Program-made: the position numbers and the translations under genes | The notes under the pieces: generated by a model | Told to the model about the DNA's origin: nothing | Databases searched by the model: none | Seen by the model: only the letters and a program-made list of their open reading frames with translations | Shown here: in pieces, positions 1 to 64,000 of the stretch | Layout: each line of letters begins with the position of its first letter | Numbering within the stretch: position 1 is the first letter of the stretch | Assembly: GCF_000027225.1 (NCBI RefSeq) | Contig: NC_013892.1 | Location: forward strand, 1,426,001 to 1,490,000 | DNA length: 64,000 bases | Reading direction: 5' to 3' | From: Xenorhabdus bovienii SS-2004 | GTDB taxonomy: Bacteria; Pseudomonadota; Gammaproteobacteria; Enterobacterales; Enterobacteriaceae

Positions 1-347
1 AAGAAACCGCGGGTAGTTTGATTCATGCCCAACCGTGGCTGCTGGCTGTTATATTCTTCTTCTGCTCTGCTCTGCTCTATTCGCAAGCAGCAACCGCGAA
101 GGCTCTGATGCCCATGGTACTGGCGCTGCATGTCACACCACTGACGGCTCTCGCCTCTTTCCCTGCGGTTTCTGGCCTATTTATTCTGCCAACTTATCCG
201 ACTCTGGTTGCGGCTGTGCAGATGGATGATACCGGCACCACTCGTATTGGGCGTTTTGTATTCAACCACCCATTCTTCATTCCGGGTACCATTGCTGTTG
301 CATTAGCCGTGACATTCGGTTTCCTAGTTGGTGGTATGATCCTGTAA
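1..347 (+). CDS. dcuA: C4-dicarboxylate antiporter DcuA, C-terminal end (partial)
   Basis: The frame is open from the window edge and stops at 345-347, so only the last ~115 residues are present. Two or three hydrophobic segments, the LPTYPTL signature and an MDDTGTTRIG stretch before the last membrane helix match the C-terminus of the anaerobic Dcu exchangers, which swap fumarate or aspartate for succinate across the inner membrane. The text is nearer DcuA than DcuB (YSQAAT.KALMP region, final GFLVGGMIL). The following gene is dsbD, as in the enterobacterial dcuA-cutA-dsbD region, though no cutA is seen here. DcuB is the alternative. Confidence 0.85.
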   Translation, partial: ETAGSLIHAQPWLLAVIFFFCSALLYSQAATAKALMPMVLALHVTPLTALASFPAVSGLFILPTYPTLVAAVQMDDTGTTRIGRFVFNHPFFIPGTIAVALAVTFGFLVGGMIL

Positions 348-374
348 TTATCCAAATTTTCAGTATGTTATTTT

Positions 375-392
375 AGGGGCTTAAACACCCCT
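375..392 (+). terminator. weak hairpin after dcuA
   Basis: AGGGG and CCCCT arms with an 8-nt loop lie 28 bp after the dcuA stop. No T-run follows, so it may be a weak terminator or an mRNA 3' end stabiliser. The rest of the 213-bp gap to dsbD shows nothing I recognise. Confidence 0.3.
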
Positions 393-560
393 GAAATATT
401 CCCGCCTCAAACCCTTTTCTTAAAATAACCCGCTTATTGCCTTAATATTAGGCTAGTCGCTTTCTGCCATGAGTTTCATCAGTTATAGTTCTAACTCAGA
501 TATCATGCTAACTCTGGCAAATTTTATGAACCAAGATACAGACAGGTCAAAGATTATCTT

Positions 561-2312
561 ATGATGAAACGTATTCTCATATTGTTTCTGCTGTTGGGTG
601 GTATAGCTATTTCTCCTGTCAAGGCCAATGCGCTGTTTGAGCAGCCGGGACAAAATCGCTATCTTCCTGTAGCCCAAGCATTCGTGTTTGATTTTCAACA
701 GAAAGGCAACGAACTTACACTAAACTGGGATATCAAACCCGGTTATTACCTTTATCAAAAGCAGTTCATTATCACTCCGATAAAAGCAACGTTGGGTCAT
801 CTCAATTTCTCCGAATCGGTAGATCACGAAGATGAGTTTTTTGGCAAGACTAAGGTTCATTTTGGTTCAGCACAGATTAACGCCCCTATCCTTTCTGCCT
901 CCAATGACTCCAATTTGCAAGTCACGTACCAAGGTTGTGCAGAAGCCGGATTCTGCTATGCTCCAGAGACAATAACTGTGCCATTGTCAGCCATTATTGC
1001 CTCGGCTCCTTCAGCCAATGAAGCCGCAAAACAACCTGACATAACGACATCTCAGAAGGCATCATTGCCGCAGGAAGAATCCCCTCCCAACGTACCTGAC
1101 GTGCCATTTTCACCATTATGGGCATTGCTGATTGGGATTGGCATTGCCTTTACACCTTGCGTTCTGCCAATGTATCCGTTGATTTCCGGTATTATTCTAG
1201 GACAGCGGCGACCCGATAGCTTAAAACGCATTTTCTGGTTGGCAATGAGTTACGTACAGGGAATGGCGCTCACTTATACCGTGTTGGGATTGATCGTTGC
1301 CGCCGCCGGATTGCAGTTTCAGGCTGCATTGCAGAACCCTTACATTCTGGTGGGGCTATCAATTCTGTTTATTTTGCTGGCCTTGTCCATGTTTGGGATG
1401 TACTCATTACAGCTCCCTTCTTCTGTACAGACTCGTTTAGTTGACTGGAGCAACCAACAAAAAAGCGGCTCTTACATTGGCGTATTCGTCATGGGAATCC
1501 TGGCGGGGCTGATCGCCTCCCCCTGTACTACCGCTCCCCTCAGTGCCATTTTACTTTATATCGCCCAAAGCGGTAATACCCTGCTTGGCGGGCTGACCCT
1601 TTACCTCTATGCTCTTGGCATGGGCCTGCCACTTATTGCCGTCACGCTATTCGGTCACAAACTCCTGCCCCGCAGAGGCCCGTGGATGCAGTACGTTAAA
1701 GAAGCCTTCGGATTCATTATTCTGGCGCTCCCTGTATTCCTATTGGAGCGTGTACTTGGTGATACGTGGGGCATAAGACTATGGAGTTTGCTGGCAATCG
1801 CTTTCCTTGGCTGGGCTTTCGCATTGACCTTAAACAGCAAAAAAGGCTGGCTACGCACCCTGCAACTCATCTTACTGGTGCTGACACTCATCGCCTCCCG
1901 CCCCATACAGGATTGGGTATGGGGAAATTCAGCTACGACACAACAGCAACCATCGTTGAAGTTTCAGCAAGTCAGTAACTGGCAGGAACTAAGCCAGATC
2001 CTAGCCAAGAACCGTCATCAACTCATCATGCTGGATCTTTATGCAGATTGGTGTGTAGCGTGTAAGGAATTTGAAAAATACACCTTCCCCGATCCACAAG
2101 TGCAGGCGCAATTGAGTCAATTCCTCGTATTGCAGGCAAATGTCACGGAGAACGGTTCAAAACAGAAAGAATTACTGGATAAATTGAAGGTATTGGGGCT
2201 TCCCACTATCTTGTTTTTTGATGCTCATGGAAAAGAGCTACCCGATTCACGAGTCAGTGGTTTCATGGATGCAGGACGCTTTAGCCGCCATTTACAGCAT
2301 CTACAAAAATAA
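561..2312 (+). CDS. dsbD: thiol:disulfide interchange protein DsbD
   Basis: Inner-membrane reductant conduit that takes electrons from cytoplasmic thioredoxin to periplasmic DsbC, DsbG and CcmG. All three DsbD modules are visible in 583 residues (E. coli ~565): a signal peptide (first ~25 residues), a periplasmic alpha domain with its cysteine pair in [10 protein letters not shown] (~125-135), a multi-helix membrane domain with the two buried cysteines in [10 protein letters not shown] (~195) and [10 protein letters not shown] (~320), and a C-terminal thioredoxin-like domain with the active site DWCVACK (~500). Every redox cysteine is present, so the gene should be functional. The start is one of two adjacent ATGs. 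The stop is 18 bp before the yjdC-like gene, suggesting co-transcription. Confidence 0.96.
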
Positions 2313-2330
2313 TTTAAAAGGAGAGTAATT

Positions 2331-2903
2331 GTGCAACGTGAATATGTTCTTAGTCATGCCCTGACTTTACTTGAGCAGCATGGCCTGTCATCAACATTGG
2401 AGACGCTTTTAACTCCCCTGAAAGTTGATATCAATCAAATAAAGCATTTCTGGCCTGATCGCGAAGCCTTGCTCTACGATTGCCTGCGCCATCACGGTCA
2501 GCAGATTGAAATCTGGCAGCGCCAGATCCTGCTAGATGAGGTTTTGAGCCCTGAGCAAAAATTACTGGCACGTTACGACACCCTCAAGGAAAAAGTACAG
2601 AAACAGCGTTATCCGGGTTGTCTGTTCATTGCAGCTTGCAGTGTCTTCCCTGATACAGAGCATCCGATCCACCAATTGGCAGAGCTACAAAAACAAAATT
2701 CTTTTCATTATACCGTAGAGTTATTACAGCAACTTGAGATCGAAAACAGTGAACGGGTTGCCAAACAAATGGAACTGATCCTTGAGGGATGCCTCAGCAA
2801 ACTATTAGTAAAAAGAGAACTTGAAGATGTAATAACGGCAAAATTGCTGGCACAGGATATTCTGACCATTGCAAAATGCCGAAAAAATGGCGCATTCAGT
2901 TAA
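2331..2903 (+). CDS. yjdC: TetR-type transcriptional regulator YjdC
   Basis: 190 residues, starting with GTG behind a GGAGAG ribosome site. It closely follows E. coli YjdC as I remember it: an N-terminal helix-turn-helix region, then FWPDREALLYDCLRHH, KLLARY, RYPGCLFIAAC and AKQMELILEGCLS. The DNA-binding part is rather divergent for TetR proteins, as in E. coli. It follows dsbD closely, the same arrangement as E. coli dsbD-yjdC next to pheU. Target genes and ligand are not established. Confidence 0.9.
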   Translation: MQREYVLSHALTLLEQHGLSSTLETLLTPLKVDINQIKHFWPDREALLYDCLRHHGQQIEIWQRQILLDEVLSPEQKLLARYDTLKEKVQKQRYPGCLFIAACSVFPDTEHPIHQLAELQKQNSFHYTVELLQQLEIENSERVAKQMELILEGCLSKLLVKRELEDVITAKLLAQDILTIAKCRKNGAFS

Positions 2904-2958
2904 TAAAAAGCAGCCCAATCTGAATAATCACTCTAAATTGGGATGAAAATACAGCAAA

Positions 2959-2980
2959 CGACCGTTTTTCACGGTTTTTT
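2959..2980 (+). terminator. intrinsic terminator after yjdC
   Basis: A short ACCG...CGGT stem is followed directly by TTTTTT, about 55 bp after the yjdC stop and before the tRNA promoter. An upstream CCCAAT/ATTGGG stem (~2913-2943) may add to it. Confidence 0.55.
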
Positions 2981-2992
2981 CGCAGAAAGTCA

Positions 2993-3021
2993 TTGACGGA
3001 TTTAGCTGAATACGGTTTAAT
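2993..3021 (+). promoter_or_regulatory. sigma-70 promoter of tRNA-Phe
   Basis: TTGACG (2993-2998) and TTTAAT (3016-3021) are separated by 17 bp. They are followed by a GC-rich GCGCCCC discriminator, typical of stringently controlled stable-RNA promoters, just before the tRNA. Confidence 0.7.
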
Positions 3022-3032
3022 GCGCCCCGTTA

Positions 3033-3108
3033 GCCCGGATAGCTCAGTCGGTAGAGCAGGGGATTGAAAATCCCCGTGTCCTTGGTTCGATTCCGAGTCC
3101 GGGCACCA
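3033..3108 (+). tRNA. pheU: tRNA-Phe (GAA)
   Basis: 76 nt starting GCCCGGATAGCTCAGTCGG and ending in GTCCGGGCACCA with encoded CCA. The acceptor arms GCCCGGA/TCCGGGC pair. The anticodon loop carries TTGAAAA, with the GAA anticodon. It sits after yjdC as E. coli pheU does and is the usual integration target of SPI-7/PAPI-1-type elements. The integrase gene immediately follows, and the gene remains intact. Confidence 0.97.
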
Positions 3109-3110
3109 AG
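3090..3110 (+). other. probable ICE attachment junction at the tRNA-Phe 3' end
   Basis: Tyrosine recombinases of this ICE family recombine at the 3' end of tRNA-Phe. Backbone genes lie left of the tRNA and element genes right of it, so the junction is placed here by inference. I see no second copy of the tRNA 3' end in the window, so the other junction should lie beyond 64 kb. Confidence 0.55.
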
Positions 3111-3241
3111 ATTTTATGCGGGTTTGTCAGAGGTTGTTAAATTTCCTGACAAAGGCGCGAAAAACAAACAATAGTTAATAAGATGTTGAATGACAATTTG
3201 CACACTATTGTGGTGTTTAAAAAAGTTTAGACAAGATTGAA

Positions 3242-3265
3242 GGGTAGCTGTTTTAACAGTTACCC
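3242..3265 (+). terminator. strong hairpin between tRNA-Phe and the integrase
   Basis: GGGTA-CTGTT/AACAG-TACCC forms a nearly perfect stem with one mismatch and a tiny loop, followed by CCTTTCTTGTT. It could stop read-through from the tRNA or be part of the attachment-site region. Nothing else is recognised in 3109-3443. Confidence 0.4.
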
Positions 3266-3443
3266 CTTTCTTGTTGAAGGTAATGATTTCAGTAATTGAT
3301 TCTGATGTCAAGTCAGTGAAAACTTCACGGGATGCAGGATCAGTAATATTCCTTTTTCATACCATCAATATTGATGCAGGGCAGCTCGCACAAACCACCT
3401 CCTAAATCCTGTCTGAGACCCGCCCTGTCTTTTTTAATCCGTT

Positions 3444-4472
3444 TTATTCACTCTCACCGCCACTTTCATCAGCACGGTCGGTGTACAACCCCAGTTCCCG
3501 CTCCAGTGTTTTCCCCGTTACTTCCATATCGAGATCAATGTACTCCATCGTGGTCGCGACATTACGATGCCCCAGCAATCTTTTCACCAGCGGCAGATTG
3601 CGATCCGGCGCTTTCATCAGCGTTGAAGCCACAGTATGACGAAACCGGTGAGGGGAGACGGCAAAGTCACACTCTCTGGACAACCGCCGGAAGAAAGACC
3701 GGAGCTGTTGTTTTTCCCGGTTAATATCGTATTTGTAACGGGAAAGCCGGCTTGGATGCGGCACACTCAACCGGCTGAGGTCAAAAATCGGATCGCCAGC
3801 TTCAGCCCCGGCGGCGGTTGCCCGTTCAATTAAGTGTGCCAGCCGGGGTTTCAGGGGATGAACAATCGGCACCTCCCATTCACAGTGGTTCTTGCTGCCT
3901 GCCAGACCCAGTTCAATGGAGTTCCCTTCCAGGTTGATATCCCGCAACCGCAGGTGCAGCAACTGATTCTGCCGCATCCCCGTAAAACGCAATGTCGCCA
4001 GCACCGTTGACCAGTACCAGGTCGGATACAGGGCACAACGCCCTCCCTTTGGTGCGACCTGAGTTCTTTCGTCTTCCGCAAATTTCCCCATCAGCAGATT
4101 AATGCGGTTTATCTGCGATTCACTCAGAATTTTTTTCTTTTTCTTCTCTTTTTTCACCACCGCGTTATTAAACGGGTTCTCGGTATGAGGCAACAGTTTT
4201 TGCTCCATGCCAAAATTAAAAATGGCCCGCAGATGCGCCACCTTATTGTTCCAGGTATGGCTCGACTGTTTTTTCTCCAGCAGAAGATGACGCCGCCACC
4301 GGAGCACATCCCGGTGAGTGACCTGCGCCGGTGAGGCCGCTTCCCCCATAAACCGGATAAAACCCCGTACGACCTTCCGGTAACTCCACTCGGTATCCGG
4401 TCTCAGGATATGTGAAAAAAAGTACTCGTCTAATAACGCTTCCCAACTGAATGTTTCTGCTGTGTACAACAT
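3444..4472 (-). CDS. int: ICE tyrosine recombinase (integrase)
   Basis: 342 residues with the tyrosine recombinase signature: an N-terminal SAM-like core-binding domain (~1-110) and a catalytic domain with Arg in TGMRQNQ (~170), HRFRHT (~280), GHRN (~303) and the nucleophile Tyr in MEYIDLD (~315). A lysine-rich stretch (KKEKKKKKIL, ~110) links the domains. It is the first gene of the element, pointing towards the tRNA, as expected for an enzyme integrating at tRNA-Phe. The start has GAGGG nine bases upstream. It probably drives both integration and excision. Confidence 0.92.
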   Translation of the reverse strand: MLYTAETFSWEALLDEYFFSHILRPDTEWSYRKVVRGFIRFMGEAASPAQVTHRDVLRWRRHLLLEKKQSSHTWNNKVAHLRAIFNFGMEQKLLPHTENPFNNAVVKKEKKKKKILSESQINRINLLMGKFAEDERTQVAPKGGRCALYPTWYWSTVLATLRFTGMRQNQLLHLRLRDINLEGNSIELGLAGSKNHCEWEVPIVHPLKPRLAHLIERATAAGAEAGDPIFDLSRLSVPHPSRLSRYKYDINREKQQLRSFFRRLSRECDFAVSPHRFRHTVASTLMKAPDRNLPLVKRLLGHRNVATTMEYIDLDMEVTGKTLERELGLYTDRADESGGESE

Positions 4473-4684
4473 CTTCTTTTTCCCTCAATTATCACGCCTT
4501 CATGCGGTTTCCTGTTCAGAAGCCCCCTTCAGGTGCCCAAAATACCCATAACTATTTAAATTATTTATTGTTAAATGATGAAGTTAGGTGACTGTCAGTG
4601 ACAATACTTCTTTCTCCCGTCCCGATCGTTTGATCAGTTTTGAGTCAGGATGGTTATTTTTTCCGTCAGGTTGCCGTCAAGAAA

Positions 4685-5581
4685 TCAATCAGTTGATTGA
4701 AATAATGACAGCAGTGTCCGGGTATCGTCAGCCGTGAACGGGGACGAACTGTTCATTTCACTGGCGGGCGGGATCGGTGTTGTTTCCGGAGCCGTTGTTG
4801 CTCCCGTTTCAGACACACAAGCCGTGTCTGCCACTGCGGGTGAAACAGACGGCTTCACCCGCGGTGAATGAACCAATCCGGCCGCTTCCTGAAGCAGCGC
4901 ATCAATCAGCGGCACAGTGGACGGACGGCCATTAAGATGCTGCATCAGGCAGTGCCAGACTTCCGGTACCGAAACCAGCCACATCATGGCCTTTTCCGGT
5001 AACAGACAGGCCGCCAGCAACGCTTCCTGGGGGATCGAAGGCGTGTTTTCAGGAGTGCGAAAGCGGAAACGAAAGGGTTTGTCAGGCACACAGACACCCG
5101 GTTGCCAGTGATACCCGTCTTCCAGTTCCCCTTCCAGTTGCCGCAACAGCGGCAGGTGATAAAACAACGCGACCCAGAATACCACCGCCTGCCACAGCAG
5201 ACTTTGCACGGCCTGGGTTTCCGGCGGTACCCCCGGAGGCAGCATATGCCCTTTTGCCAGCCGTACAGCACAGGTGGTAAATGCCAGCGTCAGATCAGCA
5301 AATCCCCCCGACGCTGACCATTCCCCCTTCGGGGTTGCCGGCACCTGCTGGACATTACCCAGCAATTGCTTCACCGGCGCAAGATAAAAGCGCTGATACA
5401 ATCCTTCAGGGAGCGCACTGTTTTGCCATAATTGTTGGAGATATTGACGGCGCAGGGGCGTTGCTAACAATTCGTCAGCCGATTGGGGTTGAAAAAAAAA
5501 CCGACTGTCTTCCGGTGGGCGTGATTTGGGTTGCGGGAGTTTCTGGCGGGTAAAACGGGATTTAAAACGCTGAAACATCAC
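4685..5581 (-). CDS. TraI_2 (MobH relaxase N-terminal) domain-like protein lacking metal ligands
   Basis: 298 residues. The text follows the N-terminal TraI_2 domain of MobH-type ICE relaxases: an initial basic/proline tail, then SADELLATPLRRQYLQQLWQ, a GGFADLTL segment where the family has a GGLLDH-type motif, GHMLPPG, and a YHWQPG...FRFRF segment. The family's histidine/aspartate metal site (GGLLDH and LHDIGK) is replaced here by GGFADL and LFYHLP, so nickase activity is unlikely. The C-terminal ~90 residues are low-complexity (Ser/Thr/Pro/Val). Full relaxases are about twice as long. GTG at 5581 and ATG at 5578 both fit a GAGG site. It may be a regulatory paralogue or a decayed relaxase. 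Confidence 0.6.
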   Translation of the reverse strand: MMFQRFKSRFTRQKLPQPKSRPPEDSRFFFQPQSADELLATPLRRQYLQQLWQNSALPEGLYQRFYLAPVKQLLGNVQQVPATPKGEWSASGGFADLTLAFTTCAVRLAKGHMLPPGVPPETQAVQSLLWQAVVFWVALFYHLPLLRQLEGELEDGYHWQPGVCVPDKPFRFRFRTPENTPSIPQEALLAACLLPEKAMMWLVSVPEVWHCLMQHLNGRPSTVPLIDALLQEAAGLVHSPRVKPSVSPAVADTACVSETGATTAPETTPIPPASEMNSSSPFTADDTRTLLSLFQSTD

Positions 5582-5749
5582 TTTTCCTCTTTCGGTTCAG
5601 ATTTGGCTCAGTGTCGGTCAATCCCTGCCGGAAACAAGGAACAACTCTTTTTTCGGAAATGAAAATTAAACTGACCCGGTTCATCCCCTGATTGATTTAA
5701 AGAATCAGCTTAATTTTCACTATAACCCTTTGTATTAACGCCATTTAAA

Positions 5750-5778
5750 AACAAAAAAAAAGCGCCCCGAAAGGCGCA
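5750..5778 (-). terminator. intrinsic terminator of the 5.8-9.5 kb operon
   Basis: On the minus strand GCGCC-TTTCGG-GGCGC is followed by a run of nine T, 25 bp after the stop of the methylase-like gene. It probably ends transcription of the antirestriction-to-methylase operon. The remainder of 5582-5802 shows nothing else. Confidence 0.85.
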
Positions 5779-5802
5779 ATATTCATCGTTGAAAAAATGC
5801 GT

Positions 5803-6489
5803 TCAGGCGGCGATAAGCTCCGCCTCCCGCAAACGCTGAGACCAGTTGCCCAGATAATGCGCGGGCGTATAACGGGTTCGCTTGTCACCACCATCATGCA
5901 GGGCATTGCCGATGGTGACGGCGGCCGGAATACCGGTCAGGGATAATTGAATATACGCCATCACGGCCGCCAGCGGGTCAATATCAATCGCATAAACCCA
6001 CAGACTGCACAACGGATCGTGCCCCAGCTCCCGCAGCACTTCAGCGGCGGCCAAAGTTATACAGCCAGCACCACAGCACGGCTCGCACAAGGTGACAAAC
6101 GGTTGTGTCTGCAACAGCCCGGCGGCATCCTGCAACTGCATCTGTGCCATCATTCTGGCCACACTCCAGGGGGTAAAGAACTGCTGAAGATCCTTATCAC
6201 CCAGTTCCAGCCGCATAAACACACTACCCAGAAAATCACCGGGTTCCTGCGCCAGTCCGAGCACCACATGCGAAAACAATTGTACGATCCGGTCAACATC
6301 GGCCCGCTCGTACTTGTTAATGGTTTTCAGATAATACTGCTCCAGCTCCTCACTGAAACAGTGTTTATTGTGGATCGCTGCCATAGCACAATTGCAAAAA
6401 TCCCGGAAGACCTGATAACGGGTATGATAACGGGCCGTTTGCTTAAACAGCGAAATAAATTCTTTCTGATGATCGGTTCGGGAGGCCAT
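5803..6489 (-). CDS. N6-adenine DNA methylase-like protein without the NPPF motif
   Basis: 228 residues. QQFFTPWSVARMM (~100) and EPCCGAGCITLAA (~135) match the SAM-binding region of HsdM-type N6 methylases, and YAIDIDPLAA (~165) is the acidic motif II. After GNALH the protein ends within ~35 residues (NWSQRLREAE), and no (N/D)PP(Y/F) catalytic motif is present. Proteins of this short type are common on enterobacterial plasmids and ICEs. It may bind SAM or DNA without methylating, or act on an atypical site. It lies last in the leading-region operon, just before a strong terminator. Confidence 0.7.
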   Translation of the reverse strand: MASRTDHQKEFISLFKQTARYHTRYQVFRDFCNCAMAAIHNKHCFSEELEQYYLKTINKYERADVDRIVQLFSHVVLGLAQEPGDFLGSVFMRLELGDKDLQQFFTPWSVARMMAQMQLQDAAGLLQTQPFVTLCEPCCGAGCITLAAAEVLRELGHDPLCSLWVYAIDIDPLAAVMAYIQLSLTGIPAAVTIGNALHDGGDKRTRYTPAHYLGNWSQRLREAELIAA

Positions 6490-6602
6490 TGCGTGTTTTC
6501 CTTGCTGAACAAAAAGCGAAAAAAGGAAAACACACCCCGAAAAGGGAATAGTTCCCCTTTCGGTTGAGGTAAAAATAAATGGATACTGCGTTAAACGAAG
6601 GG

Positions 6603-7526
6603 CTATTGCCCGACCGCGATAGCCGGCAGAGCCAGTGCCGTTTCCGCCTGCTCACCGGTGACCAGATAGAGTGCCGGCCGGTTTTCCCGTCCTGACTGCC
6701 CGTAGCCGCTGTCCACGTGCTCGCCCTGGTCATAGCAATCGTAGCCTTTGAGCTGGCCTGACGCATCGCTGTACCAGTGGCGGATTTCACAGTCAAACAT
6801 CGCGGACAGCTCGCCCATCAGTTCGGGTGAAGGCGGTGCCCAGGGGGAATCAAAGCGCACGGTTAAGCTGCTGACATTGCGGCGCTCCCAGCGGACATGG
6901 TGACCAAACGGCCATTCCAGCCCGTATTGCTCTTCGTAAAACTGCGCTGTCGTGGCAATGCCTTTCAGCAGGGTGCTGTTACCGTTGATTTCAGTCGCCA
7001 GATTCGTTGACATCATCATCAGCATATCGCAGGGCTGTGCCGCCTGCGGGTACGCATTCAGCTTATCCCAGCATGCCCCGATATCGGGTGTGTCAGACCA
7101 GCCCACCATGCCGAACCAGTCGGTATACTGGCGGGTCAGCAGACGGGCGATAATATCACGCGCCGCTTCCGGCACCTTGTCCCAGGACATCAGGCTGAGA
7201 CCGGACTGCCGGTACAGGTTATCAATGCGTTTGATATTGTCATTATTCAGCGGCACATTATTCTGTAACAACAACAACCACTGCTCAAAGGCCAGATGCT
7301 GCGCCGTTGGCACCGCCGTGCCGCGCACCAGCGCCGGGTACGGAGTGTAGGTTTGTGGTTTGGTCGGTTTCAGTATTCCCGCACAACCCGCCAGAAATAA
7401 CCGCAGGCTTTGTAACACCGCCTGACGGTAACGGGGGACTTCTTCCCCGCAGACCCACTGCTGCATTACATCGAGACAGACGGATTTGCCGGTGATTTCC
7501 AGTTGATTAGTGCACCATTCTGCCAT
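6603..7526 (-). CDS. DUF1281-family protein
   Basis: 307 residues from the ATG at 7526, which has a GAGG site at good spacing; a GTG five codons upstream overlaps that site and is less likely. The N-terminus MAEWCTNQLEITG and the middle EEQYGLEWPFGHHVRWERR resemble DUF1281 proteins, a ferredoxin-like-fold family of unknown function common on conjugative plasmids and ICEs near antirestriction genes. No catalytic motif is evident. It is cotranscribed with the neighbouring leading-region genes. Function unknown. Confidence 0.65.
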   Translation of the reverse strand: MAEWCTNQLEITGKSVCLDVMQQWVCGEEVPRYRQAVLQSLRLFLAGCAGILKPTKPQTYTPYPALVRGTAVPTAQHLAFEQWLLLLQNNVPLNNDNIKRIDNLYRQSGLSLMSWDKVPEAARDIIARLLTRQYTDWFGMVGWSDTPDIGACWDKLNAYPQAAQPCDMLMMMSTNLATEINGNSTLLKGIATTAQFYEEQYGLEWPFGHHVRWERRNVSSLTVRFDSPWAPPSPELMGELSAMFDCEIRHWYSDASGQLKGYDCYDQGEHVDSGYGQSGRENRPALYLVTGEQAETALALPAIAVGQ

Positions 7527-7618
7527 GGTTAAGTTCCTCACTTGAATGATAAGAATAAACAGGAGGAACGGCCCACCCAGGGCACAGTTCCCCCGATGGG
7601 TAGATTGAACAAAAAGGA

Positions 7619-7915
7619 TTACTGTCCGGTCTGCCTGAATAGCCTGTCAGCCAGACCACTGTCAAAAATAACCGTCAGCTCATCGTGGATATCCAGATAA
7701 GGCGTACTGCGCAGGATAACCTGCGTGTTCAGCCGGATTAAGTCGTATTTATCCACCAGTTCGTTAATGGCTTCTGAAGGCCGGACACCGCGGGCTATCA
7801 GTGCTGCCACCGTACCGGTTTCACACAATACCGTGTCAGTCAGATTCAAGCCAAAATGCCGTTTCAGCAAAGCCGCCGCAATCACCTGCCAAACGGTTAA
7901 ACGTGTAGTGGTCAT
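7619..7915 (-). CDS. CbtA/YeeV-family toxin-like protein
   Basis: 98 residues. The text VWQVIAAALLKRHFGLNLTD, then a GVRPSEAINELVDKYDLIRL segment, follows E. coli CbtA (VWQ..L..LL..HYGL.L.DT and DAVNFLVEKYELVRI), a type IV toxin that blocks FtsZ and MreB assembly. The C-terminal TPYLDIHDELT...LFRQTG also resembles CbtA. The ATG at 7915 overlaps the stop of the upstream gene as TGATG, with GGAGG before it. No CbeA-type antitoxin is seen; the coupled 185-residue gene is unrelated by eye. Toxicity is inference. Confidence 0.65.
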   Translation of the reverse strand: MTTTRLTVWQVIAAALLKRHFGLNLTDTVLCETGTVAALIARGVRPSEAINELVDKYDLIRLNTQVILRSTPYLDIHDELTVIFDSGLADRLFRQTGQ

Positions 7916-8469
7916 CACGCGGCCTCCGGAATACTGACAGATACGCCGTGCCGGAGAATATCCTGCACTTCACTGCACTGCTGATAACGGGATGAAACCA
8001 TGTGCAGTGACAATAAATGTGCCTTGTGCCACAACGCACGCGCCGTCGGAGTATTCTGCCAGCTCTGCTCAAGCATCGCTGCCTGACATAACCGCTGCTG
8101 TTGCTGTTCCAATGACAGGCGTTCTGACGTCAGTGTGACCGGCTGCGCCCAGATAATCTCTTCATCAAACCGGCCACCGAGCACTTTTCTGTCCTGTGCG
8201 TCAAAAATCATGACGGTCAGCGGAAAAAAAGTCCCCGAAACCTGAGCAGATAACCTCTCCGGCACCGGCCAGTCACCCAGTAGATGGATCACCTTCAGCC
8301 GCTGCACCACTTCCGCGACGGTGGCGGCTTCGCACACCATCAGGGTTTCCGGCTGCAATGATTGAAGTGCTTTCGGGTGTTGCCTCAGGCCGGTGACCTG
8401 AGCGGTAAACAGCTCTTCACGTAATGTGGTGCCGGCCTCATCCGGTGCCGGTAAAAAAATGGGATTCAT
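7915..8469 (-). CDS. unknown protein coupled to the CbtA-like gene
   Basis: 184 residues from the ATG at 8469, which has an AAGGAAC site; an upstream start 13 codons earlier is less well placed. I do not recognise the family. No membrane segment or signal peptide is visible. The middle has hydrophobic beta-like stretches (FFPLTVMIFD) and a glutamine-rich turn (LEQQQQRLCQAA). Its stop overlaps the start of the CbtA-like gene, so the two are translated together. By position it could be a modulator or antitoxin, but nothing in the sequence proves it. Confidence 0.55.
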   Translation of the reverse strand: MNPIFLPAPDEAGTTLREELFTAQVTGLRQHPKALQSLQPETLMVCEAATVAEVVQRLKVIHLLGDWPVPERLSAQVSGTFFPLTVMIFDAQDRKVLGGRFDEEIIWAQPVTLTSERLSLEQQQQRLCQAAMLEQSWQNTPTARALWHKAHLLSLHMVSSRYQQCSEVQDILRHGVSVSIPEAA

Positions 8470-8589
8470 GGTGTTGTTCCTTGATTTCACGTTAAATAAA
8501 GAAAACACCCGCCCGATACCGGGAAGGTGTTTTCGCTTCCCCGGTCAGGCGCTGAAGAAAAGCGTTAACAGCCTCATGGGCTGATAACG

Positions 8590-9051
8590 TCAGTGATGAT
8601 TATTTTTGTCAGGGATAAGTGACGGACTGATAACGTCCTCTCTGGGTTTCAGTGTCATGATCGATGTTATCAGGCCGCTTTCCGGATGCTGTTGTGCATA
8701 CTCCTGCAATGCGCAGAACCGGTACACCTCCTCATTCGGGGTCTCCAGCACCGCGATACGGGCTGATACGATGGCCGTGACCGCCAGCCCGAAGGCATCG
8801 GCTGAAAGCGTGACCGTCAGCTGCGTATCCGGCAGGTAAACGGAATACGTTTCCGCCCGTGTCGGCACCATATAAGTCAGCGATTCAGACACCTGTCGGC
8901 TTGTCCACTGTTCAGGCTGATAATCGCCGCATAACGTTGATGCGGTATTCGCCAGCAGGAACCCCAGAAACAACCGTTCCAGCGGGGTTTTGTCGGGAAA
9001 CACGACCGACAGCGCAAGACTGTCCAGCATAATCAGTTCATTATTTGGCAT
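8590..9051 (-). CDS. ArdB/KlcA-like antirestriction protein, divergent copy
   Basis: 153 residues. It aligns by eye with the downstream paralogue and with the antirestriction family (ArdB/KlcA): QWTSRQVSESLTYMVP, a SADAFGLAVT motif where the family has EVSADAAGI, and ALQEYAQQHPES near the end where the family has LRDYALQHPEA. ArdB-type proteins inhibit type I restriction and protect incoming DNA during transfer. This copy is the more diverged of the two: it lacks the Cys-rich DDDRC region and has a longer tail. The start has GGGAG upstream. Confidence 0.65.
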   Translation of the reverse strand: MPNNELIMLDSLALSVVFPDKTPLERLFLGFLLANTASTLCGDYQPEQWTSRQVSESLTYMVPTRAETYSVYLPDTQLTVTLSADAFGLAVTAIVSARIAVLETPNEEVYRFCALQEYAQQHPESGLITSIMTLKPREDVISPSLIPDKNNHH

Positions 9052-9063
9052 TACGTTCTCCCT

Positions 9064-9498
9064 CTATGCATCCTTTAAGCCTAAAGCCGCCCGGATACAC
9101 TGAGCCTGAGGATGTTGCAGCGCATATTCACGCAGGTCGCAAAACCGTTCAGCGTACCCGTCCAGCTTCATCAGGGCCGCCAGATAACCCAACACGCTCA
9201 GGGTCACCATCAGCCCGAAGGCATCGGCGGAGACCTCGCCTTTAAAGCCCGTGGTATTGACGTTGACAACAGATGAATCCGACCGTGCCGGCACGACATA
9301 GGCGATGTTGTCTGACACTTTCCGGTACTCCCACTGATCACACCGGTCATCGTCACACAGCACGGCGGCGGCTTTAATGAACGTGTGTTCCAGCAGCATC
9401 AATTCCAGTGAACTGGTTTGTGGAAAAATTTCAGCAAAAGGGGAGTGTTCAGACGCGGGCACAGTGTGTGCCGTTGCCGGGGTTGTATTTTGTTGCAT
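9064..9498 (-). CDS. ArdB/KlcA-like antirestriction protein
   Basis: 144 residues from the ATG at 9498, which follows AGGAGAAT at ideal spacing (an earlier start seven codons up is unlikely). CDQWEYRKVSDNIAYVVP, GEVSADAFGLMVTLSVLGYL and CDLREYALQHPQAQ match the ArdB/KlcA family closely. Such proteins let newly transferred DNA escape type I restriction. It heads the leading-region operon, directly downstream of a candidate structured RNA leader, fitting early expression after transfer. It stops 12 bp before its diverged tandem copy. Confidence 0.8.
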   Translation of the reverse strand: MQQNTTPATAHTVPASEHSPFAEIFPQTSSLELMLLEHTFIKAAAVLCDDDRCDQWEYRKVSDNIAYVVPARSDSSVVNVNTTGFKGEVSADAFGLMVTLSVLGYLAALMKLDGYAERFCDLREYALQHPQAQCIRAALGLKDA

Positions 9499-9616
9499 GG
9501 TATTCTCCTGATAAAACAACGGGGAACACCTGACCCAATAGGAAACGTGTTCCCCGTTGGGTGACTGGCCTGTTGGCCATGATGGTTGAGATTAAGAAAC
9601 CTTCATCGTCATCAGA

Positions 9617-9741
9617 CTGACGATATCTGCTTCCAAAGGTGCGCAGATGTACCACACGGTTGTGTACTCCCTTGCAGGTTACAGGAGTGTTATTGTCGCT
9701 GCCCGAAGGTGATCCTTACAAGCGACCGGATCATCGATAAG
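9617..9741 (-). ncRNA. structured RNA candidate, copy 1
   Basis: A ~125-bp block is shared with 33061-33186 and lies ~120 bp upstream of the antirestriction gene on the same strand. Three stems can be drawn in both copies: GTCGCT/AGCGAC here versus TTCGCC/GGCGAA there, ACTCC/GGAGT versus GCTCCC/GGGAGC, and ATCTGC/GCAGAT in both. The first two show paired base changes that keep pairing, which is what a conserved RNA fold predicts. A conserved GGATCACC in the first loop can also pair with an upstream TGATC, suggesting a switch. It may be a leader, an antisense RNA or a transfer-associated element. Confidence 0.6.
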
Positions 9742-9771
9742 TCTGACTACGCTAATAAACGGAAATCATAA

Positions 9772-9914
9772 GGTCAATGGGTAATTCATTTCCCGGGACA
9801 AAAAATAATGTCAGGAACACGATGGCCTTTTGGGTTAATCGGGGGGTAGGCTGTCAATGCTCATTTCACGCGGTGACCCGTTCTGGCCGCTTGGTCTATA
9901 ACTCATTTATGCCC
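9772..9914. other. gap before the intron
   Basis: I see no gene here. The sequence lies between the structured RNA block and the group II intron start and includes a G-rich tract (ATCGGGGGGTAGG) near 9838-9850. It may hold the promoter of the RNA block on the minus strand, but no clear boxes were identified. Confidence 0.3.
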
Positions 9915-10497
9915 GTGCGACCTGAAGTCGTATGAAGCGTTGTTCACCACGAGAAGAGTGAACCACCTGTATCACCAGGTGACCCTGGGATTCTGAATAA
10001 AGCAGCGGATCTGACAATGTAACGAAATTCGGCCACAAGGCTGAATGGGAATCGAATCGTGAGAGGAGGTTCTTCCTGATAACCACAGATCGGGTAAGCG
10101 CCAGGGTGTCAGTATGATGAACATAGGTGAATCCATGTAAGGTACGTTATATGAGAAACAGCGGAAGTGGTTAATACGCTGTGGCCAAAATGGCAACGAG
10201 AGTTGGAAAGAAGTTGGGCAGTACTCTTTCGTGATCGATAAACTCTCCGTACTAGAGTGGGCATCTAACCTGATATTTTGCGCGACATACGGAACAAGGT
10301 AAGCCTGTATATCTCCCGTTGGGAAAGTTATCTGTGAAGAGAGCCGATAGATGTGCAGGTAAAGGAGGCTAGAAAAAGCGAAGGCCGCGTTGTAATGAGG
10401 CGGATACAGATTGATATCTGGCGCGAAAGCGAGCCGACTTCTGGCGGGTCTCCCATTGCAAGATGATTTGAAGAACTTTATTTAAGGAGAAACGCAA

Positions 10498-11971
10498 ATG
10501 ATGGCTTCTACAGAAGTGAGTGCCTCTCCTAACGGCACACAGTGGCAATCCATTGACTGGAAAGCGATTGAGTCGCATGTGTTAAAGCTTCAAATGCGCA
10601 TTGCAAAAGCAACCCGAGAGGGTGAACACGGCAAGGCGAAAGCGTTGCAGTGGGTACTCACGCACTCGATATTAGCAAAACTTCTTGCTGTTAAGCGAGT
10701 GTCTCAAAACAAAGGCAGTCACACACTAGGAATTGACGGCATCATTTGGAACACAGATGCTCGTCGCATGGCTGCGGCAAATCAATTGAAGTCGGAAAGG
10801 CTATCAAGTTAAACCACTCAGGCGTCTCTATATCCCCAAGAAAAACGGCAAACTCAGACCCTTAGTTATCCCTTGCATGATAGATAGAACACAGCAAGCG
10901 TTGCATCTTCTTGCTTTGGATCCAATCTCTGAGACAATAGCTGATCCGAACAGTTACGGTTTTCGACCTAACCGCAGCACGGCAGACGCGATTGCACAAT
11001 GCTTCAAATGCTTGTGTCAAAAACGTTCTGCCCGATGGGTTTTGGAAGAGGATCTCAAAGCCTGCTTCGATAAGATCGGGTATCAATGGCTAATTGAAAA
11101 TATTCAAATAGACAAACGGATGCTGAAGCAGTGGCTTGGATCGGATTTTATCGATAAGGGATTGTTTTATCGAACAGCGGAAGGAACACCGCAAGGCGGT
11201 ATTATCTCTCCGACGCTCATGCTACTGACGTTGGCTGGCTTGGAAAAGCGTGTTAAAGAAGTGGCACGTAAAACGGACGATAGAATAAACTCCATCGAAT
11301 ACGCCGATAACTTCGTGATGACAGGGGCATCAGAAGATGTCTTGTTGAATGAAGTCAAGCCACAGCTCATTGATTTTCTGAGAGAAAGAGGTTTGACACT
11401 CTCCGAAGAGAAAACGCATATCACTCATATCAATGATGGCTTTGATTTTCTTGGGTTTAATCTTAGAAAGTACAGAGGCAAGCTCCTCATAAAACTGAGT
11501 AAAAGTAACGTGCTATTATTTTTGAGTCACCTGCGCGAACTCATTAAGAGACACGCAACGACTCCAGTAAACGATCTCATCAAAATGTTGAATCCCAAAC
11601 TGAGAGGATGGGCGAATTATTATCGCCATTGCGTGGCAAAGCGAACCTTCGGCTATCCAGGTCATCAACTCTTCTGGTTGTTATGGCGATGGGCGGTCAG
11701 ACGTCATCCAACTAAATCCAAAGATTGGGTACGTCGAAAATACTACATGAACCGTCAAGGAGAATGGCAATTTCATGGTTGGCAGAAAATAGCCAATATG
11801 GACGGCCATTTTAATCTGGTTCAAATAGCTCAAACGCCGATAAAAAGGCATGTGAAGATTAGGAGTGTAGCAACGCTATTCGATCCTCAATACCAAACCT
11901 ATTTGGCTAAGAGTAAATCGAAAAAGGAAAGTCGTCACTCTTGGCACGATCCTGCTCTGACTGCAATGTAG
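10498..11971 (+). pseudogene. ltrA: group II intron reverse transcriptase/maturase, frameshifted and YADN-mutated
   Basis: The first part (10498-10812) has the RT0/RT1 text, ending in LGIDGIIWNT. The second (frame regained at ~10796, clear from KPLRRLYIPKKNGKLRPLV onward) has RT2-RT7, the maturase X domain (LNPKLRGWANYYRHC) and a C-terminal HNH-like/DNA-binding end. One extra G at 10794-10795 breaks the frame; removing it restores LKS-KGYQ. The catalytic YADD box reads YADN, replacing a metal-binding aspartate. Either lesion should abolish reverse transcription. Intact relatives have about 490 residues. Confidence 0.88.
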
Positions 11972-12007
11972 GTTGCTGGGTAACGTAATACGCCTTAGTG
12001 GAGGCTT

Positions 12008-12041
12008 GAGCCGTATGCAGTGAAAGTTGCACGTACGGTTC
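12008..12041 (+). ncRNA. group II intron domain V
   Basis: A 34-nt hairpin begins GAGCCGTATGCAG and closes with TGCACGTACGGTTC around a GAAA tetraloop. It has the classic AGC-containing stem and two-base bulge of the catalytic core. This is the strongest single mark of the intron. Confidence 0.9.
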
Positions 12042-12191
12042 TTAGGAGGACGGCACTTGGTAACAGGTGTCGTCTATCCGACATTGTGTGTTAGTGCCGA
12101 TGGCGTGATGAAATCAGGCACATTATTTAACGCAGAAATACCGCTTGCAGTTTAATGACTGAGACGGTATCTGAATTCTGGATAAGGAATT

Positions 12192-12248
12192 CAGATAACT
12201 ACATAGTGCCACTAAAACGGAAGGTGCGACACTGATGAAACGGGTATA
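12192..12248 (-). pseudogene. IS982-family transposase scrap
   Basis: Nineteen codons read YTRFISVAPSVLVALCSYL, nearly the same as part of the IS982-type fragment at 14791-15180 (YTRFVSVAPSVMVSLSSYL). Both copies break at the same place (SYL). It is a short remnant beside a truncated membrane-protein gene. Confidence 0.6.
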
Positions 12249-12251
12249 TCG

Positions 12252-12752
12252 ATGCTTATTGTTGCTCTGCTTTCGATCCTTCCCGGAATGGGGTACGTGA
12301 AATTGGGCCAGGCCGTTGTGACGAAGAGATTTCGGCATTTTTCAGGGATAATCATCCTGACCATGATCCTACTCATCAGTATGTATGTCCCCTCGTTCAT
12401 TCCTGTACTCATCGATAAATCGCTGTCTGCCGCTGGCGTGGCAGACTGGCATATCCGGCGCTATCAGATAGATGAAAGCAGAATGCCGATGGCACTCTTT
12501 ACGCGTTCTGAGTGGAAGGTTAGTCCACTGGTGGCTGGCAAAAGTTTTACGGTTGAAGGAATTCTGATTTATTCCCTTAATAACGTTAAACTTCTGTGTC
12601 CGGCCACGATCAAAAATGACTATCTGAATATGCTTCACTTTGTTCCCTGGGACAAAGACTATGATAAAAAGCAGGGGGAAGTATTAAAGAAACATGCGGC
12701 CCGATGCCAGTCTTTTATTCAGGGAGGTGTTGCCCGAATCGTAGAAGAGTGA
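12252..12752 (+). CDS. unknown membrane-anchored protein, probably 5'-truncated
   Basis: Up to 166 residues. A hydrophobic start (LIVALLSILPGMGYV) and a second strong membrane segment (~40-60, IIILTMILLISMYVPSFIPVL) are followed by a soluble ~100-residue domain (WHIRRYQIDE..., FVPWDKDYDKKQGE). I do not recognise it. The 5' end abuts the IS982 scrap, and no good ribosome site precedes the ATG, so the original start was probably lost. Expression is doubtful. Confidence 0.4.
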   Translation: MLIVALLSILPGMGYVKLGQAVVTKRFRHFSGIIILTMILLISMYVPSFIPVLIDKSLSAAGVADWHIRRYQIDESRMPMALFTRSEWKVSPLVAGKSFTVEGILIYSLNNVKLLCPATIKNDYLNMLHFVPWDKDYDKKQGEVLKKHAARCQSFIQGGVARIVEE

Positions 12753-13087
12753 AACACAGTGTGTATTCGCATCTAACCGCTTACTCGTTCATACTTTAGT
12801 TGACGACCAGTTCGCAAATTACTTATTCGATTCCAACAAAAACTAAAAATAGTGCGAGAAAACGTTGGCAGGCAGGTTTGAGCGAGGAGCAGACTGATCT
12901 GCTTATAGTCAGCAATGGTTATCAGCATCAGAACGAAAGGATAATTAATAGTAATGCTTCTCAATCAATAGGGGACAGATCAGCTTGGCAGCGAGAGCAG
13001 CCCTGTCCCTAGCCCTGTATAGAATTGTAGTATTTTGTGCTAAATGCTTGTAAAATGATCAGTAGATGGCATATAAATAACATGAGG
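12753..13087. other. gap with no convincing gene
   Basis: AT-rich DNA between the truncated membrane gene and the CoiA-like gene. A 70-codon plus-strand frame (12800-13012) has no ribosome site or known motif, so it is not called. No repeat or terminator was noticed. Confidence 0.3.
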
Positions 13088-14707
13088 CTAAATTACTAGT
13101 GCTAATATAAGAGAACCTTTTCTTATTAAGTGATCCTTGCTAACAGAAATGATACTCATCTTGGCAAAGGGAGATAATGCATCTTGAATCATTCTATCTT
13201 CAGCAATAAGTGAGTCAAAGGTAGATAATACATTTTGAATTATTCTATCTTCATCAATAAGTGAATCAAAGGTAGTAGTAGAGGTATTTAAATCTTTAAA
13301 CTCTTTCGATAGGTATCGATATTGTTCTGATAAATCATATTTTCCTACGAGTTCAATAAATAAATCGTGGTAATATATCTTCTGGCTAACAGGGTAAGCA
13401 TCCACCATTTCTGCTAGATTACATAACACTATTATATCCCATGCTTGGAATGGCCAGAGCATGCGATACTCTCTCTTCTTCAAGATGTCAGGGAATGAAG
13501 GATTTTTTTTATTTTGGCTAGGTATAAATAACTCTTTATTAATCATCCATCTTCTCCATTTCTGATAGTCCCGATTAAAGTAAGCTTGACGGTTATCTAA
13601 GTATTCGGATGCGAACTTGGTCACCTCATCCTTTAGATATACTGACCTTACTCTTTTATGATAGATATGCTTGCAATCAGATCTGAATTGTAACTTTATT
13701 TTATCAAATTTCTTGGTTAATGATGGATGCTTAACCCAAGTCCACGTCGATGTATTCGATTCATTTGAATAATGACAACAAACTATACTTCTGTCATCTT
13801 GATAATTTAGAGTAGGTATCTCTTCGGTAAAAGAATAGATAATCGATATCACGCGATTGTCTATATATCCTTCTATTACCGAATAGTCACTTGATTCATG
13901 GCAAAGTAAAACCTTGTCACAAGTTACATCCCTTTTGGAATAGATCAACAGTCTTTCTTTGTAAGATTGTCCTGCATAAATATGCTCCATCTCTTTATGT
14001 ATATTGGGTAAGTGAATTCTTTTGCTAGATATGGCGTTACGAAGCGATGTTAAAGCACTGTTTCTTTTTTCTGCCTTTTTATTCCTTTTCTCTTCTTCTA
14101 TCTGTTTAAAATACTCGATTTTCTTAATTTCAAGTTCTGAGTGATAAATCCATTTGTACTCGACGAGATTATTTCTTACTAGATAAATCCATTCAGAGAT
14201 GCTATTACCTTTAGCAAGAGGAAAGTAGTACTCAATTGAATCAATTTGTTGGTCAATGTAATACCGTTCTTTATCCTCATCACATTTGTGAGTAACGCAG
14301 ACTTCAATAGCTACATAGCCAGTATCTGTCGCAAGATATACGTCTGCCAGGTAGGGCCCGATCCTATATTCGAGTACTGATTTTTTAACTTCAGTTGTTA
14401 GGTCGAAAACAACAATATCTGTTTCGTCGATGGTTATCTCATTTGTTGGAAGAGTAATTTCAGATAGCGAAGAAAAATGTAGTTGCATCGCTATATGTAA
14501 CTGCGTCATCCGACAGTCACGGCTTTCTTCCTTTGTAGTATGAGAGAAGTGGTGTGTGACGATCTTTCCATTGTTCCTTGCAATGAGGGTATCACCACAG
14601 TGCTTACAAACACAGTTACAGCGCTTTCCGTTTGGCACTGAATCTACGTGAACTATTGTGTTTGAATCATTAAGGGCATATTCAAAAAGCATCCGTACTG
14701 TCCGCAT
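13088..14707 (-). CDS. CoiA-like nuclease-fold protein
   Basis: 539 residues. The N-terminus has a zinc-knuckle-like CNCVCKHCGDTLIARNNGK (~32-50) followed by HHFSH, as in the competence protein CoiA family. Next comes a restriction-endonuclease-like core: RIGPYLADVYLATDTGYVAI (~115), then EVCVTH, where the family has the metal-binding D and E-x-C/K residues. A Lys/Glu-rich helix (~205-225) follows. Near the C-terminus a 17-residue unit occurs twice (TFDSLI.EDR.IQ). Proteins of this build are scattered in accessory islands beside defence genes. It stands alone, is AT-rich against its neighbours, and was probably acquired separately. Function unproven. Confidence 0.6.
   Translation of the reverse strand: MRTVRMLFEYALNDSNTIVHVDSVPNGKRCNCVCKHCGDTLIARNNGKIVTHHFSHTTKEESRDCRMTQLHIAMQLHFSSLSEITLPTNEITIDETDIVVFDLTTEVKKSVLEYRIGPYLADVYLATDTGYVAIEVCVTHKCDEDKERYYIDQQIDSIEYYFPLAKGNSISEWIYLVRNNLVEYKWIYHSELEIKKIEYFKQIEEEKRNKKAEKRNSALTSLRNAISSKRIHLPNIHKEMEHIYAGQSYKERLLIYSKRDVTCDKVLLCHESSDYSVIEGYIDNRVISIIYSFTEEIPTLNYQDDRSIVCCHYSNESNTSTWTWVKHPSLTKKFDKIKLQFRSDCKHIYHKRVRSVYLKDEVTKFASEYLDNRQAYFNRDYQKWRRWMINKELFIPSQNKKNPSFPDILKKREYRMLWPFQAWDIIVLCNLAEMVDAYPVSQKIYYHDLFIELVGKYDLSEQYRYLSKEFKDLNTSTTTFDSLIDEDRIIQNVLSTFDSLIAEDRMIQDALSPFAKMSIISVSKDHLIRKGSLILALVI
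13173..13274 (-). repeat. two tandem 51-bp units inside the CoiA-like gene
   Basis: Two adjacent 51-bp units (13173-13223 and 13224-13274) differ at only a few positions and add 17 in-frame codons near the protein's C-terminus. Unit copy number may vary between strains. Confidence 0.8.
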
Positions 14708-14790
14708 CCTAACTTATCTATATACTGTACCACTTTATACTTGATTAGACATATCTAGAGCCAGTTTCTATTCTCTGGAACTTTGTCTAC

Positions 14791-15180
14791 CTATCCAGAC
14801 CACTCATCAAGATTAGCAGACCATTCTTGCATCATTGCCTTCTTTTCATCAAGGTAGGTAGCATGATTATATGAACGGCTCAGGTAGCTGCTTAGCGATA
14901 CCATAACGGAAGGCGCAACACTGACAAAACGGGTATAGCTGAGCAAGGTGGGAAAATCTTTGTGGTGATAGACCCAAAGGAATTTCAAATAAAAGGCTTT
15001 AAAGTCACGATAATGTGACATATGAAAGAGGATCAAAATCGTCATGATTTCACTGAGATACATGTGACCTTGCCGACAACGAAAACGGTACCCGTTATCG
15101 AGACAAAACCGCTCCCACTGAGGAATGAAAAAACGGCAAAAATCGTCGACATCGCAGAAAATTTCAACTAAGTTGTCCAT
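14791..15180 (-). pseudogene. IS982-family transposase, N-terminal fragment
   Basis: About 115 residues begin MDNLVEIFCDVDDFCRFFIP and contain LSEIMTILILFHMSHYRDFK, the standard N-terminus of IS982 transposases (~290 residues). The text leaves the family after SSYLSRSYN, so the catalytic DDE part is missing. It cannot transpose. The fragment matches the scrap at 12192-12248. Confidence 0.8.
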
Positions 15181-15300
15181 AGCCTATTCCCCTAGGAACT
15201 GTGTTAGGCGTTCACCAAAACTTTGCTCCCGGAACAGGCTTCTCGTCAATTTCTTATCCAGAATTCGGGTTAATAAGGTATTATGAAGTTAAATACGCTT

Positions 15301-15560
15301 GTTGACCTGTGATGTTTGTTTGATTTTGTACAACTAGGGTTATTAGGTGGATTGAATGGGTTTGGAAAGTATTATGCCAGGTCGATAGAAAATGAGGGCA
15401 CACGTGACCTTCTGGTTCTAGGAAAATTACTAACCTTAATCGAGCCACAGATATTGAGACATATCAAAGAAGATGTTGCGCGTGATTGGCCGCAACAGCA
15501 AAATATAGCTGAAAGTATACAACAGGAAGATATAGGAATGTTTCTTGTATTAGTGAGATT
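15301..15560 (+). pseudogene. SNF2-family helicase remnant
   Basis: About 70 residues (FGKYYARSIENEGT, then LIEPQILRHIKEDVARDWPQ) match the segment of SNF2/HepA-type helicases just before helicase motif IV (usually FLLRRTKEDV..DLP). Neither ATPase motifs nor the C-terminal lobe are present. It is a stranded piece of a larger gene, perhaps from a lost defence locus. The ATG at 15316 has no good ribosome site. Confidence 0.5.
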
Positions 15561-15593
15561 ACCGAGGGAGACTGACGGACAAATTACCGAGAG

Positions 15594-15904
15594 ATGTTGT
15601 CGTTTCAGTATACCTGCTCCCAGATTAATTGCTCATCGGTAATGGTTACGATTAAGTCTCTGGCCTGCGCCACAATATTTTTGATAGCGCCTGGATTCCC
15701 CCATGCGTACGTTTCTTCAGCCAAGCCAGTCGATAAGGCATCGGCAAGCAAAGATATCCGCGTACATGCAAAAAACGCAACCAATACCGCATATCTAAGT
15801 AATATCCACATACAACAAATGACCATGTAATTCCATATTTTAAATCTCATTCTTATTGTGCGAGCAGAGTGAATTGATGTCATTCTGTACCACCAACAAT
15901 GCAC
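15594..15904. other. unresolved overlapping frames
   Basis: A 78-codon plus frame (with a possible signal-like start at 15642) and a 99-codon minus frame (15605-15904) overlap. Neither has a recognisable domain or clear ribosome site, and I cannot choose between them. The region probably belongs to the decayed DNA between the intron and the defence-like operon. Confidence 0.25.
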
Positions 15905-15967
15905 ATTTCACGCTCGGCGGAAAAGCGAGCGTGAATAACTAATCAGAAGTTAAGGCAGGATTTTAAA

Positions 15968-17785
15968 TTAAATCTGCATGGAGAAACTTCGTTTTCCCAG
16001 AGTCATAAAATTGCTTGTTTGCACACCTTTGGTGCCTGTTTGCTCCAAAAACAACCCTTCCTCTTTCTGCCTTAGATAACGCTCTGTACCACACTTGCCA
16101 CAGATCGTCTTAAAACCACCAGGAGGCTGGAAAGCAATAGTTGTTTTGTGCTGACAAACCGGGCAGCTTTGCAGAAACAAAATCTCCCGACAACGCTGCA
16201 CGACATCAGAGGCTTTTTCATGTGCGTTCGCTTCTTTCAATGTGCGCTTTAATTTTTCCAAATCGATATCCGCCACTTCACCTTGCACCGTCAGGCAATG
16301 TGATTGATGTTCAACGTGGATATGTGCAATTTTTTCCGCCACGGCTAGCGCTTTCGTCGGAATTTTAGTGATTGGTCTAGCGAAGGATTTCAGAACCTGC
16401 CGGTAAAGGGTTCGATTAATAAGCAGGCCAAAACGTTCGACACAGTACATGTCTGACGGCGAAAGCGCGATCCAGTTATCCACGTAGCCTGAGGGTGATA
16501 GCGCCAAATCCTGAGACGGCCATGCAACAAATCGCTCAGAGGTCAGTTTCGTCTCGTTAATGGGCTCCGCCAGGTCAGTGAGCCACGGAACCAGAATAAG
16601 CAATGTATTACCTGCTGAATTACCCTTCTCTGTCCGGCAAATCAAATGCCATTCCAGCCCCTTTTGTGCGAGTTGCAATGTTTTACCTGCCCACAAACCT
16701 TCGCTTTCGCCCTGCAGATAAGGGTAAAGCGCATGCCTTAATACCAGACCTGCATAACGCGAATAAGCTTCCACCAGATACTGATTATGCCGGAAACGTT
16801 CCTGTGGCGTGGTTTTCTCCACGGTTGTGCTATCGAGAAGTTCCCAAAGCATAGTCAAATGCCGGTAATGCGGGTCATGTCCAAGAATATTTGTTGGATG
16901 CAGTATCCCCGTGACCTGTGCATTGCGGTTAACCAGTGTGTACAACCCCGTTTGTTGCAAACCAGAGAGGGTTTTATGTAACATGTGAAGGGTGTCCACA
17001 GTTTCATTCAGGTGAACCAACGCCTGATTTGTCTTATCCTCATTAAATGTCATTCCCCAGAGCTGACAAACCTCATAGGCCAGAAGGTGATGAGTACCCT
17101 CCGTTTGGTAAAATTCCAGAGCCTGCTCCAGTGTGACCTGCAGGCTTAGAAGGGTCGATAGCCGGGTGCGCAAATGACGTTCTGCCTTATCGAGCAGGCG
17201 CGCATAAACGCGATTTTCATAAATGTCGTAATCGTCATGGCTAAAACGCGCCAGTACCTTCCGGGGAATGACGCCATTGAGTGTCTGCCGCTGCCAGCAC
17301 TCTGAATGCGAGGCCAGATGCACCAGCGCACCTTTCGCAAGACGTCGTGCGCGGGCGATATCCGCGACTTCGTCTTCGTAATGAACATCCAAACGCGGCC
17401 GCTGTGAAATTTGGTGCAGATGCCCTTTCTTCACCACCTCGAGCAAGTTCTGTTCAAATGGCAGAAGCTGGCTTTGCTGGTCAATGATCGCCCCAGGCAT
17501 GAGAGGCGAAATCAACGCTGACGAAGGCATCATGTCCGGATAGATGGTTTCTACCGCCCTGAAAAGTAAGGCGGATTTATTGGACTTAACCTGTCGCGGC
17601 ATGACAAATGTCCGGACCTCATCTCCCAACTGGCAACGCTCGCCGCCATCGCTAACCAGCACACCAGAAAAGTCCGTGGTGTGGCTGTTGAAGACCAAAG
17701 ACGAGACCGCAAGCTGATAACGACCCGCTTCAATCTGTGATGGCAGCTGAGATATTGTTTCACCCGTTAGCCGATCCAGCCACAT
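15968..17785 (-). CDS. DUF2357 zinc-ribbon protein, partner of the McrB-like AAA+ protein
   Basis: 605 residues; last gene of the seven-gene operon. The ATG overlaps the stop of the AAA+ gene (TGATG), so the two are co-translated. DUF2357-like text is seen at ~195-215 (YENRVYARLLDKAERHLRTR). Such proteins partner McrB-type GTPases and AAA+ motors, in the manner of McrC. The C-terminus (~545-590) has a zinc ribbon, CPVCQHK...CGKCGTE. A PD-(D/E)xK nuclease core is expected for McrC-like proteins but I cannot point to one with certainty. Probable role: the target-recognition or nuclease half of a motor-driven DNA-cleaving complex. Confidence 0.65.
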   Translation of the reverse strand: MWLDRLTGETISQLPSQIEAGRYQLAVSSLVFNSHTTDFSGVLVSDGGERCQLGDEVRTFVMPRQVKSNKSALLFRAVETIYPDMMPSSALISPLMPGAIIDQQSQLLPFEQNLLEVVKKGHLHQISQRPRLDVHYEDEVADIARARRLAKGALVHLASHSECWQRQTLNGVIPRKVLARFSHDDYDIYENRVYARLLDKAERHLRTRLSTLLSLQVTLEQALEFYQTEGTHHLLAYEVCQLWGMTFNEDKTNQALVHLNETVDTLHMLHKTLSGLQQTGLYTLVNRNAQVTGILHPTNILGHDPHYRHLTMLWELLDSTTVEKTTPQERFRHNQYLVEAYSRYAGLVLRHALYPYLQGESEGLWAGKTLQLAQKGLEWHLICRTEKGNSAGNTLLILVPWLTDLAEPINETKLTSERFVAWPSQDLALSPSGYVDNWIALSPSDMYCVERFGLLINRTLYRQVLKSFARPITKIPTKALAVAEKIAHIHVEHQSHCLTVQGEVADIDLEKLKRTLKEANAHEKASDVVQRCREILFLQSCPVCQHKTTIAFQPPGGFKTICGKCGTERYLRQKEEGLFLEQTGTKGVQTSNFMTLGKRSFSMQI

Positions 17786-18648
17786 CAGTTCCGTCCCTCC
17801 ATGCGTCGGATATCGGCATTCAGAAATTCCAGCGATTTGACCGGCTCACCTACCAGTTTTTCTCTACTCCAGAAAGACTCCAGCGCCCCTTTCAGTGCCT
17901 TGACGGCATCAACACTCACGTTATAGCGCCCCGTGACTTTACCTGAGCGCATCACGCGTGTTGAAAGCAAATGATCCAGCGCGATACCTTTCATTGCACC
18001 ACTTGCCAGCATAACGGGAATAAAATCCAGCGCCTGCTTTTCAAAACGGTTGCCCCAGCCAAGATTAAACTCGCGGTCAAGGCAATCGGTAAAGCTATCG
18101 CGAGTTAGCGCCTGGAGTAGTTCCGTCACTTCGCCTTTGTGTTTCTGGCGCGCCGCCTCAAATGCTTTGCGCAGTGAACTAAAGGAGTAATGCCTTTTCC
18201 CCATTGGCTTGATCTTAAATTGACTATCCTGTTTTGGTAATGTCATCACGTGCGCACGATCGTAGGTCTTATCAGCAAATTCATTCGTGGTTTCATCATG
18301 GTTAGCGGTACCAATAAACCACACGTTGCCCGGCACGAGGATTTTGCGCCCTTCCCGCAGCATCTGCGGTGCGTTTGGCAACGCCGTCTCAGAGAGGCTA
18401 ATCAAACGTTCATCTGCATTGTTTTTTTCCAGCGCGGACAAAAACTCCGCAAAATATTGCTCAGGCCGTGACAGATTCATCTCGTCAAGCAGGATGACAT
18501 TACAGGTATCCTCCCAGCGTGGCGTACGGGCTTTGTACAATGCCTGTAGACAATCTTTTTCATAGAAGCGTCGCTCAAACGCATTGTAGTGCCCGAGCAA
18601 ATCATCTCTGTCTCGCCAGCCAGCCTGGACGGAAATATCCGTACAAAA
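17785..18648 (-). pseudogene. McrB-like AAA+ ATPase, 3' part (interrupted by IS110)
   Basis: This part resumes with FCTDISVQAGWRDRDDLLGH and carries the Walker B segment VILLDEMNLSRPEQY and the sensor-like FIGTANHDETT, both hallmarks of McrB-type AAA+ motors. Its 288 codons join in frame to the 5' part at 19996 once the insertion sequence is removed. Alone it has no Walker A and no natural start (the first ATG-like codon is internal), so a working motor cannot be made. Confidence 0.85.
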
Positions 18649-18921
18649 TCTATGGTCCCCACCTTTTTTGCAACACTGATTTTTGATTGATGTTGGCTTG
18701 CTTAAATCTATCCGGCGTCACTATGGGCAGGGATGCCCGCGCCTCGATGAGTTCCGCACCTGATAAGCCTAAAAAACCGCACGGCTTCAGAGAGCCATTT
18801 TTTATGTCAGGATTCCATCAGGTCGATAAGCCGTTCATGTCATCAATAATCAGTCTTCGCAAAACCAGATTGGGAACTGCTTTAATTAACGATTAACCTG
18901 CCAGTCAGACTGGCGTCGTCG
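18649..18921 (-). ncRNA. possible bridge-RNA region of the IS110 element
   Basis: IS110-family elements encode a bridge RNA in a non-coding end; in the IS1111 group it lies downstream of the transposase, where this element has ~270 bp of non-coding DNA. Several short hairpins are possible (CCAGTCTGACTGG; CGCGGGCATCCCTGCCC region). I could not assign the donor and target loops by eye. Confidence 0.4.
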
Positions 18922-19926
18922 TTACCTTTCGAACACAGTTTGCCGTGTTGTGATTGCCCAGGCTATCCGGGCTAATTTGTTGGCCAGCGCACAGGCCACA
19001 ACATTTGAGTGTTTTCGCTCAAGCTGAGCCTTTACCCATTCAGCCAGCCTTCCTGACTGATAATCGATTCTCTGGATAAAGACTCTGGCGCACTGGACAA
19101 GTAACCGTCGCAGATTTTTGTCTCCGCGTTTACTTATCCCTAAAAGCGTATTTTTGCCACCCGTGCTGTACTGGCGTGGTACCAGACCGGTTGAAGCAGC
19201 AAAATCCCGGCTACAGCCATACTGCTTACCATCGCCCAGCTGCGATGATAAGACGCTGGCAGTTATCGGACCCACGCCCGGTATTGTCTGAAGACGCTGT
19301 CCTGTTTCATCACGTCTCAGCTCCTGCTCCAGTGCCGTCTCAAGCTCGGTGAGCTGTTCGACAAGATAAAGATAATGGGCATGTAAGCGCATCAGCAACT
19401 GTGCCAGATAGGGAGGAAGTTCGTTCTCTGCCAAGACGGTTGAAAGTCTTTTTATCACGGCGGTTCCGATCGGCATACTGATGCCAAATTCCAGTAAAAA
19501 AGCGTGCATCTGATTAGTGGTTTTAACCCTGTCTCTGACCAGTGATTCTCTGACCCGATGCAGGGCGCGCATAGCTTGTTGCGCCTCTGTTCGTGGTTGC
19601 ACAAATCGCATGGAGGGACGAGATGCAGCTTCGCATATGGCTTCAGCATCCACAAAATCGTTCTTGTTGCTCTTTACAAAAGGACGAACAAATTGTGGAG
19701 AAATCAGCTTCGCTTCGTGACCAAAAGCAGCGATCCGGCGAGCCATAAAGTGAGCACCGGCGCAGGCTTCCATTACAACAGTCGCTGATGGCGATCCCGC
19801 TAAAAACTCCATCAGTCTGGCGCGGGTAAATTTTTTACGCAGCAGGGCCTTTCCTGATTTGTCCTGACAGTGAACGTGGAAAGAATGTTTGCCGAGATCA
19901 ATACCAATAAGCGTAACGTTTTGCAT
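18922..19926 (-). CDS. IS110-family transposase
   Basis: 334 residues from the ATG at 19926 (AGGAG nearby); an earlier in-frame start at 19971 lies too close to the element tip. The N-terminal DEDD RuvC-like domain begins IGIDLGKHSFHVH, continues with VVMEACAGAHF and KNDFVDAEAI, and the C-terminal Tnp2 domain has TIPGVGPITASVL and the serine-bearing DFAASTGLVPRQYSTGGK. These are the IS110 family marks. It appears intact, so the element should be mobile. Confidence 0.93.
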   Translation of the reverse strand: MQNVTLIGIDLGKHSFHVHCQDKSGKALLRKKFTRARLMEFLAGSPSATVVMEACAGAHFMARRIAAFGHEAKLISPQFVRPFVKSNKNDFVDAEAICEAASRPSMRFVQPRTEAQQAMRALHRVRESLVRDRVKTTNQMHAFLLEFGISMPIGTAVIKRLSTVLAENELPPYLAQLLMRLHAHYLYLVEQLTELETALEQELRRDETGQRLQTIPGVGPITASVLSSQLGDGKQYGCSRDFAASTGLVPRQYSTGGKNTLLGISKRGDKNLRRLLVQCARVFIQRIDYQSGRLAEWVKAQLERKHSNVVACALANKLARIAWAITTRQTVFER

Positions 19927-19995
19927 GATGGTCTTCTCCTGAAAGAAACACCCTGCCAGCATACCGCTCACAGGGTGGTGGGGACCATCTCATTA

Positions 19996-21579
19996 ACCGC
20001 CCATCGCCTTTGCAAACGCCTTCGCGAGACTGGTTTTACCCGTTCCGCTAATCCCTTGGAAAATATGTAACTGGCTCATCGCCAGGCCGCCGAGTAATAC
20101 TTGGATCTCTTCCAGCGGATAAAACAGTTCGACATGCTCTTCAGCTTGGGCAATACGGTGCTGCAACTCCGTGGCGAACTGGTTGAGATCGTCAACAGTC
20201 TCAAGCTCCGTTCTTGCTCGATACTGTGTGTCACTATCCATCAGAGACATCGCCGGGAACGGAGTTTGTGTTTTTTGCGCATTAGAGAGGTGCTCGATAC
20301 TGTTTGCCAGTTCATTGATTTGTAATTCCAGCGCATTTTTATGATACTCAAGGGTTCGTTTCTCAAGCGCGATGCCTTGCAGTTCGGTGGCGGCAACACG
20401 TTTGCCACTCAGCTCACGCTTCGTTTCATCTAATTCCACTCTTAATGCATAGCATTGCCTCTCGAGGTTATATTTGCTTTTGCTGAGTGCGTCTTTCTCA
20501 CGTAATAATTCGTCCATGTCCGAGCTTTGCTGTTTACGAATCAGCTCGTTGTTCTCCGCCTGAAAGCGCTCAAGCCGCTCCAGCACTGCGGCGACAGGCG
20601 TGTTCCCCATGGCATGCTTCAAATCCTGAAAGTCTGCATGTTCATTTTTCAGCAGGTCATAATCATCGTAGGCTTTCTGCAACTTCCGCTGCATTCGGCT
20701 TACTTCGCTGCTGTGCCGGCCCAATTCCCGTTCAATTTCATCGCTAACGCGTTTCTGAATATCGTTTTTTTCCGCATCCAGCTCCTTTTCCCACCGTTTC
20801 AGTCGTACCTTCTCGCAATCTACTGCTTTGATACGTTGTTCAATATCCTGCTCGCGCAAGTCCAGCGCACGTACGCGCTCAGCTTCAGCTTCAGTGCAAC
20901 GATATTTGATCGCGTCCAGTTCACTGGATGCGCGATGACGCTCCTCTTCCAGCTGGCGCTTTTCGCTCAGCAGAGTCTGAAGTTGCTCTTGATGCTGGCT
21001 AAGTTGTTGAGCCTGATGTTTTTCAAGCTGGCGCATGGTCAGCGCGTTCTGTTCGGCAAAACCAAACTGCGCGTTAATCTCCCGTTCATTCATTACGCGC
21101 TCTTTCTCTGTCAGTTCAGCGCGTTTGCTTACAATACTGACTTTTTCCTGCTCAACCCCATCTCTGGCAAGTTTTAACGCATGCTTTTCGTCTTCAAGTT
21201 GTTGCTGTTGGCTAGCAAGTCTCTGCGACTTTTCATCGTGGCTGAGTAACCGTTGGCTAACCTCCTTTTGTTCTTCTTCCAGCTTTTCTTTGAGCGTTTT
21301 CATCGCTTCGCACGCCTGGAAAAATTGCATAAGCCACCGGGCAAACGACTCTTCACCTTCTTTTTGGGTACGCGCCTTGATACTTTCCAAGCATTCCCCG
21401 CTCATATCGATATCCAGTGTCATACCAAAGGATGCGAAGAGGTCTGATGCAGAAACAAAAGACGCGCTCAGGGCGACATCGGTGTTAGCTTTTTCTGCCG
21501 CGGCAAGCGGCGGCGTCATTTTTTGCGGCGGTATTTTAGGCGCATTGTATTTCCTATTTTGGTGATTCTTCTTAGCCAT
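19996..21579 (-). pseudogene. McrB-like AAA+ ATPase, 5' part with long coiled coil
   Basis: 528 codons from the ATG at 21579, which overlaps the preceding gene as TAATG. A basic/proline start is followed by a short globular region (~30-90) and ~330 residues of heptad-rich coiled coil (~90-430; SHDEKSQRLASQQQQLEDE is typical). The part ends with the Walker A loop FQGISGTGKTSLAKAFAKAM, cut two residues later by the IS110 element. With the 3' part it makes ~815 residues: a coiled-coil stalk fused to an McrB-like motor, probably assembling rings with the DUF2357 protein. As found it is broken, so the operon is probably inactive at this step. Confidence 0.87.
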
Positions 21580-23072
21580 TACATCCATTCCTCAAATCGT
21601 TCCGTAACACTCAGGGCATACTGAATACTCTCCAGTACACTCTGGGAAGTGAGTTTAACTGCGGTTTTGCCGGTGTAGCTGCTCTGTCCATGGCCGCTTT
21701 GATTACGCAACCTGGCGAGTTCCAGCATTTTTGTTAGTTGCAATTCCCGATCTTCAAGTACGTTGAGCGGATGCTGTGGTGTGTTGTAGGCTCCAATTGC
21801 AGCGGCAAAAAGGAGCGCCTTAAGTGAATCCGTCGGCTGGCGACAGGCTCGCTCAACTTTGTCGAAATGTTGTCCGGAGAGTATGCGAATGACGTCCTGA
21901 GTGAAGGACGGAATGTTCAGTTTCTCAAGGATAACCTGATTGATCGCATTTCTGGTATTTCCCTGTTTATACTTTGGCAACAGCCCCACATTTGCCGGGA
22001 AGGTACGAATCAACCATTGCATGACGACTTCCAGTAATTTCTGGCACTCCGTTATTGCAGCTTCCAGTTCGTGTTCGTTGGCGCCAGCATGCTGAATTTT
22101 TTCTCGGTAGATCAACAGCGCCGTCATGTAACGCTTGATATCAGGCTGCTTCTCGGCCCACGGGTATTCCGTGAGCAATGTAAATTCAATATTTCGCTGA
22201 ACAGCCGCAAGCCACTCGGTAACACTTTGGTTTTCGGCTTGAGGGATCTCAACCAGCGGTTCAAGCCTTCTAAGCAAAAACGCGTCACGCTCAATGACCT
22301 GCCGCAATGCCTCTTGCAGCCATGGCGCATTTTCTCGCAAAGCAAAAGGGTCTTTTACCGACCAGAGATCCGCGCCACGCTTGTCGGGCGTAACCCAGAT
22401 AAGTACCCGAGCGGATTGAGGATTATCATCCAAACGCTGTACGCCCTGTAGTCGAATTTCCGGCTCTAACCGTAACTGATCGAGCTGTCGGCTGGCACGA
22501 AAATCATTGCTATAGTTTTTATACGCCTTCATAAGCACGTCAGGATCCAATTGCGCTAAACGACCTTTGTTGGAGGCCACCACATAGGGACGCAGCGGTT
22601 TTCCGGTCTTTCTCTCAGTGATGAATTCAGGATACTTGGCTAACGCGTTCACGGGTTCAATCTGTTTGAGCTCAGTAATCAGACGCGGCCAAAATTGCCC
22701 AGTGACAGCATCCTGCAACAGGTAACCGGATTTAAAAGAAGCTGCATCATCGTCCTCATCATCCAGCAGACGTTCTCCTGAAGCGGTGAGAGCGTCTGCG
22801 TTATCAACAAGCCACCCGTGGCTGGCGCTTTGCACCAATATCAAGTTAATTAAACTGGAATGGAGTCCAGTCAACTCCGCCATGGTTTCAGGACGGGTTA
22901 CGCGGGCCCGAATAAGCCCCAGCACCGCTCGCTGGAAAATATTGAGCTGTGGGCGTTTTGCGTCCGGGTATAAAACGCGATGCACCATCACCGGCCACAG
23001 AAGCGGCTCCTTCTTCCCATACGGATGAGAACTGAACGCCATATACGTACCGGTCTCAGCGAACACTGCCAT
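21579..23072 (-). CDS. unknown protein with winged-helix start and C-terminal HEPN-type RNxxxH motif
   Basis: 497 residues from the ATG at 23072, which has GGAGG five bases upstream; the longer frame starting at 23129 would overlap the helicase by 74 bp. The N-terminal ~100 residues look like a winged helix (FQRAVLGLIRARVTRPETMA, GLHSSLINLIL). The middle (~130-330) is unassigned. About 40 residues from the end, ARLRNQSGHGQ contains RNQSGH, an exact fit to the RNxxxH motif of HEPN RNases, in a helical context with a further helix behind it. HEPN proteins cut RNA in many defence systems. No family is recognised over the full length, so RNase activity is inference. Confidence 0.6.
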   Translation of the reverse strand: MAVFAETGTYMAFSSHPYGKKEPLLWPVMVHRVLYPDAKRPQLNIFQRAVLGLIRARVTRPETMAELTGLHSSLINLILVQSASHGWLVDNADALTASGERLLDDEDDDAASFKSGYLLQDAVTGQFWPRLITELKQIEPVNALAKYPEFITERKTGKPLRPYVVASNKGRLAQLDPDVLMKAYKNYSNDFRASRQLDQLRLEPEIRLQGVQRLDDNPQSARVLIWVTPDKRGADLWSVKDPFALRENAPWLQEALRQVIERDAFLLRRLEPLVEIPQAENQSVTEWLAAVQRNIEFTLLTEYPWAEKQPDIKRYMTALLIYREKIQHAGANEHELEAAITECQKLLEVVMQWLIRTFPANVGLLPKYKQGNTRNAINQVILEKLNIPSFTQDVIRILSGQHFDKVERACRQPTDSLKALLFAAAIGAYNTPQHPLNVLEDRELQLTKMLELARLRNQSGHGQSSYTGKTAVKLTSQSVLESIQYALSVTERFEEWM

Positions 23073-26000
23073 ACACGCCTCCGCAAAGTTGGTAGAGTGC
23101 CGCCAGCGCAGGAACCGCTTCTTTTGCATCCGGATTAGTTACCAGCACAGCATCACCCACACAGATCAACATTTGACGTTGGCGGCTCATGGCCACGTTC
23201 ATACGATTGGGTAAACGAAGAAAACCAAACCGGCGATTTAACTGGGCTTCCCGCGCGGCTGCATCATCCTGAGCCCCTAAGGCTGGCTTAGATGGATCAA
23301 AGGTACGAACGCATGACAGTAACACCACATCAAACTCCTTCCCTTGGAACGCATCGACAGAGCCGACGCGCAGCCGCTCTTCATAGCTGATGGAGCCATC
23401 GCCCCGCACTTTTCGCGCTAACCGAAAATCTTCATGAGGCTCGAAACTGCCATCACGGGGTTCCATTAAGGGAACCCCGTCAATACGCACCTGGGCGAGT
23501 TTCTCCATAATCAAATCCCGCTGCGCCGCGTAAAATGTGATGACGCCTATAGAGAAGCTTTCCCCTCCCGCTCTTACCAGCCGTTCAACTTCCTGTGCAA
23601 TACGCGTGGCTTCTATCTCGCGCACACGGCTGGATCCGTGAGTCCTATCTTTTCCCTCAGACCGCGGCAGATCAATCCACTGACAAACGCGATCTCGGAA
23701 GTAAGGTTCCAACTCCCCAAGCGCATTTAACATTTTCTCATCAAAGGCAAAATCTGCCACATCCCGACCGGATTTCACCTCTCGCATGCCCGCTGATTCA
23801 TAAAATTGCTTACTGATAAAATTGCCCAGCACAGGATGCATACGAAACTGAGTATCCAGCATAACGACCCGCGGCCACTGATCTCTCTTTTCCAGCTCCA
23901 GCAGTTTTAACCGCATACGTTCGAACAGGCTGGAGTGAAATGCCGCCCGTTGCACCTCGGTAAGCTGATGTTCTTCCTGCAATTGTCCTTCGATATCGGG
24001 CTCCAGCATATGCGGCAGCTGCTTGTCGTCACCGACCAGCACTATGCGCCGCCGGGCCATCGACATGGGGACAAACAAATCCAGCGGATTGGCGCGCGCC
24101 GCCTCATCAACGACGACGGTCTCAAACTCAATTCCGCTACTATCCAGCCCAGCGACGGATTTCAAATTCGCCATTTGTTGTCCGGCGGCCTGCTGACAGG
24201 TCGCACCGACCACCATTGAGTACTCATTCACCACGTTTTGCGCAGCACGTCTGTCAACCGTCAGGCTATCAGCCAATTGCTCGAGAACCCAGGCCACACC
24301 TTGCTTGCGCTGGCGCAACTTACCGTCGAGATGCCGCTCGATGTCATCAAGTAGCGCCAACCCTGCCGGATCAGCCTGATTTTTTAGCGCCACAGGCCGG
24401 TAATCCGGTAAAAATTGCTCCAGTAAGTGCTCCCGCCACATAGAAAGTTCATGGAAGTCTGACGTCGATAATGAAAGGTTATCTGCCGCCGCCTGTAACA
24501 GCGACACCCGTTCTGGAGCGCAATCCAAGTCATAACGCTGTATCCAGCGCAAAAGATCCCAAGCGCGATCGGAACCATCGTCGTTGAATGAAACAGCGTC
24601 AACACGTAACGCACGAATTCGCTGTATCAGTTGATTATCGATTGCACTGTCGGTTGTATCCGACGCTTGTTTGCGCAATTGCTCAATGTAATCTTCAAGC
24701 TGGCTTTTAAGCATGGATAACGGAATTGAGCCGATTTTTTCCAGTTCTTCCAGATCCTGCAAAATAGCGCTGAACTCCTCAGCACGGCGGCTATTCGGGC
24801 CGCCAGCCAAGCGGGCAAAGGCCAGCTTGATGGATAACCTGTTGAAGAACTCAAGCTCCGGGTATCTGGCATGTTCATCCCGAACTTTGCCGTGCAAATG
24901 CATGGTCTGCTGTTCGAGCCAGGAATCGATCAACGACTCATCGTCATCCGCTCTGTGTTTGCCGCCCACACGTGCGCCAGGCAGACCAAACACATCGCTG
25001 CGCTCGAGCGCGTTATCGACAGCATCATGTTGAAAGCTACTGATCAATACCTGCCCTGCGATATTCTGGTTTTGCGCTTCTTCGGCCAGACGACGCTGTA
25101 ATGCCGCGATAACCTGTGTTTTACCGGTTCCCGGCGGCCCAATAATGATTGCCAAATCAGGCGTATTCAGAGCCGCATCCAGCGCTTGTTCCTGCATTTC
25201 TGTCGGCTTGCCGCCTTTGAAAATTTCTTTTGCGTAGGGCGTCAATCCCGGGATGGTTCTGTACCGGGCGGCAGGCACAGGAATACCTTCTAACAGCCAT
25301 TTTAATTGCGGCATCCGTTTGCCCGAATCGATCTTTTGTTTCGCGGCTAGACGGCGTTTACCCGCAGTACGGTAGCCCGCCAAAGAGAGATACAGCCACC
25401 CGTCAGGTTGTTTCGGACGAATATCACGGCGGTTAGACGCGGGTTTGAAGAAGACATAATCAGCTTCAAAACGTAGCATGCCACGCGGAATATTGGCCGC
25501 CGCTCTGCTCTCATCCATCGAAAGTTCCTCTGCCCAATCTGGAGCAACCGTGCCTAGGTCATATTGCGTATCCGCAGGCAGTTCGAGTTCACGCAACCGT
25601 TTTTGGAACTCCCGGTAGTCATCGAGCGATTTCGGCGTCAAACGCCAGGCATTGTCTTGCCCCTCATCCACCCCCACACAATCGATAAAGCGCAGCGAAC
25701 GCAGGGATTCAGCACGTCTCAACTCGTTTTGCCACTCTTTTTCGTTATACAGATTCCACAACTCTAGGTAACTGGTATTGTCCCTGAGAGCCGCATCCAG
25801 TAATGCTTGCTGGCTGGCACTTTTTTTGAGTACTACCGCAACAGAGGTATCACAGAAAGAAAACTGGCCAACCAGCAACGAAAAAGCGCTGTCACTACGC
25901 AGGTGGCGCGTAACACGTTTTATCAAAAGCCCACCGTCGCTCTTGCGCTCTACATCAGCACGCCAGCCTTTGCCAATAATCTGAAAGCTGCCTGCTATGC

Positions 26001-26454
26001 TGTTATTACTGAACCGAGCAATCGTGAGCCAGTCCCCCTCTTTCAGCCCACTAACCACAAAATTTTCAGCAAACCATTCGCAGGCAAGGTCAATACGCTT
26101 ATCGGCAATCTCCTGTTTTCCGTACAGATCATCAGCAATGAATTCATCAACACCCAATTCAAGCTGCATAGCGGATACTTCAACCGGCGTACAATACTGC
26201 ACCCATAGTTTTCCCTTTTGCTGAAGGAGGGTGAGCCGCCAGCGAACCTGATCGCACAGCACAAGGCGACTGAATAACTCATGATCGGCAGGACCGCAGG
26301 TAATGCTAATGTACTTATTGCCCTGAACGGCCAACCATTTCTGCTCATCAGGCCGGATAAAAATCGCCTGTTCCGCCTCAAAGCCATCCGTACTCTCATC
26401 CGTAGACAGCACCAGAATATCTTCGGACATCATCGGGAAATCGTTAATATTCAT
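23056..26454 (-). CDS. SF1 DNA2/UPF1-type helicase
   Basis: 1132 residues. All main superfamily 1 motifs are visible: Walker A GPPGTGKTQVI (~440), a Q-rich AAA_11 region, Walker B VVVDEAARANPLDLF (~780), motif III VGDDKQLPHML (~805), DTQFRMHPVLG (~870), and motif V/VI VDAFQGKEFDVVLLSCVRT (~1035) with MNVAMSRQRQ (~1090). The first ~400 residues form an unrecognised N-terminal region, perhaps for target binding. It lies six bases after the kinase stop. It probably unwinds or translocates on DNA or RNA as part of the complex with the AAA+ and HEPN-motif proteins. It looks intact. Confidence 0.88.
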   Translation of the reverse strand: MNINDFPMMSEDILVLSTDESTDGFEAEQAIFIRPDEQKWLAVQGNKYISITCGPADHELFSRLVLCDQVRWRLTLLQQKGKLWVQYCTPVEVSAMQLELGVDEFIADDLYGKQEIADKRIDLACEWFAENFVVSGLKEGDWLTIARFSNNSIAGSFQIIGKGWRADVERKSDGGLLIKRVTRHLRSDSAFSLLVGQFSFCDTSVAVVLKKSASQQALLDAALRDNTSYLELWNLYNEKEWQNELRRAESLRSLRFIDCVGVDEGQDNAWRLTPKSLDDYREFQKRLRELELPADTQYDLGTVAPDWAEELSMDESRAAANIPRGMLRFEADYVFFKPASNRRDIRPKQPDGWLYLSLAGYRTAGKRRLAAKQKIDSGKRMPQLKWLLEGIPVPAARYRTIPGLTPYAKEIFKGGKPTEMQEQALDAALNTPDLAIIIGPPGTGKTQVIAALQRRLAEEAQNQNIAGQVLISSFQHDAVDNALERSDVFGLPGARVGGKHRADDDESLIDSWLEQQTMHLHGKVRDEHARYPELEFFNRLSIKLAFARLAGGPNSRRAEEFSAILQDLEELEKIGSIPLSMLKSQLEDYIEQLRKQASDTTDSAIDNQLIQRIRALRVDAVSFNDDGSDRAWDLLRWIQRYDLDCAPERVSLLQAAADNLSLSTSDFHELSMWREHLLEQFLPDYRPVALKNQADPAGLALLDDIERHLDGKLRQRKQGVAWVLEQLADSLTVDRRAAQNVVNEYSMVVGATCQQAAGQQMANLKSVAGLDSSGIEFETVVVDEAARANPLDLFVPMSMARRRIVLVGDDKQLPHMLEPDIEGQLQEEHQLTEVQRAAFHSSLFERMRLKLLELEKRDQWPRVVMLDTQFRMHPVLGNFISKQFYESAGMREVKSGRDVADFAFDEKMLNALGELEPYFRDRVCQWIDLPRSEGKDRTHGSSRVREIEATRIAQEVERLVRAGGESFSIGVITFYAAQRDLIMEKLAQVRIDGVPLMEPRDGSFEPHEDFRLARKVRGDGSISYEERLRVGSVDAFQGKEFDVVLLSCVRTFDPSKPALGAQDDAAAREAQLNRRFGFLRLPNRMNVAMSRQRQMLICVGDAVLVTNPDAKEAVPALAALYQLCGGVYGSVR

Positions 26455-26460
26455 GAGGCC

Positions 26461-27876
26461 TCACCACTTGAATTGCCAAAGCACGTGCGATGCGTTCAAC
26501 TCACCGATATGAAGCTGAAACGCCGTAGCATTTTGTCCGCGCAGACTCGCTTTCAGCCCCTGATAGCGGGCTAACTGCTTAATGGTTTTGCCCTGTTGCA
26601 GGTGCAACTGCCCCTGCGGCAAAGCATGGATGCCCAGACCCTTTTCGGTATATTCAAGACGAACATGATCTTCCGGCCAGCGATCGTAGCTAAAGGTAGG
26701 TAACAGACGTTTTAATTCTTTGCGATCCCCCACTTGCAACCATACTTTACGCCCAGTCGGGATCCAGTTAACCTGCTCGCTGAGCTGATCCTCACTGCCT
26801 TCTACGACGGAGAGGAACTCCTCGAACAGCACCAGCTCGCTTTCCACCGGTTCATCACAAAAGAAGCAGAGCGTGTCATGAGACGCGACATCTTCAGCGG
26901 GGAGATCAGCAGGGAGAATAGTATCGCCACCGCAGTGTTTGCAGGTGTACAAATGCTCATCGATTTCTGTTAATGCCGCCAGCCATTCAGCCATAGTCGG
27001 CCTGTCGCTAGCGCGAATTCTTCCCTGTTCAAAGCAACGGCTAAACAGTTCTGGCAGCCGACTGTGTTCAATCAGCTGCATGGGCAGGCAGGTATAACAG
27101 CGATTTGACTCATCCTGTCCGTCATTGATCCATGGATGCTCGCCGCGCAGCGCTTCCTCTTCCAGTTCCGGCTCGCCGTCGCTAATCACCTCTCCTTTAA
27201 AGGGATGATTATGCGTCAGCAACTGATAAGCGATAACCGCAAAGCTCCAGATGTCCGTCAGGCTGGACAAAAGCGCCTCCCCCCGGATGACTTCAGGCGC
27301 GCCATAATCAGGCGTATGAAACGTCAGCCCACTGTGCGTGAACAGGCTAATATTGTCACAATCGATAAGCCAGGTTTCAGCGTGTTTCGGGTCATCCGAG
27401 ACAAAAATATTACCGGGAGAAAGATCGCCGTACAGCATGCCACGCGAATGAAGCTGATTAAGCGTTCTCGCCAGCTGGCTCAAAATTCTCACGCGTCGAC
27501 GCAACCCACCCGCCTGAAGATAGTCGGCCAGCGACTCTTCCCCGGCGTTGAGAAAGCTGTCAAGAAGACTCTGCAAAGGCACCAGACCATCCATTAGCTC
27601 CATTACATAACCGCAGCGAGGCTCCGCCAGCAGCGCAACGGGACGCGCTAATTTCAAATCACTCAAATCTTGCCTGATTAGCCATGCGATCTGATTTCGC
27701 CAGTGCTGGCGAGCCAGCTCATCTTTATTGGTAAACCCTTTAATGAGTGTTTGCGGAAACTGAGTGCGGTAGATAATGCCCTGTCCCCCGCGGCTCATTT
27801 CCCTTTTAAGCTCATAAAACGAACCTTTTGTATCCTGCACTTCGGGTTTCTTGCTTGTTTTCGTTGTCGAAGTCAT
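26461..27876 (-). CDS. serine/threonine protein kinase with zinc ribbon (TerY-P triad type)
   Basis: 471 residues. The kinase domain (~15-285) has a glycine-rich loop in MSRGGQGIIYR, catalytic loop LYGDLSPGNIFV (~149; the HRD aspartate kept as YGD), a DFG equivalent LIDCD (~170) and YGAPEV. A zinc-binding module follows (~313-342), TCKHCGG...CFFCDEP, then a ~120-residue tail. Kinases with such metal-binding tails accompany vWA and PP2C proteins in the TerY-P triad. It starts five bases after the phosphatase stop. The substrate is unknown; the obvious candidates are the vWA protein and the downstream effectors. Confidence 0.87.
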   Translation of the reverse strand: MTSTTKTSKKPEVQDTKGSFYELKREMSRGGQGIIYRTQFPQTLIKGFTNKDELARQHWRNQIAWLIRQDLSDLKLARPVALLAEPRCGYVMELMDGLVPLQSLLDSFLNAGEESLADYLQAGGLRRRVRILSQLARTLNQLHSRGMLYGDLSPGNIFVSDDPKHAETWLIDCDNISLFTHSGLTFHTPDYGAPEVIRGEALLSSLTDIWSFAVIAYQLLTHNHPFKGEVISDGEPELEEEALRGEHPWINDGQDESNRCYTCLPMQLIEHSRLPELFSRCFEQGRIRASDRPTMAEWLAALTEIDEHLYTCKHCGGDTILPADLPAEDVASHDTLCFFCDEPVESELVLFEEFLSVVEGSEDQLSEQVNWIPTGRKVWLQVGDRKELKRLLPTFSYDRWPEDHVRLEYTEKGLGIHALPQGQLHLQQGKTIKQLARYQGLKASLRGQNATAFQLHIGELNASHVLWQFKW

Positions 27877-27881
27877 TTTTT

Positions 27882-28574
27882 TCAGTCCATTCTAAAAAAA
27901 CCAGCAATGCTTTTGTCATCGCCATGCTGGGGCGTCGACCAGTTCTGCAATTCCTTTGTCAGCCATGTACGCATCTGGCGTTTATTGCTGCGGAGTTGGC
28001 GTTGATAAATCACATCGAAAAAGGATTCCAGCGATTCAGGAACCAGATCATCGGCGATACCGTCAGTCATCATCAGTACGCCATCGCCGGATTGGGTTAA
28101 CTCAATCCGTTGGCTTCTGCACTCGGAAGGGGCAGCCTGAGCAAGAGTTGCCGTCTGGTTGCCGAATCCAGCTCGGACACCAGACAGCACGTTAAAAATT
28201 CCCTGGCTTTTTATCAAAACCAAACCATCACCAATTTGCCCCGCCACGCCATGACCTTTCGCGTCTACCCATGCCCAGAGACAGGTTGTTTCATAGGCTT
28301 GGTACTCATCGCCAAAATGCGCAAGCCAGTCGCGACATAACCACTGAGCAATGTTGCTGTGTTGTAAGTTTTGCCCCCGCTGGGCCAAATGCCTGATTAG
28401 ATGAACGGCCTTACGTGAACCGATATGACTTAAAGGTCGACTACCCAAGCCGTCAGCAACAGCAATACTCCAGCCACCGCGTAAGCCGCTAATGGACAAA
28501 GCATCCTGGTTAGGAAGACCATTCTGAAGATGCGCTGGACCTGTCACAGAAGCACCACCTGCGGACAGGCGCAT
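27882..28574 (-). CDS. PP2C-type protein phosphatase
   Basis: 230 residues from the ATG at 28574, which overlaps the vWA stop as TGATG; an upstream TTG is less likely. Metal-binding PP2C motifs are in order: NQDAL (~24), VADGLGSRPLSHIGS (~42), GQIGDG (~114), MMTDGIADD (~172) and HGDDKSI near the end. It should dephosphorylate the kinase, the vWA protein or both, giving a reversible switch. Position between vWA and kinase genes is that of the TerY-P triad. Confidence 0.88.
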   Translation of the reverse strand: MRLSAGGASVTGPAHLQNGLPNQDALSISGLRGGWSIAVADGLGSRPLSHIGSRKAVHLIRHLAQRGQNLQHSNIAQWLCRDWLAHFGDEYQAYETTCLWAWVDAKGHGVAGQIGDGLVLIKSQGIFNVLSGVRAGFGNQTATLAQAAPSECRSQRIELTQSGDGVLMMTDGIADDLVPESLESFFDVIYQRQLRSNKRQMRTWLTKELQNWSTPQHGDDKSIAGFFRMD

Positions 28575-29245
28575 CAGAATTCCCAATCCTGATCGTCAGC
28601 GGCAGAAATCTGGAGTGGTGTTGATTGCGTGGGATTCGCTGACCGGCTCTGCACGCTTACGCTCATGGTCACCGCCCTGAAGAACCGGCGAATGTCGCTC
28701 GCATTCTCAGCTCTGAACAGAGGAGCTTCGGGATCATTTGCAAACTCACTGAGCATATCTTCATCCGCGTCCCCACCGATGCTCATGGCAAAACGCGTAG
28801 CTTTGGAAGAACGCTCACCACTGGCAAATGACGAGAACGGGCCTTCCCAGTCATCATTTGGATAACCATCAGAAACCAGCACCACAACTGGTTTGTATGC
28901 TCGGGAAGGAATGACGCTTTTATCCTCTATCATCTGGCTGGCCAGCGACAGAGCGCCGCCAAGAGGCGTTGAACCTTCTGCGCTCAGAGGAATAAAGTCT
29001 TGCAGAAGATGTGCAGGCGCCAGCGGTAAATTTACTTCAGCCTTGTTATTGCCAAAGGTAATCACGCTAACCTGAATTTCAGCGCGCAATCTGCTTTCGT
29101 CTTTGAAACTGAGCAGCATATCTTTCAGCCCCTGATTAAGGGCTTCAATTTTTCCATCGGAAGCCATACTGCCACTGGTATCCGCCAGCACAATAACTGG
29201 GAGCGGACGTGCAGTTTGAATCTGAAATTTTTTAAGCTCTGCCAT
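28574..29245 (-). CDS. TerY-like von Willebrand factor A protein
   Basis: 223 residues from the ATG at 29245 (AAGGGAA seven bases upstream; a longer frame to 29323 would start upstream of the sigma-54 promoter and is rejected). A full MIDAS metal site is seen: DTSGSM (~20), the threonine in STPLGGAL (~90) and SDGYPNDD (~125). The tail (~190-223) is Ser/Thr/Gln-rich and ends DDQDWEF, a likely phosphorylated or flexible segment. TerY-type vWA proteins serve as adaptor and sensor in tellurite-resistance and TerY-P systems. It is the first gene of the operon, ~28 nt after the predicted transcription start. Confidence 0.85.
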   Translation of the reverse strand: MAELKKFQIQTARPLPVIVLADTSGSMASDGKIEALNQGLKDMLLSFKDESRLRAEIQVSVITFGNNKAEVNLPLAPAHLLQDFIPLSAEGSTPLGGALSLASQMIEDKSVIPSRAYKPVVVLVSDGYPNDDWEGPFSSFASGERSSKATRFAMSIGGDADEDMLSEFANDPEAPLFRAENASDIRRFFRAVTMSVSVQSRSANPTQSTPLQISAADDQDWEF

Positions 29246-29280
29246 GTGTATATTCCCTTTTTGTTGATTGACGAATACAG

Positions 29281-29300
29281 TAAAGCACACTTCGTGCCAA
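29281..29300 (-). promoter_or_regulatory. sigma-54 promoter of the seven-gene operon
   Basis: On the minus strand TTGGCACGAAGTGTGCTTTA holds the -24 GG and -12 GC with exactly ten bases between, close to consensus TGGCAC-N5-TTGC. It lies 36 bp upstream of the vWA start codon, downstream of a gene for a sigma-54 activator on the same strand. This makes activator-dependent, tightly off-by-default expression likely. Confidence 0.85.
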
Positions 29301-29462
29301 CTTTTAAAAAACAATAATATCAATAATTTAAATGAATTAAATTATCAAATCATGAAAATAAAAATAAATAAAATTACCGCAAAGTAAAATTTTTTACCGA
29401 TATTATTCTAAATAACATCCCTACGATGGATTAAAATCAACGCTCTGAAACGCGATCGCTAC

Positions 29463-29488
29463 AGGGTATAGAGAATTAAATTTACCCT
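29463..29488. promoter_or_regulatory. candidate activator-binding inverted repeat
   Basis: AGGGTA and TACCCT are separated by 14 bp, ~165-190 bp upstream of the sigma-54 promoter, the usual enhancer distance. A third AGGGT lies at 29503-29507 and partial TACC boxes near 29375 and 29396. The intervening DNA is AT-rich, good for looping. Confidence 0.45.
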
Positions 29489-29515
29489 AAGCGAGAAAAT
29501 AATAGGGTCATGGAC

Positions 29516-30997
29516 TTATTCTATCTGATGTTTTTTTAGCCAGTTCGTAAAGGTTTGTTGGCTTTTTAACCCCAGTAACTGCGCTGCATGAGTCTTATTA
29601 TTTCCGGTGACTTCAAGTGCACGATATAAATAATCGTTGGCAATTTTTGAGATGACTTTTTGCAAATCTATCCCCTCCAAAATATCAACCAGCGATGTAC
29701 CTTGTTGTTCCTCAGGGATCATAAACAAAGCCTCCTTAATATCATCGGCAGTGATAACCGCATCCGGACTCCAGATCGCTGCGCGCAACAGCGTTGAATG
29801 CAATTCACGTACGTTGCCGCGCCATGGACACCTGAGGATAAAGTTTTTAGCTTCAACAGAAAGTTGTTTATTTTGTAGCGATTGATCTTGTTCCGAAATG
29901 CCCTGTAGGAGGGTATCTGCAAGTAGTAAGATGTCCCCTTCCCGTTCACGTAAAGGCGGAAGATGCAGTACACCTACTGCAATACGGTAAACAAGATCTG
30001 CCCTGAAACGCCCTTTACCAACCTCTTGCATCAAATCGCTGTGAGTTGCAGTGATAAGACGCACATTCACTTTAACTGGTTCACTCGCACCAACCGGGGT
30101 AATGACTCCTTCCTGTAACACGCGTAACAAGCGAACCTGCACATCGGGTTTTAACTCGCCAAACTCATCAAGAAAAAGGGTGCCGCCATCGGCCTGTTCA
30201 AAAACACCTTTGCTGTTTGATACCGCGCCGGTAAATGCTCCCTTGCAGTGACCAAAGAGCGTAGAATCTACCAACTCAGGGGGAATCGCACCGCAGTTGA
30301 TGGCAATAAATGGGGCGCTAGTGCGCGGACTTGCATTACAAATGGCCCTCGCGAACATCTCTTTACCTGTGCCCGTTTCGCCATAAATAAGTACAGGCAC
30401 ATGTTTGGTGGCTAAAATTTGAGCTTGCGACTTCAGTCTTAACATCCGTTTACTTTGGGTAATAATACTGTCGAAGGCAGTATTCACCGCTACGCCATAA
30501 GCAGAAAGCTGGACTATCTTTTCATCGCTAATGGTATTTGCCGCCGGAATATATTCGGCCGCAATTTCGAACGGAATGTCCACCTTCTCTACGCCTTTCT
30601 CAGGCGATGACTGGTAGAAAGTCGCTGAGTAACGTGTTTTACCAAGCAGTACCCATACAGCCTGCATGGCAGGTGTACCGGGAGTCAGTTGAACGCATAA
30701 CTCCGAGCCGGAGGCAACAATATGCTGTAGATGTTTATTTGCCGCCTCATAAATTTCGCCAAAGTGAACTGGTGAACTGAGCGCTTCGAAATGCGCGGTG
30801 ACAGGAAGGTTAGTCTGTTTGCGAAGCCATGCAAGATAAGGCGTAACACGCCGCTCAGGATAAGAATAGATAAGATAACAGCGGTCAAATTCAGAATCTT
30901 GTAGCGTCGCCAGAATCGGTCCAATCTCATCATTTTCGGCGGACTCTATATCTTTATTGCCTATCCAGCAAATTAGTACACGTGGCTTCTCAATCAA
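29516..30997 (-). CDS. RtcR-like sigma-54 activator with CARF-like sensor domain
   Basis: 493 residues with a TTG start behind GAGGAAAG. The N-terminal ~170 residues have a Rossmann-like pattern (VLICWIGNKD, CYLIYSYPE, CVQLTPGTPAMQAVWVLLG), resembling the CARF domain of RtcR, which senses cyclic or linear oligonucleotide or RNA-end signals. The central AAA+ domain has Walker A GETGTGKEMF (~205), GAFTGA (~255) and FLDEFGEL. The C-terminus is a Fis-type helix-turn-helix (NNKTHAAQLLGLKSQQTF). It directly precedes the sigma-54 promoter and should activate the operon when a nucleotide signal appears. Confidence 0.85.
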   Translation of the reverse strand: MIEKPRVLICWIGNKDIESAENDEIGPILATLQDSEFDRCYLIYSYPERRVTPYLAWLRKQTNLPVTAHFEALSSPVHFGEIYEAANKHLQHIVASGSELCVQLTPGTPAMQAVWVLLGKTRYSATFYQSSPEKGVEKVDIPFEIAAEYIPAANTISDEKIVQLSAYGVAVNTAFDSIITQSKRMLRLKSQAQILATKHVPVLIYGETGTGKEMFARAICNASPRTSAPFIAINCGAIPPELVDSTLFGHCKGAFTGAVSNSKGVFEQADGGTLFLDEFGELKPDVQVRLLRVLQEGVITPVGASEPVKVNVRLITATHSDLMQEVGKGRFRADLVYRIAVGVLHLPPLREREGDILLLADTLLQGISEQDQSLQNKQLSVEAKNFILRCPWRGNVRELHSTLLRAAIWSPDAVITADDIKEALFMIPEEQQGTSLVDILEGIDLQKVISKIANDYLYRALEVTGNNKTHAAQLLGLKSQQTFTNWLKKHQIE

Positions 30998-31204
30998 AGG
31001 ACTTTCCTCTAAAGCAACTATCCTGTCTAAAATTCTAATAAACTCATTGCACTTAACGACGAGATAAATAACCTTATTGCAGATTTGTCTGCTGGCATAG
31101 AGTATTATATAAATAATGTAAAAATTCTGATAGATAGACCGAATAATTTAGACTCAAAACTCAATGAATCTATTGATGCACACATCTGATAATGTGGTCT
31201 GGAT

Positions 31205-31405
31205 TATTACTAAGTGCGGCGATGGCAAAGCTGGTACCGGCATACTACGCTGACGTTATTGGCCCATGTGGTGCTGGCGGTTTTGCGGATACAGGAGAAA
31301 AAAACGTCGGTGGAACTGACAGTCCTGAGTGTATTGGAATTGCGTAATTTACTGTCAAAACTGATAGAAAAAAGCGGTCCATCTGGGCTAGGTACCACTC
31401 AGTAG
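31205..31405 (+). pseudogene. IS701-like transposase C-terminal scrap
   Basis: RRWQSWYRHTTLTLLAHVVL followed by AVLRIQEKK and a LSVLELRNLL helix recalls the C-terminus of IS701-type transposases (WRRWQSWYRH.TL...AHA.L). Only ~60 codons remain. The flanks 30998-31204 and 31406-31578 show nothing else I can name. Confidence 0.55.
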
Positions 31406-31578
31406 CTGATTTATCATACCTTAATTAATTCGGAAAATGCTAAATTAAACAAATGCTTTAACTCATCCATGTCCAGAAGCAAGTTAGAGATAACATGTGA
31501 GTAATCAGCTAAGTGTCAACGTTGGTTTGCTCGTGTTCTAATGAGCAAATCTTCTGACCGTGTATGAGCCAATACAGC

Positions 31579-32496
31579 TTATTCATCCTCAATATTCTGG
31601 CAATACACCTGCCGGATATAACGCCCGCGCCCATCTCCGTGCCCCAAATCCATTGACACCAGTGCCAGCGCTTCCCGCTCACTGAAACCCTGTGCTTTAT
31701 AATGTGCGCCAGATTGTTGGGCAAAATGATATCGCATGCTGTGTGGCGCTTGCTTACCTACCAGTCCGGCACGTCTGACCACGTAACGGTAACGGTCTAT
31801 CGCCTGATAGATCGTGGGCTTATCAATTAATCTGCCGCTGCGGCCTGCCTGTTCGCGCTCAGCATAATCAATGGCGTGGTGCAACGCTACGCGATCGAGT
31901 ATGACCGTCTGTCTCGGGCGCCCGCCTTTGGTGCCGAATACTATCCGCACGGAGGTATGACCGTTCTCCAGCGCTTTTTTCCAGGTGGCTAAGGATTTAC
32001 CGGCTTCCACCGCTTCTTTGGTACGCAGCCCCAACACATACGCCAGCTGCATTACCGCTGCCACACCCCGATCTTTTCGCTCGACCTGCTGAAAAGCCGC
32101 CTGAAATCCCGTCGGTGTTAACGCCATTTTTGTTCCCCTGCGATCCGTATTAGCAATACCCAGTACCCGGTTGCTCAGACGCGGATTATCGGCTGCCGCC
32201 AGCTTGTGTTTTCCGGCCTGCGCTAAAATGGTTCGCAACGCAGCCATCTCATTTTGCAGGGTTCGGTGGCTGATATGGTCAGCCTTTCTCTGTGCAATGT
32301 AGTGCTCAATATATTTTGTTTTAAGGCTGTCCATCTGCCGGAGCTTAATGCCCCTTTCTTTCAGAAAGTGAAGAAACTGCCGGGCAATCCGCTCACGATC
32401 CGCCACCGTCGCAAAACTTCCGTGCCCGTTTCGGGCACAGGCAATAAATTCTTTCCTGAACAACTCAACTTTTGAACGTGTCGATTTCTGCGCCAT
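31579..32496 (-). CDS. tyrosine recombinase with Phage_int_SAM_2/Integrase_1 domains
   Basis: 305 residues. The N-terminal SAM-like part (~20-100, ERIARQFLHFLKERGI) and the catalytic part with Arg in LGLRTKEAVEAG (~153), HSMRYHFAQQ (~262), LGHGDGRGRYIRQVY (~287) match the integrase-domain proteins that recur inside ICEs and plasmids. The box residues are variant (HSMRY for HxxRH), so activity could be specialised. It is distant from the attachment site and so is unlikely to be the ICE integrase. The start codon lies just before a CTCC-type (GGAG on the minus strand) site. Confidence 0.8.
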   Translation of the reverse strand: MAQKSTRSKVELFRKEFIACARNGHGSFATVADRERIARQFLHFLKERGIKLRQMDSLKTKYIEHYIAQRKADHISHRTLQNEMAALRTILAQAGKHKLAAADNPRLSNRVLGIANTDRRGTKMALTPTGFQAAFQQVERKDRGVAAVMQLAYVLGLRTKEAVEAGKSLATWKKALENGHTSVRIVFGTKGGRPRQTVILDRVALHHAIDYAEREQAGRSGRLIDKPTIYQAIDRYRYVVRRAGLVGKQAPHSMRYHFAQQSGAHYKAQGFSEREALALVSMDLGHGDGRGRYIRQVYCQNIEDE

Positions 32497-32890
32497 CCTC
32501 GCATCTCCTGCTGCTTTGCTGCTGTTTTATTTATTTTTAAACAAATCCCTGCGTGTCGGTTCAGGTTCACCGTTCCGTGGTGCGTCAGACAATGTGTAGC
32601 AGGGCGAGGTTGTGTTGAGTTTTTGCAGGAGCTCGCGACGTGCTCAGCACAGCGATGACATGCTCCCCGTTCAGTGCCTGATTCAATCAGGATGAACGCC
32701 TCATTATCGTGACGTGGATAATTTCTCCTTTTTTCGGTATCAGCCTGTTGCCAGGCAGTGGGTTAAAAAAACAAACGAAACAGGCCGATTCAGACAGAAA
32801 AATGCCCGAGATAGCGGGTTACTTTGAGTAATGAGTGGATCAAATGGGTTGTAAAGCCAGTCCGGACGTGCTCTGGACGTTGGCCGCCCG

Positions 32891-32936
32891 GCGGCGTCAC
32901 TTGGTAATCGCGCTGCTTTTACGCAAGTGACGCCGC
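32891..32936. repeat. 13-bp perfect inverted repeat with 20-nt loop
   Basis: GCGGCGTCACTTG (32891-32903) and CAAGTGACGCCGC (32924-32936) pair perfectly. Just left, GGACGT occurs twice (~32864 and 32876). No T-run follows on either strand, so it is not a plain terminator. It could be an oriT-type hairpin, a recombinase site or a regulatory dyad. The rest of 32497-33060 shows no gene. Confidence 0.65.
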
Positions 32937-33060
32937 ACAACATTCAGGACGTTTATCGTCGGTATTCGGGACAACGCAAAGCCTGCGCTGTTCGTATTGC
33001 ATGATAAGCCGGTCGTGAATCACACCGGATAACTTTCATCGTCGGACGACGGGTTATTGT

Positions 33061-33186
33061 CTGACGATATCTGCTTCCAAAAGTGCGCAGATGTACCACA
33101 GGGTAATGCGCTCCCTTGCAGGCTACGGGAGCTTTGTTTCGCCATCGCATGGGTGATCCTCACAGGCGAACAGATCACTGATAATT
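33061..33186 (-). ncRNA. structured RNA candidate, copy 2
   Basis: Homologous to 9617-9741, with several differences that keep stems paired (TTCGCC/GGCGAA; GCTCCC/GGGAGC; ATCTGC/GCAGAT). It lies ~560 bp upstream of the recombinase gene on the same strand, after the stop of the small zinc-motif protein gene. Identity is highest in the 37 bases at the 33061 side and in the GGATCACC loop. Two divergent copies in one element suggest a function and not a recent duplication. Confidence 0.6.
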
Positions 33187-33296
33187 ACATTTCGATGGTA
33201 GCGTGTGCATCAAACCGGGTCAATGTCAGTGCGATTATCTCTGCCCTACGATTTTCACGCGCCCAGAGACTTATACTCAAGTGTAATACCCTTCCT

Positions 33297-33719
33297 TTAT
33301 TCTTTAATGTCCAGGGGCTTTTTATCGGTAATGCCGGTTAATTCTGACAAATCAACATCCTTCCCTTCAGTAAGAAAGTGGTTTCTGCGTCTCAGGTTGT
33401 ACAGGTGACGACAATGCTCACACATATCATTCATATTCGCCGGGTTTCTGATGGCCCTGAGTGATCTGACGGCGTATTTACCACATCGGCACCGCACGAC
33501 ATAAATGGATGTGCTTTTCGGGTTACCGCGTTGTGATAAAGGGCGGACACCTAACACCGTAAAAAAACCATATTCATACCCCTGAACTTGCATCAGTATG
33601 TTGATTAAATTGGGTTCTCTTTTTGTTAACCGCAAATCATACGTCGTTTTGTAAGGAATAAAATGATCGGATTGTTTTTTAACTTTCTTATTTTTATGAT
33701 TTTTATCAATATCACGCAT
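33297..33719 (-). CDS. small protein with CxC...CxxC zinc-binding motif
   Basis: 140 residues, basic at the N-terminus (HKNKKVKKQSDH). The middle has YVVRCRCGKYAVRSLRAI and CEHCRHLYNLRRR, a split zinc knuckle of the sort seen in small ICE and plasmid proteins. AGGGAAAG precedes the ATG. I do not know its function; nucleic-acid binding is plausible from the charge and zinc motif. Confidence 0.6.
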   Translation of the reverse strand: MRDIDKNHKNKKVKKQSDHFIPYKTTYDLRLTKREPNLINILMQVQGYEYGFFTVLGVRPLSQRGNPKSTSIYVVRCRCGKYAVRSLRAIRNPANMNDMCEHCRHLYNLRRRNHFLTEGKDVDLSELTGITDKKPLDIKE

Positions 33720-34289
33720 GACTTTCCCTGAACATTTTCAGACGATATTTAAGGCGTTCCAATTTAATCCTTTTTATATTGAATTCAATAGCGAAAAAAT
33801 TAAATTAAATCGGTAAGTCGAATTTCCCCCGCATTTATTTAATGACACTAAACGGCGAAGCCTCAATGGCTTCAACCACTGAGGCTTCTATAAATCGTCT
33901 ATTATCATTAAAACGACATTATTGATATAGAACATGTTAAGCATTACAGCGTTTACAGTGTAAGTCACATGAAATAAAATGGCATGGGTTTATTCTCTTT
34001 TTTGTGAGTCACCTCATGAATATTGCGTATTAAAATCCCAATATGAAATATAACGACACAAAAACCAATATAAAACCGACCTGCATCATAAAATAGAATA
34101 AATTAAATCAATAACGCATTGGCGTTAAATGATTCATTTATCTATCTTGTTAAACATCTTTATTTTATTTTTCATGAACGAGGCAATAATAAATAAATCA
34201 AGCAGGCAAAAAAATAGAAAATTGACCTAAAACCCAAACGACAATTCAGGGATAACTGCGTATCCCTGACGTTGTAAACACGGGTTTGT
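33720..34289. other. AT-rich non-coding stretch before the TraG_N gene end
   Basis: 570 bp without a convincing gene. It contains one clear hairpin, GAAGCCTCA (33857-33865) with TGAGGCTTC (33880-33888), without a T-run. The conjugation operon ends at 34290 running towards this stretch, so the hairpin may protect or end its mRNA. Confidence 0.5.
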
Positions 34290-35804
34290 CTACTTTCCTT
34301 TCGACATCATCTTCTGCATCACCATCTGCCCAAACATCCCAGCGGATTGTCTGACCTGTCCCACGCCCTGACTCATCAGGCCGCCGACGTCGCCCATCCG
34401 CACGCCGGCCCAGGCCAGCGCCCCCAGCCAGATCATCGGCAGCACAATAAACAACGTCCCCATCACCAGCCCCATGATTAAATCATCCGAGGTGTTCTGC
34501 ATGCCCGCCAGATTAAACAGGCTGTGGGTGTCTGAGCCGTACAGGGCGTCCAGCAAATGGCTGTCCAGCCAGCGCGCCAGTTCCCACCAGAAGGTCAGGA
34601 AATTCAACGCAAAAATCACACAGGTCAGGGTAAACACGGTCTTAAACTCATACGCGGCCACCAACAGCAGCAACGGGATTAAGATATACAACGCCATCAA
34701 AATCACCGCCTGCATCATCGGCAGGGCCTGGCGTACCGCATCGAACATTGGATATGCCAGTAAGCCCCCCAACAGTGCGCCAGCAGAGGCCCCTATCCGG
34801 GTCGATCCATCCCACAACGTGGGATCGGCATTACCCCCATAACCGGCATACACCTGGCCGGCTTGAGATACCGTCAGGTTCACCGGGCTGACCAGACGGC
34901 GGATCACCGCTTCCTGATAAGCGGGCGTGTTTTTACCCAACATTTTCAGTGTCGCAGACAGACGCAGCCACAACCCCGGGTCGGCCTGCGCCAGTACCCG
35001 ATCTTTCAGGCCGATGTTGGCGGCTGACCACCAGACCTGACAGCTCGGATAGCCGCCCTGCCCGGTATACGGCCGGCCGTTGTCTCGACTCTCCTGCCAT
35101 GGGAAATCAGCCCGGGGCGTGCGCGATTGCAGCGTCCGGTAATCGCCGGCTAAAAATGTACGGCTGCCCAGCCAGCCGATATCATTCAGGATAATCGGGT
35201 CGCTGGTGTGTTCCGGATCGCGTTGTTGCCACTGGTACAATGCCAACGCATAACAATCGTGGGTAAAATCCTGCAACTCGGCCGCCAATGCCGGGCTCTT
35301 GATACGGGTATGTTGCACGTCAAAACGCAGTTGCCGTAAATCCGGCCGACAGGGAATGGCGGCCACCGCCGCCTGCGTCAGCCCTTTGGATAACCGATGC
35401 ACCACAGCCCACCAAATCGGCACTGCCGCCGTTTGATTATTCAGGCTGGATATCACCGGCGCATAACCACTGTTCTCCGGTGCACCGGGTGTCCAGGTGC
35501 CACAGCTTTTGGCCCGGGCGGTATCATACTGGAGGGTGCTGAAGCTGACATTCACCAACGGCACGCAGCAGAAAACCATGACGAAAAACGCACTGTAGAG
35601 CGTATTTTCAATCCGGGCCAGTGACTGCAATCCATTGGGGCCTTCTTCCTCCCCGCACTCCCGCACTTTCAGCCAAATGGCAATCACTTTGACCACTAAC
35701 GGCAGGGTAAACAACCCCGTGGCAATCAGAATATGCCACAGGCCATTATTCACCACCCAACCGAGCAGGGTCAGGAAATATTCCAGATAACTGTTCGTGG
35801 TCAT
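34290..35804 (-). CDS. conjugation protein TraG N-terminal-domain type
   Basis: 504 residues. Membrane helices near the N-terminus (~18-40, 70-90) and a cluster at ~365-480 enclose a ~270-residue periplasmic part with cysteines. The pattern and the MMSKGK tail match the TraG_N family of ICE/F-type transfer systems, which helps mating-pair stabilisation in the inner membrane. It is the last gene of the distal transfer operon, overlapping its upstream neighbour by four bases (ATGA). Confidence 0.85.
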   Translation of the reverse strand: MTTNSYLEYFLTLLGWVVNNGLWHILIATGLFTLPLVVKVIAIWLKVRECGEEEGPNGLQSLARIENTLYSAFFVMVFCCVPLVNVSFSTLQYDTARAKSCGTWTPGAPENSGYAPVISSLNNQTAAVPIWWAVVHRLSKGLTQAAVAAIPCRPDLRQLRFDVQHTRIKSPALAAELQDFTHDCYALALYQWQQRDPEHTSDPIILNDIGWLGSRTFLAGDYRTLQSRTPRADFPWQESRDNGRPYTGQGGYPSCQVWWSAANIGLKDRVLAQADPGLWLRLSATLKMLGKNTPAYQEAVIRRLVSPVNLTVSQAGQVYAGYGGNADPTLWDGSTRIGASAGALLGGLLAYPMFDAVRQALPMMQAVILMALYILIPLLLLVAAYEFKTVFTLTCVIFALNFLTFWWELARWLDSHLLDALYGSDTHSLFNLAGMQNTSDDLIMGLVMGTLFIVLPMIWLGALAWAGVRMGDVGGLMSQGVGQVRQSAGMFGQMVMQKMMSKGK

Positions 35805-36136
35805 GACACACTTCCCTGACTGGCTGACAGGGCGTATTCACCCAGCAGGATAAACAACAGGCTGACCACCATCATCCGCCTCAGCGTTGTGCGATATTCC
35901 GCCTGATGTTTCACTCTTTGCCAGATTTTCCAACCGCCCCAGAGCAGCCCGCCGTAAAGGCTTAACCGCCACAACAGCCAAAGCGATTGATGCCTTGCCA
36001 TCCCGCGATTTAAGGCAGACAGGGTGTCGGGATAATTCATCCCTGCCCAGCCGGTAGCTAACGTCACAGCCATCGCCAAAGCGATAATCAGTGATAATCC
36101 GATTCCTCGTTTTAACCTTGCACGTTTTTTTGCCAT
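35801..36136 (-). CDS. small ICE inner-membrane protein
   Basis: 111 residues with three hydrophobic segments (~10-30, 48-66, 88-105) and basic ends. It sits between the TIGR03755 and TraG_N genes, the place where related ICEs carry a small membrane protein of unknown function. The overlap with the next gene suggests coupled translation. A role in mating-channel assembly is inferred from context only. Confidence 0.75.
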   Translation of the reverse strand: MAKKRARLKRGIGLSLIIALAMAVTLATGWAGMNYPDTLSALNRGMARHQSLWLLWRLSLYGGLLWGGWKIWQRVKHQAEYRTTLRRMMVVSLLFILLGEYALSASQGSVS

Positions 36137-36144
36137 CGTCGAAC

Positions 36145-37578
36145 TTACCTGACCTCACGGTTGGGGGCTTCCAACTGATAAAAACGGGCATCCTGACTGT
36201 CCGCGACCTGTTTTTGCGGATGAGCGTGAATACGCTGCGTATCACGCTCAATAATGGTCAGAATGGAATTACGGGAAAGCGCCTGCTTCAGCTCCATTTC
36301 ATTTTTCAGGGCATTAATTTCCCTGTCCAGTGCGGCAATCCGGCGGTCGCCTTCTGCCAGCGCTTCCGATTGTGCTGCCGCATTGGGTTCGGACATGCCG
36401 GTGATCAGCATTCGGCGCATCAGTAACGCGGTTTCAATGGTCTCGCTCATCGCCAGCTCCCCCGCCAGACGCGCAGTCAGGGCGGCCTTATCGGGGTCAC
36501 GCTGCAACGCCTGAATGACCCCCTGCGTCACGGCCAGACTGCCGGTTTTCAGTTTGGTGAGATTCACCCGCGTGGGTTTCTCCGTGCCGCTGATCAGTTT
36601 CACCAGGTGTTCGGCGTTCGTTTTGGTATGGGCTTCCAGCATCGGGGCAAACCCCGTTCCCGCGACCGTTGTCCCCGGCTGGTGTTGTTCACCCCCGCTG
36701 CTGCATTCTGCCGCGTGAGCGCAGGTGCGGATGGCCCGATCGCCCAGTACACTGACCACCGCCTCGGCCGCTTCCCGCGCCGTGCTGAATTTACGGCAGG
36801 CGCTGCCCTCGCAATTGAAGGTGCTGACCGATGACTGGCTCAGTACCGGCAACTGATTCATCATATTAAAGCCGGCACTGGCTAAATCACGGGTCGGACG
36901 AATGGCATTCTGCCCCTTCCCGCCTTGTCGTTGCCCGCCAATCCACGAGTGCCCGCCAGCGCCGGTCGCTTTGGTTCCGGCATTATTGACACGCACAGCA
37001 TCACCATCCCCGCCGTTAACCTGATTTTTGTACTCCTGCAACGCCGCTGATTGGCTCCATTTGTTGTTCTGCGCAAAATCCATCATTCTCTTCGCCATGT
37101 TCTGACAATTGAACTGGGCTTTATCAAACGCCACATTGGCCTGCAATACCCCGTTGGTCAGCATGTCATACAACCCTGGGTTGGCTCGCTGAATTATCAT
37201 GGCAGGGAGACTGGCAACCGCTCCGGTGGCCCCCTGAATGACTTCGCTCATCAGGTTTTTCATGCCCGCCGTGATACCGTTGAGCTGATTACTGACCGTG
37301 GTTTTCAGGTCAAAATTTCCGCACATCAAATCCGAACTCCAGCCGAGTTCCAGCCCGGCCAGCCGGGTTGACCCCGCGCGACTGGCCGGCTCAGAAATCA
37401 CCGAGCCGCCCCCCAGGGTATAAAACAGCGTATCGGAGACTGCCCCGCTGCTCTGTGCACCATAGCCCAGTGCACTGTGACTGACGGCCGGTAAGGCCAC
37501 CGACAGCCCCGATGTCTGCCCCTGTACCGAGGCAACGACCAGCCCACCCGCTATCAGCAGCACCGATTTTCTTCTCAT
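36145..37578 (-). CDS. ICE conjugation protein TIGR03755 (PFL_4711 family, TraH-like)
   Basis: 477 residues with a signal peptide (first ~20). Family text is clear: LPAVSHSALGYGAQSSG, FYTLGGGSVISEP, LCGN-type MCGNFD (~80) and ANPGLYDMLTNGV. The periplasmic protein is predicted to be the TraH-like component of the F-type transfer apparatus of PFGI-1/SPI-7 elements. A helical C-terminal third (~400-460) follows. It precedes the small membrane protein by eight bases. Confidence 0.88.
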   Translation of the reverse strand: MRRKSVLLIAGGLVVASVQGQTSGLSVALPAVSHSALGYGAQSSGAVSDTLFYTLGGGSVISEPASRAGSTRLAGLELGWSSDLMCGNFDLKTTVSNQLNGITAGMKNLMSEVIQGATGAVASLPAMIIQRANPGLYDMLTNGVLQANVAFDKAQFNCQNMAKRMMDFAQNNKWSQSAALQEYKNQVNGGDGDAVRVNNAGTKATGAGGHSWIGGQRQGGKGQNAIRPTRDLASAGFNMMNQLPVLSQSSVSTFNCEGSACRKFSTAREAAEAVVSVLGDRAIRTCAHAAECSSGGEQHQPGTTVAGTGFAPMLEAHTKTNAEHLVKLISGTEKPTRVNLTKLKTGSLAVTQGVIQALQRDPDKAALTARLAGELAMSETIETALLMRRMLITGMSEPNAAAQSEALAEGDRRIAALDREINALKNEMELKQALSRNSILTIIERDTQRIHAHPQKQVADSQDARFYQLEAPNREVR

Positions 37579-37590
37579 CCTGTTTTTTCC

Positions 37591-38559
37591 TTATATTGCC
37601 GTACTGCCGAGAAAACGTTGCCCGCGCCGCTGGCAACAGCTGTAGGGCTGCCACAGGGCATACGCCTGATTGCTGTCTGCCGCCGCTGTGTGGCGGCCAT
37701 CCGGGAATACTGCACAGGACTGACTTAACTGTGGTGACAACCGTTGCCATTGGTGATTTTTCGTGCCGGTATTTTCTTGCATCGGCTCTGGTGGCCAGTA
37801 GCCGTCACGGCGTTGCCCGGCCAGTGGCTGATAAACATGGGGCTGCCCGGTACGGGTGATAATGTCCGCCACCCGCTGTGCCACCACGGCAGCGGCTTTA
37901 TCCTCATCAGCCTGCGTGACAAAACCGGAACGGGGGTAGAGATTGCCCCACATATTGCCCACCGGCTGGCTGCCCAGTTCACGCAGACCGGGAACAAGCG
38001 CTTCAGGATAAAGCGACTCCGGCAGTCCGCTGCGCCACGCGACAGTATCCAGTGTGCTGAGAAAATAGGGCATCAGCGGTGTGGCCGCACTGCGACAGGA
38101 ATACCCCGGGATTTGTCCGCCAATCAGCGTAGTAGCGGGATGCCCGATAGCATCGGCGTATTTGAAACGCAGACGGGGACTGCGCTTCCCGGCAACCTGA
38201 ACCGTGTGATTACCGCCGCCGGTGGTCAGGCCGGATAACGCCCCCGTTACCGCATTTTCCAGTCCGCCGGATAACGGGCTGATGTGAGCCATTTCAGACC
38301 ACGGGTTGCCGCCGGGCGCATGATAGGTGGAGACCACCGCCTGCGGCAGGAAATGGGTCACTTTGACCGAGGTTTTCACCGTACAGCCGTGCCAGGAACA
38401 AAACAGCCAGTAACAAATGCCACTGACCTGCCACTGAATACAGGCGGGCGAGAGACTGCCGGCCACGATTTGGGCGGTATTAATGGCGGCTTGTGTGACA
38501 GGCGCACATGCCGCGGCCAGCGTGATAACCACCGGAAAAGCCAGGCGTGACGTATTCAT
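37591..38559 (-). CDS. ICE conjugation protein TIGR03756 (PFL_4710 family, TraU-like)
   Basis: 322 residues with signal peptide (~1-24) and many cysteines (CIQWQVSGICYWLFC, CTVKTSVKV), plus FLPQAVVSTY and NPWSEM, which are TraU-type features. TraU-like proteins are periplasmic, disulfide-rich and essential for DNA transfer. The ATG overlaps the TIGR03757 stop by four bases, and the stop is 12 bp before the TIGR03755 gene. Confidence 0.88.
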   Translation of the reverse strand: MNTSRLAFPVVITLAAACAPVTQAAINTAQIVAGSLSPACIQWQVSGICYWLFCSWHGCTVKTSVKVTHFLPQAVVSTYHAPGGNPWSEMAHISPLSGGLENAVTGALSGLTTGGGNHTVQVAGKRSPRLRFKYADAIGHPATTLIGGQIPGYSCRSAATPLMPYFLSTLDTVAWRSGLPESLYPEALVPGLRELGSQPVGNMWGNLYPRSGFVTQADEDKAAAVVAQRVADIITRTGQPHVYQPLAGQRRDGYWPPEPMQENTGTKNHQWQRLSPQLSQSCAVFPDGRHTAAADSNQAYALWQPYSCCQRRGQRFLGSTAI

Positions 38560-38954
38560 GGCTGATACTGCTCCCTGAGCGCCGTCGCTTTGGCAACATC
38601 GGCCGTGCCATACACCACGTCACGATCATCAAATACCACCGCCGGGTATTTGCGCACACCGGCTTGCCGGGCATGGACAACAGCACGGTAAGCGTTGATA
38701 AGTTGCTGTTCCTGCCCGCGCCACTGAGGAGACTGAAGTATGGTCCGGGCTTGGGTTGCCGCCTGTTGTGGGTCTGCGGGAAGGCGTGCAAAGATCTGCC
38801 TTTGCTGTTGCTCCGGTGCATCCAGCCAAATGACCTGTGCCTCAGGGGGCAAATTAACCGGCGGGTGCTGACTGTCGGTATAGATCACAGTTTTGGCTCC
38901 GGCGGACAGTGATACCATCCATCCCATCAGGAGCAGTAAACCCGGCTTTTTCAT
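38556..38954 (-). CDS. ICE conjugation protein TIGR03757 (PFL_4709 family)
   Basis: 132 residues with a signal peptide (LLLLMGWMVSLSAGA). VIYTDSQHPPVNLP near the start and YPAVVFDDRDVVYGTADVAK near the end resemble the TIGR03757 family, which recalls TrbC/thioredoxin-like transfer proteins. It is first in this half of the operon. The ATPase gene that normally precedes it lies ~20 kb away, beyond inserted cargo. Confidence 0.85.
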   Translation of the reverse strand: MKKPGLLLLMGWMVSLSAGAKTVIYTDSQHPPVNLPPEAQVIWLDAPEQQQRQIFARLPADPQQAATQARTILQSPQWRGQEQQLINAYRAVVHARQAGVRKYPAVVFDDRDVVYGTADVAKATALREQYQP

Positions 38955-39258
38955 CGCGCCCTTCCCATGTCATAAAACGTCAGAGCAGCGTGAAGAAAGC
39001 CGACACAAAAGTCAGCAAACAATTCATTTTTGCAGAATGTAAAAAAACACCCCAGTCTCAGTGCCCTTTCCACCATGACGGATAGCGTGGCTAAGATTTT
39101 TCCCAAATCATCAGAAAATTAAATTTCATTAAACATGCTAATTAATAATCCCGTACAATAAGCCGCCATTACTGACAGGATACTGATTTTATATAAACTT
39201 TATGCATAGCATGCCGATTAATTATTCATCTGTACATTAGGATAAAAAGAGAAACCCA
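38955..39258. other. divergent gap between transfer genes and T6SS cargo
   Basis: 304 bp between a minus-strand conjugation gene and plus-strand T6SS genes. It must hold the promoter for at least the T6SS operon; TACAAT at 39155-39160 is a possible -10 box, without a clear -35. It is also the left edge of the cargo that splits the transfer operon. Confidence 0.35.
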
Positions 39259-41016
39259 ATGAAAAACAACAAGGAGTCTATGTACCTGCGGGAAAGAGCC
39301 TACCTGCGGGAACTGGCTCAACGCGTGGCGAAAGACTCGCCGCATTTGTCCGATTTTCTGACCCTATCCCATGATCCCGATACTGAACGTGTTTTCGAAG
39401 CGTTTGCCCTGTTGATTGCCCGCTTACGGGATAAAATTGAGGATGATCTCCCCGAAATTACCCACGGCATTCTGTCCCGTATCTGGCCGTCAGCCCTGAG
39501 TCCCATTCCGCCCACAACAGTCATGCAGTTTCATCCCACCGACGGCGAACATCAGGGCACCGTTGACATCCCGGCAGGCACACCAGTTTCCGCCGATGTC
39601 AACGGGCAGTTACTCACCTTTAAAACCTGCCGTTCCCTGCATATCGAACCCCTTATCGTGCGGGACAGGACAGTGAAGAAAACCGGCACACACAGTGAGA
39701 TAGTGCTGACGCTTTGCCAGACAGGCACGCCTTCCCCTGTCTGGCAAAGCGGATCACTGTCTTTTTTCCTCGGTACGGATAATGAACGGGCAGCACAATT
39801 AACTTTGTGGCTGGATCAGCATATCTGTGATATGCACCTCAGAACGCAGGGAGAACAACGCAAACTGAATAGTTTCCCTTATGGCTGGCATAACCTGTTC
39901 GATGCTCTCCTCCTGCCGATGGGAAATCGCACTTATGCCGGACTGCAATTACTGCTGGAATATTATGCACTGCCCCACCTGTATCACTTTATGACGGTGG
40001 ATATCAGTGACAGTTGCCGGGACGTTCCGTTAAATGCCGACGGCAGCTTTGAGCTGGTTTTTCGTTTTGAAGGTGAGTTGCCGCTGGATAATGTCGACGA
40101 TGCTTTTATGCTGGGCTGTGTTCCGGCCATTCATCTGGAAACCCTGACCAGCCTTCCCCTGCCGCTGAATGAAGGCAATCATCGTTATCCCCTGCTTCTT
40201 GGCGAGTCCGTGCAGTTGTTCCGGCTGCGCGATATTCAGGTGGTTCAGCAACCTGATGAAACACAGCAACGGGGTTCGCCCTACCGTTATCTGCCCATCG
40301 GCCAGTTTACGCCGTCATCGCCCAGTCTGGCGGAAGACGGGGAGCCGGAGACGCTTTATTATTTGCTCCAGAACGAGCGTGATTTACTGGGCAGGCTCAC
40401 GCACCAGCTGCATTTTTTTGACCTGACCGGCAAACCGGCTCAACACCTGCCTGTCCTGTCCGTCGTGGGTGATATTCTGGGCTATCACACGCAGGCCATC
40501 ACCTTAAAACCCGGTGAAATCACCCTCACGCAGGAAGGTTCCCCGGCCCATCTCAACGTACACAATATTCTCCCCGTCTCCGCCGATTACCCGTCCCTGT
40601 TGCAGGACAATTCCGGCTGGCCGTTGCTTTCCTGCCTCTCCAGCCCGCCGGTGTTGTTATTTGCCACCGACAGCCTGAAACAGTTGCTCCGCCTGTTTGA
40701 CCCTTACCCCGAACTCAATCGCCCGCTGAGCCGCCATATCCGCCGGCATATCGACGGCATTGTCCGGGTGGAAGAGCACCTCACCGACCGCATGAAACGG
40801 GGACGTCCTGTCCGCGGGCACCGGGTGGGGCTCACACTCAACCCTGACTGTTACCACAATCCGGGAGAAATGTACCGCTTCTGCCGGTTAATCAATGAAG
40901 CCATGGCGTGTTTTATCAGCCAGTCCACCTTCGTCAGGCTGGCGGTTTATACCTCAAACAACAGCGGCGTCTTGTGGGCATTTAAGGAAGTCTATGGAAC
41001 GCGCAGAGAGATGTAA
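39259..41016 (+). CDS. tssF: type VI secretion baseplate protein TssF
   Basis: 585 residues, the usual length for TssF/VasA. Family marks include YLRERAYLRELAQRVAKDSP at the start, DPDTERVFEAFALLIARLRD (~38), an SRIWPSALSPIPP segment (~75) and the late PVRGHRVGLTLNP and FCRLINEAMACFIS. TssF with TssG and TssE forms the wedge of the T6SS baseplate. No tssE, tssG, tssK or sheath gene is nearby, so this is an orphan copy placed ahead of a vgrG. It may adapt the host apparatus to this VgrG or be a leftover of a longer cluster. Confidence 0.88.
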   Translation: MKNNKESMYLRERAYLRELAQRVAKDSPHLSDFLTLSHDPDTERVFEAFALLIARLRDKIEDDLPEITHGILSRIWPSALSPIPPTTVMQFHPTDGEHQGTVDIPAGTPVSADVNGQLLTFKTCRSLHIEPLIVRDRTVKKTGTHSEIVLTLCQTGTPSPVWQSGSLSFFLGTDNERAAQLTLWLDQHICDMHLRTQGEQRKLNSFPYGWHNLFDALLLPMGNRTYAGLQLLLEYYALPHLYHFMTVDISDSCRDVPLNADGSFELVFRFEGELPLDNVDDAFMLGCVPAIHLETLTSLPLPLNEGNHRYPLLLGESVQLFRLRDIQVVQQPDETQQRGSPYRYLPIGQFTPSSPSLAEDGEPETLYYLLQNERDLLGRLTHQLHFFDLTGKPAQHLPVLSVVGDILGYHTQAITLKPGEITLTQEGSPAHLNVHNILPVSADYPSLLQDNSGWPLLSCLSSPPVLLFATDSLKQLLRLFDPYPELNRPLSRHIRRHIDGIVRVEEHLTDRMKRGRPVRGHRVGLTLNPDCYHNPGEMYRFCRLINEAMACFISQSTFVRLAVYTSNNSGVLWAFKEVYGTRREM

Positions 41017-41052
41017 GCCATCAAACCCTCACAACAAGGAGTCAAGCAAAAC

Positions 41053-43119
41053 ATGATGAAGAATATCATTGACAGGCTGCCCGCCGCCAAAAGTGGATTG
41101 CGGTTTACTTTTCAGGTCGCGGGGCTTCCCGAAGATACGTTCAGCGTGGGGGAGTTTTCCCTGCTGGAAGGGTTATCTGAGTTGTTTACCCTGAACCTGA
41201 CACTGGTCAAAACCCATAGCCTGAATCCGTTCAAGCCGTTAGACGAGGTGGATTTGACCGCTTTACTGATGCAGGAAGCGGAGTTGCAAATCTTTCACGG
41301 CGTACAGGTGCAGCGTAAAATCACCGGTATCATCTCTCACGCTGACTGGGCCGGCACCGACGGCAATAAAACCCTTTATACCCTGACCGTTCGCCCGGCA
41401 CTCTGGCGCCTGAAGCTCAATCAGGAGAGCCGGATATTCCATCAGCAAAATGTGCCCGCTATCCTGAATGGTCTGCTGAAAAAGCACAAAGTGCGGGCGG
41501 ATTCGAAGCTCTATGACCCCCATCAGGACCGGGAATACGTGACCCAGAAACGCGAATCCGATTATGGGTTTTTCAGCCGATTAGCTGCGGAAGAGGGGAT
41601 CAGTTTCTGGTTTGAGGATGAAACGCTGTTTTTCAGCGACAGCCATCTGGGCATGACCGCCGGCCTGCCGCTGGCCTACAACCCACAACCGGAAACCGCC
41701 CACGGGCTGGATACCATTTATCAGGTGCGGTTAGGCGTCGGGATGAGCCCGCAGCGCAGTCTCCACAAGGATTTTAACTACGACAATCCGCGTTATCACC
41801 TCTCCCATATGGCCAGCAGTGAAGGTTTCCGCGATTTCGGCAGCCAAACCCCGTATACCGTGTTTGAAAGCTACGGGCGTTTCCAGAAAGACGCTGCCGC
41901 CAAACCGTTTCTCAAATACCGCCACGAAGCGCTGGATAACCAGAAAAAGACCGGCAGCGGCAACAGCAACTGCATCAAACTGATGCCGGGCAAAATCTTC
42001 GAAATTATCAGTCACCCACATCTACCGCTCAATGCTCGTTGGCAAATTGTCGGTATCAGCCATCACGGGCGCTGCCCGCAGGCGCTGGGCGATAACAGCG
42101 GTGAAGGTACCACACTCAGCAACCATTTCAGTTTTATCGACGGCCTCGCCGACTACCGTCCGCCGTTCCATTACAAGCCACTGGCCGATGGCGATGAAAC
42201 CGCCACGGTTGTCGGCCCTGAGGGGGAAGAAATCTTCGTCAATAAAGACGGTGCCATCAAAGTGCATTTCCACTGGAACCGTTACGACAAGGCGGATGAC
42301 GGCGCATCCTGCTGGGTTCGCGTCGCACAGGGCTGGAACGGCAACGGCTTTGGTTTTATGGCGATCCCGCGCATCGGGCAGGAAGTCATCATTTCTTACC
42401 TCAACGGCGATATCGACCGCCCGATTGTCACCGGCTGTGTCTACAACGGGCTGAACCGCCCGCCGCTGGATTTGCCGGCCCAGAAAACCCGCACCACCTT
42501 CAAGACCAAAACCCATAAAGGCAAAGGCTTTAACGAACTGCGCTTTGAGGATGCGAAAGGCAGTGAAGAAATCTATTTCCACGGCCAGAAAGATTTTACA
42601 GCTCATATCGAAAACGATGCCCTCTGGCATATCAAACACGACCAGAAACAACGTATCGATAACAACCGTTATCACGACATCCGTGCCGATGACCATCATC
42701 AGGTTGCCGGTTCCCGCAAAATCACCACCGAAGGCGATGTTTCCCACCGGATTGCGGGCAGCCAGCATACCCAGACCGGTGATGCCACCGTGATTGACAG
42801 CGGGCAGGAAATCCACCTGAAAAGCGGCGGTAAAGTCGTGCTGGAAGCGGCATCTGAAATCACGCTGAAAGTGGGCGGCAGTTTTCTGAAAGTCACCCCG
42901 GCTGGCATTCTCTGTTCACCGATTAATGTCGGGCAGGGTTCGGCCGGTAACGGGCGTGGGCTGGCACTGCAATTGCCGGAAGGGGTAGAGCCACTCCCAC
43001 AAGTAGGGAAACTCCCGATGGCGGAAGCACTCCCGGTAACTGAATTTCCGGTGCAACCGGCTTGTGCAGAACTGGCGCAGCAGGATGCCAGTTTAGTCAT
43101 TAAACCTGTTAAAGAGTAA
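41053..43119 (+). CDS. vgrG: type VI secretion spike protein VgrG (TssI)
   Basis: 688 residues with the full VgrG core: an N-terminal gp27-like domain (~15-370; LRFTFQVAG, ESDYGFFSRLAAEEGISFWF), gp5-OB domain (~380-470; GPEGEEIFVNKDGAIKVHFH, SCWVRVAQGWNG) and the beta-helix stalk (~490-640; GFNELRFEDAKGSEEIYFHG). The tail after the helix is short, with no effector domain, so cargo is probably carried through the next gene's adaptor. A GGAG site lies before two adjacent ATGs. Confidence 0.95.
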   Translation: MMKNIIDRLPAAKSGLRFTFQVAGLPEDTFSVGEFSLLEGLSELFTLNLTLVKTHSLNPFKPLDEVDLTALLMQEAELQIFHGVQVQRKITGIISHADWAGTDGNKTLYTLTVRPALWRLKLNQESRIFHQQNVPAILNGLLKKHKVRADSKLYDPHQDREYVTQKRESDYGFFSRLAAEEGISFWFEDETLFFSDSHLGMTAGLPLAYNPQPETAHGLDTIYQVRLGVGMSPQRSLHKDFNYDNPRYHLSHMASSEGFRDFGSQTPYTVFESYGRFQKDAAAKPFLKYRHEALDNQKKTGSGNSNCIKLMPGKIFEIISHPHLPLNARWQIVGISHHGRCPQALGDNSGEGTTLSNHFSFIDGLADYRPPFHYKPLADGDETATVVGPEGEEIFVNKDGAIKVHFHWNRYDKADDGASCWVRVAQGWNGNGFGFMAIPRIGQEVIISYLNGDIDRPIVTGCVYNGLNRPPLDLPAQKTRTTFKTKTHKGKGFNELRFEDAKGSEEIYFHGQKDFTAHIENDALWHIKHDQKQRIDNNRYHDIRADDHHQVAGSRKITTEGDVSHRIAGSQHTQTGDATVIDSGQEIHLKSGGKVVLEAASEITLKVGGSFLKVTPAGILCSPINVGQGSAGNGRGLALQLPEGVEPLPQVGKLPMAEALPVTEFPVQPACAELAQQDASLVIKPVKE

Positions 43120-43124
43120 ACTCA

Positions 43125-43919
43125 ATGGAAAGAGCTATCACTATGGAGAGCACAGGATCTGCAATAAGTTGGCAAGTCTGGCTGAATGAACCCAGTAAAG
43201 CGCCTGTATTTTTTATTCTCAACTCGCTGGCAAAACCGAATCCAATAGAGTCATTTTACCATCATGACTGGGTTGAGCAGGCATTTCCGCTGTATAGCGG
43301 AACCCCGATGCGCAATATGTTGAAGCAGAGTCCGTGGTTGGTGCAACCGAAGGTGAATCACCTCACTCAGATAGGGGCAGCGCTGGATCGCTATGAACTT
43401 AGTGACAACAGTTGGGGTTGGGCTTATCGCAGCCATACACCGTGGCAAGAACAGCTTAAACACTGGCAACAGCGACAATGGGTGATGATGAATGGCGAAC
43501 CGGTGCTATTTCGCATGATGGATGCTCGGATATTGGGCACACTAATGCCCGCCTTCACGCCCAGCGATTGGTCACTGATGCTGACTCCAGTCACAGAATT
43601 GATGGTTGACACACCGCAACCGGCACGATTTTCCCGTCCCGAAGGCTGCGGAGAGGGTAACAGCGACATCCCATTTACGCTGGGCGAGCACCTGCTGGCC
43701 GTCTGGTTACGTTCTCCCTATGGTCTGAAAGTCTTAACCAGCTCCCTTTATAACGATTTATGGGAAAACCATGGTGCAATGGCGAAGCAATGGGATCAAC
43801 CAGAAGGCAGTTTAGAACCCCGGATTGAGCAGTGGTTGAGGCAAAAACTGGAAGCCGGACAACGGATTGAAAAAATATCCAGTCAGGATTACCTGCTGGC
43901 AATGGAACAAGAAAAATAA
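43125..43919 (+). CDS. DUF4123 T6SS effector chaperone/adaptor
   Basis: 264 residues, starting five bases after the vgrG stop; a second in-frame ATG lies at 43143. WVEQAFPLYSGTPMRNMLKQ, SPWLVQ and an R-M-M-D-A-R segment (LFRMMDARILGTLMPAFTP) fit the DUF4123 (Tap/TEC) family. These proteins load a specific effector on VgrG and are not themselves secreted. Its place between vgrG and the lipase gene supports that role. Confidence 0.85.
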   Translation: MERAITMESTGSAISWQVWLNEPSKAPVFFILNSLAKPNPIESFYHHDWVEQAFPLYSGTPMRNMLKQSPWLVQPKVNHLTQIGAALDRYELSDNSWGWAYRSHTPWQEQLKHWQQRQWVMMNGEPVLFRMMDARILGTLMPAFTPSDWSLMLTPVTELMVDTPQPARFSRPEGCGEGNSDIPFTLGEHLLAVWLRSPYGLKVLTSSLYNDLWENHGAMAKQWDQPEGSLEPRIEQWLRQKLEAGQRIEKISSQDYLLAMEQEK

Positions 43920-43934
43920 TAGGAGCGCCTATTT

Positions 43935-45809
43935 ATGAGTAATGCTAATTCGATTTATTGTCATGATTGTTCGGGAATGTTAAAGAACAAAATAGAAATT
44001 CAGCTTGTTGATGAACATAATAAACCCATCACCAATATGCCTTACACATTGAAAAACCATAAAATGGCTCGTGAAGGAATCACCGATGGCAATGGTATGA
44101 TCCATGAAGAACACTTGACTTCGAGTCCTCTTAGATTATTTCTCGATGGACAGAAATTGGCTGATGAAATGGAACAACGGCCATTGAGACTTAAGCGATA
44201 CCATGAGTACACACGCTCTACTGAGTCTATGGCCAAAATTTCAGCCGTTTTTGCAGAAAGCCAAAAATCAGGCCGTCAGTATCGTTATGCAAAAATTGGA
44301 GAACTGGTTGATAAAATTCCGGTCATTGAGGGATGGAAAGAAGAAGATCCTCTTCCAAGCTACCATTTTCCAGATAGTGAACCGATGGGCATCGAAGTCA
44401 TGCCCACTGCATTCGAACGCTATCGTTATGTAATTGAAGTCTGCCCATTTAGGGCATGGTCTTTAGTACTGCATCATCAAAAAGACTATTCTCTGGTTAA
44501 TGCCTATAACCTTTCACTGATGAGTATATTGACTTATTCCAATGACAACAGTGGGCATTGGGGTTCAGTTACACACTTTTTTAATAAACAGTTGCTCGAT
44601 TTATCACGATCACCTTATCAGGTTAATGATGAGCGTTTTATGCCTGTTGTTTATGATGTTCCATTCAGTGAGCGCTATACTAAGGTTGTCTATATTGATT
44701 CAAAAGTACAAGGAAATACAGGGCATACTCAACTCTTCTACGCCGCAAACAAGCAGGAGATTATTGTTGGTTGGCGTGGTACTGAAATGACGGAAACACA
44801 AGATTTGATGACGGATGGAACCTTCCAACCGATAGAATTAGGAAGCACAGCTAATGGTGTATCAAGTGGCTTTAGCGAAAAAGGGAAAGTTCATAAGGGT
44901 TTTTGGGATGCCTTTCATCTAATTACAGAAATCAAAGTTTCTGAAGGGAATGATAAAAAAACAGTATTTGAAGAAATCATTAAATTAACAGAAAGTAAAA
45001 AACTATTTGTCTGCGGCCACAGCTTGGGTGGTGCCCTCGCTCTGTTACATAGTGCACAGCTCAAATCTTATAATCCTTGCCTCTATACCTACGGTATGCC
45101 ACGTTTGTTCACTCAAAGTGCAGTGCAAGAACTCACTGAAATTATTCATTATCGTCATGTTAATGAAAATGATTTTGTTCCCTCTGTGCCTTTTAACAAG
45201 GATATGGATAATGTTGCTTTTCAAGCAGGTCGTAAATTTCTAGGATACGCAATCGAAGTATTTGATGCAGCTGGTTCTCTCGAAGCAAAAATTATTAAAT
45301 CGAACAATAGTGATAACGATCCCTTTTTACACCACGGTAAATTAGTTTATTTTTATGCTCTCCCTGATTCGGAATCAAAATTTTATTTACTCCCAGAGCT
45401 AAATGAGGAAACCATAAAAACAACCCAAAAATTTATAAAAAAACAAAAAAACGTAGATAGATATATAATGCAAGATATACATTCATTCTTTCAAGGTAAT
45501 GAAAACCCTACAGGTAAACGTGGAACAGGTCTTTTTGACCATAGCAGCACCTTATATGCTGAATATATTGACAAGAGATTGCGAGAGCTATGTTCTCTTT
45601 CACCGGATAAAAAATTGCAAAGGAAGCCGGAAGATCTTTCATTTCTTGAAAGCCAGCCTAATTCTATTCGAGCTATATTCCAAAGGGCAAAAACGGAAGA
45701 ATATTTTTTCTTAAGGGAAATTGATAATCAATTGGCAATAACATTAGAAGTAACCCAAAAAGATGAAAGAGGTCCAAGAGCCTTGAAACGATATTTTGAA
45801 AAACGATAA
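43935..45809 (+). CDS. T6SS lipase effector (Tle, class 3 lipase fold)
   Basis: 624 residues. The first ~100 (YCHDCSGMLKNKIEIQLVDE, with Ig-like or transthyretin-like text) may dock to the adaptor. The lipase domain (~190-480) has GWRGTEMTETQDLM, the nucleophile elbow VCGHSLGGALALLHSA (~360), an aspartate in NENDFVPSVPF (~415) and a late histidine in FLHHGKLVYF (~460), giving a probable Ser-Asp-His triad. It should hydrolyse phospholipids in competitor membranes, closest to Tle2-type (class 3) effectors. A ~140-residue C-terminal helical part follows. AT-rich against vgrG, so effector and immunity were probably acquired as a unit. Confidence 0.85.
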   Translation: MSNANSIYCHDCSGMLKNKIEIQLVDEHNKPITNMPYTLKNHKMAREGITDGNGMIHEEHLTSSPLRLFLDGQKLADEMEQRPLRLKRYHEYTRSTESMAKISAVFAESQKSGRQYRYAKIGELVDKIPVIEGWKEEDPLPSYHFPDSEPMGIEVMPTAFERYRYVIEVCPFRAWSLVLHHQKDYSLVNAYNLSLMSILTYSNDNSGHWGSVTHFFNKQLLDLSRSPYQVNDERFMPVVYDVPFSERYTKVVYIDSKVQGNTGHTQLFYAANKQEIIVGWRGTEMTETQDLMTDGTFQPIELGSTANGVSSGFSEKGKVHKGFWDAFHLITEIKVSEGNDKKTVFEEIIKLTESKKLFVCGHSLGGALALLHSAQLKSYNPCLYTYGMPRLFTQSAVQELTEIIHYRHVNENDFVPSVPFNKDMDNVAFQAGRKFLGYAIEVFDAAGSLEAKIIKSNNSDNDPFLHHGKLVYFYALPDSESKFYLLPELNEETIKTTQKFIKKQKNVDRYIMQDIHSFFQGNENPTGKRGTGLFDHSSTLYAEYIDKRLRELCSLSPDKKLQRKPEDLSFLESQPNSIRAIFQRAKTEEYFFLREIDNQLAITLEVTQKDERGPRALKRYFEKR

Positions 45810-45818
45810 AGGATTAAT

Positions 45819-46625
45819 ATGAAAACTACATTAAAATTACTAACAATATTACCGATTACCTTGTTCTTAACAGGATGTGAATTTATATCCAATGCTATTT
45901 CAAGTTATTGGCAAACTTATAACGATAAGTCTGAACCATTCTCACCGCCTGAAAATAATCAATGGATCACTGTTGAAGGCATTGCTCCCCCAAACACTAA
46001 ACCTAATTTAGTTACTACTTATGCTTCAAATAGATGTCTTGCTACTCATAATACTGCAAGTGGAAAACTCTATCACCTCCCAAGATATCACTGGAACAAG
46101 TTTAATATCTCAACAGACCCTGAAACGGGTTCTTTTAAGGAAAAAGTACCTTTCCACGGAGGGGGGTGGTGTCAATGGAAAATCAATACCGTCACAGTAT
46201 CCCTTGTCTACAATGAAGTTAATCAGTTAATAAAAGGAGCCGTTCCTTATGATGGTACTGGTATAAAAGCTTTTATTAATGGCGCAGAAAAACCTAAAGA
46301 GATGAAAGAATTTTTAAATATTATTGACTATAGACCAACTATTTATCCTTTTTTAAGAAGAGATTATGATGATGGTGATAAAATAGGATTATATGGAAAA
46401 AGTGGAGGGTTGTCATATTTTGGATTAAGGCTTATAGAAGGAAATGATTGGAAAATCAATTACACGCCTATTTTAGATGAGAGCAAAATGCCAAAAATTA
46501 TTATCTCAGAAAATCCGCCTGGTGTATATCCTAGAGGAAGTGCAAGGGTTGAATACCCAGATGGAAAAGTGGATTTAAACAGAGATTCTATTGATTATTG
46601 GAAAATAAATAATACATCTCAATGA
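45819..46625 (+). CDS. DUF3304-type lipoprotein, probable immunity protein to the lipase
   Basis: 268 residues with a lipoprotein signal ending LFLTGC (~20), so it is anchored on the periplasmic side. GGGWCQWKINTVTVSLVYNE and the ISAISSYW-like start resemble DUF3304 proteins, which follow Tle genes and bind the lipase to protect the producer. It begins nine bases after the effector stop, with similar AT-rich composition. The pairing is inferred from position and family. Confidence 0.75.
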   Translation: MKTTLKLLTILPITLFLTGCEFISNAISSYWQTYNDKSEPFSPPENNQWITVEGIAPPNTKPNLVTTYASNRCLATHNTASGKLYHLPRYHWNKFNISTDPETGSFKEKVPFHGGGWCQWKINTVTVSLVYNEVNQLIKGAVPYDGTGIKAFINGAEKPKEMKEFLNIIDYRPTIYPFLRRDYDDGDKIGLYGKSGGLSYFGLRLIEGNDWKINYTPILDESKMPKIIISENPPGVYPRGSARVEYPDGKVDLNRDSIDYWKINNTSQ

Positions 46626-46663
46626 GGATGATAATAAATATCATTTAAGTAATGAATTGAAAG

Positions 46664-46697
46664 TAAATAACTGCGATAATAATATCGTGGTTATTTC
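46664..46697 (+). terminator. terminator of the T6SS cargo operon
   Basis: AAATAAC-CGATA/TATCG-GTTATTT folds into a long stem with a tiny loop ~40 bp after the immunity gene stop, followed by CTTTG. This separates it from the decayed ISAs1 element. Confidence 0.65.
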
Positions 46698-46835
46698 TTT
46701 GAGATATCACTAAAAAAATTTACAAAACACTTTTAATATTCGAAGTGATGAAAGAAGTCACCACCTTCTTTCAGTATTATTTCAGTAGCGCAAAGCAGGA
46801 TGGATATCAGGGCGCGAGCATATTTTGATTGATAT

Positions 46836-47921
46836 CTATCCAAAGAACACTTGTGCACGGTAATCATCACTCCAGCCTGCTTTTTTAAGTTTATTTCTTT
46901 GGCTGGGAGCACCACAGTTACATTGTTTTACCATATTCAATACGATACGCCGGAATAACGCCAAAATTTCAATGGCTCCGTCCAGAACAATACGTGAATC
47001 ATCCTCTTTAAAAACCACATCAAGGATATAATGTTGACTATTTTCAATCCGCCAATGCTGTCGGATGTAGTGCCCTAAGGACTTGTGTCGGGGAGAAAGT
47101 GAGCTGATATAGTAAGACGTATCTACCGTGTCTTTGCCGTTTTCTGACCGATGTCGTTCGACCGCGATGATACTGCGAATTGTTGGCCATTTTTCTGCCA
47201 TTTCAGGGGAAAATTGAGGTTTGAGCTGGAAAACATAGCGCTCTTCCCTACGTCCATGCGCTTCTTGCTTAACTTCAGTGACAATTTGTTCTTTACCTAC
47301 ATCAAACACCGCCTGAAATTGTAATTGGACAGCAGCCCATAACTTAGGCTGATTTTTCTTTACCTGAACAACCATATGCGCTTTCTTTTCACTGATTTTT
47401 TCCACTGTTTCACGCTGACAATGTAGGGCATCAAGCGTCACAATACTGCCTTTTAGATTAAGAATATCCAACATTTGGCGAACAACTCGAATTTCACCGT
47501 TTTTCGTGGTTGTGGCTTTCTGGCTCAACACTAATCCCCGTTCGGTGTCATACGCTGTGACCAATTGGACAGCATTTTTCTTTTCATTCCGGTAGGCCCG
47601 TCTCAGGGCTTTTCCATCAAAGGCGATGACGGGTTTATCGCCTAACTCACGCTGTTCATTAACCCAGTTCAGTAAAGCTTCCAGCTCGATAGCCCGCAGT
47701 ATTCTCGCAATGGTATGTCGACGGGGTATTCCATGGGAAAAAGCCCGGTATTCCTGTAACCACTTAATTTTGGCTTGCCCGTAAGTTTCAATGTCTTACC
47801 AACCTTCGGCTCCCGCCATAATGGCACTGACAACGAGGAAAATAATATCAACCAGATCGTATTGACGATTAATGTCAGAGCGGGTTTCTTTCACAACGGA
47901 TAAATGTTCAATCAGAGTCAT
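46836..47921 (-). pseudogene. ISAs1-family transposase with one nonsense codon
   Basis: Starting at 47921 (MTLIEHLSVVKETRSDINRQ) the frame runs through MAGAEGW, then an in-frame TAA at ~47795, and continues unbroken (DIETYGQAKIKWLQEYR, VIAFDGKALRRAY, VTLDALHCQ, RQHWRIENSQHYILDVVFKE) to the stop at 46836. Only that stop codon disrupts an otherwise whole ~360-residue transposase. The element separates T6SS genes from the following fragment. Confidence 0.85.
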
Positions 47922-48025
47922 AGGTAAGCAAGTAAGAAGGAAAATAAGTCTCATTAGATCATGTCGTTTGCCTTCATACAAGAGATGTTAAAAAAGTATG
48001 CCCGCGCCCTGGTGTTTATGCGGAA

Positions 48026-48532
48026 GTGAAACAAACCCAGTGTCCGGAAGAATTTAAAAATATCATGACGGATATGCTGAACATGTCGGCGGAACAGTTC
48101 ACGTTTGAAGAAGTAAAACGACCGAAACCACAGGGAAAATGCACACCTCAGTTACAACAGTGCATTAATGATTTTTTTACCGGAGTCAAGCAAGATCGCA
48201 CAGATGAAATTATGGCTTTAATCAGGTCTCCCATGGATGAAAACGAAGAGGAAAATATTCTTTATCTTCGTAAACTGTACTACGGACACTATGAAAGCCC
48301 ATATCAGAGAGATGATTTAGTTAAAAGTGAAATACATAAAACAGTGGTATCGGAGATCTACAACTACTTTGAATCGCTCGATAAAACTAGAAAACTTGAG
48401 AATGGCCGGGATCTTTTTCCCTTTCTTTTTAGCCCAAAAAAATATGATATCAGCACCATTGTGCCTAAAAATGTGAGTTTATGCGAAGTTTTTATGAATA
48501 TGATCCATATTCAGGATGAGAAACTCATGTGA
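48026..48532 (+). CDS. unknown protein, 5'-truncated next to ISAs1
   Basis: 168 codons from a GTG at 48026. The frame is open further left (RPGVYAE before it), and no ribosome site precedes the GTG, so its original N-terminus was probably lost to the ISAs1 insertion. The protein is helical and charged, with LQQCINDFFTGVKQ and YLRKLYYGHYESPY. I recognise no family. It may be the end of another T6SS-linked effector or immunity gene, but this is only suggested by position. Confidence 0.4.
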   Translation: MKQTQCPEEFKNIMTDMLNMSAEQFTFEEVKRPKPQGKCTPQLQQCINDFFTGVKQDRTDEIMALIRSPMDENEEENILYLRKLYYGHYESPYQRDDLVKSEIHKTVVSEIYNYFESLDKTRKLENGRDLFPFLFSPKKYDISTIVPKNVSLCEVFMNMIHIQDEKLM

Positions 48533-48540
48533 TAAAGCGT

Positions 48541-48561
48541 CAGAAGAATATTTATCTTCTG
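48541..48561 (+). terminator. hairpin between convergent genes
   Basis: CAGAAGA and TCTTCTG with a 7-nt loop lie just after the 48026-48532 frame. There is no strong T-run. It may serve the plus-strand gene. Confidence 0.4.
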
Positions 48562-48719
48562 GTTTGGCCTGTTGCTATAGAAAGACCAAACCAATGACAT
48601 TGCATATTCCACCTGCCAAATAGACTCTGCCATTACCTCAAACGGAGTCTATTCTTTGACAAAAGAAAGGAGCAACATCATGGATCAATTTGGCAAAATC
48701 ACGTAAACACAGAACCGCC

Positions 48720-51700
48720 TTAGCTTCCACACGCAAACGCCAGCCGATGCCAGGCATTACGCATCCAGCTATCCGATTCTGCCCAGAATGCCCATTTTGT
48801 CTGCGCATCCATTGAACCGGAACTGGCAGAAAGATAATCCGTGGAGACCACATAAAACTCCCTCACCCAGCCCTCATAGTGATAAAAATTTCCCCATTCT
48901 TCATAAAGCCGTTCAAGTGCATATTTGGGCGCAATCTGGCTGCCGAGTGATTGGCAAATTTGCGTTGCATTAAAATAAAAATCTTTCGTTATGCCTGAAC
49001 GCTCGAACCAGGTATCGCTTGTTAAGGTCAGTACCACCTGCTGCTCTGCTTCATCGGTACCTGTCAGTCTCACGCCGTCAGGGCGTTGCTGTACGACCAC
49101 CGTATCACCGGATACTGTGACCGCCGGAGAATCACTCTGCCAGTTCACCCGGCCTGTATTATCGGCGATGATAATGCGAAATTTCGCGCCCCGCCAGAAA
49201 ACTGAAGGCCCCCGGGTGCCAAAGGCTTTCTGGTTGGCATTACCGCCCTGACTGTCAACGGCAACGGTATCGGCAATACGTAATAGCGGGATAAATTCCA
49301 CCGTTGGCGAGATAACTTCCTGGTCATCAATAATGGTTGTTACTGAAGCTGTACCTGCCTTCTGGCTGCGCAGTGTCGCACGGGCTTCACCGTTTTCATC
49401 GGTTTCAATCTGAGCGTCTGTAAAGTGACCGTTGTCCGAGCGCCACCAGACAGGGATACCGACGGCGGGTTGTCCGGTCAGGTTTTTCACCGTCACGGTC
49501 AATATGACGCTATCCTGACCATTGGCAATCATGCGGGTTTTATCTGCACGCAGGGTGGATGTCAGCACATCATCAAACCAGAGCGTCGGGGCGGTCACCG
49601 TCTTATCATCAACCTGGATCCATACCCGGTGCGCACCGGCAACGGTGCTGGTCAGCTGAATTTGTGTCAATCCCTGTGAGTCGGTTCGGGTCTCTGCTGA
49701 TGACAGGATGCCATTATCCGTGTGCCAGATGACGGCCTGATTTTCAACCGGTAACCCCAGTATATCTTCAACAATCGCAGTCAATACGATAGCCTCCTGC
49801 CCGTTTCCGTTGGCGTGGGTTTTATCCGCGATGATAACGGATTTCAACTGACGCTCAAACGTGACCCCGCCCGCCGTGATGATGGTACCTGACATGTCAG
49901 CGCGGACACGGGCGACACCGGCTTTCCGGCTGATAACCCGTGCCCGGGCTTTTCCCCTGCTGTCGGTGATAACCTGTTCATCGCCAATCTGGCCATGATC
50001 TGTTGACCACACGATTTCCCTCCCCACCATCGGCTGGTCAGCCGCATCACGCACGTCAATTGTGCAAAGCGCACTGTCCTGTCCATCGGCAATGGCCGTA
50101 CTTTTGTCACAGGTCAACGTGTGGGTGAGTGCGGGTAAAAATTCAACCGGTGAAGCCGTGAACGTCTCTTCACCCGCCATCACCGACACCTCTGCGATAC
50201 CGGAGGGCAAACTGACTAATGCGGCAGTGGCCTGCCCGTGCTTATTGGTTGTTGACGGCAAGGTCAGGAATTTGCCCCGGCTGGTTTGCCACTTAACGGA
50301 CTGGTGAGGAACGGGGATACCAGCAGCATCCTTTACGGTAACGGTAAACGTCACGGCATCTTTACCATCCGCTCTGGCCTGCGTTTTGTCTGTGGTGATA
50401 ACAGGCTTCAATACCGCGCTGAAGTGCACCGGCAAAGCCACAGTGACATTATCACCAACCGAGACCTGTACGCTATGCTCCCCGTGATGATGACTGCTCA
50501 GCAACACTGCCGCCAGCCCCTGTGCATCAGTTTTCTGTGTGGTTTGTGAAAGTTTGCCTTTGTCACTTGACCAGCTCACCGTTTGATCGGGAACAGGCTT
50601 ACCGTCACGATCTTTCACCATCACGGTATACATCACACTGTCCTGACCGTCCGCCCTTGCCTGCGCCCGGTTTGCGGTAACCTGCACATGGATTTCCGTC
50701 GGCTGGATAAAAAGGGTGGTTTCCGATGGCCGGGAACGATTGCCATGTTTATCAATGGCAATGCCGGAAAGCCGGATCACTTTATCGATGGCTTTCGGCA
50801 AAAGCAGCATGATTTTATCAGGCGTCTGATGAACAATTCTGCCGCCGGCTTGCTGTAATTCATCAGCCCGGAGTTCTAAACGCGCCAGCAGATATTTGGA
50901 GGTAATTCGTGGCGTAAAAGTGATGATTTTGCCTGCATCGCCTTTAAGCTGAGCGGGAAAATCCAGTGTTATCAGTGTCTGCTTGCGGTAGTCCAGCACC
51001 ATATTATGATTCCGGTTGACAAAATCTGTCCGTCTGAATGTCAGGCTGCGTAACGGCGCGACTGCGTTGGGATCGAGCTGTTGTGCCAGCGGGACGCCCA
51101 GCTGATAATTGAGTGCCAGCGTAAAACGGTTATCCCGGTGATCCTGTTTTCCCTGCCGGACATCCGCGCCCAATGTAACTAACGGCACTGGCGTGTATGT
51201 CAGCCCGGCCGTCAGGCTGTAAGGATTGTGCTGACGTTTGTTGTCACCGAATAAACCCACTTGCTGTCCGTAGTATTGTTCAAACATCACCTGCCCGCCC
51301 CAGTGCGGCAACGCAGGTAATCCGCCTTCTACCCGGATATCCCAGCCATTGGCGGGGCGTGCATCATAATCGCTGACTTGCCGGGATGTTTTCCAGCCGG
51401 ATAAGCGCTGGTAAAGGTTGGCAGAGAGTTTGACGTTATCATGCCAGGCTTCTGTCCCGATACCGTAACGGTGATACTGCTCCGGCCATAGTGCATCCCA
51501 GAACGCATTAGCACCCCATAACCAGTTATCGGTTAGATAGCGATAACCGAAACCCACCGAGGTTGTCGTCTGTCTGTGATCGGTTTTTACCCCGAACTGG
51601 CTGAAGGCCGTGCTAGAAGTAACGTTATACCAGGGTAACAACCAATCAAATGAAATGCCTTTTAACGAAAAACGGCTGTCGAAAGGTAAGGTAAAGCGGG

Positions 51701-51977
51701 CATTGCCGTATTGGTTAAGCCACGGAGTCAGTGTTGATGTCACTGCGGACGAGAACTGCTGAGCTGCCAGTGTTTTTGCGGCTTCACCGGACGAGTGTGA
51801 GCGGGTCAGTTGCCCCCATTGGGAGGTGATCTCCGCAAGCTGGATTGTAGTATCGTTCCGATTGTTAGGTTCTGAATCTGCATAACCATTAAGACTAAGT
51901 GACAGGCACAATAGGCTGGTAACAAAGGACTTTGCTTTACTGAGCAGAAAAAAATGACTTTTGGGGTGCACTGGCAT
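48720..51977 (-). CDS. invasin/intimin-like inverse autotransporter adhesin
   Basis: 1085 residues. Signal peptide (~1-34), then the inverse-autotransporter beta-barrel (~60-330; GFGYRYLTDNWLWGANAFWD, RVEGGLPALPHWGGQVMFEQ), a linker with a Big-like piece (~330-420), five tandem Big_1-type Ig domains (~420-920, each opening with an ADG/ANGQDS text and a VTVKD-type strand) and a C-terminal region (~920-1085) with paired cysteines (CQSLG, FACGS) like the intimin/invasin lectin-like tip. It should be displayed on the outer membrane and bind host or neighbour surfaces. It appears intact, on the strand opposite to the T6SS genes. Confidence 0.9.
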   Translation of the reverse strand: MPVHPKSHFFLLSKAKSFVTSLLCLSLSLNGYADSEPNNRNDTTIQLAEITSQWGQLTRSHSSGEAAKTLAAQQFSSAVTSTLTPWLNQYGNARFTLPFDSRFSLKGISFDWLLPWYNVTSSTAFSQFGVKTDHRQTTTSVGFGYRYLTDNWLWGANAFWDALWPEQYHRYGIGTEAWHDNVKLSANLYQRLSGWKTSRQVSDYDARPANGWDIRVEGGLPALPHWGGQVMFEQYYGQQVGLFGDNKRQHNPYSLTAGLTYTPVPLVTLGADVRQGKQDHRDNRFTLALNYQLGVPLAQQLDPNAVAPLRSLTFRRTDFVNRNHNMVLDYRKQTLITLDFPAQLKGDAGKIITFTPRITSKYLLARLELRADELQQAGGRIVHQTPDKIMLLLPKAIDKVIRLSGIAIDKHGNRSRPSETTLFIQPTEIHVQVTANRAQARADGQDSVMYTVMVKDRDGKPVPDQTVSWSSDKGKLSQTTQKTDAQGLAAVLLSSHHHGEHSVQVSVGDNVTVALPVHFSAVLKPVITTDKTQARADGKDAVTFTVTVKDAAGIPVPHQSVKWQTSRGKFLTLPSTTNKHGQATAALVSLPSGIAEVSVMAGEETFTASPVEFLPALTHTLTCDKSTAIADGQDSALCTIDVRDAADQPMVGREIVWSTDHGQIGDEQVITDSRGKARARVISRKAGVARVRADMSGTIITAGGVTFERQLKSVIIADKTHANGNGQEAIVLTAIVEDILGLPVENQAVIWHTDNGILSSAETRTDSQGLTQIQLTSTVAGAHRVWIQVDDKTVTAPTLWFDDVLTSTLRADKTRMIANGQDSVILTVTVKNLTGQPAVGIPVWWRSDNGHFTDAQIETDENGEARATLRSQKAGTASVTTIIDDQEVISPTVEFIPLLRIADTVAVDSQGGNANQKAFGTRGPSVFWRGAKFRIIIADNTGRVNWQSDSPAVTVSGDTVVVQQRPDGVRLTGTDEAEQQVVLTLTSDTWFERSGITKDFYFNATQICQSLGSQIAPKYALERLYEEWGNFYHYEGWVREFYVVSTDYLSASSGSMDAQTKWAFWAESDSWMRNAWHRLAFACGS

Positions 51978-52073
51978 GTTACTCTTTTCATTGATAGTGA
52001 AAGCGGTAACATGCCGAAAACAGGACTCAAATACTGCGTTTAATTCTTTTTTTTATCGGAGAAATTACAAGCA

Positions 52074-52547
52074 TTAGCGGCTTATCTGAACCCCATTAAA
52101 GGTATGAGTACAACATTGACACAGAACAGGAATATCCTTTGCGGATAAGTGGGGATTGACCTTTCTTAAAAAACCGGATTTATCGACAAACAGCCCGTTA
52201 TAATAACTTGATTCACCGCAGCGAATATAATCCCGTTGATCATTTTCATGTAGAGCGACTATCCAAAATACAGGATCTACCCGATCTAATCTCTGAATGG
52301 CTTCACTATAGATCACATCCCATTGTTCACCAACTTTACTCAATAGAAACATAAACAACGGTGTATAATCCAAGCCCCGTCTGTGTTTACTTTTCATGGG
52401 AAGGAAGTGCGGCATATCTTCCCTGATCAATTTTTGTTTGGTACGTTCCCATCGGTATTCACCACCATGATGATAAACATGATGTGTTGTTGTATTTACC
52501 CGACGGTAGAGTTTCTTTTTTCCTCGATTTGATTGATGGTCTCTCAT
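52074..52547 (-). CDS. unknown basic protein
   Basis: 157 residues. Basic, tyrosine- and histidine-rich N-terminus (RRVNTTTHHVYHHGGEYRWE), then REDMPHFLPMKSKHRRGLDY and PLFMFLLSKVGEQWDVIYSE. CQCC lies near the C-terminus. The order resembles a small single-domain protein with possible nucleic-acid or metal binding, but I recognise no family. It lies directly upstream of the invasin gene, 97 bp away, on the same strand. Confidence 0.5.
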   Translation of the reverse strand: MRDHQSNRGKKKLYRRVNTTTHHVYHHGGEYRWERTKQKLIREDMPHFLPMKSKHRRGLDYTPLFMFLLSKVGEQWDVIYSEAIQRLDRVDPVFWIVALHENDQRDYIRCGESSYYNGLFVDKSGFLRKVNPHLSAKDIPVLCQCCTHTFNGVQISR

Positions 52548-52580
52548 TTAGGCACTCATCTCAATTTTTGATATTATAAA

Positions 52581-52789
52581 GGGAACCTCCAAAAATTTTT
52601 CACAGCGACCAAATTGAGTAAATTACAGACAAAATACATTTCTGCAAGGTAACGCCGCTATGATCCCGCCTCGCTCTGCTTTAAAAAAAGACAAGCTGGC
52701 AACGTTTTTGTCGCTTGACCGATACCATTAATATTCCAGACCGTAACACCATTTGGTGTTTCGGAAAACGTATTGGCCAGAGAGTGTTC
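52581..52789 (+). pseudogene. IS5-family remnant with internal deletion
   Basis: The left end GGGAACCTCCAAAAA and following ~110 bp match the start of the IS5-type element at 58228. The text then jumps from AAGCTGGCA to AACGTTTTTG, skipping ~260 bp of the full copy. In that copy GCTGGCA occurs at both deletion edges, so recombination between the 7-mers explains the loss. The right side is cut at about 52789 by the IS3-like element. Confidence 0.75.
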
Positions 52790-53990
52790 TGCTCAAGAAA
52801 AACCGGATACTTTTTTGAAGGTCATTTCATATTCCACGGGCGTTAAATAATTATTGGCCGTGTGTAAGCGTGTTAAATTGTAATAATGCAGATAATCCAG
52901 GACATCTTTTTTCATCTCCGACGGGTTTTCATTATGTGTTTTGAATAGCCAATCGTGTTTTAAACTGCCAAAAAAACGTTCAATAACGGCGTTATCCCAA
53001 CAGACCCCGACATCCCCCTGATCCGTTCTCATGTCATAACTGCTGAGTAGGTCCCGGTATTGTTGGCTGGTGTATTGGCTCCCTCTATCACGATGAAAAA
53101 CACAACCTTTTGACGGCTAGCGTCAGTGATACGCTTTCATCAACACCTGACTGATCAGTGTCGTATCTGTCTCCGTTGACATATCCCATCCCACTATCCG
53201 GTGAGAAGACAAATCCATCACTATCGCCAGATGTAACTAACCCTCAGGGGTCTTTAAATAGATTATATCTCTCCCGTCCAAACTTCATTCGGCGCCAGCG
53301 GATTAAAGTTCCGGTTGAGTAGATTACAGGCTGTTGATATTGCTTTACCTTTGCGCGGAGCCCGATAGTTTTTACGCTGCCTGACGTATAATCCGAACTG
53401 TTTCATTAACTTTCGGGTGCGATAATCACTGAGAGTAAGGCCTTCTTTGCGTAATTTTTCCGCCAGCATCCGGTAACATAAGCTTTCCCGGTTTTCTTTA
53501 AATAGCGCCGTTGCCTTTCGGTGTCATTCTCGTTGTTCATCAGAAAGTAACCGAACGGGTTTTGCCTGCCAGGCATAAAACGTTGAACGACTGACCTTCA
53601 TCACTCGACATAATTGGCGAATGGGAAATGGCTCTGTCTGTTCTTTAATGAACCCACACCTTACAGCAGTTCTTTCGCAAAGAAGGCACTCGCCTTTTTT
53701 AAGATCGCCTTTTCCATTTTCAATTGTTTGTTTTCTTTACGAAGCAGCAACAACTCCTGTCGCTCATCTGAGATTAAAGAACCGGGTTTAGATTTCTCAA
53801 CATAGTGTTTCCGCCACGTCTACAGGAGTTTTGTTGGAATACCTAAGATTTCAGCCGCCTATGGGACCGTATGGCCCTGTTCAACAATCATATTGACCGT
53901 TTCTCTTTTAAAGTTATCGGTAAATTTTTGGGGTGATTTTCGTTTCATAAAGACACCTTAGTTAAAGTCATTCTATTCCTTTACCAAAGT
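52790..53990 (-). pseudogene. IS3-family element, decayed
   Basis: Minus-strand text gives, in order, an OrfA start (MKRKSPQKFTDNFKRE, ~53949), a leucine-zipper part (LLLLRKENKQLKMEKAILKK), an OrfB piece (TRKLMKQFGLYVRQRKNYRA at 53263-53469) and the OrfB end with DDE residues (DVGVCWDNAVIERFFGSLK at 52793-53032). Several stops and frameshifts separate the pieces. It is inactive. End points are estimated from TTCGGACACTT/CCGGATACTT-like tips. Confidence 0.75.
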
Positions 53991-54100
53991 GTCCGAATTT
54001 ATCAAAGCACAACACTTAAGCAGAACTGACGTTAACTAAACATTTCAGATACGGAAAAAGTCACATCACCCAACTTTTCCCTATCAGATAACCGCCTGGT

Positions 54101-54649
54101 TCATTGGGTAACGCTGGGTAAGATAGACTCATTATCCTGTTTTGGTACAATCAATTGGGCAAGAGGGACGGGAACCCGCCTGTCTTCTTTGGTTTTCAGC
54201 CAGCCATCAATATCCAGCAGCCACCAGTCATTGATACGGAGTTCATAAAAGCGTCGCGCACCATCACCATAAAACTCGTGCAGCGGCAACTGCCAGCGGG
54301 CACGTTCCCGTGCTTCGGGAAAATTGAGTCGGTAATAATCCTGATGGATACATTCGCATTCGCACTGGGGTATTTCCCGTGCACAGCCGGTAAACTGTGC
54401 ACCGTCCAGCCCTGGCGGTGCAGTTGCCTGCATATCATGACAAAACAGCGAACCGCTGACCTCTGCATGGTAGAAAATATTTTCGGAATGTCTGGCGATC
54501 CTCATCGAATACCACACCAGCCGCAACGGTTCAAATAATGGCACATAATTGACCGTAGCAGCCCAGGGCATATTGTCAGCGTGCCGACTGGCAAGGGTGA
54601 AAAAGCGCGCGTTGTTGAGCAAATAAAGGCTGCGTTGTATTAGATTCAT
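54101..54649 (-). CDS. FMN-binding split-barrel (pyridoxamine-oxidase-like) protein
   Basis: 182 residues. ARFFTLASRHADNMPWAATV (~14) and LRLVWYSMRIARHSENI (~42) follow the split-barrel flavin fold of the pyridoxamine 5'-phosphate oxidase superfamily, as do F420/FMN-dependent oxidoreductases. A YGDGARRFYELRINDWWLLD strand lies late. It is last in a four-gene minus-strand operon, one base after its neighbour, so it may oxidise or reduce an intermediate of that pathway. Substrate unknown. Confidence 0.7.
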   Translation of the reverse strand: MNLIQRSLYLLNNARFFTLASRHADNMPWAATVNYVPLFEPLRLVWYSMRIARHSENIFYHAEVSGSLFCHDMQATAPPGLDGAQFTGCAREIPQCECECIHQDYYRLNFPEARERARWQLPLHEFYGDGARRFYELRINDWWLLDIDGWLKTKEDRRVPVPLAQLIVPKQDNESILPSVTQ

Positions 54650-54650
54650 G

Positions 54651-54995
54651 TTATCTCCTGGGATTGACGATAAAAGGTGCGTCGTTCAACAAACTTGAAT
54701 CAAGGATTTCCCACCACAGAGATTGCTCGGTGCGGATTTTTTCCCATTCGGGATCTTTGCAGAGTTTTGACACCGCCCTGCGGTACTGTCCCCACGCGGC
54801 TTCGTCGGCAAATGTAACGTAATGTTCCAGACAATGGACGTTATCACCAATAGTGCGGACATACCAACGGCGTTCTCCAGTCATTTCTAGTGTACGGTAG
54901 AACCATTCGTCACGTTTTTCCACCCAATGCCAAAATGCGGTCATATCCAAATGGGCTTTTTGTGTCGGTTTCAGTAAATACATCAGATGCAGCAT
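54651..54995 (-). CDS. small dimeric alpha/beta-barrel-like protein
   Basis: 114 residues from the ATG at 54995, which has AAGGAG six bases upstream; a TTG five codons earlier overlaps that site. The short ferredoxin-like pattern (MYLLKPTQKAHLDMTAFWHW, HCLEHYVTFADEAAWGQYRR) suggests a dimeric alpha/beta barrel of the monooxygenase/NIPSNAP/EthD kind. There are no cofactor motifs. It is coupled on both sides to pathway genes, so it may be a cyclase or cofactor-free monooxygenase. Family placement is by pattern only. Confidence 0.5.
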   Translation of the reverse strand: MLHLMYLLKPTQKAHLDMTAFWHWVEKRDEWFYRTLEMTGERRWYVRTIGDNVHCLEHYVTFADEAAWGQYRRAVSKLCKDPEWEKIRTEQSLWWEILDSSLLNDAPFIVNPRR

Positions 54996-55006
54996 CAGGT
55001 TCTCCT

Positions 55007-56152
55007 TCAATCAAGCAACGCCCAGTCGTGGGTCAGGTGTGTGCCGAATTGTTGTTGGTAATGTTGGTAAAAAAGGCGGTTATAGTCTTCACATTCACTT
55101 ATTGATAGAGGGACGGCATTTTCGAACAGCAACAGCGCGGCGAGCGGCTCTATTTTTGCACCACGCCGCGTTTTGGCTCTAAGGGCGGAGATGGACAGCC
55201 GGCATTCACGGATCCCGTTTTTCGCCGCGTAATCTAATGAGGAGTAATAGTTCAGCACGAAATAACGGAAGTCGTTATCGTCTATCTGATAATTCGAACC
55301 GTAATAACGGGCATGAAGGGTTTCACCAAAACGGTAGAAGATGGTTACCCCCAGGATCTGCTCATCGCGTTTGGCTACAGCAGCCACCGCGGTGTTGATG
55401 ACTGAGGATTTTTTTTGTCCATCAAATATGCGCTGCATCCAGTCAATACCTTGATGGCTACCGTATTTTCCCCGGTTATTAGCAATAAGTTCTGCCGCCG
55501 CCTCCAGTAGATAATCGTCCAGTCGGCACCATTCCACCCGGTTTCCTAAGCGGGCAAAGGCAGCCAGTTCCGCGTTGGCTCTTACCCTGTGGTGGGAGCA
55601 TAATTGTTGTAATTGCGAATCAAGCCCCCCGGCCGGTACCGATAGGGTCGCTTCCCCTGAATGCATCAATACCCGAGCATGGGGATAGTAACGGGCAACC
55701 TCGAGGGCCTGATGCAGCGGCATAAAAGGCATAATCGTTGCGTAATATCCCCGGGTCCCGGCCAACTGGGCAAGCATTTCAGCCATGGTCGACAATGTTT
55801 CACCCCGGCAGCTCCCCTGCACGCAGGGGATTTCATTGTGCGTGGAACGGCGGGCTCCGCCCCACAAGAAGGGGTATTGCCAAGGACCGTCCAATCCGGG
55901 GAAGTAGTCTGGCAGATAGAACAGCCCGGACTGATCTTCGCCACCCCAGAGTGCGCAACCGCCTAACAATCCCGCATTGCCGTACAGTGTAAAGACGTCT
56001 CCCTTGCCCAAGGCGTAATCCAGTCCACCTAACCAGCCGTGACTGTGAAAAAAGTCATTATCGGAAACCAACGCATCCCACTCATGCCGGTCGATATACT
56101 CAATGTCGGAAACTAAAGGGGAGAAGGCGGACTGGCCAACATTGATTAACAT
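55007..56152 (-). CDS. GNAT-type acyltransferase (peptidoglycan/FemAB-like)
   Basis: 381 residues from the ATG at 56152 (GGGGGG upstream; a longer frame to 56170 is possible). The first ~150 residues are an N-terminal lobe (FFHSHGWLGGLDYALG, FYLPDYFPGLDGPWQYPFLW). The second half resembles Acetyltransf_6 (FYRFGETLHARYYGSN, DFRYFVLNYYSSLDYAAKNG). Such proteins transfer an acyl or aminoacyl group. Its start overlaps the methyltransferase stop by seven bases, which supports joint expression. The acyl donor and acceptor are unknown. Confidence 0.7.
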   Translation of the reverse strand: MLINVGQSAFSPLVSDIEYIDRHEWDALVSDNDFFHSHGWLGGLDYALGKGDVFTLYGNAGLLGGCALWGGEDQSGLFYLPDYFPGLDGPWQYPFLWGGARRSTHNEIPCVQGSCRGETLSTMAEMLAQLAGTRGYYATIMPFMPLHQALEVARYYPHARVLMHSGEATLSVPAGGLDSQLQQLCSHHRVRANAELAAFARLGNRVEWCRLDDYLLEAAAELIANNRGKYGSHQGIDWMQRIFDGQKKSSVINTAVAAVAKRDEQILGVTIFYRFGETLHARYYGSNYQIDDNDFRYFVLNYYSSLDYAAKNGIRECRLSISALRAKTRRGAKIEPLAALLLFENAVPLSISECEDYNRLFYQHYQQQFGTHLTHDWALLD

Positions 56153-56940
56153 GCATCCCCCCTGATACATTCAAGAATGGCGGCATGCGGGCATTGAACG
56201 TAGGATGAAAGATTCGGGATCAGGGTATTGACCGGCACATTCAACGATTTCCAGTTTACCGTCTGAAAACCGACCTGTTGTAGCGTATTTTCCAGTGTCG
56301 GACGCGACCAATAGTAGGCCTGTATATTGATATCGTAAGGTGGCTGGCAGATATGAAGCCGAAGGGCGCTACCGTCCGTGCGCGGCTGCTCTTCAATCAG
56401 ACGAAAGCCAAAGGGGCGATAATATTCGGGATCTGAATTGAAATCAGGGTGGATAGGGAGTGTGAGCAGGCGCCCCCCTGGTTTTAATACCCTGACCATG
56501 GTTTGGCTCATCGCCATTAAGTCCGCGTAGTTAGCCGCATAAGGCATCACATAAACAGCAAGGACTATATCGAAATATACGTTATAATCTTCATTAATCT
56601 TTGAAATATAGTGAATTCCGCGCTGGTCTTTTTCCTCACGCCGGCGGGCATAATTAAGCATGCCTTCGGAAATATCATAGCCGACAATGCGTTTTGCGCC
56701 CCGCTCATTCAGCCAACGTGAAATTACGCCAGGCCCACACCCGAAATCCAGAACATTTAAACTGGAGAGATCTCCAAGTAATTTTGCTAACGTTGGAAGC
56801 TCTAATTCCTGACGATAAGGCCAAGAAGTCATTCTTTCATAGAGTTCTGCGTACTTATCAAACGTGGCCGGATTAAATTTAGGTAAATTGGCTTGTTTTT
56901 CCCTGGCAGATAAAGAGTCCGAAGATGGAGCTGAACGCAT
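56146..56940 (-). CDS. class I SAM-dependent methyltransferase
   Basis: 264 residues. Motif I is VLDFGCGPGVISRWL (~62), motif II ends in IVGYDISEGML (~85), and the post-I and late motifs read FDIVLAVYVMPYAANY and RVLKPGGRLLTLPIH. These are the marks of a small-molecule methyltransferase. First of the four-gene operon; upstream is ~100 bp of AT-rich DNA and then IS remnants, where no precursor or core biosynthetic gene was seen. It most likely methylates a small metabolite. Confidence 0.85.
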   Translation of the reverse strand: MRSAPSSDSLSAREKQANLPKFNPATFDKYAELYERMTSWPYRQELELPTLAKLLGDLSSLNVLDFGCGPGVISRWLNERGAKRIVGYDISEGMLNYARRREEKDQRGIHYISKINEDYNVYFDIVLAVYVMPYAANYADLMAMSQTMVRVLKPGGRLLTLPIHPDFNSDPEYYRPFGFRLIEEQPRTDGSALRLHICQPPYDINIQAYYWSRPTLENTLQQVGFQTVNWKSLNVPVNTLIPNLSSYVQCPHAAILECIRGDAC

Positions 56941-57112
56941 AATAACTCTCCAATTATTTGTGATAATACAATAAATTAACAGTTTAATCTCTTACGACTT
57001 CGCCTATTTTTGCTCAAGGCAAATATGGACCGGAAAGAGTAAGATCTGTCGGTTTTGTCGCATTAGCGGAACATCGGGTAAGCGCCTCTGTTTTTTGAGC
57101 AAATCCAGAACG

Positions 57113-57251
57113 ATGTCCCTGATCCGAAACACGTTTAAACGCCTCCATTATCCTGTCGATATCATGGCCCAATGCCGGCCTACGCCCTGAGCCTGCGCAA
57201 TCTCGAGGAAATGAGGGCGGAGCGGGGAATTGAGGTTAATCACGATACCGT
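57113..57251 (+). pseudogene. IS6-family transposase N-terminal remnant
   Basis: MSLIRNTFKRLHYPVDIMAQ and, after a small deletion and frameshift, YALSLRNLEEMRAERGIEV match the start of IS6/IS26-type transposases. Only ~45 codons remain. Confidence 0.75.
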
Positions 57252-57440
57252 ATTAATTATACTATTTAATGAACGTGAGGGATAACATCAGGTGATATCA
57301 TTAAATTGCCTTTTTTCAAGGTTATTATGCTTTCACGAAAACGGCGACATACCGTCATAAATTTGGAATTTTTTCATCATTATGTGGTGAATTACACTCT
57401 TATTTTTCCAGACTAATTACATAGTTATTCCTATAAATAA

Positions 57441-57470
57441 TTTAATTTAATTTAATTTAATTTAATTTAA
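57441..57470. repeat. (TTTAA)6 short tandem repeat
   Basis: Six perfect copies of the 5-mer TTTAA, ~500 bp upstream of the methyltransferase start. Such repeats change copy number by slipped-strand pairing. Confidence 0.9.
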
Positions 57471-57821
57471 ATGGAAATTTCATTTTTTATTATTTTAATA
57501 ACTATTTATGATAGTTACCCATATAAAATAAAATTTTCTAATAATTATTTAAGTATCTTCAGAGGGTTCTGTCGCATTAAGGTGAGGTCAGGTAATATGG
57601 TTCTGTTGCATTAACAGAGAAAGTCTGGGTCAATGTGGAGTTGGTTTGCTTTTTATTCAGCCAATCGATAAAACATCTCTGCCGGTGACAATGTCATATC
57701 TTCGGGTTATGAGTATTGCCCTTTACGCAGCATCGAAACGAGTTCTGTCCTCAGGGGTTACGCATGAAATTTTGGTAGGCTAAAATTGATTAAATAACCG
57801 CGCTTCCATGTAGCCATTATT

Positions 57822-58227
57822 TCACCCGGCTGATTTCCTTCGGGCACTCAAACTCAACTTACTGTTGGTATCCCGTTTAACGATATTGAGCGCCATTTTA
57901 CGTAATTGGGCAAATATTCTTGTGGCGATCTGCTCTCTCATCCGTGAATCATCTTCCCGAAAAGTGACATCCAGTCCCCAGTGTAAGCTATTTTCAATAG
58001 CCCAATGTTTCCGAATGCCTGCTAACTGAAAGGCAGGAGAATCCTGACAACAACTTAAATAATAACGAAAATAAGAAGTGACCAGAAGAGCCTGAATATC
58101 TGGCCAGGAGCCTAAGTGTTTTGTTTCTGGTGTCAGCGGTAGAACCCATCCGCGTCGTCTGACGGTACGCCCATGGCTATCTTCAAATTCAGGTTGTGTA
58201 TTTAATATGTTGAACTTGGCAACTACA
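57822..58227 (-). pseudogene. ISAs1-family transposase C-terminal fragment
   Basis: About 130 codons end with GIRKHWAIENSLHWGLDVTF and REDDSRMR, the C-terminal DDE region of ISAs1 transposases; the upstream part is cut at 58227 by the IS5-type element. It differs from the copy at 46836, so it is another member of the family. Confidence 0.85.
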
Positions 58228-59483
58228 GGGAACCTCCAAAAACTTTTCACAGCCACAAAATTGAGTAAAATGTAGACACAGCACATCTCTGCAAGGTAGC
58301 GCCGTCATGATACCGCCTCGTTCTGCTTTAAAAAAAGACAAGCTGGCATCCGAATATCACCGTCGAAAAATCGATGAATTAGGTGATCCGCTGCTTGTTC
58401 TTGATAAATATGTTGATTTCTCGGCACTGGCTGACACACGTAGACCGTGTCGCGCCACGGATTATTTCTCCCAAAGGCGGACGCCCGCCATTCCCGACTG
58501 AGGTGATGGTTCGCATCATTATCCTGAAACATTTCCATAATCTTTCTGATGAAAAGATGGAATATCAACTGCTTGACCGAATGAGCTGGCAACGTTTTTG
58601 TCGCTTGACCGATGTCATTAATATTCCAGACCGTAACACGATTTGGTATTTCGAAAAACGGATGGGCAGGAAGGGGCCAGGGCATTGTTTGAAGAAGCGA
58701 AGCATCAGCTTTCGGCACAGGGATTCATTCCTCGAGGTGGCCAACTCATTGATGCCACGTTGATTCCGGTTCCTAAGCAACACAATAAGAAAGAAGAGAA
58801 TGAACAAATTCGTCAGGGTAAAACCCCTGATAACTGGACGAAAAAAAACGATGCCAGAAAGATACCGCGGCAACCTGGACGAAAAAGCACGGTAAAAGTT
58901 ATTTTGGCTATAAACTTACCATTAATGTCGATACAAAATATAAAGTGATTCGCAACATCGCGACAGGAACCGCCTCCGCATATGATAGCCAGTTTTTTGA
59001 AGCCGTTTTGGAACGGTCAAATACAAGCCGGGACATTTATGCGGATAAAGGGTATGCCAGCCAGATGCGTGAACACGCACTGAAGGAACAGGGCTATCGT
59101 GTTCATATTCAGAGAAAAGCGTTACGAAAGAAACCATTATCAGCCTGTCAGAAAAAACGAAATAAGAAAATAGCGAAAACCCGGGCACGGGTAGAACATA
59201 TCTTTGGTTCATTCTCCCAGATGGGTGACAAACTCATCCGAACGGTAGGCCGGCTGCGAGCCAATTTTGCGATGATTCTGAAGGCCACTTGTTATGATTT
59301 GCAACGTTTGGTTTATTTTGGAAAATCCGGCCTTCATGCCTTTTAATTTCGGTATGTGATGAAAAAGCGATGAGTTTATTTTTTCCCCTGAAAAAGCAAG
59401 AAAAAGTCATACACAATAAGGTCATTTATTGATGAGTGCAACATTGACCTTATTTTTTGTATTGAGAGTTTTTAGAGGTTCCC
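58228..59483 (+). mobile_element. IS5-family element, transposase frameshifted
   Basis: Ends GGGAACCTCCAAAAACTT and (reversed) GGGAACCTCTAAAAACT make near-perfect terminal repeats around 1256 bp. The transposase (58307-59346, MIPPRSALKKDKLAS...) shows IS5 features: GGRPPFPTEVMVRIIILKHF, LDRMSWQRFCRLTD, DATLIPVP, YADKGY and RARVEHIFGS. The frame shifts three times (near 58440, 58665 and 58868), so it is inactive. It landed in the ISAs1 fragment to its left. Confidence 0.88.
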
Positions 59484-59553
59484 TAAACAAGGTAGTGAAA
59501 AATGAAGGCATTAGATACATTCCATAACAAAATATAATCAATGACTTGTTTGT

Positions 59554-62319
59554 TCATACAGAACCGGAATCAACCTTTAATCCCCGTGCGATATCCATTT
59601 TTCTGGCCACCAAAACAGCGGCTTCCAGTTCACTGCACTGATGTTCCCGCATCAATGCCCGCCGTTCGGCTTTTTCTTCTTTTTCTGTCATGCCCAGCGC
59701 CAGATACAGGCTCGGGGGTACAACCCGGAATAAGGCTTCGATTTTCTTTGCCAGCACCACGCCTTCGGTATAACAACGGGGTAATTTACTGGCAGAGAGC
59801 AGCACCGCTTTCTGCTCTTCGGTCAGCTTCTTAAAGCGGGCGATTTGCTCCACCTCATCGGGTGGCATGGTCAGACACAGCCACCATTCAGCCATATTCA
59901 GCATCTTTTCAGCAGTATCGGGGTAATCCGCCAGGTTTTGGGTGGCGAGCCACAGCCAGGCCCCCAGTTTACGCCACATTTTGACCACTTTAGTCATATA
60001 GGGTGATAACAGTGGATTGGTGGTGGTGATATGCCCTTCATCAATCACCAGTTGCAGTTCGCGATCCTGATATTGATCCCGTTCAGCCAGGTTATTGACT
60101 TTGTTAATCAGCGAGACCATCGCCAGTGCCATTTGCGCCGAGTAGTTCTCCCGTGCCAGTGTGCCCAAATCAATCAGGGTGACATCCACTTCCGGCCACG
60201 GCGTACCGGGACGGTTAAACAGTTCACCCTCGAACCCCTGCGTAAACATCGACATGGCGCTGGCCATTTCATCTGCCCGTGCCCGTCGGTGAGCGGTGAT
60301 TAACGGCTGGCCGTGTTCATCCTGCCGGTGATTACGGGCGATGGCATAAAGGGCATTCTGTAAATCCGAGGCCACCATCTGGCGTTTCTCGTTAAAGCTG
60401 GTCTGCGCCGCCATCATAATGGCCTCACGAATTAAACCGCGATCAGAGCGGGTCAGGCGTTCTTCTTCTCTTTTCTCACCACCGGTGATCATCAGTCGGG
60501 CGGCAATTTCCATTTCGCCCAGGATATCGCGCTGTTCATCCCCCTCATCTTCTTGTTGTTCATCGGTATCGGGGATATCGGCTTCATTAATGCGCAATTG
60601 CCGGGGACTCAGTTGCAACAGCTGATGGGCATCGGCAAACAGGGCCAGACTGACCCCACAGCCCGGCCTGATGCCGATTTTATTGACGGTCAGCCCCAGG
60701 CTTTCGTAGTAATCGGCCAGCAGGCCAAAACTGTTACCGGCTTCGACAATAAACAAGCGCGGTCGGTGTATCGCCATTAACTGGATAAGCGCGGCACACA
60801 GGGTGGCGGATTTGCCTGCGCCTGTCGGGCCAAACAGCAATAAGTGGGCATTCTGGGTGCGATCCTGTTTGTTCATCGGATCGAAGGTCAATGGAGCGCC
60901 GCCCCGGTTAAAAAAACTGAACCCCGGATGCCCGGTGCCGGTCGAACGGCCTGTCACCGGCAATAACCCGGCCAGATGCTGTACCCAGGTCAGGCGGCTG
61001 TACCCGTGTTTTTTGTCTTTCTGCGGGTTAAAGCACATCGGCAGTGCCCGTAAGTAGGCATTCAGCGGTGACACACTGAATTCCGGCCGGACGGGCTGTA
61101 ATCCGGCTGTCAGCAGGGTGGAGGATAATTGATGCACCCGGTGGTTTATATCATCCAGATCCTTGCCCCTCACCAGAAAGGCCAGCGCACTGCGGTACAA
61201 TTTATGCCGCCGCCCCAGAAGTTCTTTCACTTCCTGCACATCCTGCCGGACGCGCAGCGATTCAGTATTTTCTCCCACCGCATTTTTCGTCAGCCGGGTA
61301 AAATCCTCTTCCAGCCTGTCCTGTGCCTGCGCCACAATGGTCAGCGAAACCACCGTCCCTGCCGGCATCATGTCCATCAGGGCATTGATATTGTCGCCCC
61401 GTTTCACTTCGCCTGTCAGTGTCCCCGGTTCCGGCGGACGGCGCAGACGCTCAACCAGCACCGCTTTATGCGGTAACCCGTCAAACCACCAGACGCCCGC
61501 GTCGGGATCAGACACCGGCGGGGTGAACCACAGGCTTTCGGCAAAGTCATTACTGACGGGGAGATCCGATTGTATAGGGGCTTCATAACTGACGGTACGG
61601 TAAAAATCGGCTTTTGCCATCCCCCAGTCCGGCGCCGGATTAAAATGACGCAGCAACCAACGGTGGATCTGCCCGCCATGTTGTCGGCGGGCAATCACAC
61701 CGGCAGAAGCCAGTGATGAGACCAGCCGCTCGCAAACCTGATTAAGGGCGGCAACAGCCGATAAAGTTTGGCTGTCATGGCGGGATTTTCGCGTGGGCGG
61801 AAGCCACCGGTAAACCACCATACGGGTCTGGCGTTGCTGGCCCCGCCACGGTTGCCCGGTGATTAAGCTGTCCTGAAATATCCCGTCAGGCCGGGCAATG
61901 CTGTTCAGGTGATACTCTGATTCCGTCAGAAAGGCGTCAGTAAACAGTGTTCCCTGTGCCCAGGGTTTCACATAGCCCCGCAAGGTGTTGAGATAGTCAG
62001 CAGGATCATCGTCATCCTGACAAAAAAACTGCACCACCCACGGCGAAATATCATCTTCTTCCAGACTGTCCTGGATCGCATCTTCCAGTTGATCCCGGAT
62101 TTCAGTCAACCGCTCAGCGGGACGGCCTTCGGTGGCAATGGATTCAATCTGATAGACCGCGCCAACGGAAATCCCGTCATCCAGCAGCAGGCATTGTTCT
62201 TTTTCCAGATATTCCACCCAGGGCAGGTAATCAATAATAGAAGGATTGGCCTGATAAATGGCGGCTTCATCCGCTTCACGCAGCTTGCCGGGGCGGTTCA
62301 GTGCCTTGAGTTTTTCCAT
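59554..62319 (-). CDS. conjugative transfer ATPase TIGR03744 (PFL_4706 family, TraC/VirB4-like)
   Basis: 921 residues. Walker A LLFGPTGAGKSATLCAAL (~495) and Walker B LQLVIDEGH (~755) are clear, with the family text PWVVQFFCQDDDDPADYLNT and GDNINALMDMMPAGTVVSLT before them. It powers assembly and transfer of the type IV secretion channel at the inner membrane. Its start overlaps the stop of the lipoprotein gene. The next transfer gene in normal order (TIGR03757) lies 20 kb downstream, past the inserted cargo, with no terminator seen before the IS5 end. Confidence 0.92.
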   Translation of the reverse strand: MEKLKALNRPGKLREADEAAIYQANPSIIDYLPWVEYLEKEQCLLLDDGISVGAVYQIESIATEGRPAERLTEIRDQLEDAIQDSLEEDDISPWVVQFFCQDDDDPADYLNTLRGYVKPWAQGTLFTDAFLTESEYHLNSIARPDGIFQDSLITGQPWRGQQRQTRMVVYRWLPPTRKSRHDSQTLSAVAALNQVCERLVSSLASAGVIARRQHGGQIHRWLLRHFNPAPDWGMAKADFYRTVSYEAPIQSDLPVSNDFAESLWFTPPVSDPDAGVWWFDGLPHKAVLVERLRRPPEPGTLTGEVKRGDNINALMDMMPAGTVVSLTIVAQAQDRLEEDFTRLTKNAVGENTESLRVRQDVQEVKELLGRRHKLYRSALAFLVRGKDLDDINHRVHQLSSTLLTAGLQPVRPEFSVSPLNAYLRALPMCFNPQKDKKHGYSRLTWVQHLAGLLPVTGRSTGTGHPGFSFFNRGGAPLTFDPMNKQDRTQNAHLLLFGPTGAGKSATLCAALIQLMAIHRPRLFIVEAGNSFGLLADYYESLGLTVNKIGIRPGCGVSLALFADAHQLLQLSPRQLRINEADIPDTDEQQEDEGDEQRDILGEMEIAARLMITGGEKREEERLTRSDRGLIREAIMMAAQTSFNEKRQMVASDLQNALYAIARNHRQDEHGQPLITAHRRARADEMASAMSMFTQGFEGELFNRPGTPWPEVDVTLIDLGTLARENYSAQMALAMVSLINKVNNLAERDQYQDRELQLVIDEGHITTTNPLLSPYMTKVVKMWRKLGAWLWLATQNLADYPDTAEKMLNMAEWWLCLTMPPDEVEQIARFKKLTEEQKAVLLSASKLPRCYTEGVVLAKKIEALFRVVPPSLYLALGMTEKEEKAERRALMREHQCSELEAAVLVARKMDIARGLKVDSGSV

Positions 62320-62720
62320 TACAGTGCCTCCGTGCGTTCACCCGGCAGGGCATACTGTACTTGGCTGTAAAACGGAAATACCGTGCTGTAGCCCGGTATC
62401 GGCGTGTTGCCGGCAACCAGATGGGGGAAGATATACATCACCATATCGGGATTGGGTAAGCGGGGAAACTGCTGGCTGATTTCCTGCGCGGCTGAACGGC
62501 TGTAATGATAAGGTTCTTCCAGAGCCCTGAGCCGTTCAGATACAGTTAAAGAACGGCGCAGTGTTTCCCTTGCCGATTCGGTGGCATGACCTGCCTTATT
62601 CCCCTGCCACATTGCCAGTACTGTCTGCTTTCCGGCAGGGAGTAAGGCGTCTTTCGAAGTGGTACATCCGACTAATAGCCCTGCCAACCCCAACAGCCAA
62701 TAATATTTTATTTTCCGCAT
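62319..62720 (-). CDS. conjugal transfer lipoprotein (TIGR03751 family)
   Basis: 133 residues from the ATG at 62720 (GGAGG upstream; a longer frame upstream lacks a signal at its start). The lipobox GLLVGC (~20) predicts an outer-membrane lipoprotein. TVLAMWQGNKAGHATESARE and EEPYHYSRSAAQEISQQFPR are the conserved middle. It probably belongs to the outer-membrane core of the transfer channel, TraV-like in role. Its start overlaps the previous gene by 13 bp. Confidence 0.85.
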   Translation of the reverse strand: MRKIKYYWLLGLAGLLVGCTTSKDALLPAGKQTVLAMWQGNKAGHATESARETLRRSLTVSERLRALEEPYHYSRSAAQEISQQFPRLPNPDMVMYIFPHLVAGNTPIPGYSTVFPFYSQVQYALPGERTEAL

Positions 62721-63064
62721 ACGGCGGCCTCCGGGGTGCCAAGGACGGTAAACGTGGCAAATTCCGGGTGTACCGCCAGCTCTGATAAGGTAAAAGGCAA
62801 AGGCACCCACTGTTCAGGCGCCATGCTGATTTTACCGTCCACCACTGCCTGCCACTGGGTTTCCGTCAGGCGGAAGACAGTAAAATCACCGTCACTCAAC
62901 GGCTGACATTCTCTGTCGGTTGAGAGATACAACCGACACTCTTTTTTACGCACCGCACGCCAGTAAAGCTGCACCCGTGTGGGTTCAGCCAGTGACGTCA
63001 CCGGCACTTGCAGGCAATACGGGGAACCCGCACTGAATATCCACTGAGAAGGGATCTTTTCCAT
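62708..63064 (-). CDS. small ICE protein of unknown function
   Basis: 118 residues, mostly beta-strand pattern, no signal peptide or membrane segment (MEKIPSQWIFSAGSPYCLQV; FRLTETQWQAVVDGKISMAP). Overlaps the TraB-like gene's stop (one base shared) and the lipoprotein start, so it is part of the transfer operon. PFGI-1-type elements carry a small unnamed protein here. Function unknown. Confidence 0.65.
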   Translation of the reverse strand: MEKIPSQWIFSAGSPYCLQVPVTSLAEPTRVQLYWRAVRKKECRLYLSTDRECQPLSDGDFTVFRLTETQWQAVVDGKISMAPEQWVPLPFTLSELAVHPEFATFTVLGTPEAAVCGK

Positions 63065-64000
63065 TAATCTAATGCTTCCTGATTATCACGTTCGGCGGTC
63101 TCACTCACGCCGTAGCGCACCTTACGTCCTTTCACTTCGTAATCAATTGCCAGGCGTTGTGTGATATGCACCACTAACCGGGCACCGGGCGGGACGTAAA
63201 CCGCATCAAATGTCTGGCTGTAGCGCTGTCTGAGCCATTCGCTCAGGTCATTCATGCCACCTGACATCGCTTTGCCTAATGCGGCCTGTCCGGCATTGCC
63301 CGTTAACGCCGTGGTGATACCGCCTGTGCCGCTGGTCTGAGCAGTACGCTGACTTTCACTCAGGGCATCGCCAGCCGAATTCATGGCCGAGAGCGCAAAC
63401 AGGGTCGGCAGATAGGTGGCGGCGTTGGATTTGCGCTCACCGCTGATACAGGGAATGCCGTTTTCATCGGACAGCCAGCCGATGCCGTTCGCGCTGGTAT
63501 TGTTGTTTTGCCCGCTGCCCGGCAGGGTACGCACCGTGCCATCCTGAAAAACAACCGTGATGGAATTAACCTGACCGCGCACACAGGAAAGCGTCCAGTC
63601 ACCACTGGCAGAGCCGGATACCACCGCCCCTTCCACCTCCGGCAGTTCAATGCCGTTGGCCGTCAGGTTATCTTTGCCGATAAGGATTTTGAACGGATAG
63701 GGGTCGGTGACTGTGCCATTAACTGGCACCCGACCTAATAACGCCGTCATGGCCTGACTACCGACTAACGTGGCATTTTCAGGCAGGGTATAGACCGGCT
63801 TTTCATTTTCTTCCTTTGATGGGTTTTGAAGTGATGGGCTTTGGGGCTTATTTTGCCCGGCGGCTGACTGTTCACTTAAAAATGAGGTCGGGAATTGTGC
63901 CGTGGCTTTTCCACTGCCGGGGGTTTGTATGTCTGCGGGCTTTTCATCGGCGGGTGCTATCCAGATAAGTTCATTCTGCCCTGTGCCTGCATTGGCAGAA
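63064..64000 (-). CDS. TIGR03752-type ICE protein (PFL_4705 family, TraB-like), partial
   Basis: The frame is open to the window edge; an internal ATG at 63750 is not the start, because the conserved YTLPENATLVGSQAMTALLG text begins upstream. The C-terminal ~310 residues show a Pro/Gln/Ser-rich linker, then a TrbI/VirB10-like beta-barrel region (DPYPFKILIGKDNLTANGIE, YVPPGARLVVHITQRLAIDY). TraB-like proteins span the envelope and link the inner-membrane motors to the outer-membrane core. It heads the transfer genes visible here. Confidence 0.85.
   Translation of the reverse strand, partial: SANAGTGQNELIWIAPADEKPADIQTPGSGKATAQFPTSFLSEQSAAGQNKPQSPSLQNPSKEENEKPVYTLPENATLVGSQAMTALLGRVPVNGTVTDPYPFKILIGKDNLTANGIELPEVEGAVVSGSASGDWTLSCVRGQVNSITVVFQDGTVRTLPGSGQNNNTSANGIGWLSDENGIPCISGERKSNAATYLPTLFALSAMNSAGDALSESQRTAQTSGTGGITTALTGNAGQAALGKAMSGGMNDLSEWLRQRYSQTFDAVYVPPGARLVVHITQRLAIDYEVKGRKVRYGVSETAERDNQEALD

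Follow-up and report, generated by a model that had tools for sequence, protein, structure and literature searches.

Gene content and conservation of the operon

The window, as we call the whole 64,000-nucleotide stretch of Xenorhabdus bovienii SS-2004 DNA analysed here, carries on its minus strand an activator gene followed by seven genes for a von Willebrand factor A (VWA) protein, a PP2C phosphatase, a protein kinase, a helicase, a predicted RNase, an AAA+ protein and a DUF2357-type protein. The features are as follows, in the direction of transcription and with the gene names of the CoCoNuT systems.

29516..30997, minus strand: RtcR-like activator with CARF, sigma-54 AAA+ and Fis-type HTH domains (Pfam Sigma54_activat, 2e-64; PADLOC RtcR_PspF2--CARF_AAA_HTH, E 6.8e-210)
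29284..29299, minus strand: sigma-54 (-24/-12) promoter-like site TGGCACGAAGTGTGCT, with one mismatch to the consensus
28574..29245, minus strand: TerY-like VWA protein, MIDAS motif DTSGS...T...D (Pfam VWA, 3.5e-11)
27882..28586, minus strand: PP2C phosphatase, open reading frame from TTG 28586 (Pfam PP2C_2, 1.3e-45)
26461..27876, minus strand: Ser/Thr kinase ending in a zinc ribbon, CKHC...CFFC (Pfam Pkinase, 7.1e-16)
23056..26454, minus strand: CnuH, UPF1-like SF1 helicase (Pfam AAA_11/AAA_12; PADLOC MkoA, E 1.2e-79)
21579..23072, minus strand: CnuE, of wHTH type, carrying a single HEPN RNase motif, RNQSGH (RxxxxH), recognised by motif conservation
19996..21588, minus strand: 5′ part of cnuB, from the coiled coil to Walker A (GISGTGKT), running into a TAA of the insertion sequence end (open frame 19993-21588)
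18649..19995, minus strand: IS1111/IS110-type insertion sequence in cnuB, 1,347 bp, with a 7-bp left and a 3-bp right extension beyond inverted repeats ATGGTCCCCACC / GGTGGGGACCAT
18922..19971, minus strand: IS110-family DEDD transposase gene (NF033542, E 8.9e-105, 350.6 bits, cut-off 140)
17785..18648, minus strand: 3′ part of cnuB, with Walker B LLDEMN and NxD motif NHDE (open frame 17785-18600)
15968..17785, minus strand: CnuC, 605 aa, DUF2357/McrC-N homologue with C-terminal zinc ribbon CPVC...CGKC

Three of the gene starts require comment. The VWA gene most likely begins at ATG 29245 and not with the longer TTG open reading frame, because the sigma-54 site falls within the latter; the protein is 62-78% identical to its 23 relatives, and the alignment starts at residue 1 in 20 of these. 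For the phosphatase, ATG 28574 is likelier than TTG 28586, and the median overlap of VWA and PP2C genes among relatives is one base. CnuE most likely starts at 23072, which differs from the longest open reading frame and matches the relatives. With the likeliest starts, neighbouring genes overlap by 1-17 bases or are separated by 5-6 bases, except at the insertion site, and the RtcR gene lies 270 bases upstream of the VWA gene. The first-pass annotation had described seven closely packed genes; their types and strand hold, but the tight spacing fails between the RNxxxH (CnuE) gene and the DUF2357 (CnuC) gene, because a transposase gene parts the cnuB frames. What it had read as one McrB-like AAA+ gene with a coiled coil is of that kind, but consists of two open frames with the transposase gene, which it missed, between them.

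Relatives of the operon were retrieved using CnuE alone, giving 23 loci, in one of which (L008) the VWA gene is truncated at a contig end. The seven genes from VWA to CnuC have identical order and strand in 23/23, as expected of a single system, and an RtcR relative lies upstream on the same strand in 19/23. The window and every relative encode the kinase and the helicase separately, and the window genes other than cnuB have lengths matching those of relatives. The reverse question, whether TerY-P triads occur apart from the effectors, received a mixed answer. Among 368 other gammaproteobacterial genomes, a VWA match at E <= 1e-20 is found in four, of which three have CnuH nearby: G847, G734 and G602 have PP2C, kinase and CnuH inside a 10-kb range, with the contig stopping inside CnuH in G847 and a VWA-PP2C distance of 6 kb in G602. 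In the fourth, G744, CnuH, CnuE and CnuB are all absent from the 12.4 kb examined. Only G734 of these four matches the CnuE profile at E <= 1e-15, and co-occurrence is therefore looser in this sample than among the 23 loci.

The operon is surrounded by conjugation genes, and it most likely rides as cargo on an ICE-like mobile element in the Xenorhabdus chromosome. Within the host's order, CnuE is matched (E <= 0.001) in 6/393 other genomes, one match being strong, and a search of plasmids gives four records at 24-33% identity. When the DNA of the whole operon is the query, the best 20 of 313 plasmid records and the best 20 of 264 E. coli genome records cover the insertion sequence alone, and 80% of the query is spanned by no record.

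The domain parsing of the first-pass annotation, a TerY-P triad joined to McrB and DUF2357 proteins, is correct. Kinase motifs and the four zinc-ribbon cysteines are invariant in all 19 rows of an alignment of the window with 18 of the 23 loci. CnuH scores 128.8 bits against TIGR00376 (IGHMBP2 family), under the cut-off of 348.9; in the model its N-terminal part comprises an OB, a toxin-like and an OB/stalk domain, with every structural Z < 8, and a Foldseek search of this part against the PDB gives no match at E <= 0.001. The RNxxxH protein is the HEPN RNase CnuE, which the first-pass annotation did not recognise, and its predicted target is therefore RNA. The R, N and H of the motif, 36 residues before the protein end, are invariant in all 30 alignment rows (window included) chosen from 119 proteins; a single HEPN motif is seen, judged by motif only, so that a degenerate second HEPN could escape. 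A match to PF24409 or PF18735 is present in some CnuE relatives. Walker A, Walker B and NxD (NHDE) are present and invariant in the CnuB of 23/23 relatives, whose profile (A4) matches myosin and SMC coiled coils at positions 120-429 and 168-393 (E 0.00035 and 0.00076). In CnuC the zinc ribbon is clear and its four cysteines are invariant in 24/24, but the DUF2357 match (residues 123-213) is weak, with 19.1 bits falling under the Pfam cut-off of 23.3. Structural comparison of CnuC returns mostly helical bundles and coiled coils, with no informative match for the part expected to carry an inactivated PD-(D/E)xK fold; neither Foldseek against the PDB (E <= 0.001) nor a profile search of PDB sequences gives a match.

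RtcR and the sigma-54 promoter-like site

The adjacent activator was correctly described as RtcR-like with a CARF domain, the PADLOC match extending over residues 6-493 of 493. It scores 319.2 bits against the NCBIfam RtcR (RNA repair) equivalog, below the cut-off of 650. The sigma-54 promoter of the first-pass annotation is borne out as a promoter-like site, which ends 38 bases before the VWA ATG and is similarly placed in relatives. Sites with at most two mismatches occur within 120 bp before the VWA gene in 12/22 relatives (L008 being omitted from the 23 loci), where 0.019 would be expected per 120-bp window, and at none of the six other gene starts (0/22-23 each). The site is also present where RtcR is 10-28 kb upstream, with other genes in between. 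A sigma-54 promoter directly before the VWA gene and shared with relatives is possibly new; in the main text of PMC11090510 the word promoter is used once, concerning RtcR-independent promoters. The conserved site renders the proposed control of CoCoNuTs by RtcR directly testable.

No convincing conserved RtcR-binding dyad is found upstream of the promoter among 14 loci, from which the near-duplicates L006 and L010, six loci with no site in the scanned interval and the truncated L008 are excluded. The dyad GTAAA-N4-TTTAC, in three loci, and two further dyads, in two loci each, reach or exceed the highest count seen in 20 shuffles, which is 2, but are AT-rich; the dyad of the window, AGGGTA-N14-TACCCT, is found in none of the other loci scanned.

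In intact relatives, the machine most likely works as follows. An RNA-damage signal, for which RNA ends with 2′,3′-cyclic phosphates are the candidate by reference to RtcR (as in Bell et al.), would bind the CARF domain, and RtcR would then activate the sigma-54 promoter before the VWA gene, perhaps directly. The VWA, PP2C and kinase proteins may determine how the machine is phosphorylated and so gate it. The GTPase complex of CnuB and CnuC, and with it the CnuH helicase, would engage an RNA target, putatively linked to translation, and deliver the HEPN RNase CnuE to it, whose cleavage may generate further signal and close a feedback loop.

An alternative is that the operon, with the same parts, serves mainly in an RNA-damage or stress response, or as a stabiliser of the mobile element, rather than against phage. 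In its favour, RtcR relatives respond to RNA ends, two full RtcB genes are present in the genome, and the operon has conjugation genes around it. Neither rtcA nor rtcB is found in the window next to its RtcR. The association of CoCoNuTs with restriction systems reported in PMC11090510, and a test in which a cloned 'CoCoNut Type II' conferred phage resistance in PAO1 (2025; PMC12735699, exact gene set not compared), in the parts of both papers drawn on here, argue the other way, and we consider a role mainly outside anti-phage defence improbable.

An insertion sequence within cnuB

The insertion sequence splits cnuB after Walker A, so that motifs borne by one CnuB in the relatives are divided in the window between two fragments. 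Because cnuB is a single frame in 23/23 relatives and no second copy is found in the genome, the CoCoNuT of the window is probably disabled, and it is unsuitable as a working example of the system. The copy could still function were the CnuB pieces to assemble as a split protein, or were readthrough sufficient. Both pieces are open (the 3′ part is 65-82% identical to 22 relatives and 53% to L024, the 5′ part 31-49% identical to relatives), the remaining genes are as long as in the relatives and the transposase gene is oriented like the operon. However, a single AAA+ domain is cut here, with Walker A on one side and Walker B on the other, which leaves both pieces with an incomplete nucleotide site; the N piece stops at the TAA of the insertion sequence, the C piece has an internal TTG as its sole start and the genome shows no second cnuB. 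A functional copy is accordingly judged very unlikely.

The position just behind Walker A gave rise to the idea that the element targets P-loop coding DNA, which is rejected on the flanks shared across genome copies, G(C/T)GGT on the left and TTTT on the right. The genome has 20 left ends, of which 15 are standard; with tandem copies L055 and L065 omitted, 13 were examined, and the left flank is G(C/T)GGT in 12 of them and GCGTT in L071. TTTT follows 22/23 right ends. Twelve of the 13 left flanks are distinct: five (L057/L066, L067, L069, L071 and L073) are more stably folded than 96 or more of 100 mononucleotide shuffles and seven are not, the cnuB site included (equalled by 32/100 shuffles). 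In the other five copies the left flank is a different one and lacks a hairpin. Members of the IS1111 group are described in the portions of PMC11187229 used here as having subterminal inverted repeats, 7-bp and 3-bp extensions and a fixed target, and for the member ISEc11 as forming circles, yet with no rejoined target detected; a readily reversible switch is thus not supported.

Identity of the operon and comparison with known systems

The operon is a known system: its gene set with RtcR was published as the Type II CoCoNuT by Bell et al. in 2024 (PMC11090510). The claim of a candidate new defence system in the first-pass annotation is thereby resolved to a published name. Our overall reading, held with high confidence, is that the window contains a Type II CoCoNuT with an RtcR-type regulator, carried by an ICE-like element and likely disabled by an IS1111/IS110-type insertion in cnuB. 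A PADLOC 2.0.0 search of the window proteins gives no match named CoCoNuT, the models matched being MkoA, MkoB, PDC-M26A and RtcR_PspF2, which would suit an unnamed combination of TerY-P with McrB, helicase and DUF2357 proteins under RtcR control; given the 2024 publication and the phage test of a same-named system in 2025 (PMC11090510 and PMC12735699, in the parts cited), that alternative has very little left to recommend it. Assignment to Type III-A instead, which has TerY-P, CnuH, CnuE and a coiled-coil CnuB in common, is just as improbable, since that type, in the sections of PMC11090510 relied on, combines a pair of HEPN domains with an Hsp70-like CnuCD, features not seen in the window: CnuE shows its single motif, and the 605-aa CnuC has a zinc ribbon and no Pfam Hsp70 match.

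With the Type II CoCoNuT, as set out in those sections of PMC11090510, the window shares all eight genes and their order, the coiled-coil NxD CnuB, the CnuE with one HEPN motif and the zinc ribbons on CnuC and kinase. The modelled domain order of CnuH agrees with the SPB, RTL and OB/stalk domains given there, at Z scores too low (every one < 8) to count as a shared feature. RtcR directly upstream is one of two arrangements given there. The window differs in its interrupted cnuB, and the promoter-like site before the VWA gene is added here. The insertion sequence resembles the IS1111 group of IS110-type elements, taken as a group in the same partial description (PMC11187229), in its subterminal inverted repeats with their extensions, transposase family and fixed target, which for this element is G(C/T)GGT|TTTT. 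The TerY-P defence triad has the same consecutive VWA, PP2C and kinase genes, but in the window the kinase ends in a zinc ribbon and the triad sits inside a larger operon, whereas kinases of stand-alone tested triads end in an OB-fold (PMC11090510, in part).

As in the RtcR-RtcAB RNA repair regulon, a CARF, sigma-54 AAA+ and HTH activator adjoins a sigma-54-like promoter; in contrast to it, the activator in the window precedes a defence operon. Mokosh type I consists of a fused kinase-helicase, MkoA, together with MkoB, in agreement with the spans of the PADLOC models: the MkoA profile is matched by the window kinase at positions 10-226 and by the helicase at 485-1081. Every one of the 30 CnuE rows has a match to MkoB with E <= 0.001, the lowest being 1.1e-13, which indicates homology and not membership. 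The window thus shares MkoA-like kinase and helicase and an MkoB-like CnuE with Mokosh, but encodes the kinase and helicase as separate genes and adds CnuB, CnuC, VWA and PP2C. This apparent kinship, drawn from profile matches, is possibly new and suggests that findings may transfer between CoCoNuT and Mokosh. A fuller picture, which we offer as conceivable but rather doubtful as a whole, is that the operon has its own sigma-54 promoter at the VWA gene, switched directly by RtcR at a distance, that the cyclic-phosphate products of the HEPN RNase would amplify the response, and that the core of kinase, helicase and wHTH effector would represent a dispersed Mokosh.

A CoCoNuT operon on a probable mobile island

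The minus-strand operon that the first-pass annotation had outlined at 15968-30997 is real, and its gene set was recovered. From the 5′ end, the order is RtcR-like activator, sigma-54 promoter-like site, VWA, PP2C, kinase with a zinc ribbon and UPF1-like SF1 helicase (CnuH), downstream of which lie an RNQSGH-motif protein (CnuE), a coiled-coil McrB-like AAA+ protein (CnuB) and CnuC, a zinc-ribbon protein whose DUF2357 match is below the Pfam cut-off. Among PADLOC 2.0.0 models, the activator matches RtcR_PspF2--CARF_AAA_HTH (E 6.8e-210) and the helicase is best matched by MkoA (E 1.2e-79), while the only matches at E ≤ 0.1 are MkoB for the RNxxxH protein (7.7e-9) and PDC-M26A for the two McrB pieces. 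Behind tRNA-Phe and a tyrosine recombinase comes an island that encodes the conjugation proteins TIGR03755-03757 and TraC PFL_4706, so an ICE-like element most likely carries the operon.

Features of the operon and its setting (window positions)
561-2312, gene with 96% identity to DsbD of Xenorhabdus bovienii
3033-3108, tRNA-Phe
3444-4472, tyrosine recombinase
9598-9754, minus, STAXI RNA match (Rfam, over gathering score)
9963-12082, plus, group II intron (Rfam matches 9963-10101 and 12006-12082)
10877-11971, maturase-like ORF of the intron (TIGR04416, 247.9 bits against a cut-off of 300)
17785-18648, minus, cnuB 3′ part, with the remainder of the AAA+ domain
18649-19995, insertion of 1,347 bp in cnuB: IS110-family transposase, 12-bp inverted repeats, 7-bp and 3-bp extensions
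19996-21588, minus, cnuB 5′ part, stopping shortly past Walker A at a TAA that belongs to the insertion
29284-29299, sigma-54 promoter-like site TGGCACGAAGTGTGCT, one mismatch to consensus
32583-32715, minus, EFASI RNA match (Rfam, over gathering score), upstream of an integrase-like gene (31579-32496)
39259-43919, plus, type VI secretion genes (TssF, VgrG-like, DUF4123) among the island's conjugation genes
48720-51977, minus, island-borne surface protein of inverse autotransporter/invasin-like type, carrying Big_1 repeats

Related loci and the sigma-54 site

The CnuE search returned at least 119 proteins, its own included, and a 30-row alignment of CnuE proteins was used to scan genome_contigs, giving 23 loci; the scan needs conserved peptide patterns and so reaches near kin first. 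Genera represented include Pseudomonas, Stutzerimonas, Aeromonas, Aquitalea, Marinobacter, Marinomonas, Marinospirillum, Massilia and Endozoicomonas, and a search of 29 further species in the host genus found CnuE in none. The earlier proposal of a single system is supported by co-conservation: VWA, PP2C, kinase, CnuH, CnuE, CnuB and CnuC keep the same order on one strand in 23/23 loci. In L008 the contig end cuts the VWA gene, and L004 (Aquitalea pelogenes, 5211-10014) has a complete CoCoNuT except that the kinase and CnuH each occupy two frames, through either a frameshift or an error in sequencing. Upstream of the operon, 19 of the 23 loci have a full-length RtcR relative in the same orientation (43-66% identity), within 340 bp in five (L013, L015, L016, L020 and L022) and 9.7-27.6 kb away in 14. 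It is downstream in L024 and downstream on the opposite strand in L017; L003 has none at E ≤ 1e-60, and L008 is on a contig of 12 kb.

One-mismatch sigma-54 sites across the whole window number 3 against 3.3 expected, so position and conservation of the site carry weight, rather than its existence. None of 200 mononucleotide shuffles of the 400 bp preceding VWA gave an equally good site. When GG and GC are required and up to two mismatches allowed, a site lies within the 120 bp preceding the VWA start in 12 of 22 relatives, a count drawn from related loci (L009 and L010 are near-identical), against 0.019 expected per 120-bp window at the rate over all loci, or about 0.4 of 22. The six other gene starts, mostly within coding DNA, gave 0/22-23 each at up to two mismatches, and two sites when three were allowed. 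RtcR is 10-28 kb upstream in seven of the 12 loci and adjacent in four, the remaining one being L017; five relatives (L003, L004, L011, L018 and L023) have no site within 400 bp of VWA at up to three mismatches. RtcR control of CoCoNuT was predicted by Bell et al. (PMC11090510). The site before VWA may be unreported in the literature searched, since that main text uses 'promoter' once, for internal RtcR-independent promoters, and two of the three papers found to mention both RtcR and CoCoNuT are by the same authors.

A split cnuB and the state of the system

The McrB-like gene of the first-pass annotation is present, but is interrupted by an insertion which that annotation overlooked. The equivalent site is uninterrupted in the seven relatives whose DNA was inspected, and CnuB is a single frame of 803-863 aa in 23/23 relatives. 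The host genome has no second cnuB and holds 20 left and 23 right exact ends of the same IS; these counts and the split itself derive from one assembly. Walker A and B must share one domain in an AAA+ McrB. The GTPase CnuB is most likely dead in this host, and the system is therefore most likely off or reduced.

The insertion is an IS1111/IS110-type element, its repeats and extensions being those given for the IS1111 group in PMC11187229. An insertion site of G(C/T)GGT/TTTT (the second slash marking the insertion point) was seen in 12/13 copies examined, and a terminator-like hairpin ends at that point in 5/12 distinct left flanks, which may mean that a guide RNA targets intrinsic terminators. 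At genome 649-652, 741-743 and 1836-1839 kb the IS is present in tandem or its right end is repeated. Another left flank, with AGATACAAG at its end, is common to five copies (L058, L062, L068, L072 and L074); it abuts the inverted repeat in place of a target sequence, perhaps marking a longer isoform.

Proposed mechanism and kinship with Mokosh

Parts, order, motifs, promoter-like site and split cnuB are read from the sequence. HEPN RNases cleave RNA, and RtcR is a sensor of RNA ends. The operon would be switched on by RNA ends, the VWA-PP2C-kinase triad would gate the machine via phosphorylation, and CnuE would be brought to translation-linked RNA by CnuB-CnuC and CnuH. Elsewhere in the host genome, RtcB matches comprise two full genes and a fragment with three stops (429035-430162, 476964-478160 and 2730687-2731040), genes that bear on RNA-end signalling.

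Kinship between CoCoNuT and the defence system Mokosh may be unremarked in the literature searched, because 'Mokosh' is not in the main text of Bell et al. (PMC11090510) and the one paper found to name both handles them as separate systems. All 30 rows of the CnuE alignment match one MkoB model, and nine match a second. The CoCoNuT kinase, whose matches are generic and score higher with MAD6 and PD-T4-6 models than with MkoA, and the CoCoNuT helicase match successive parts of MkoA.
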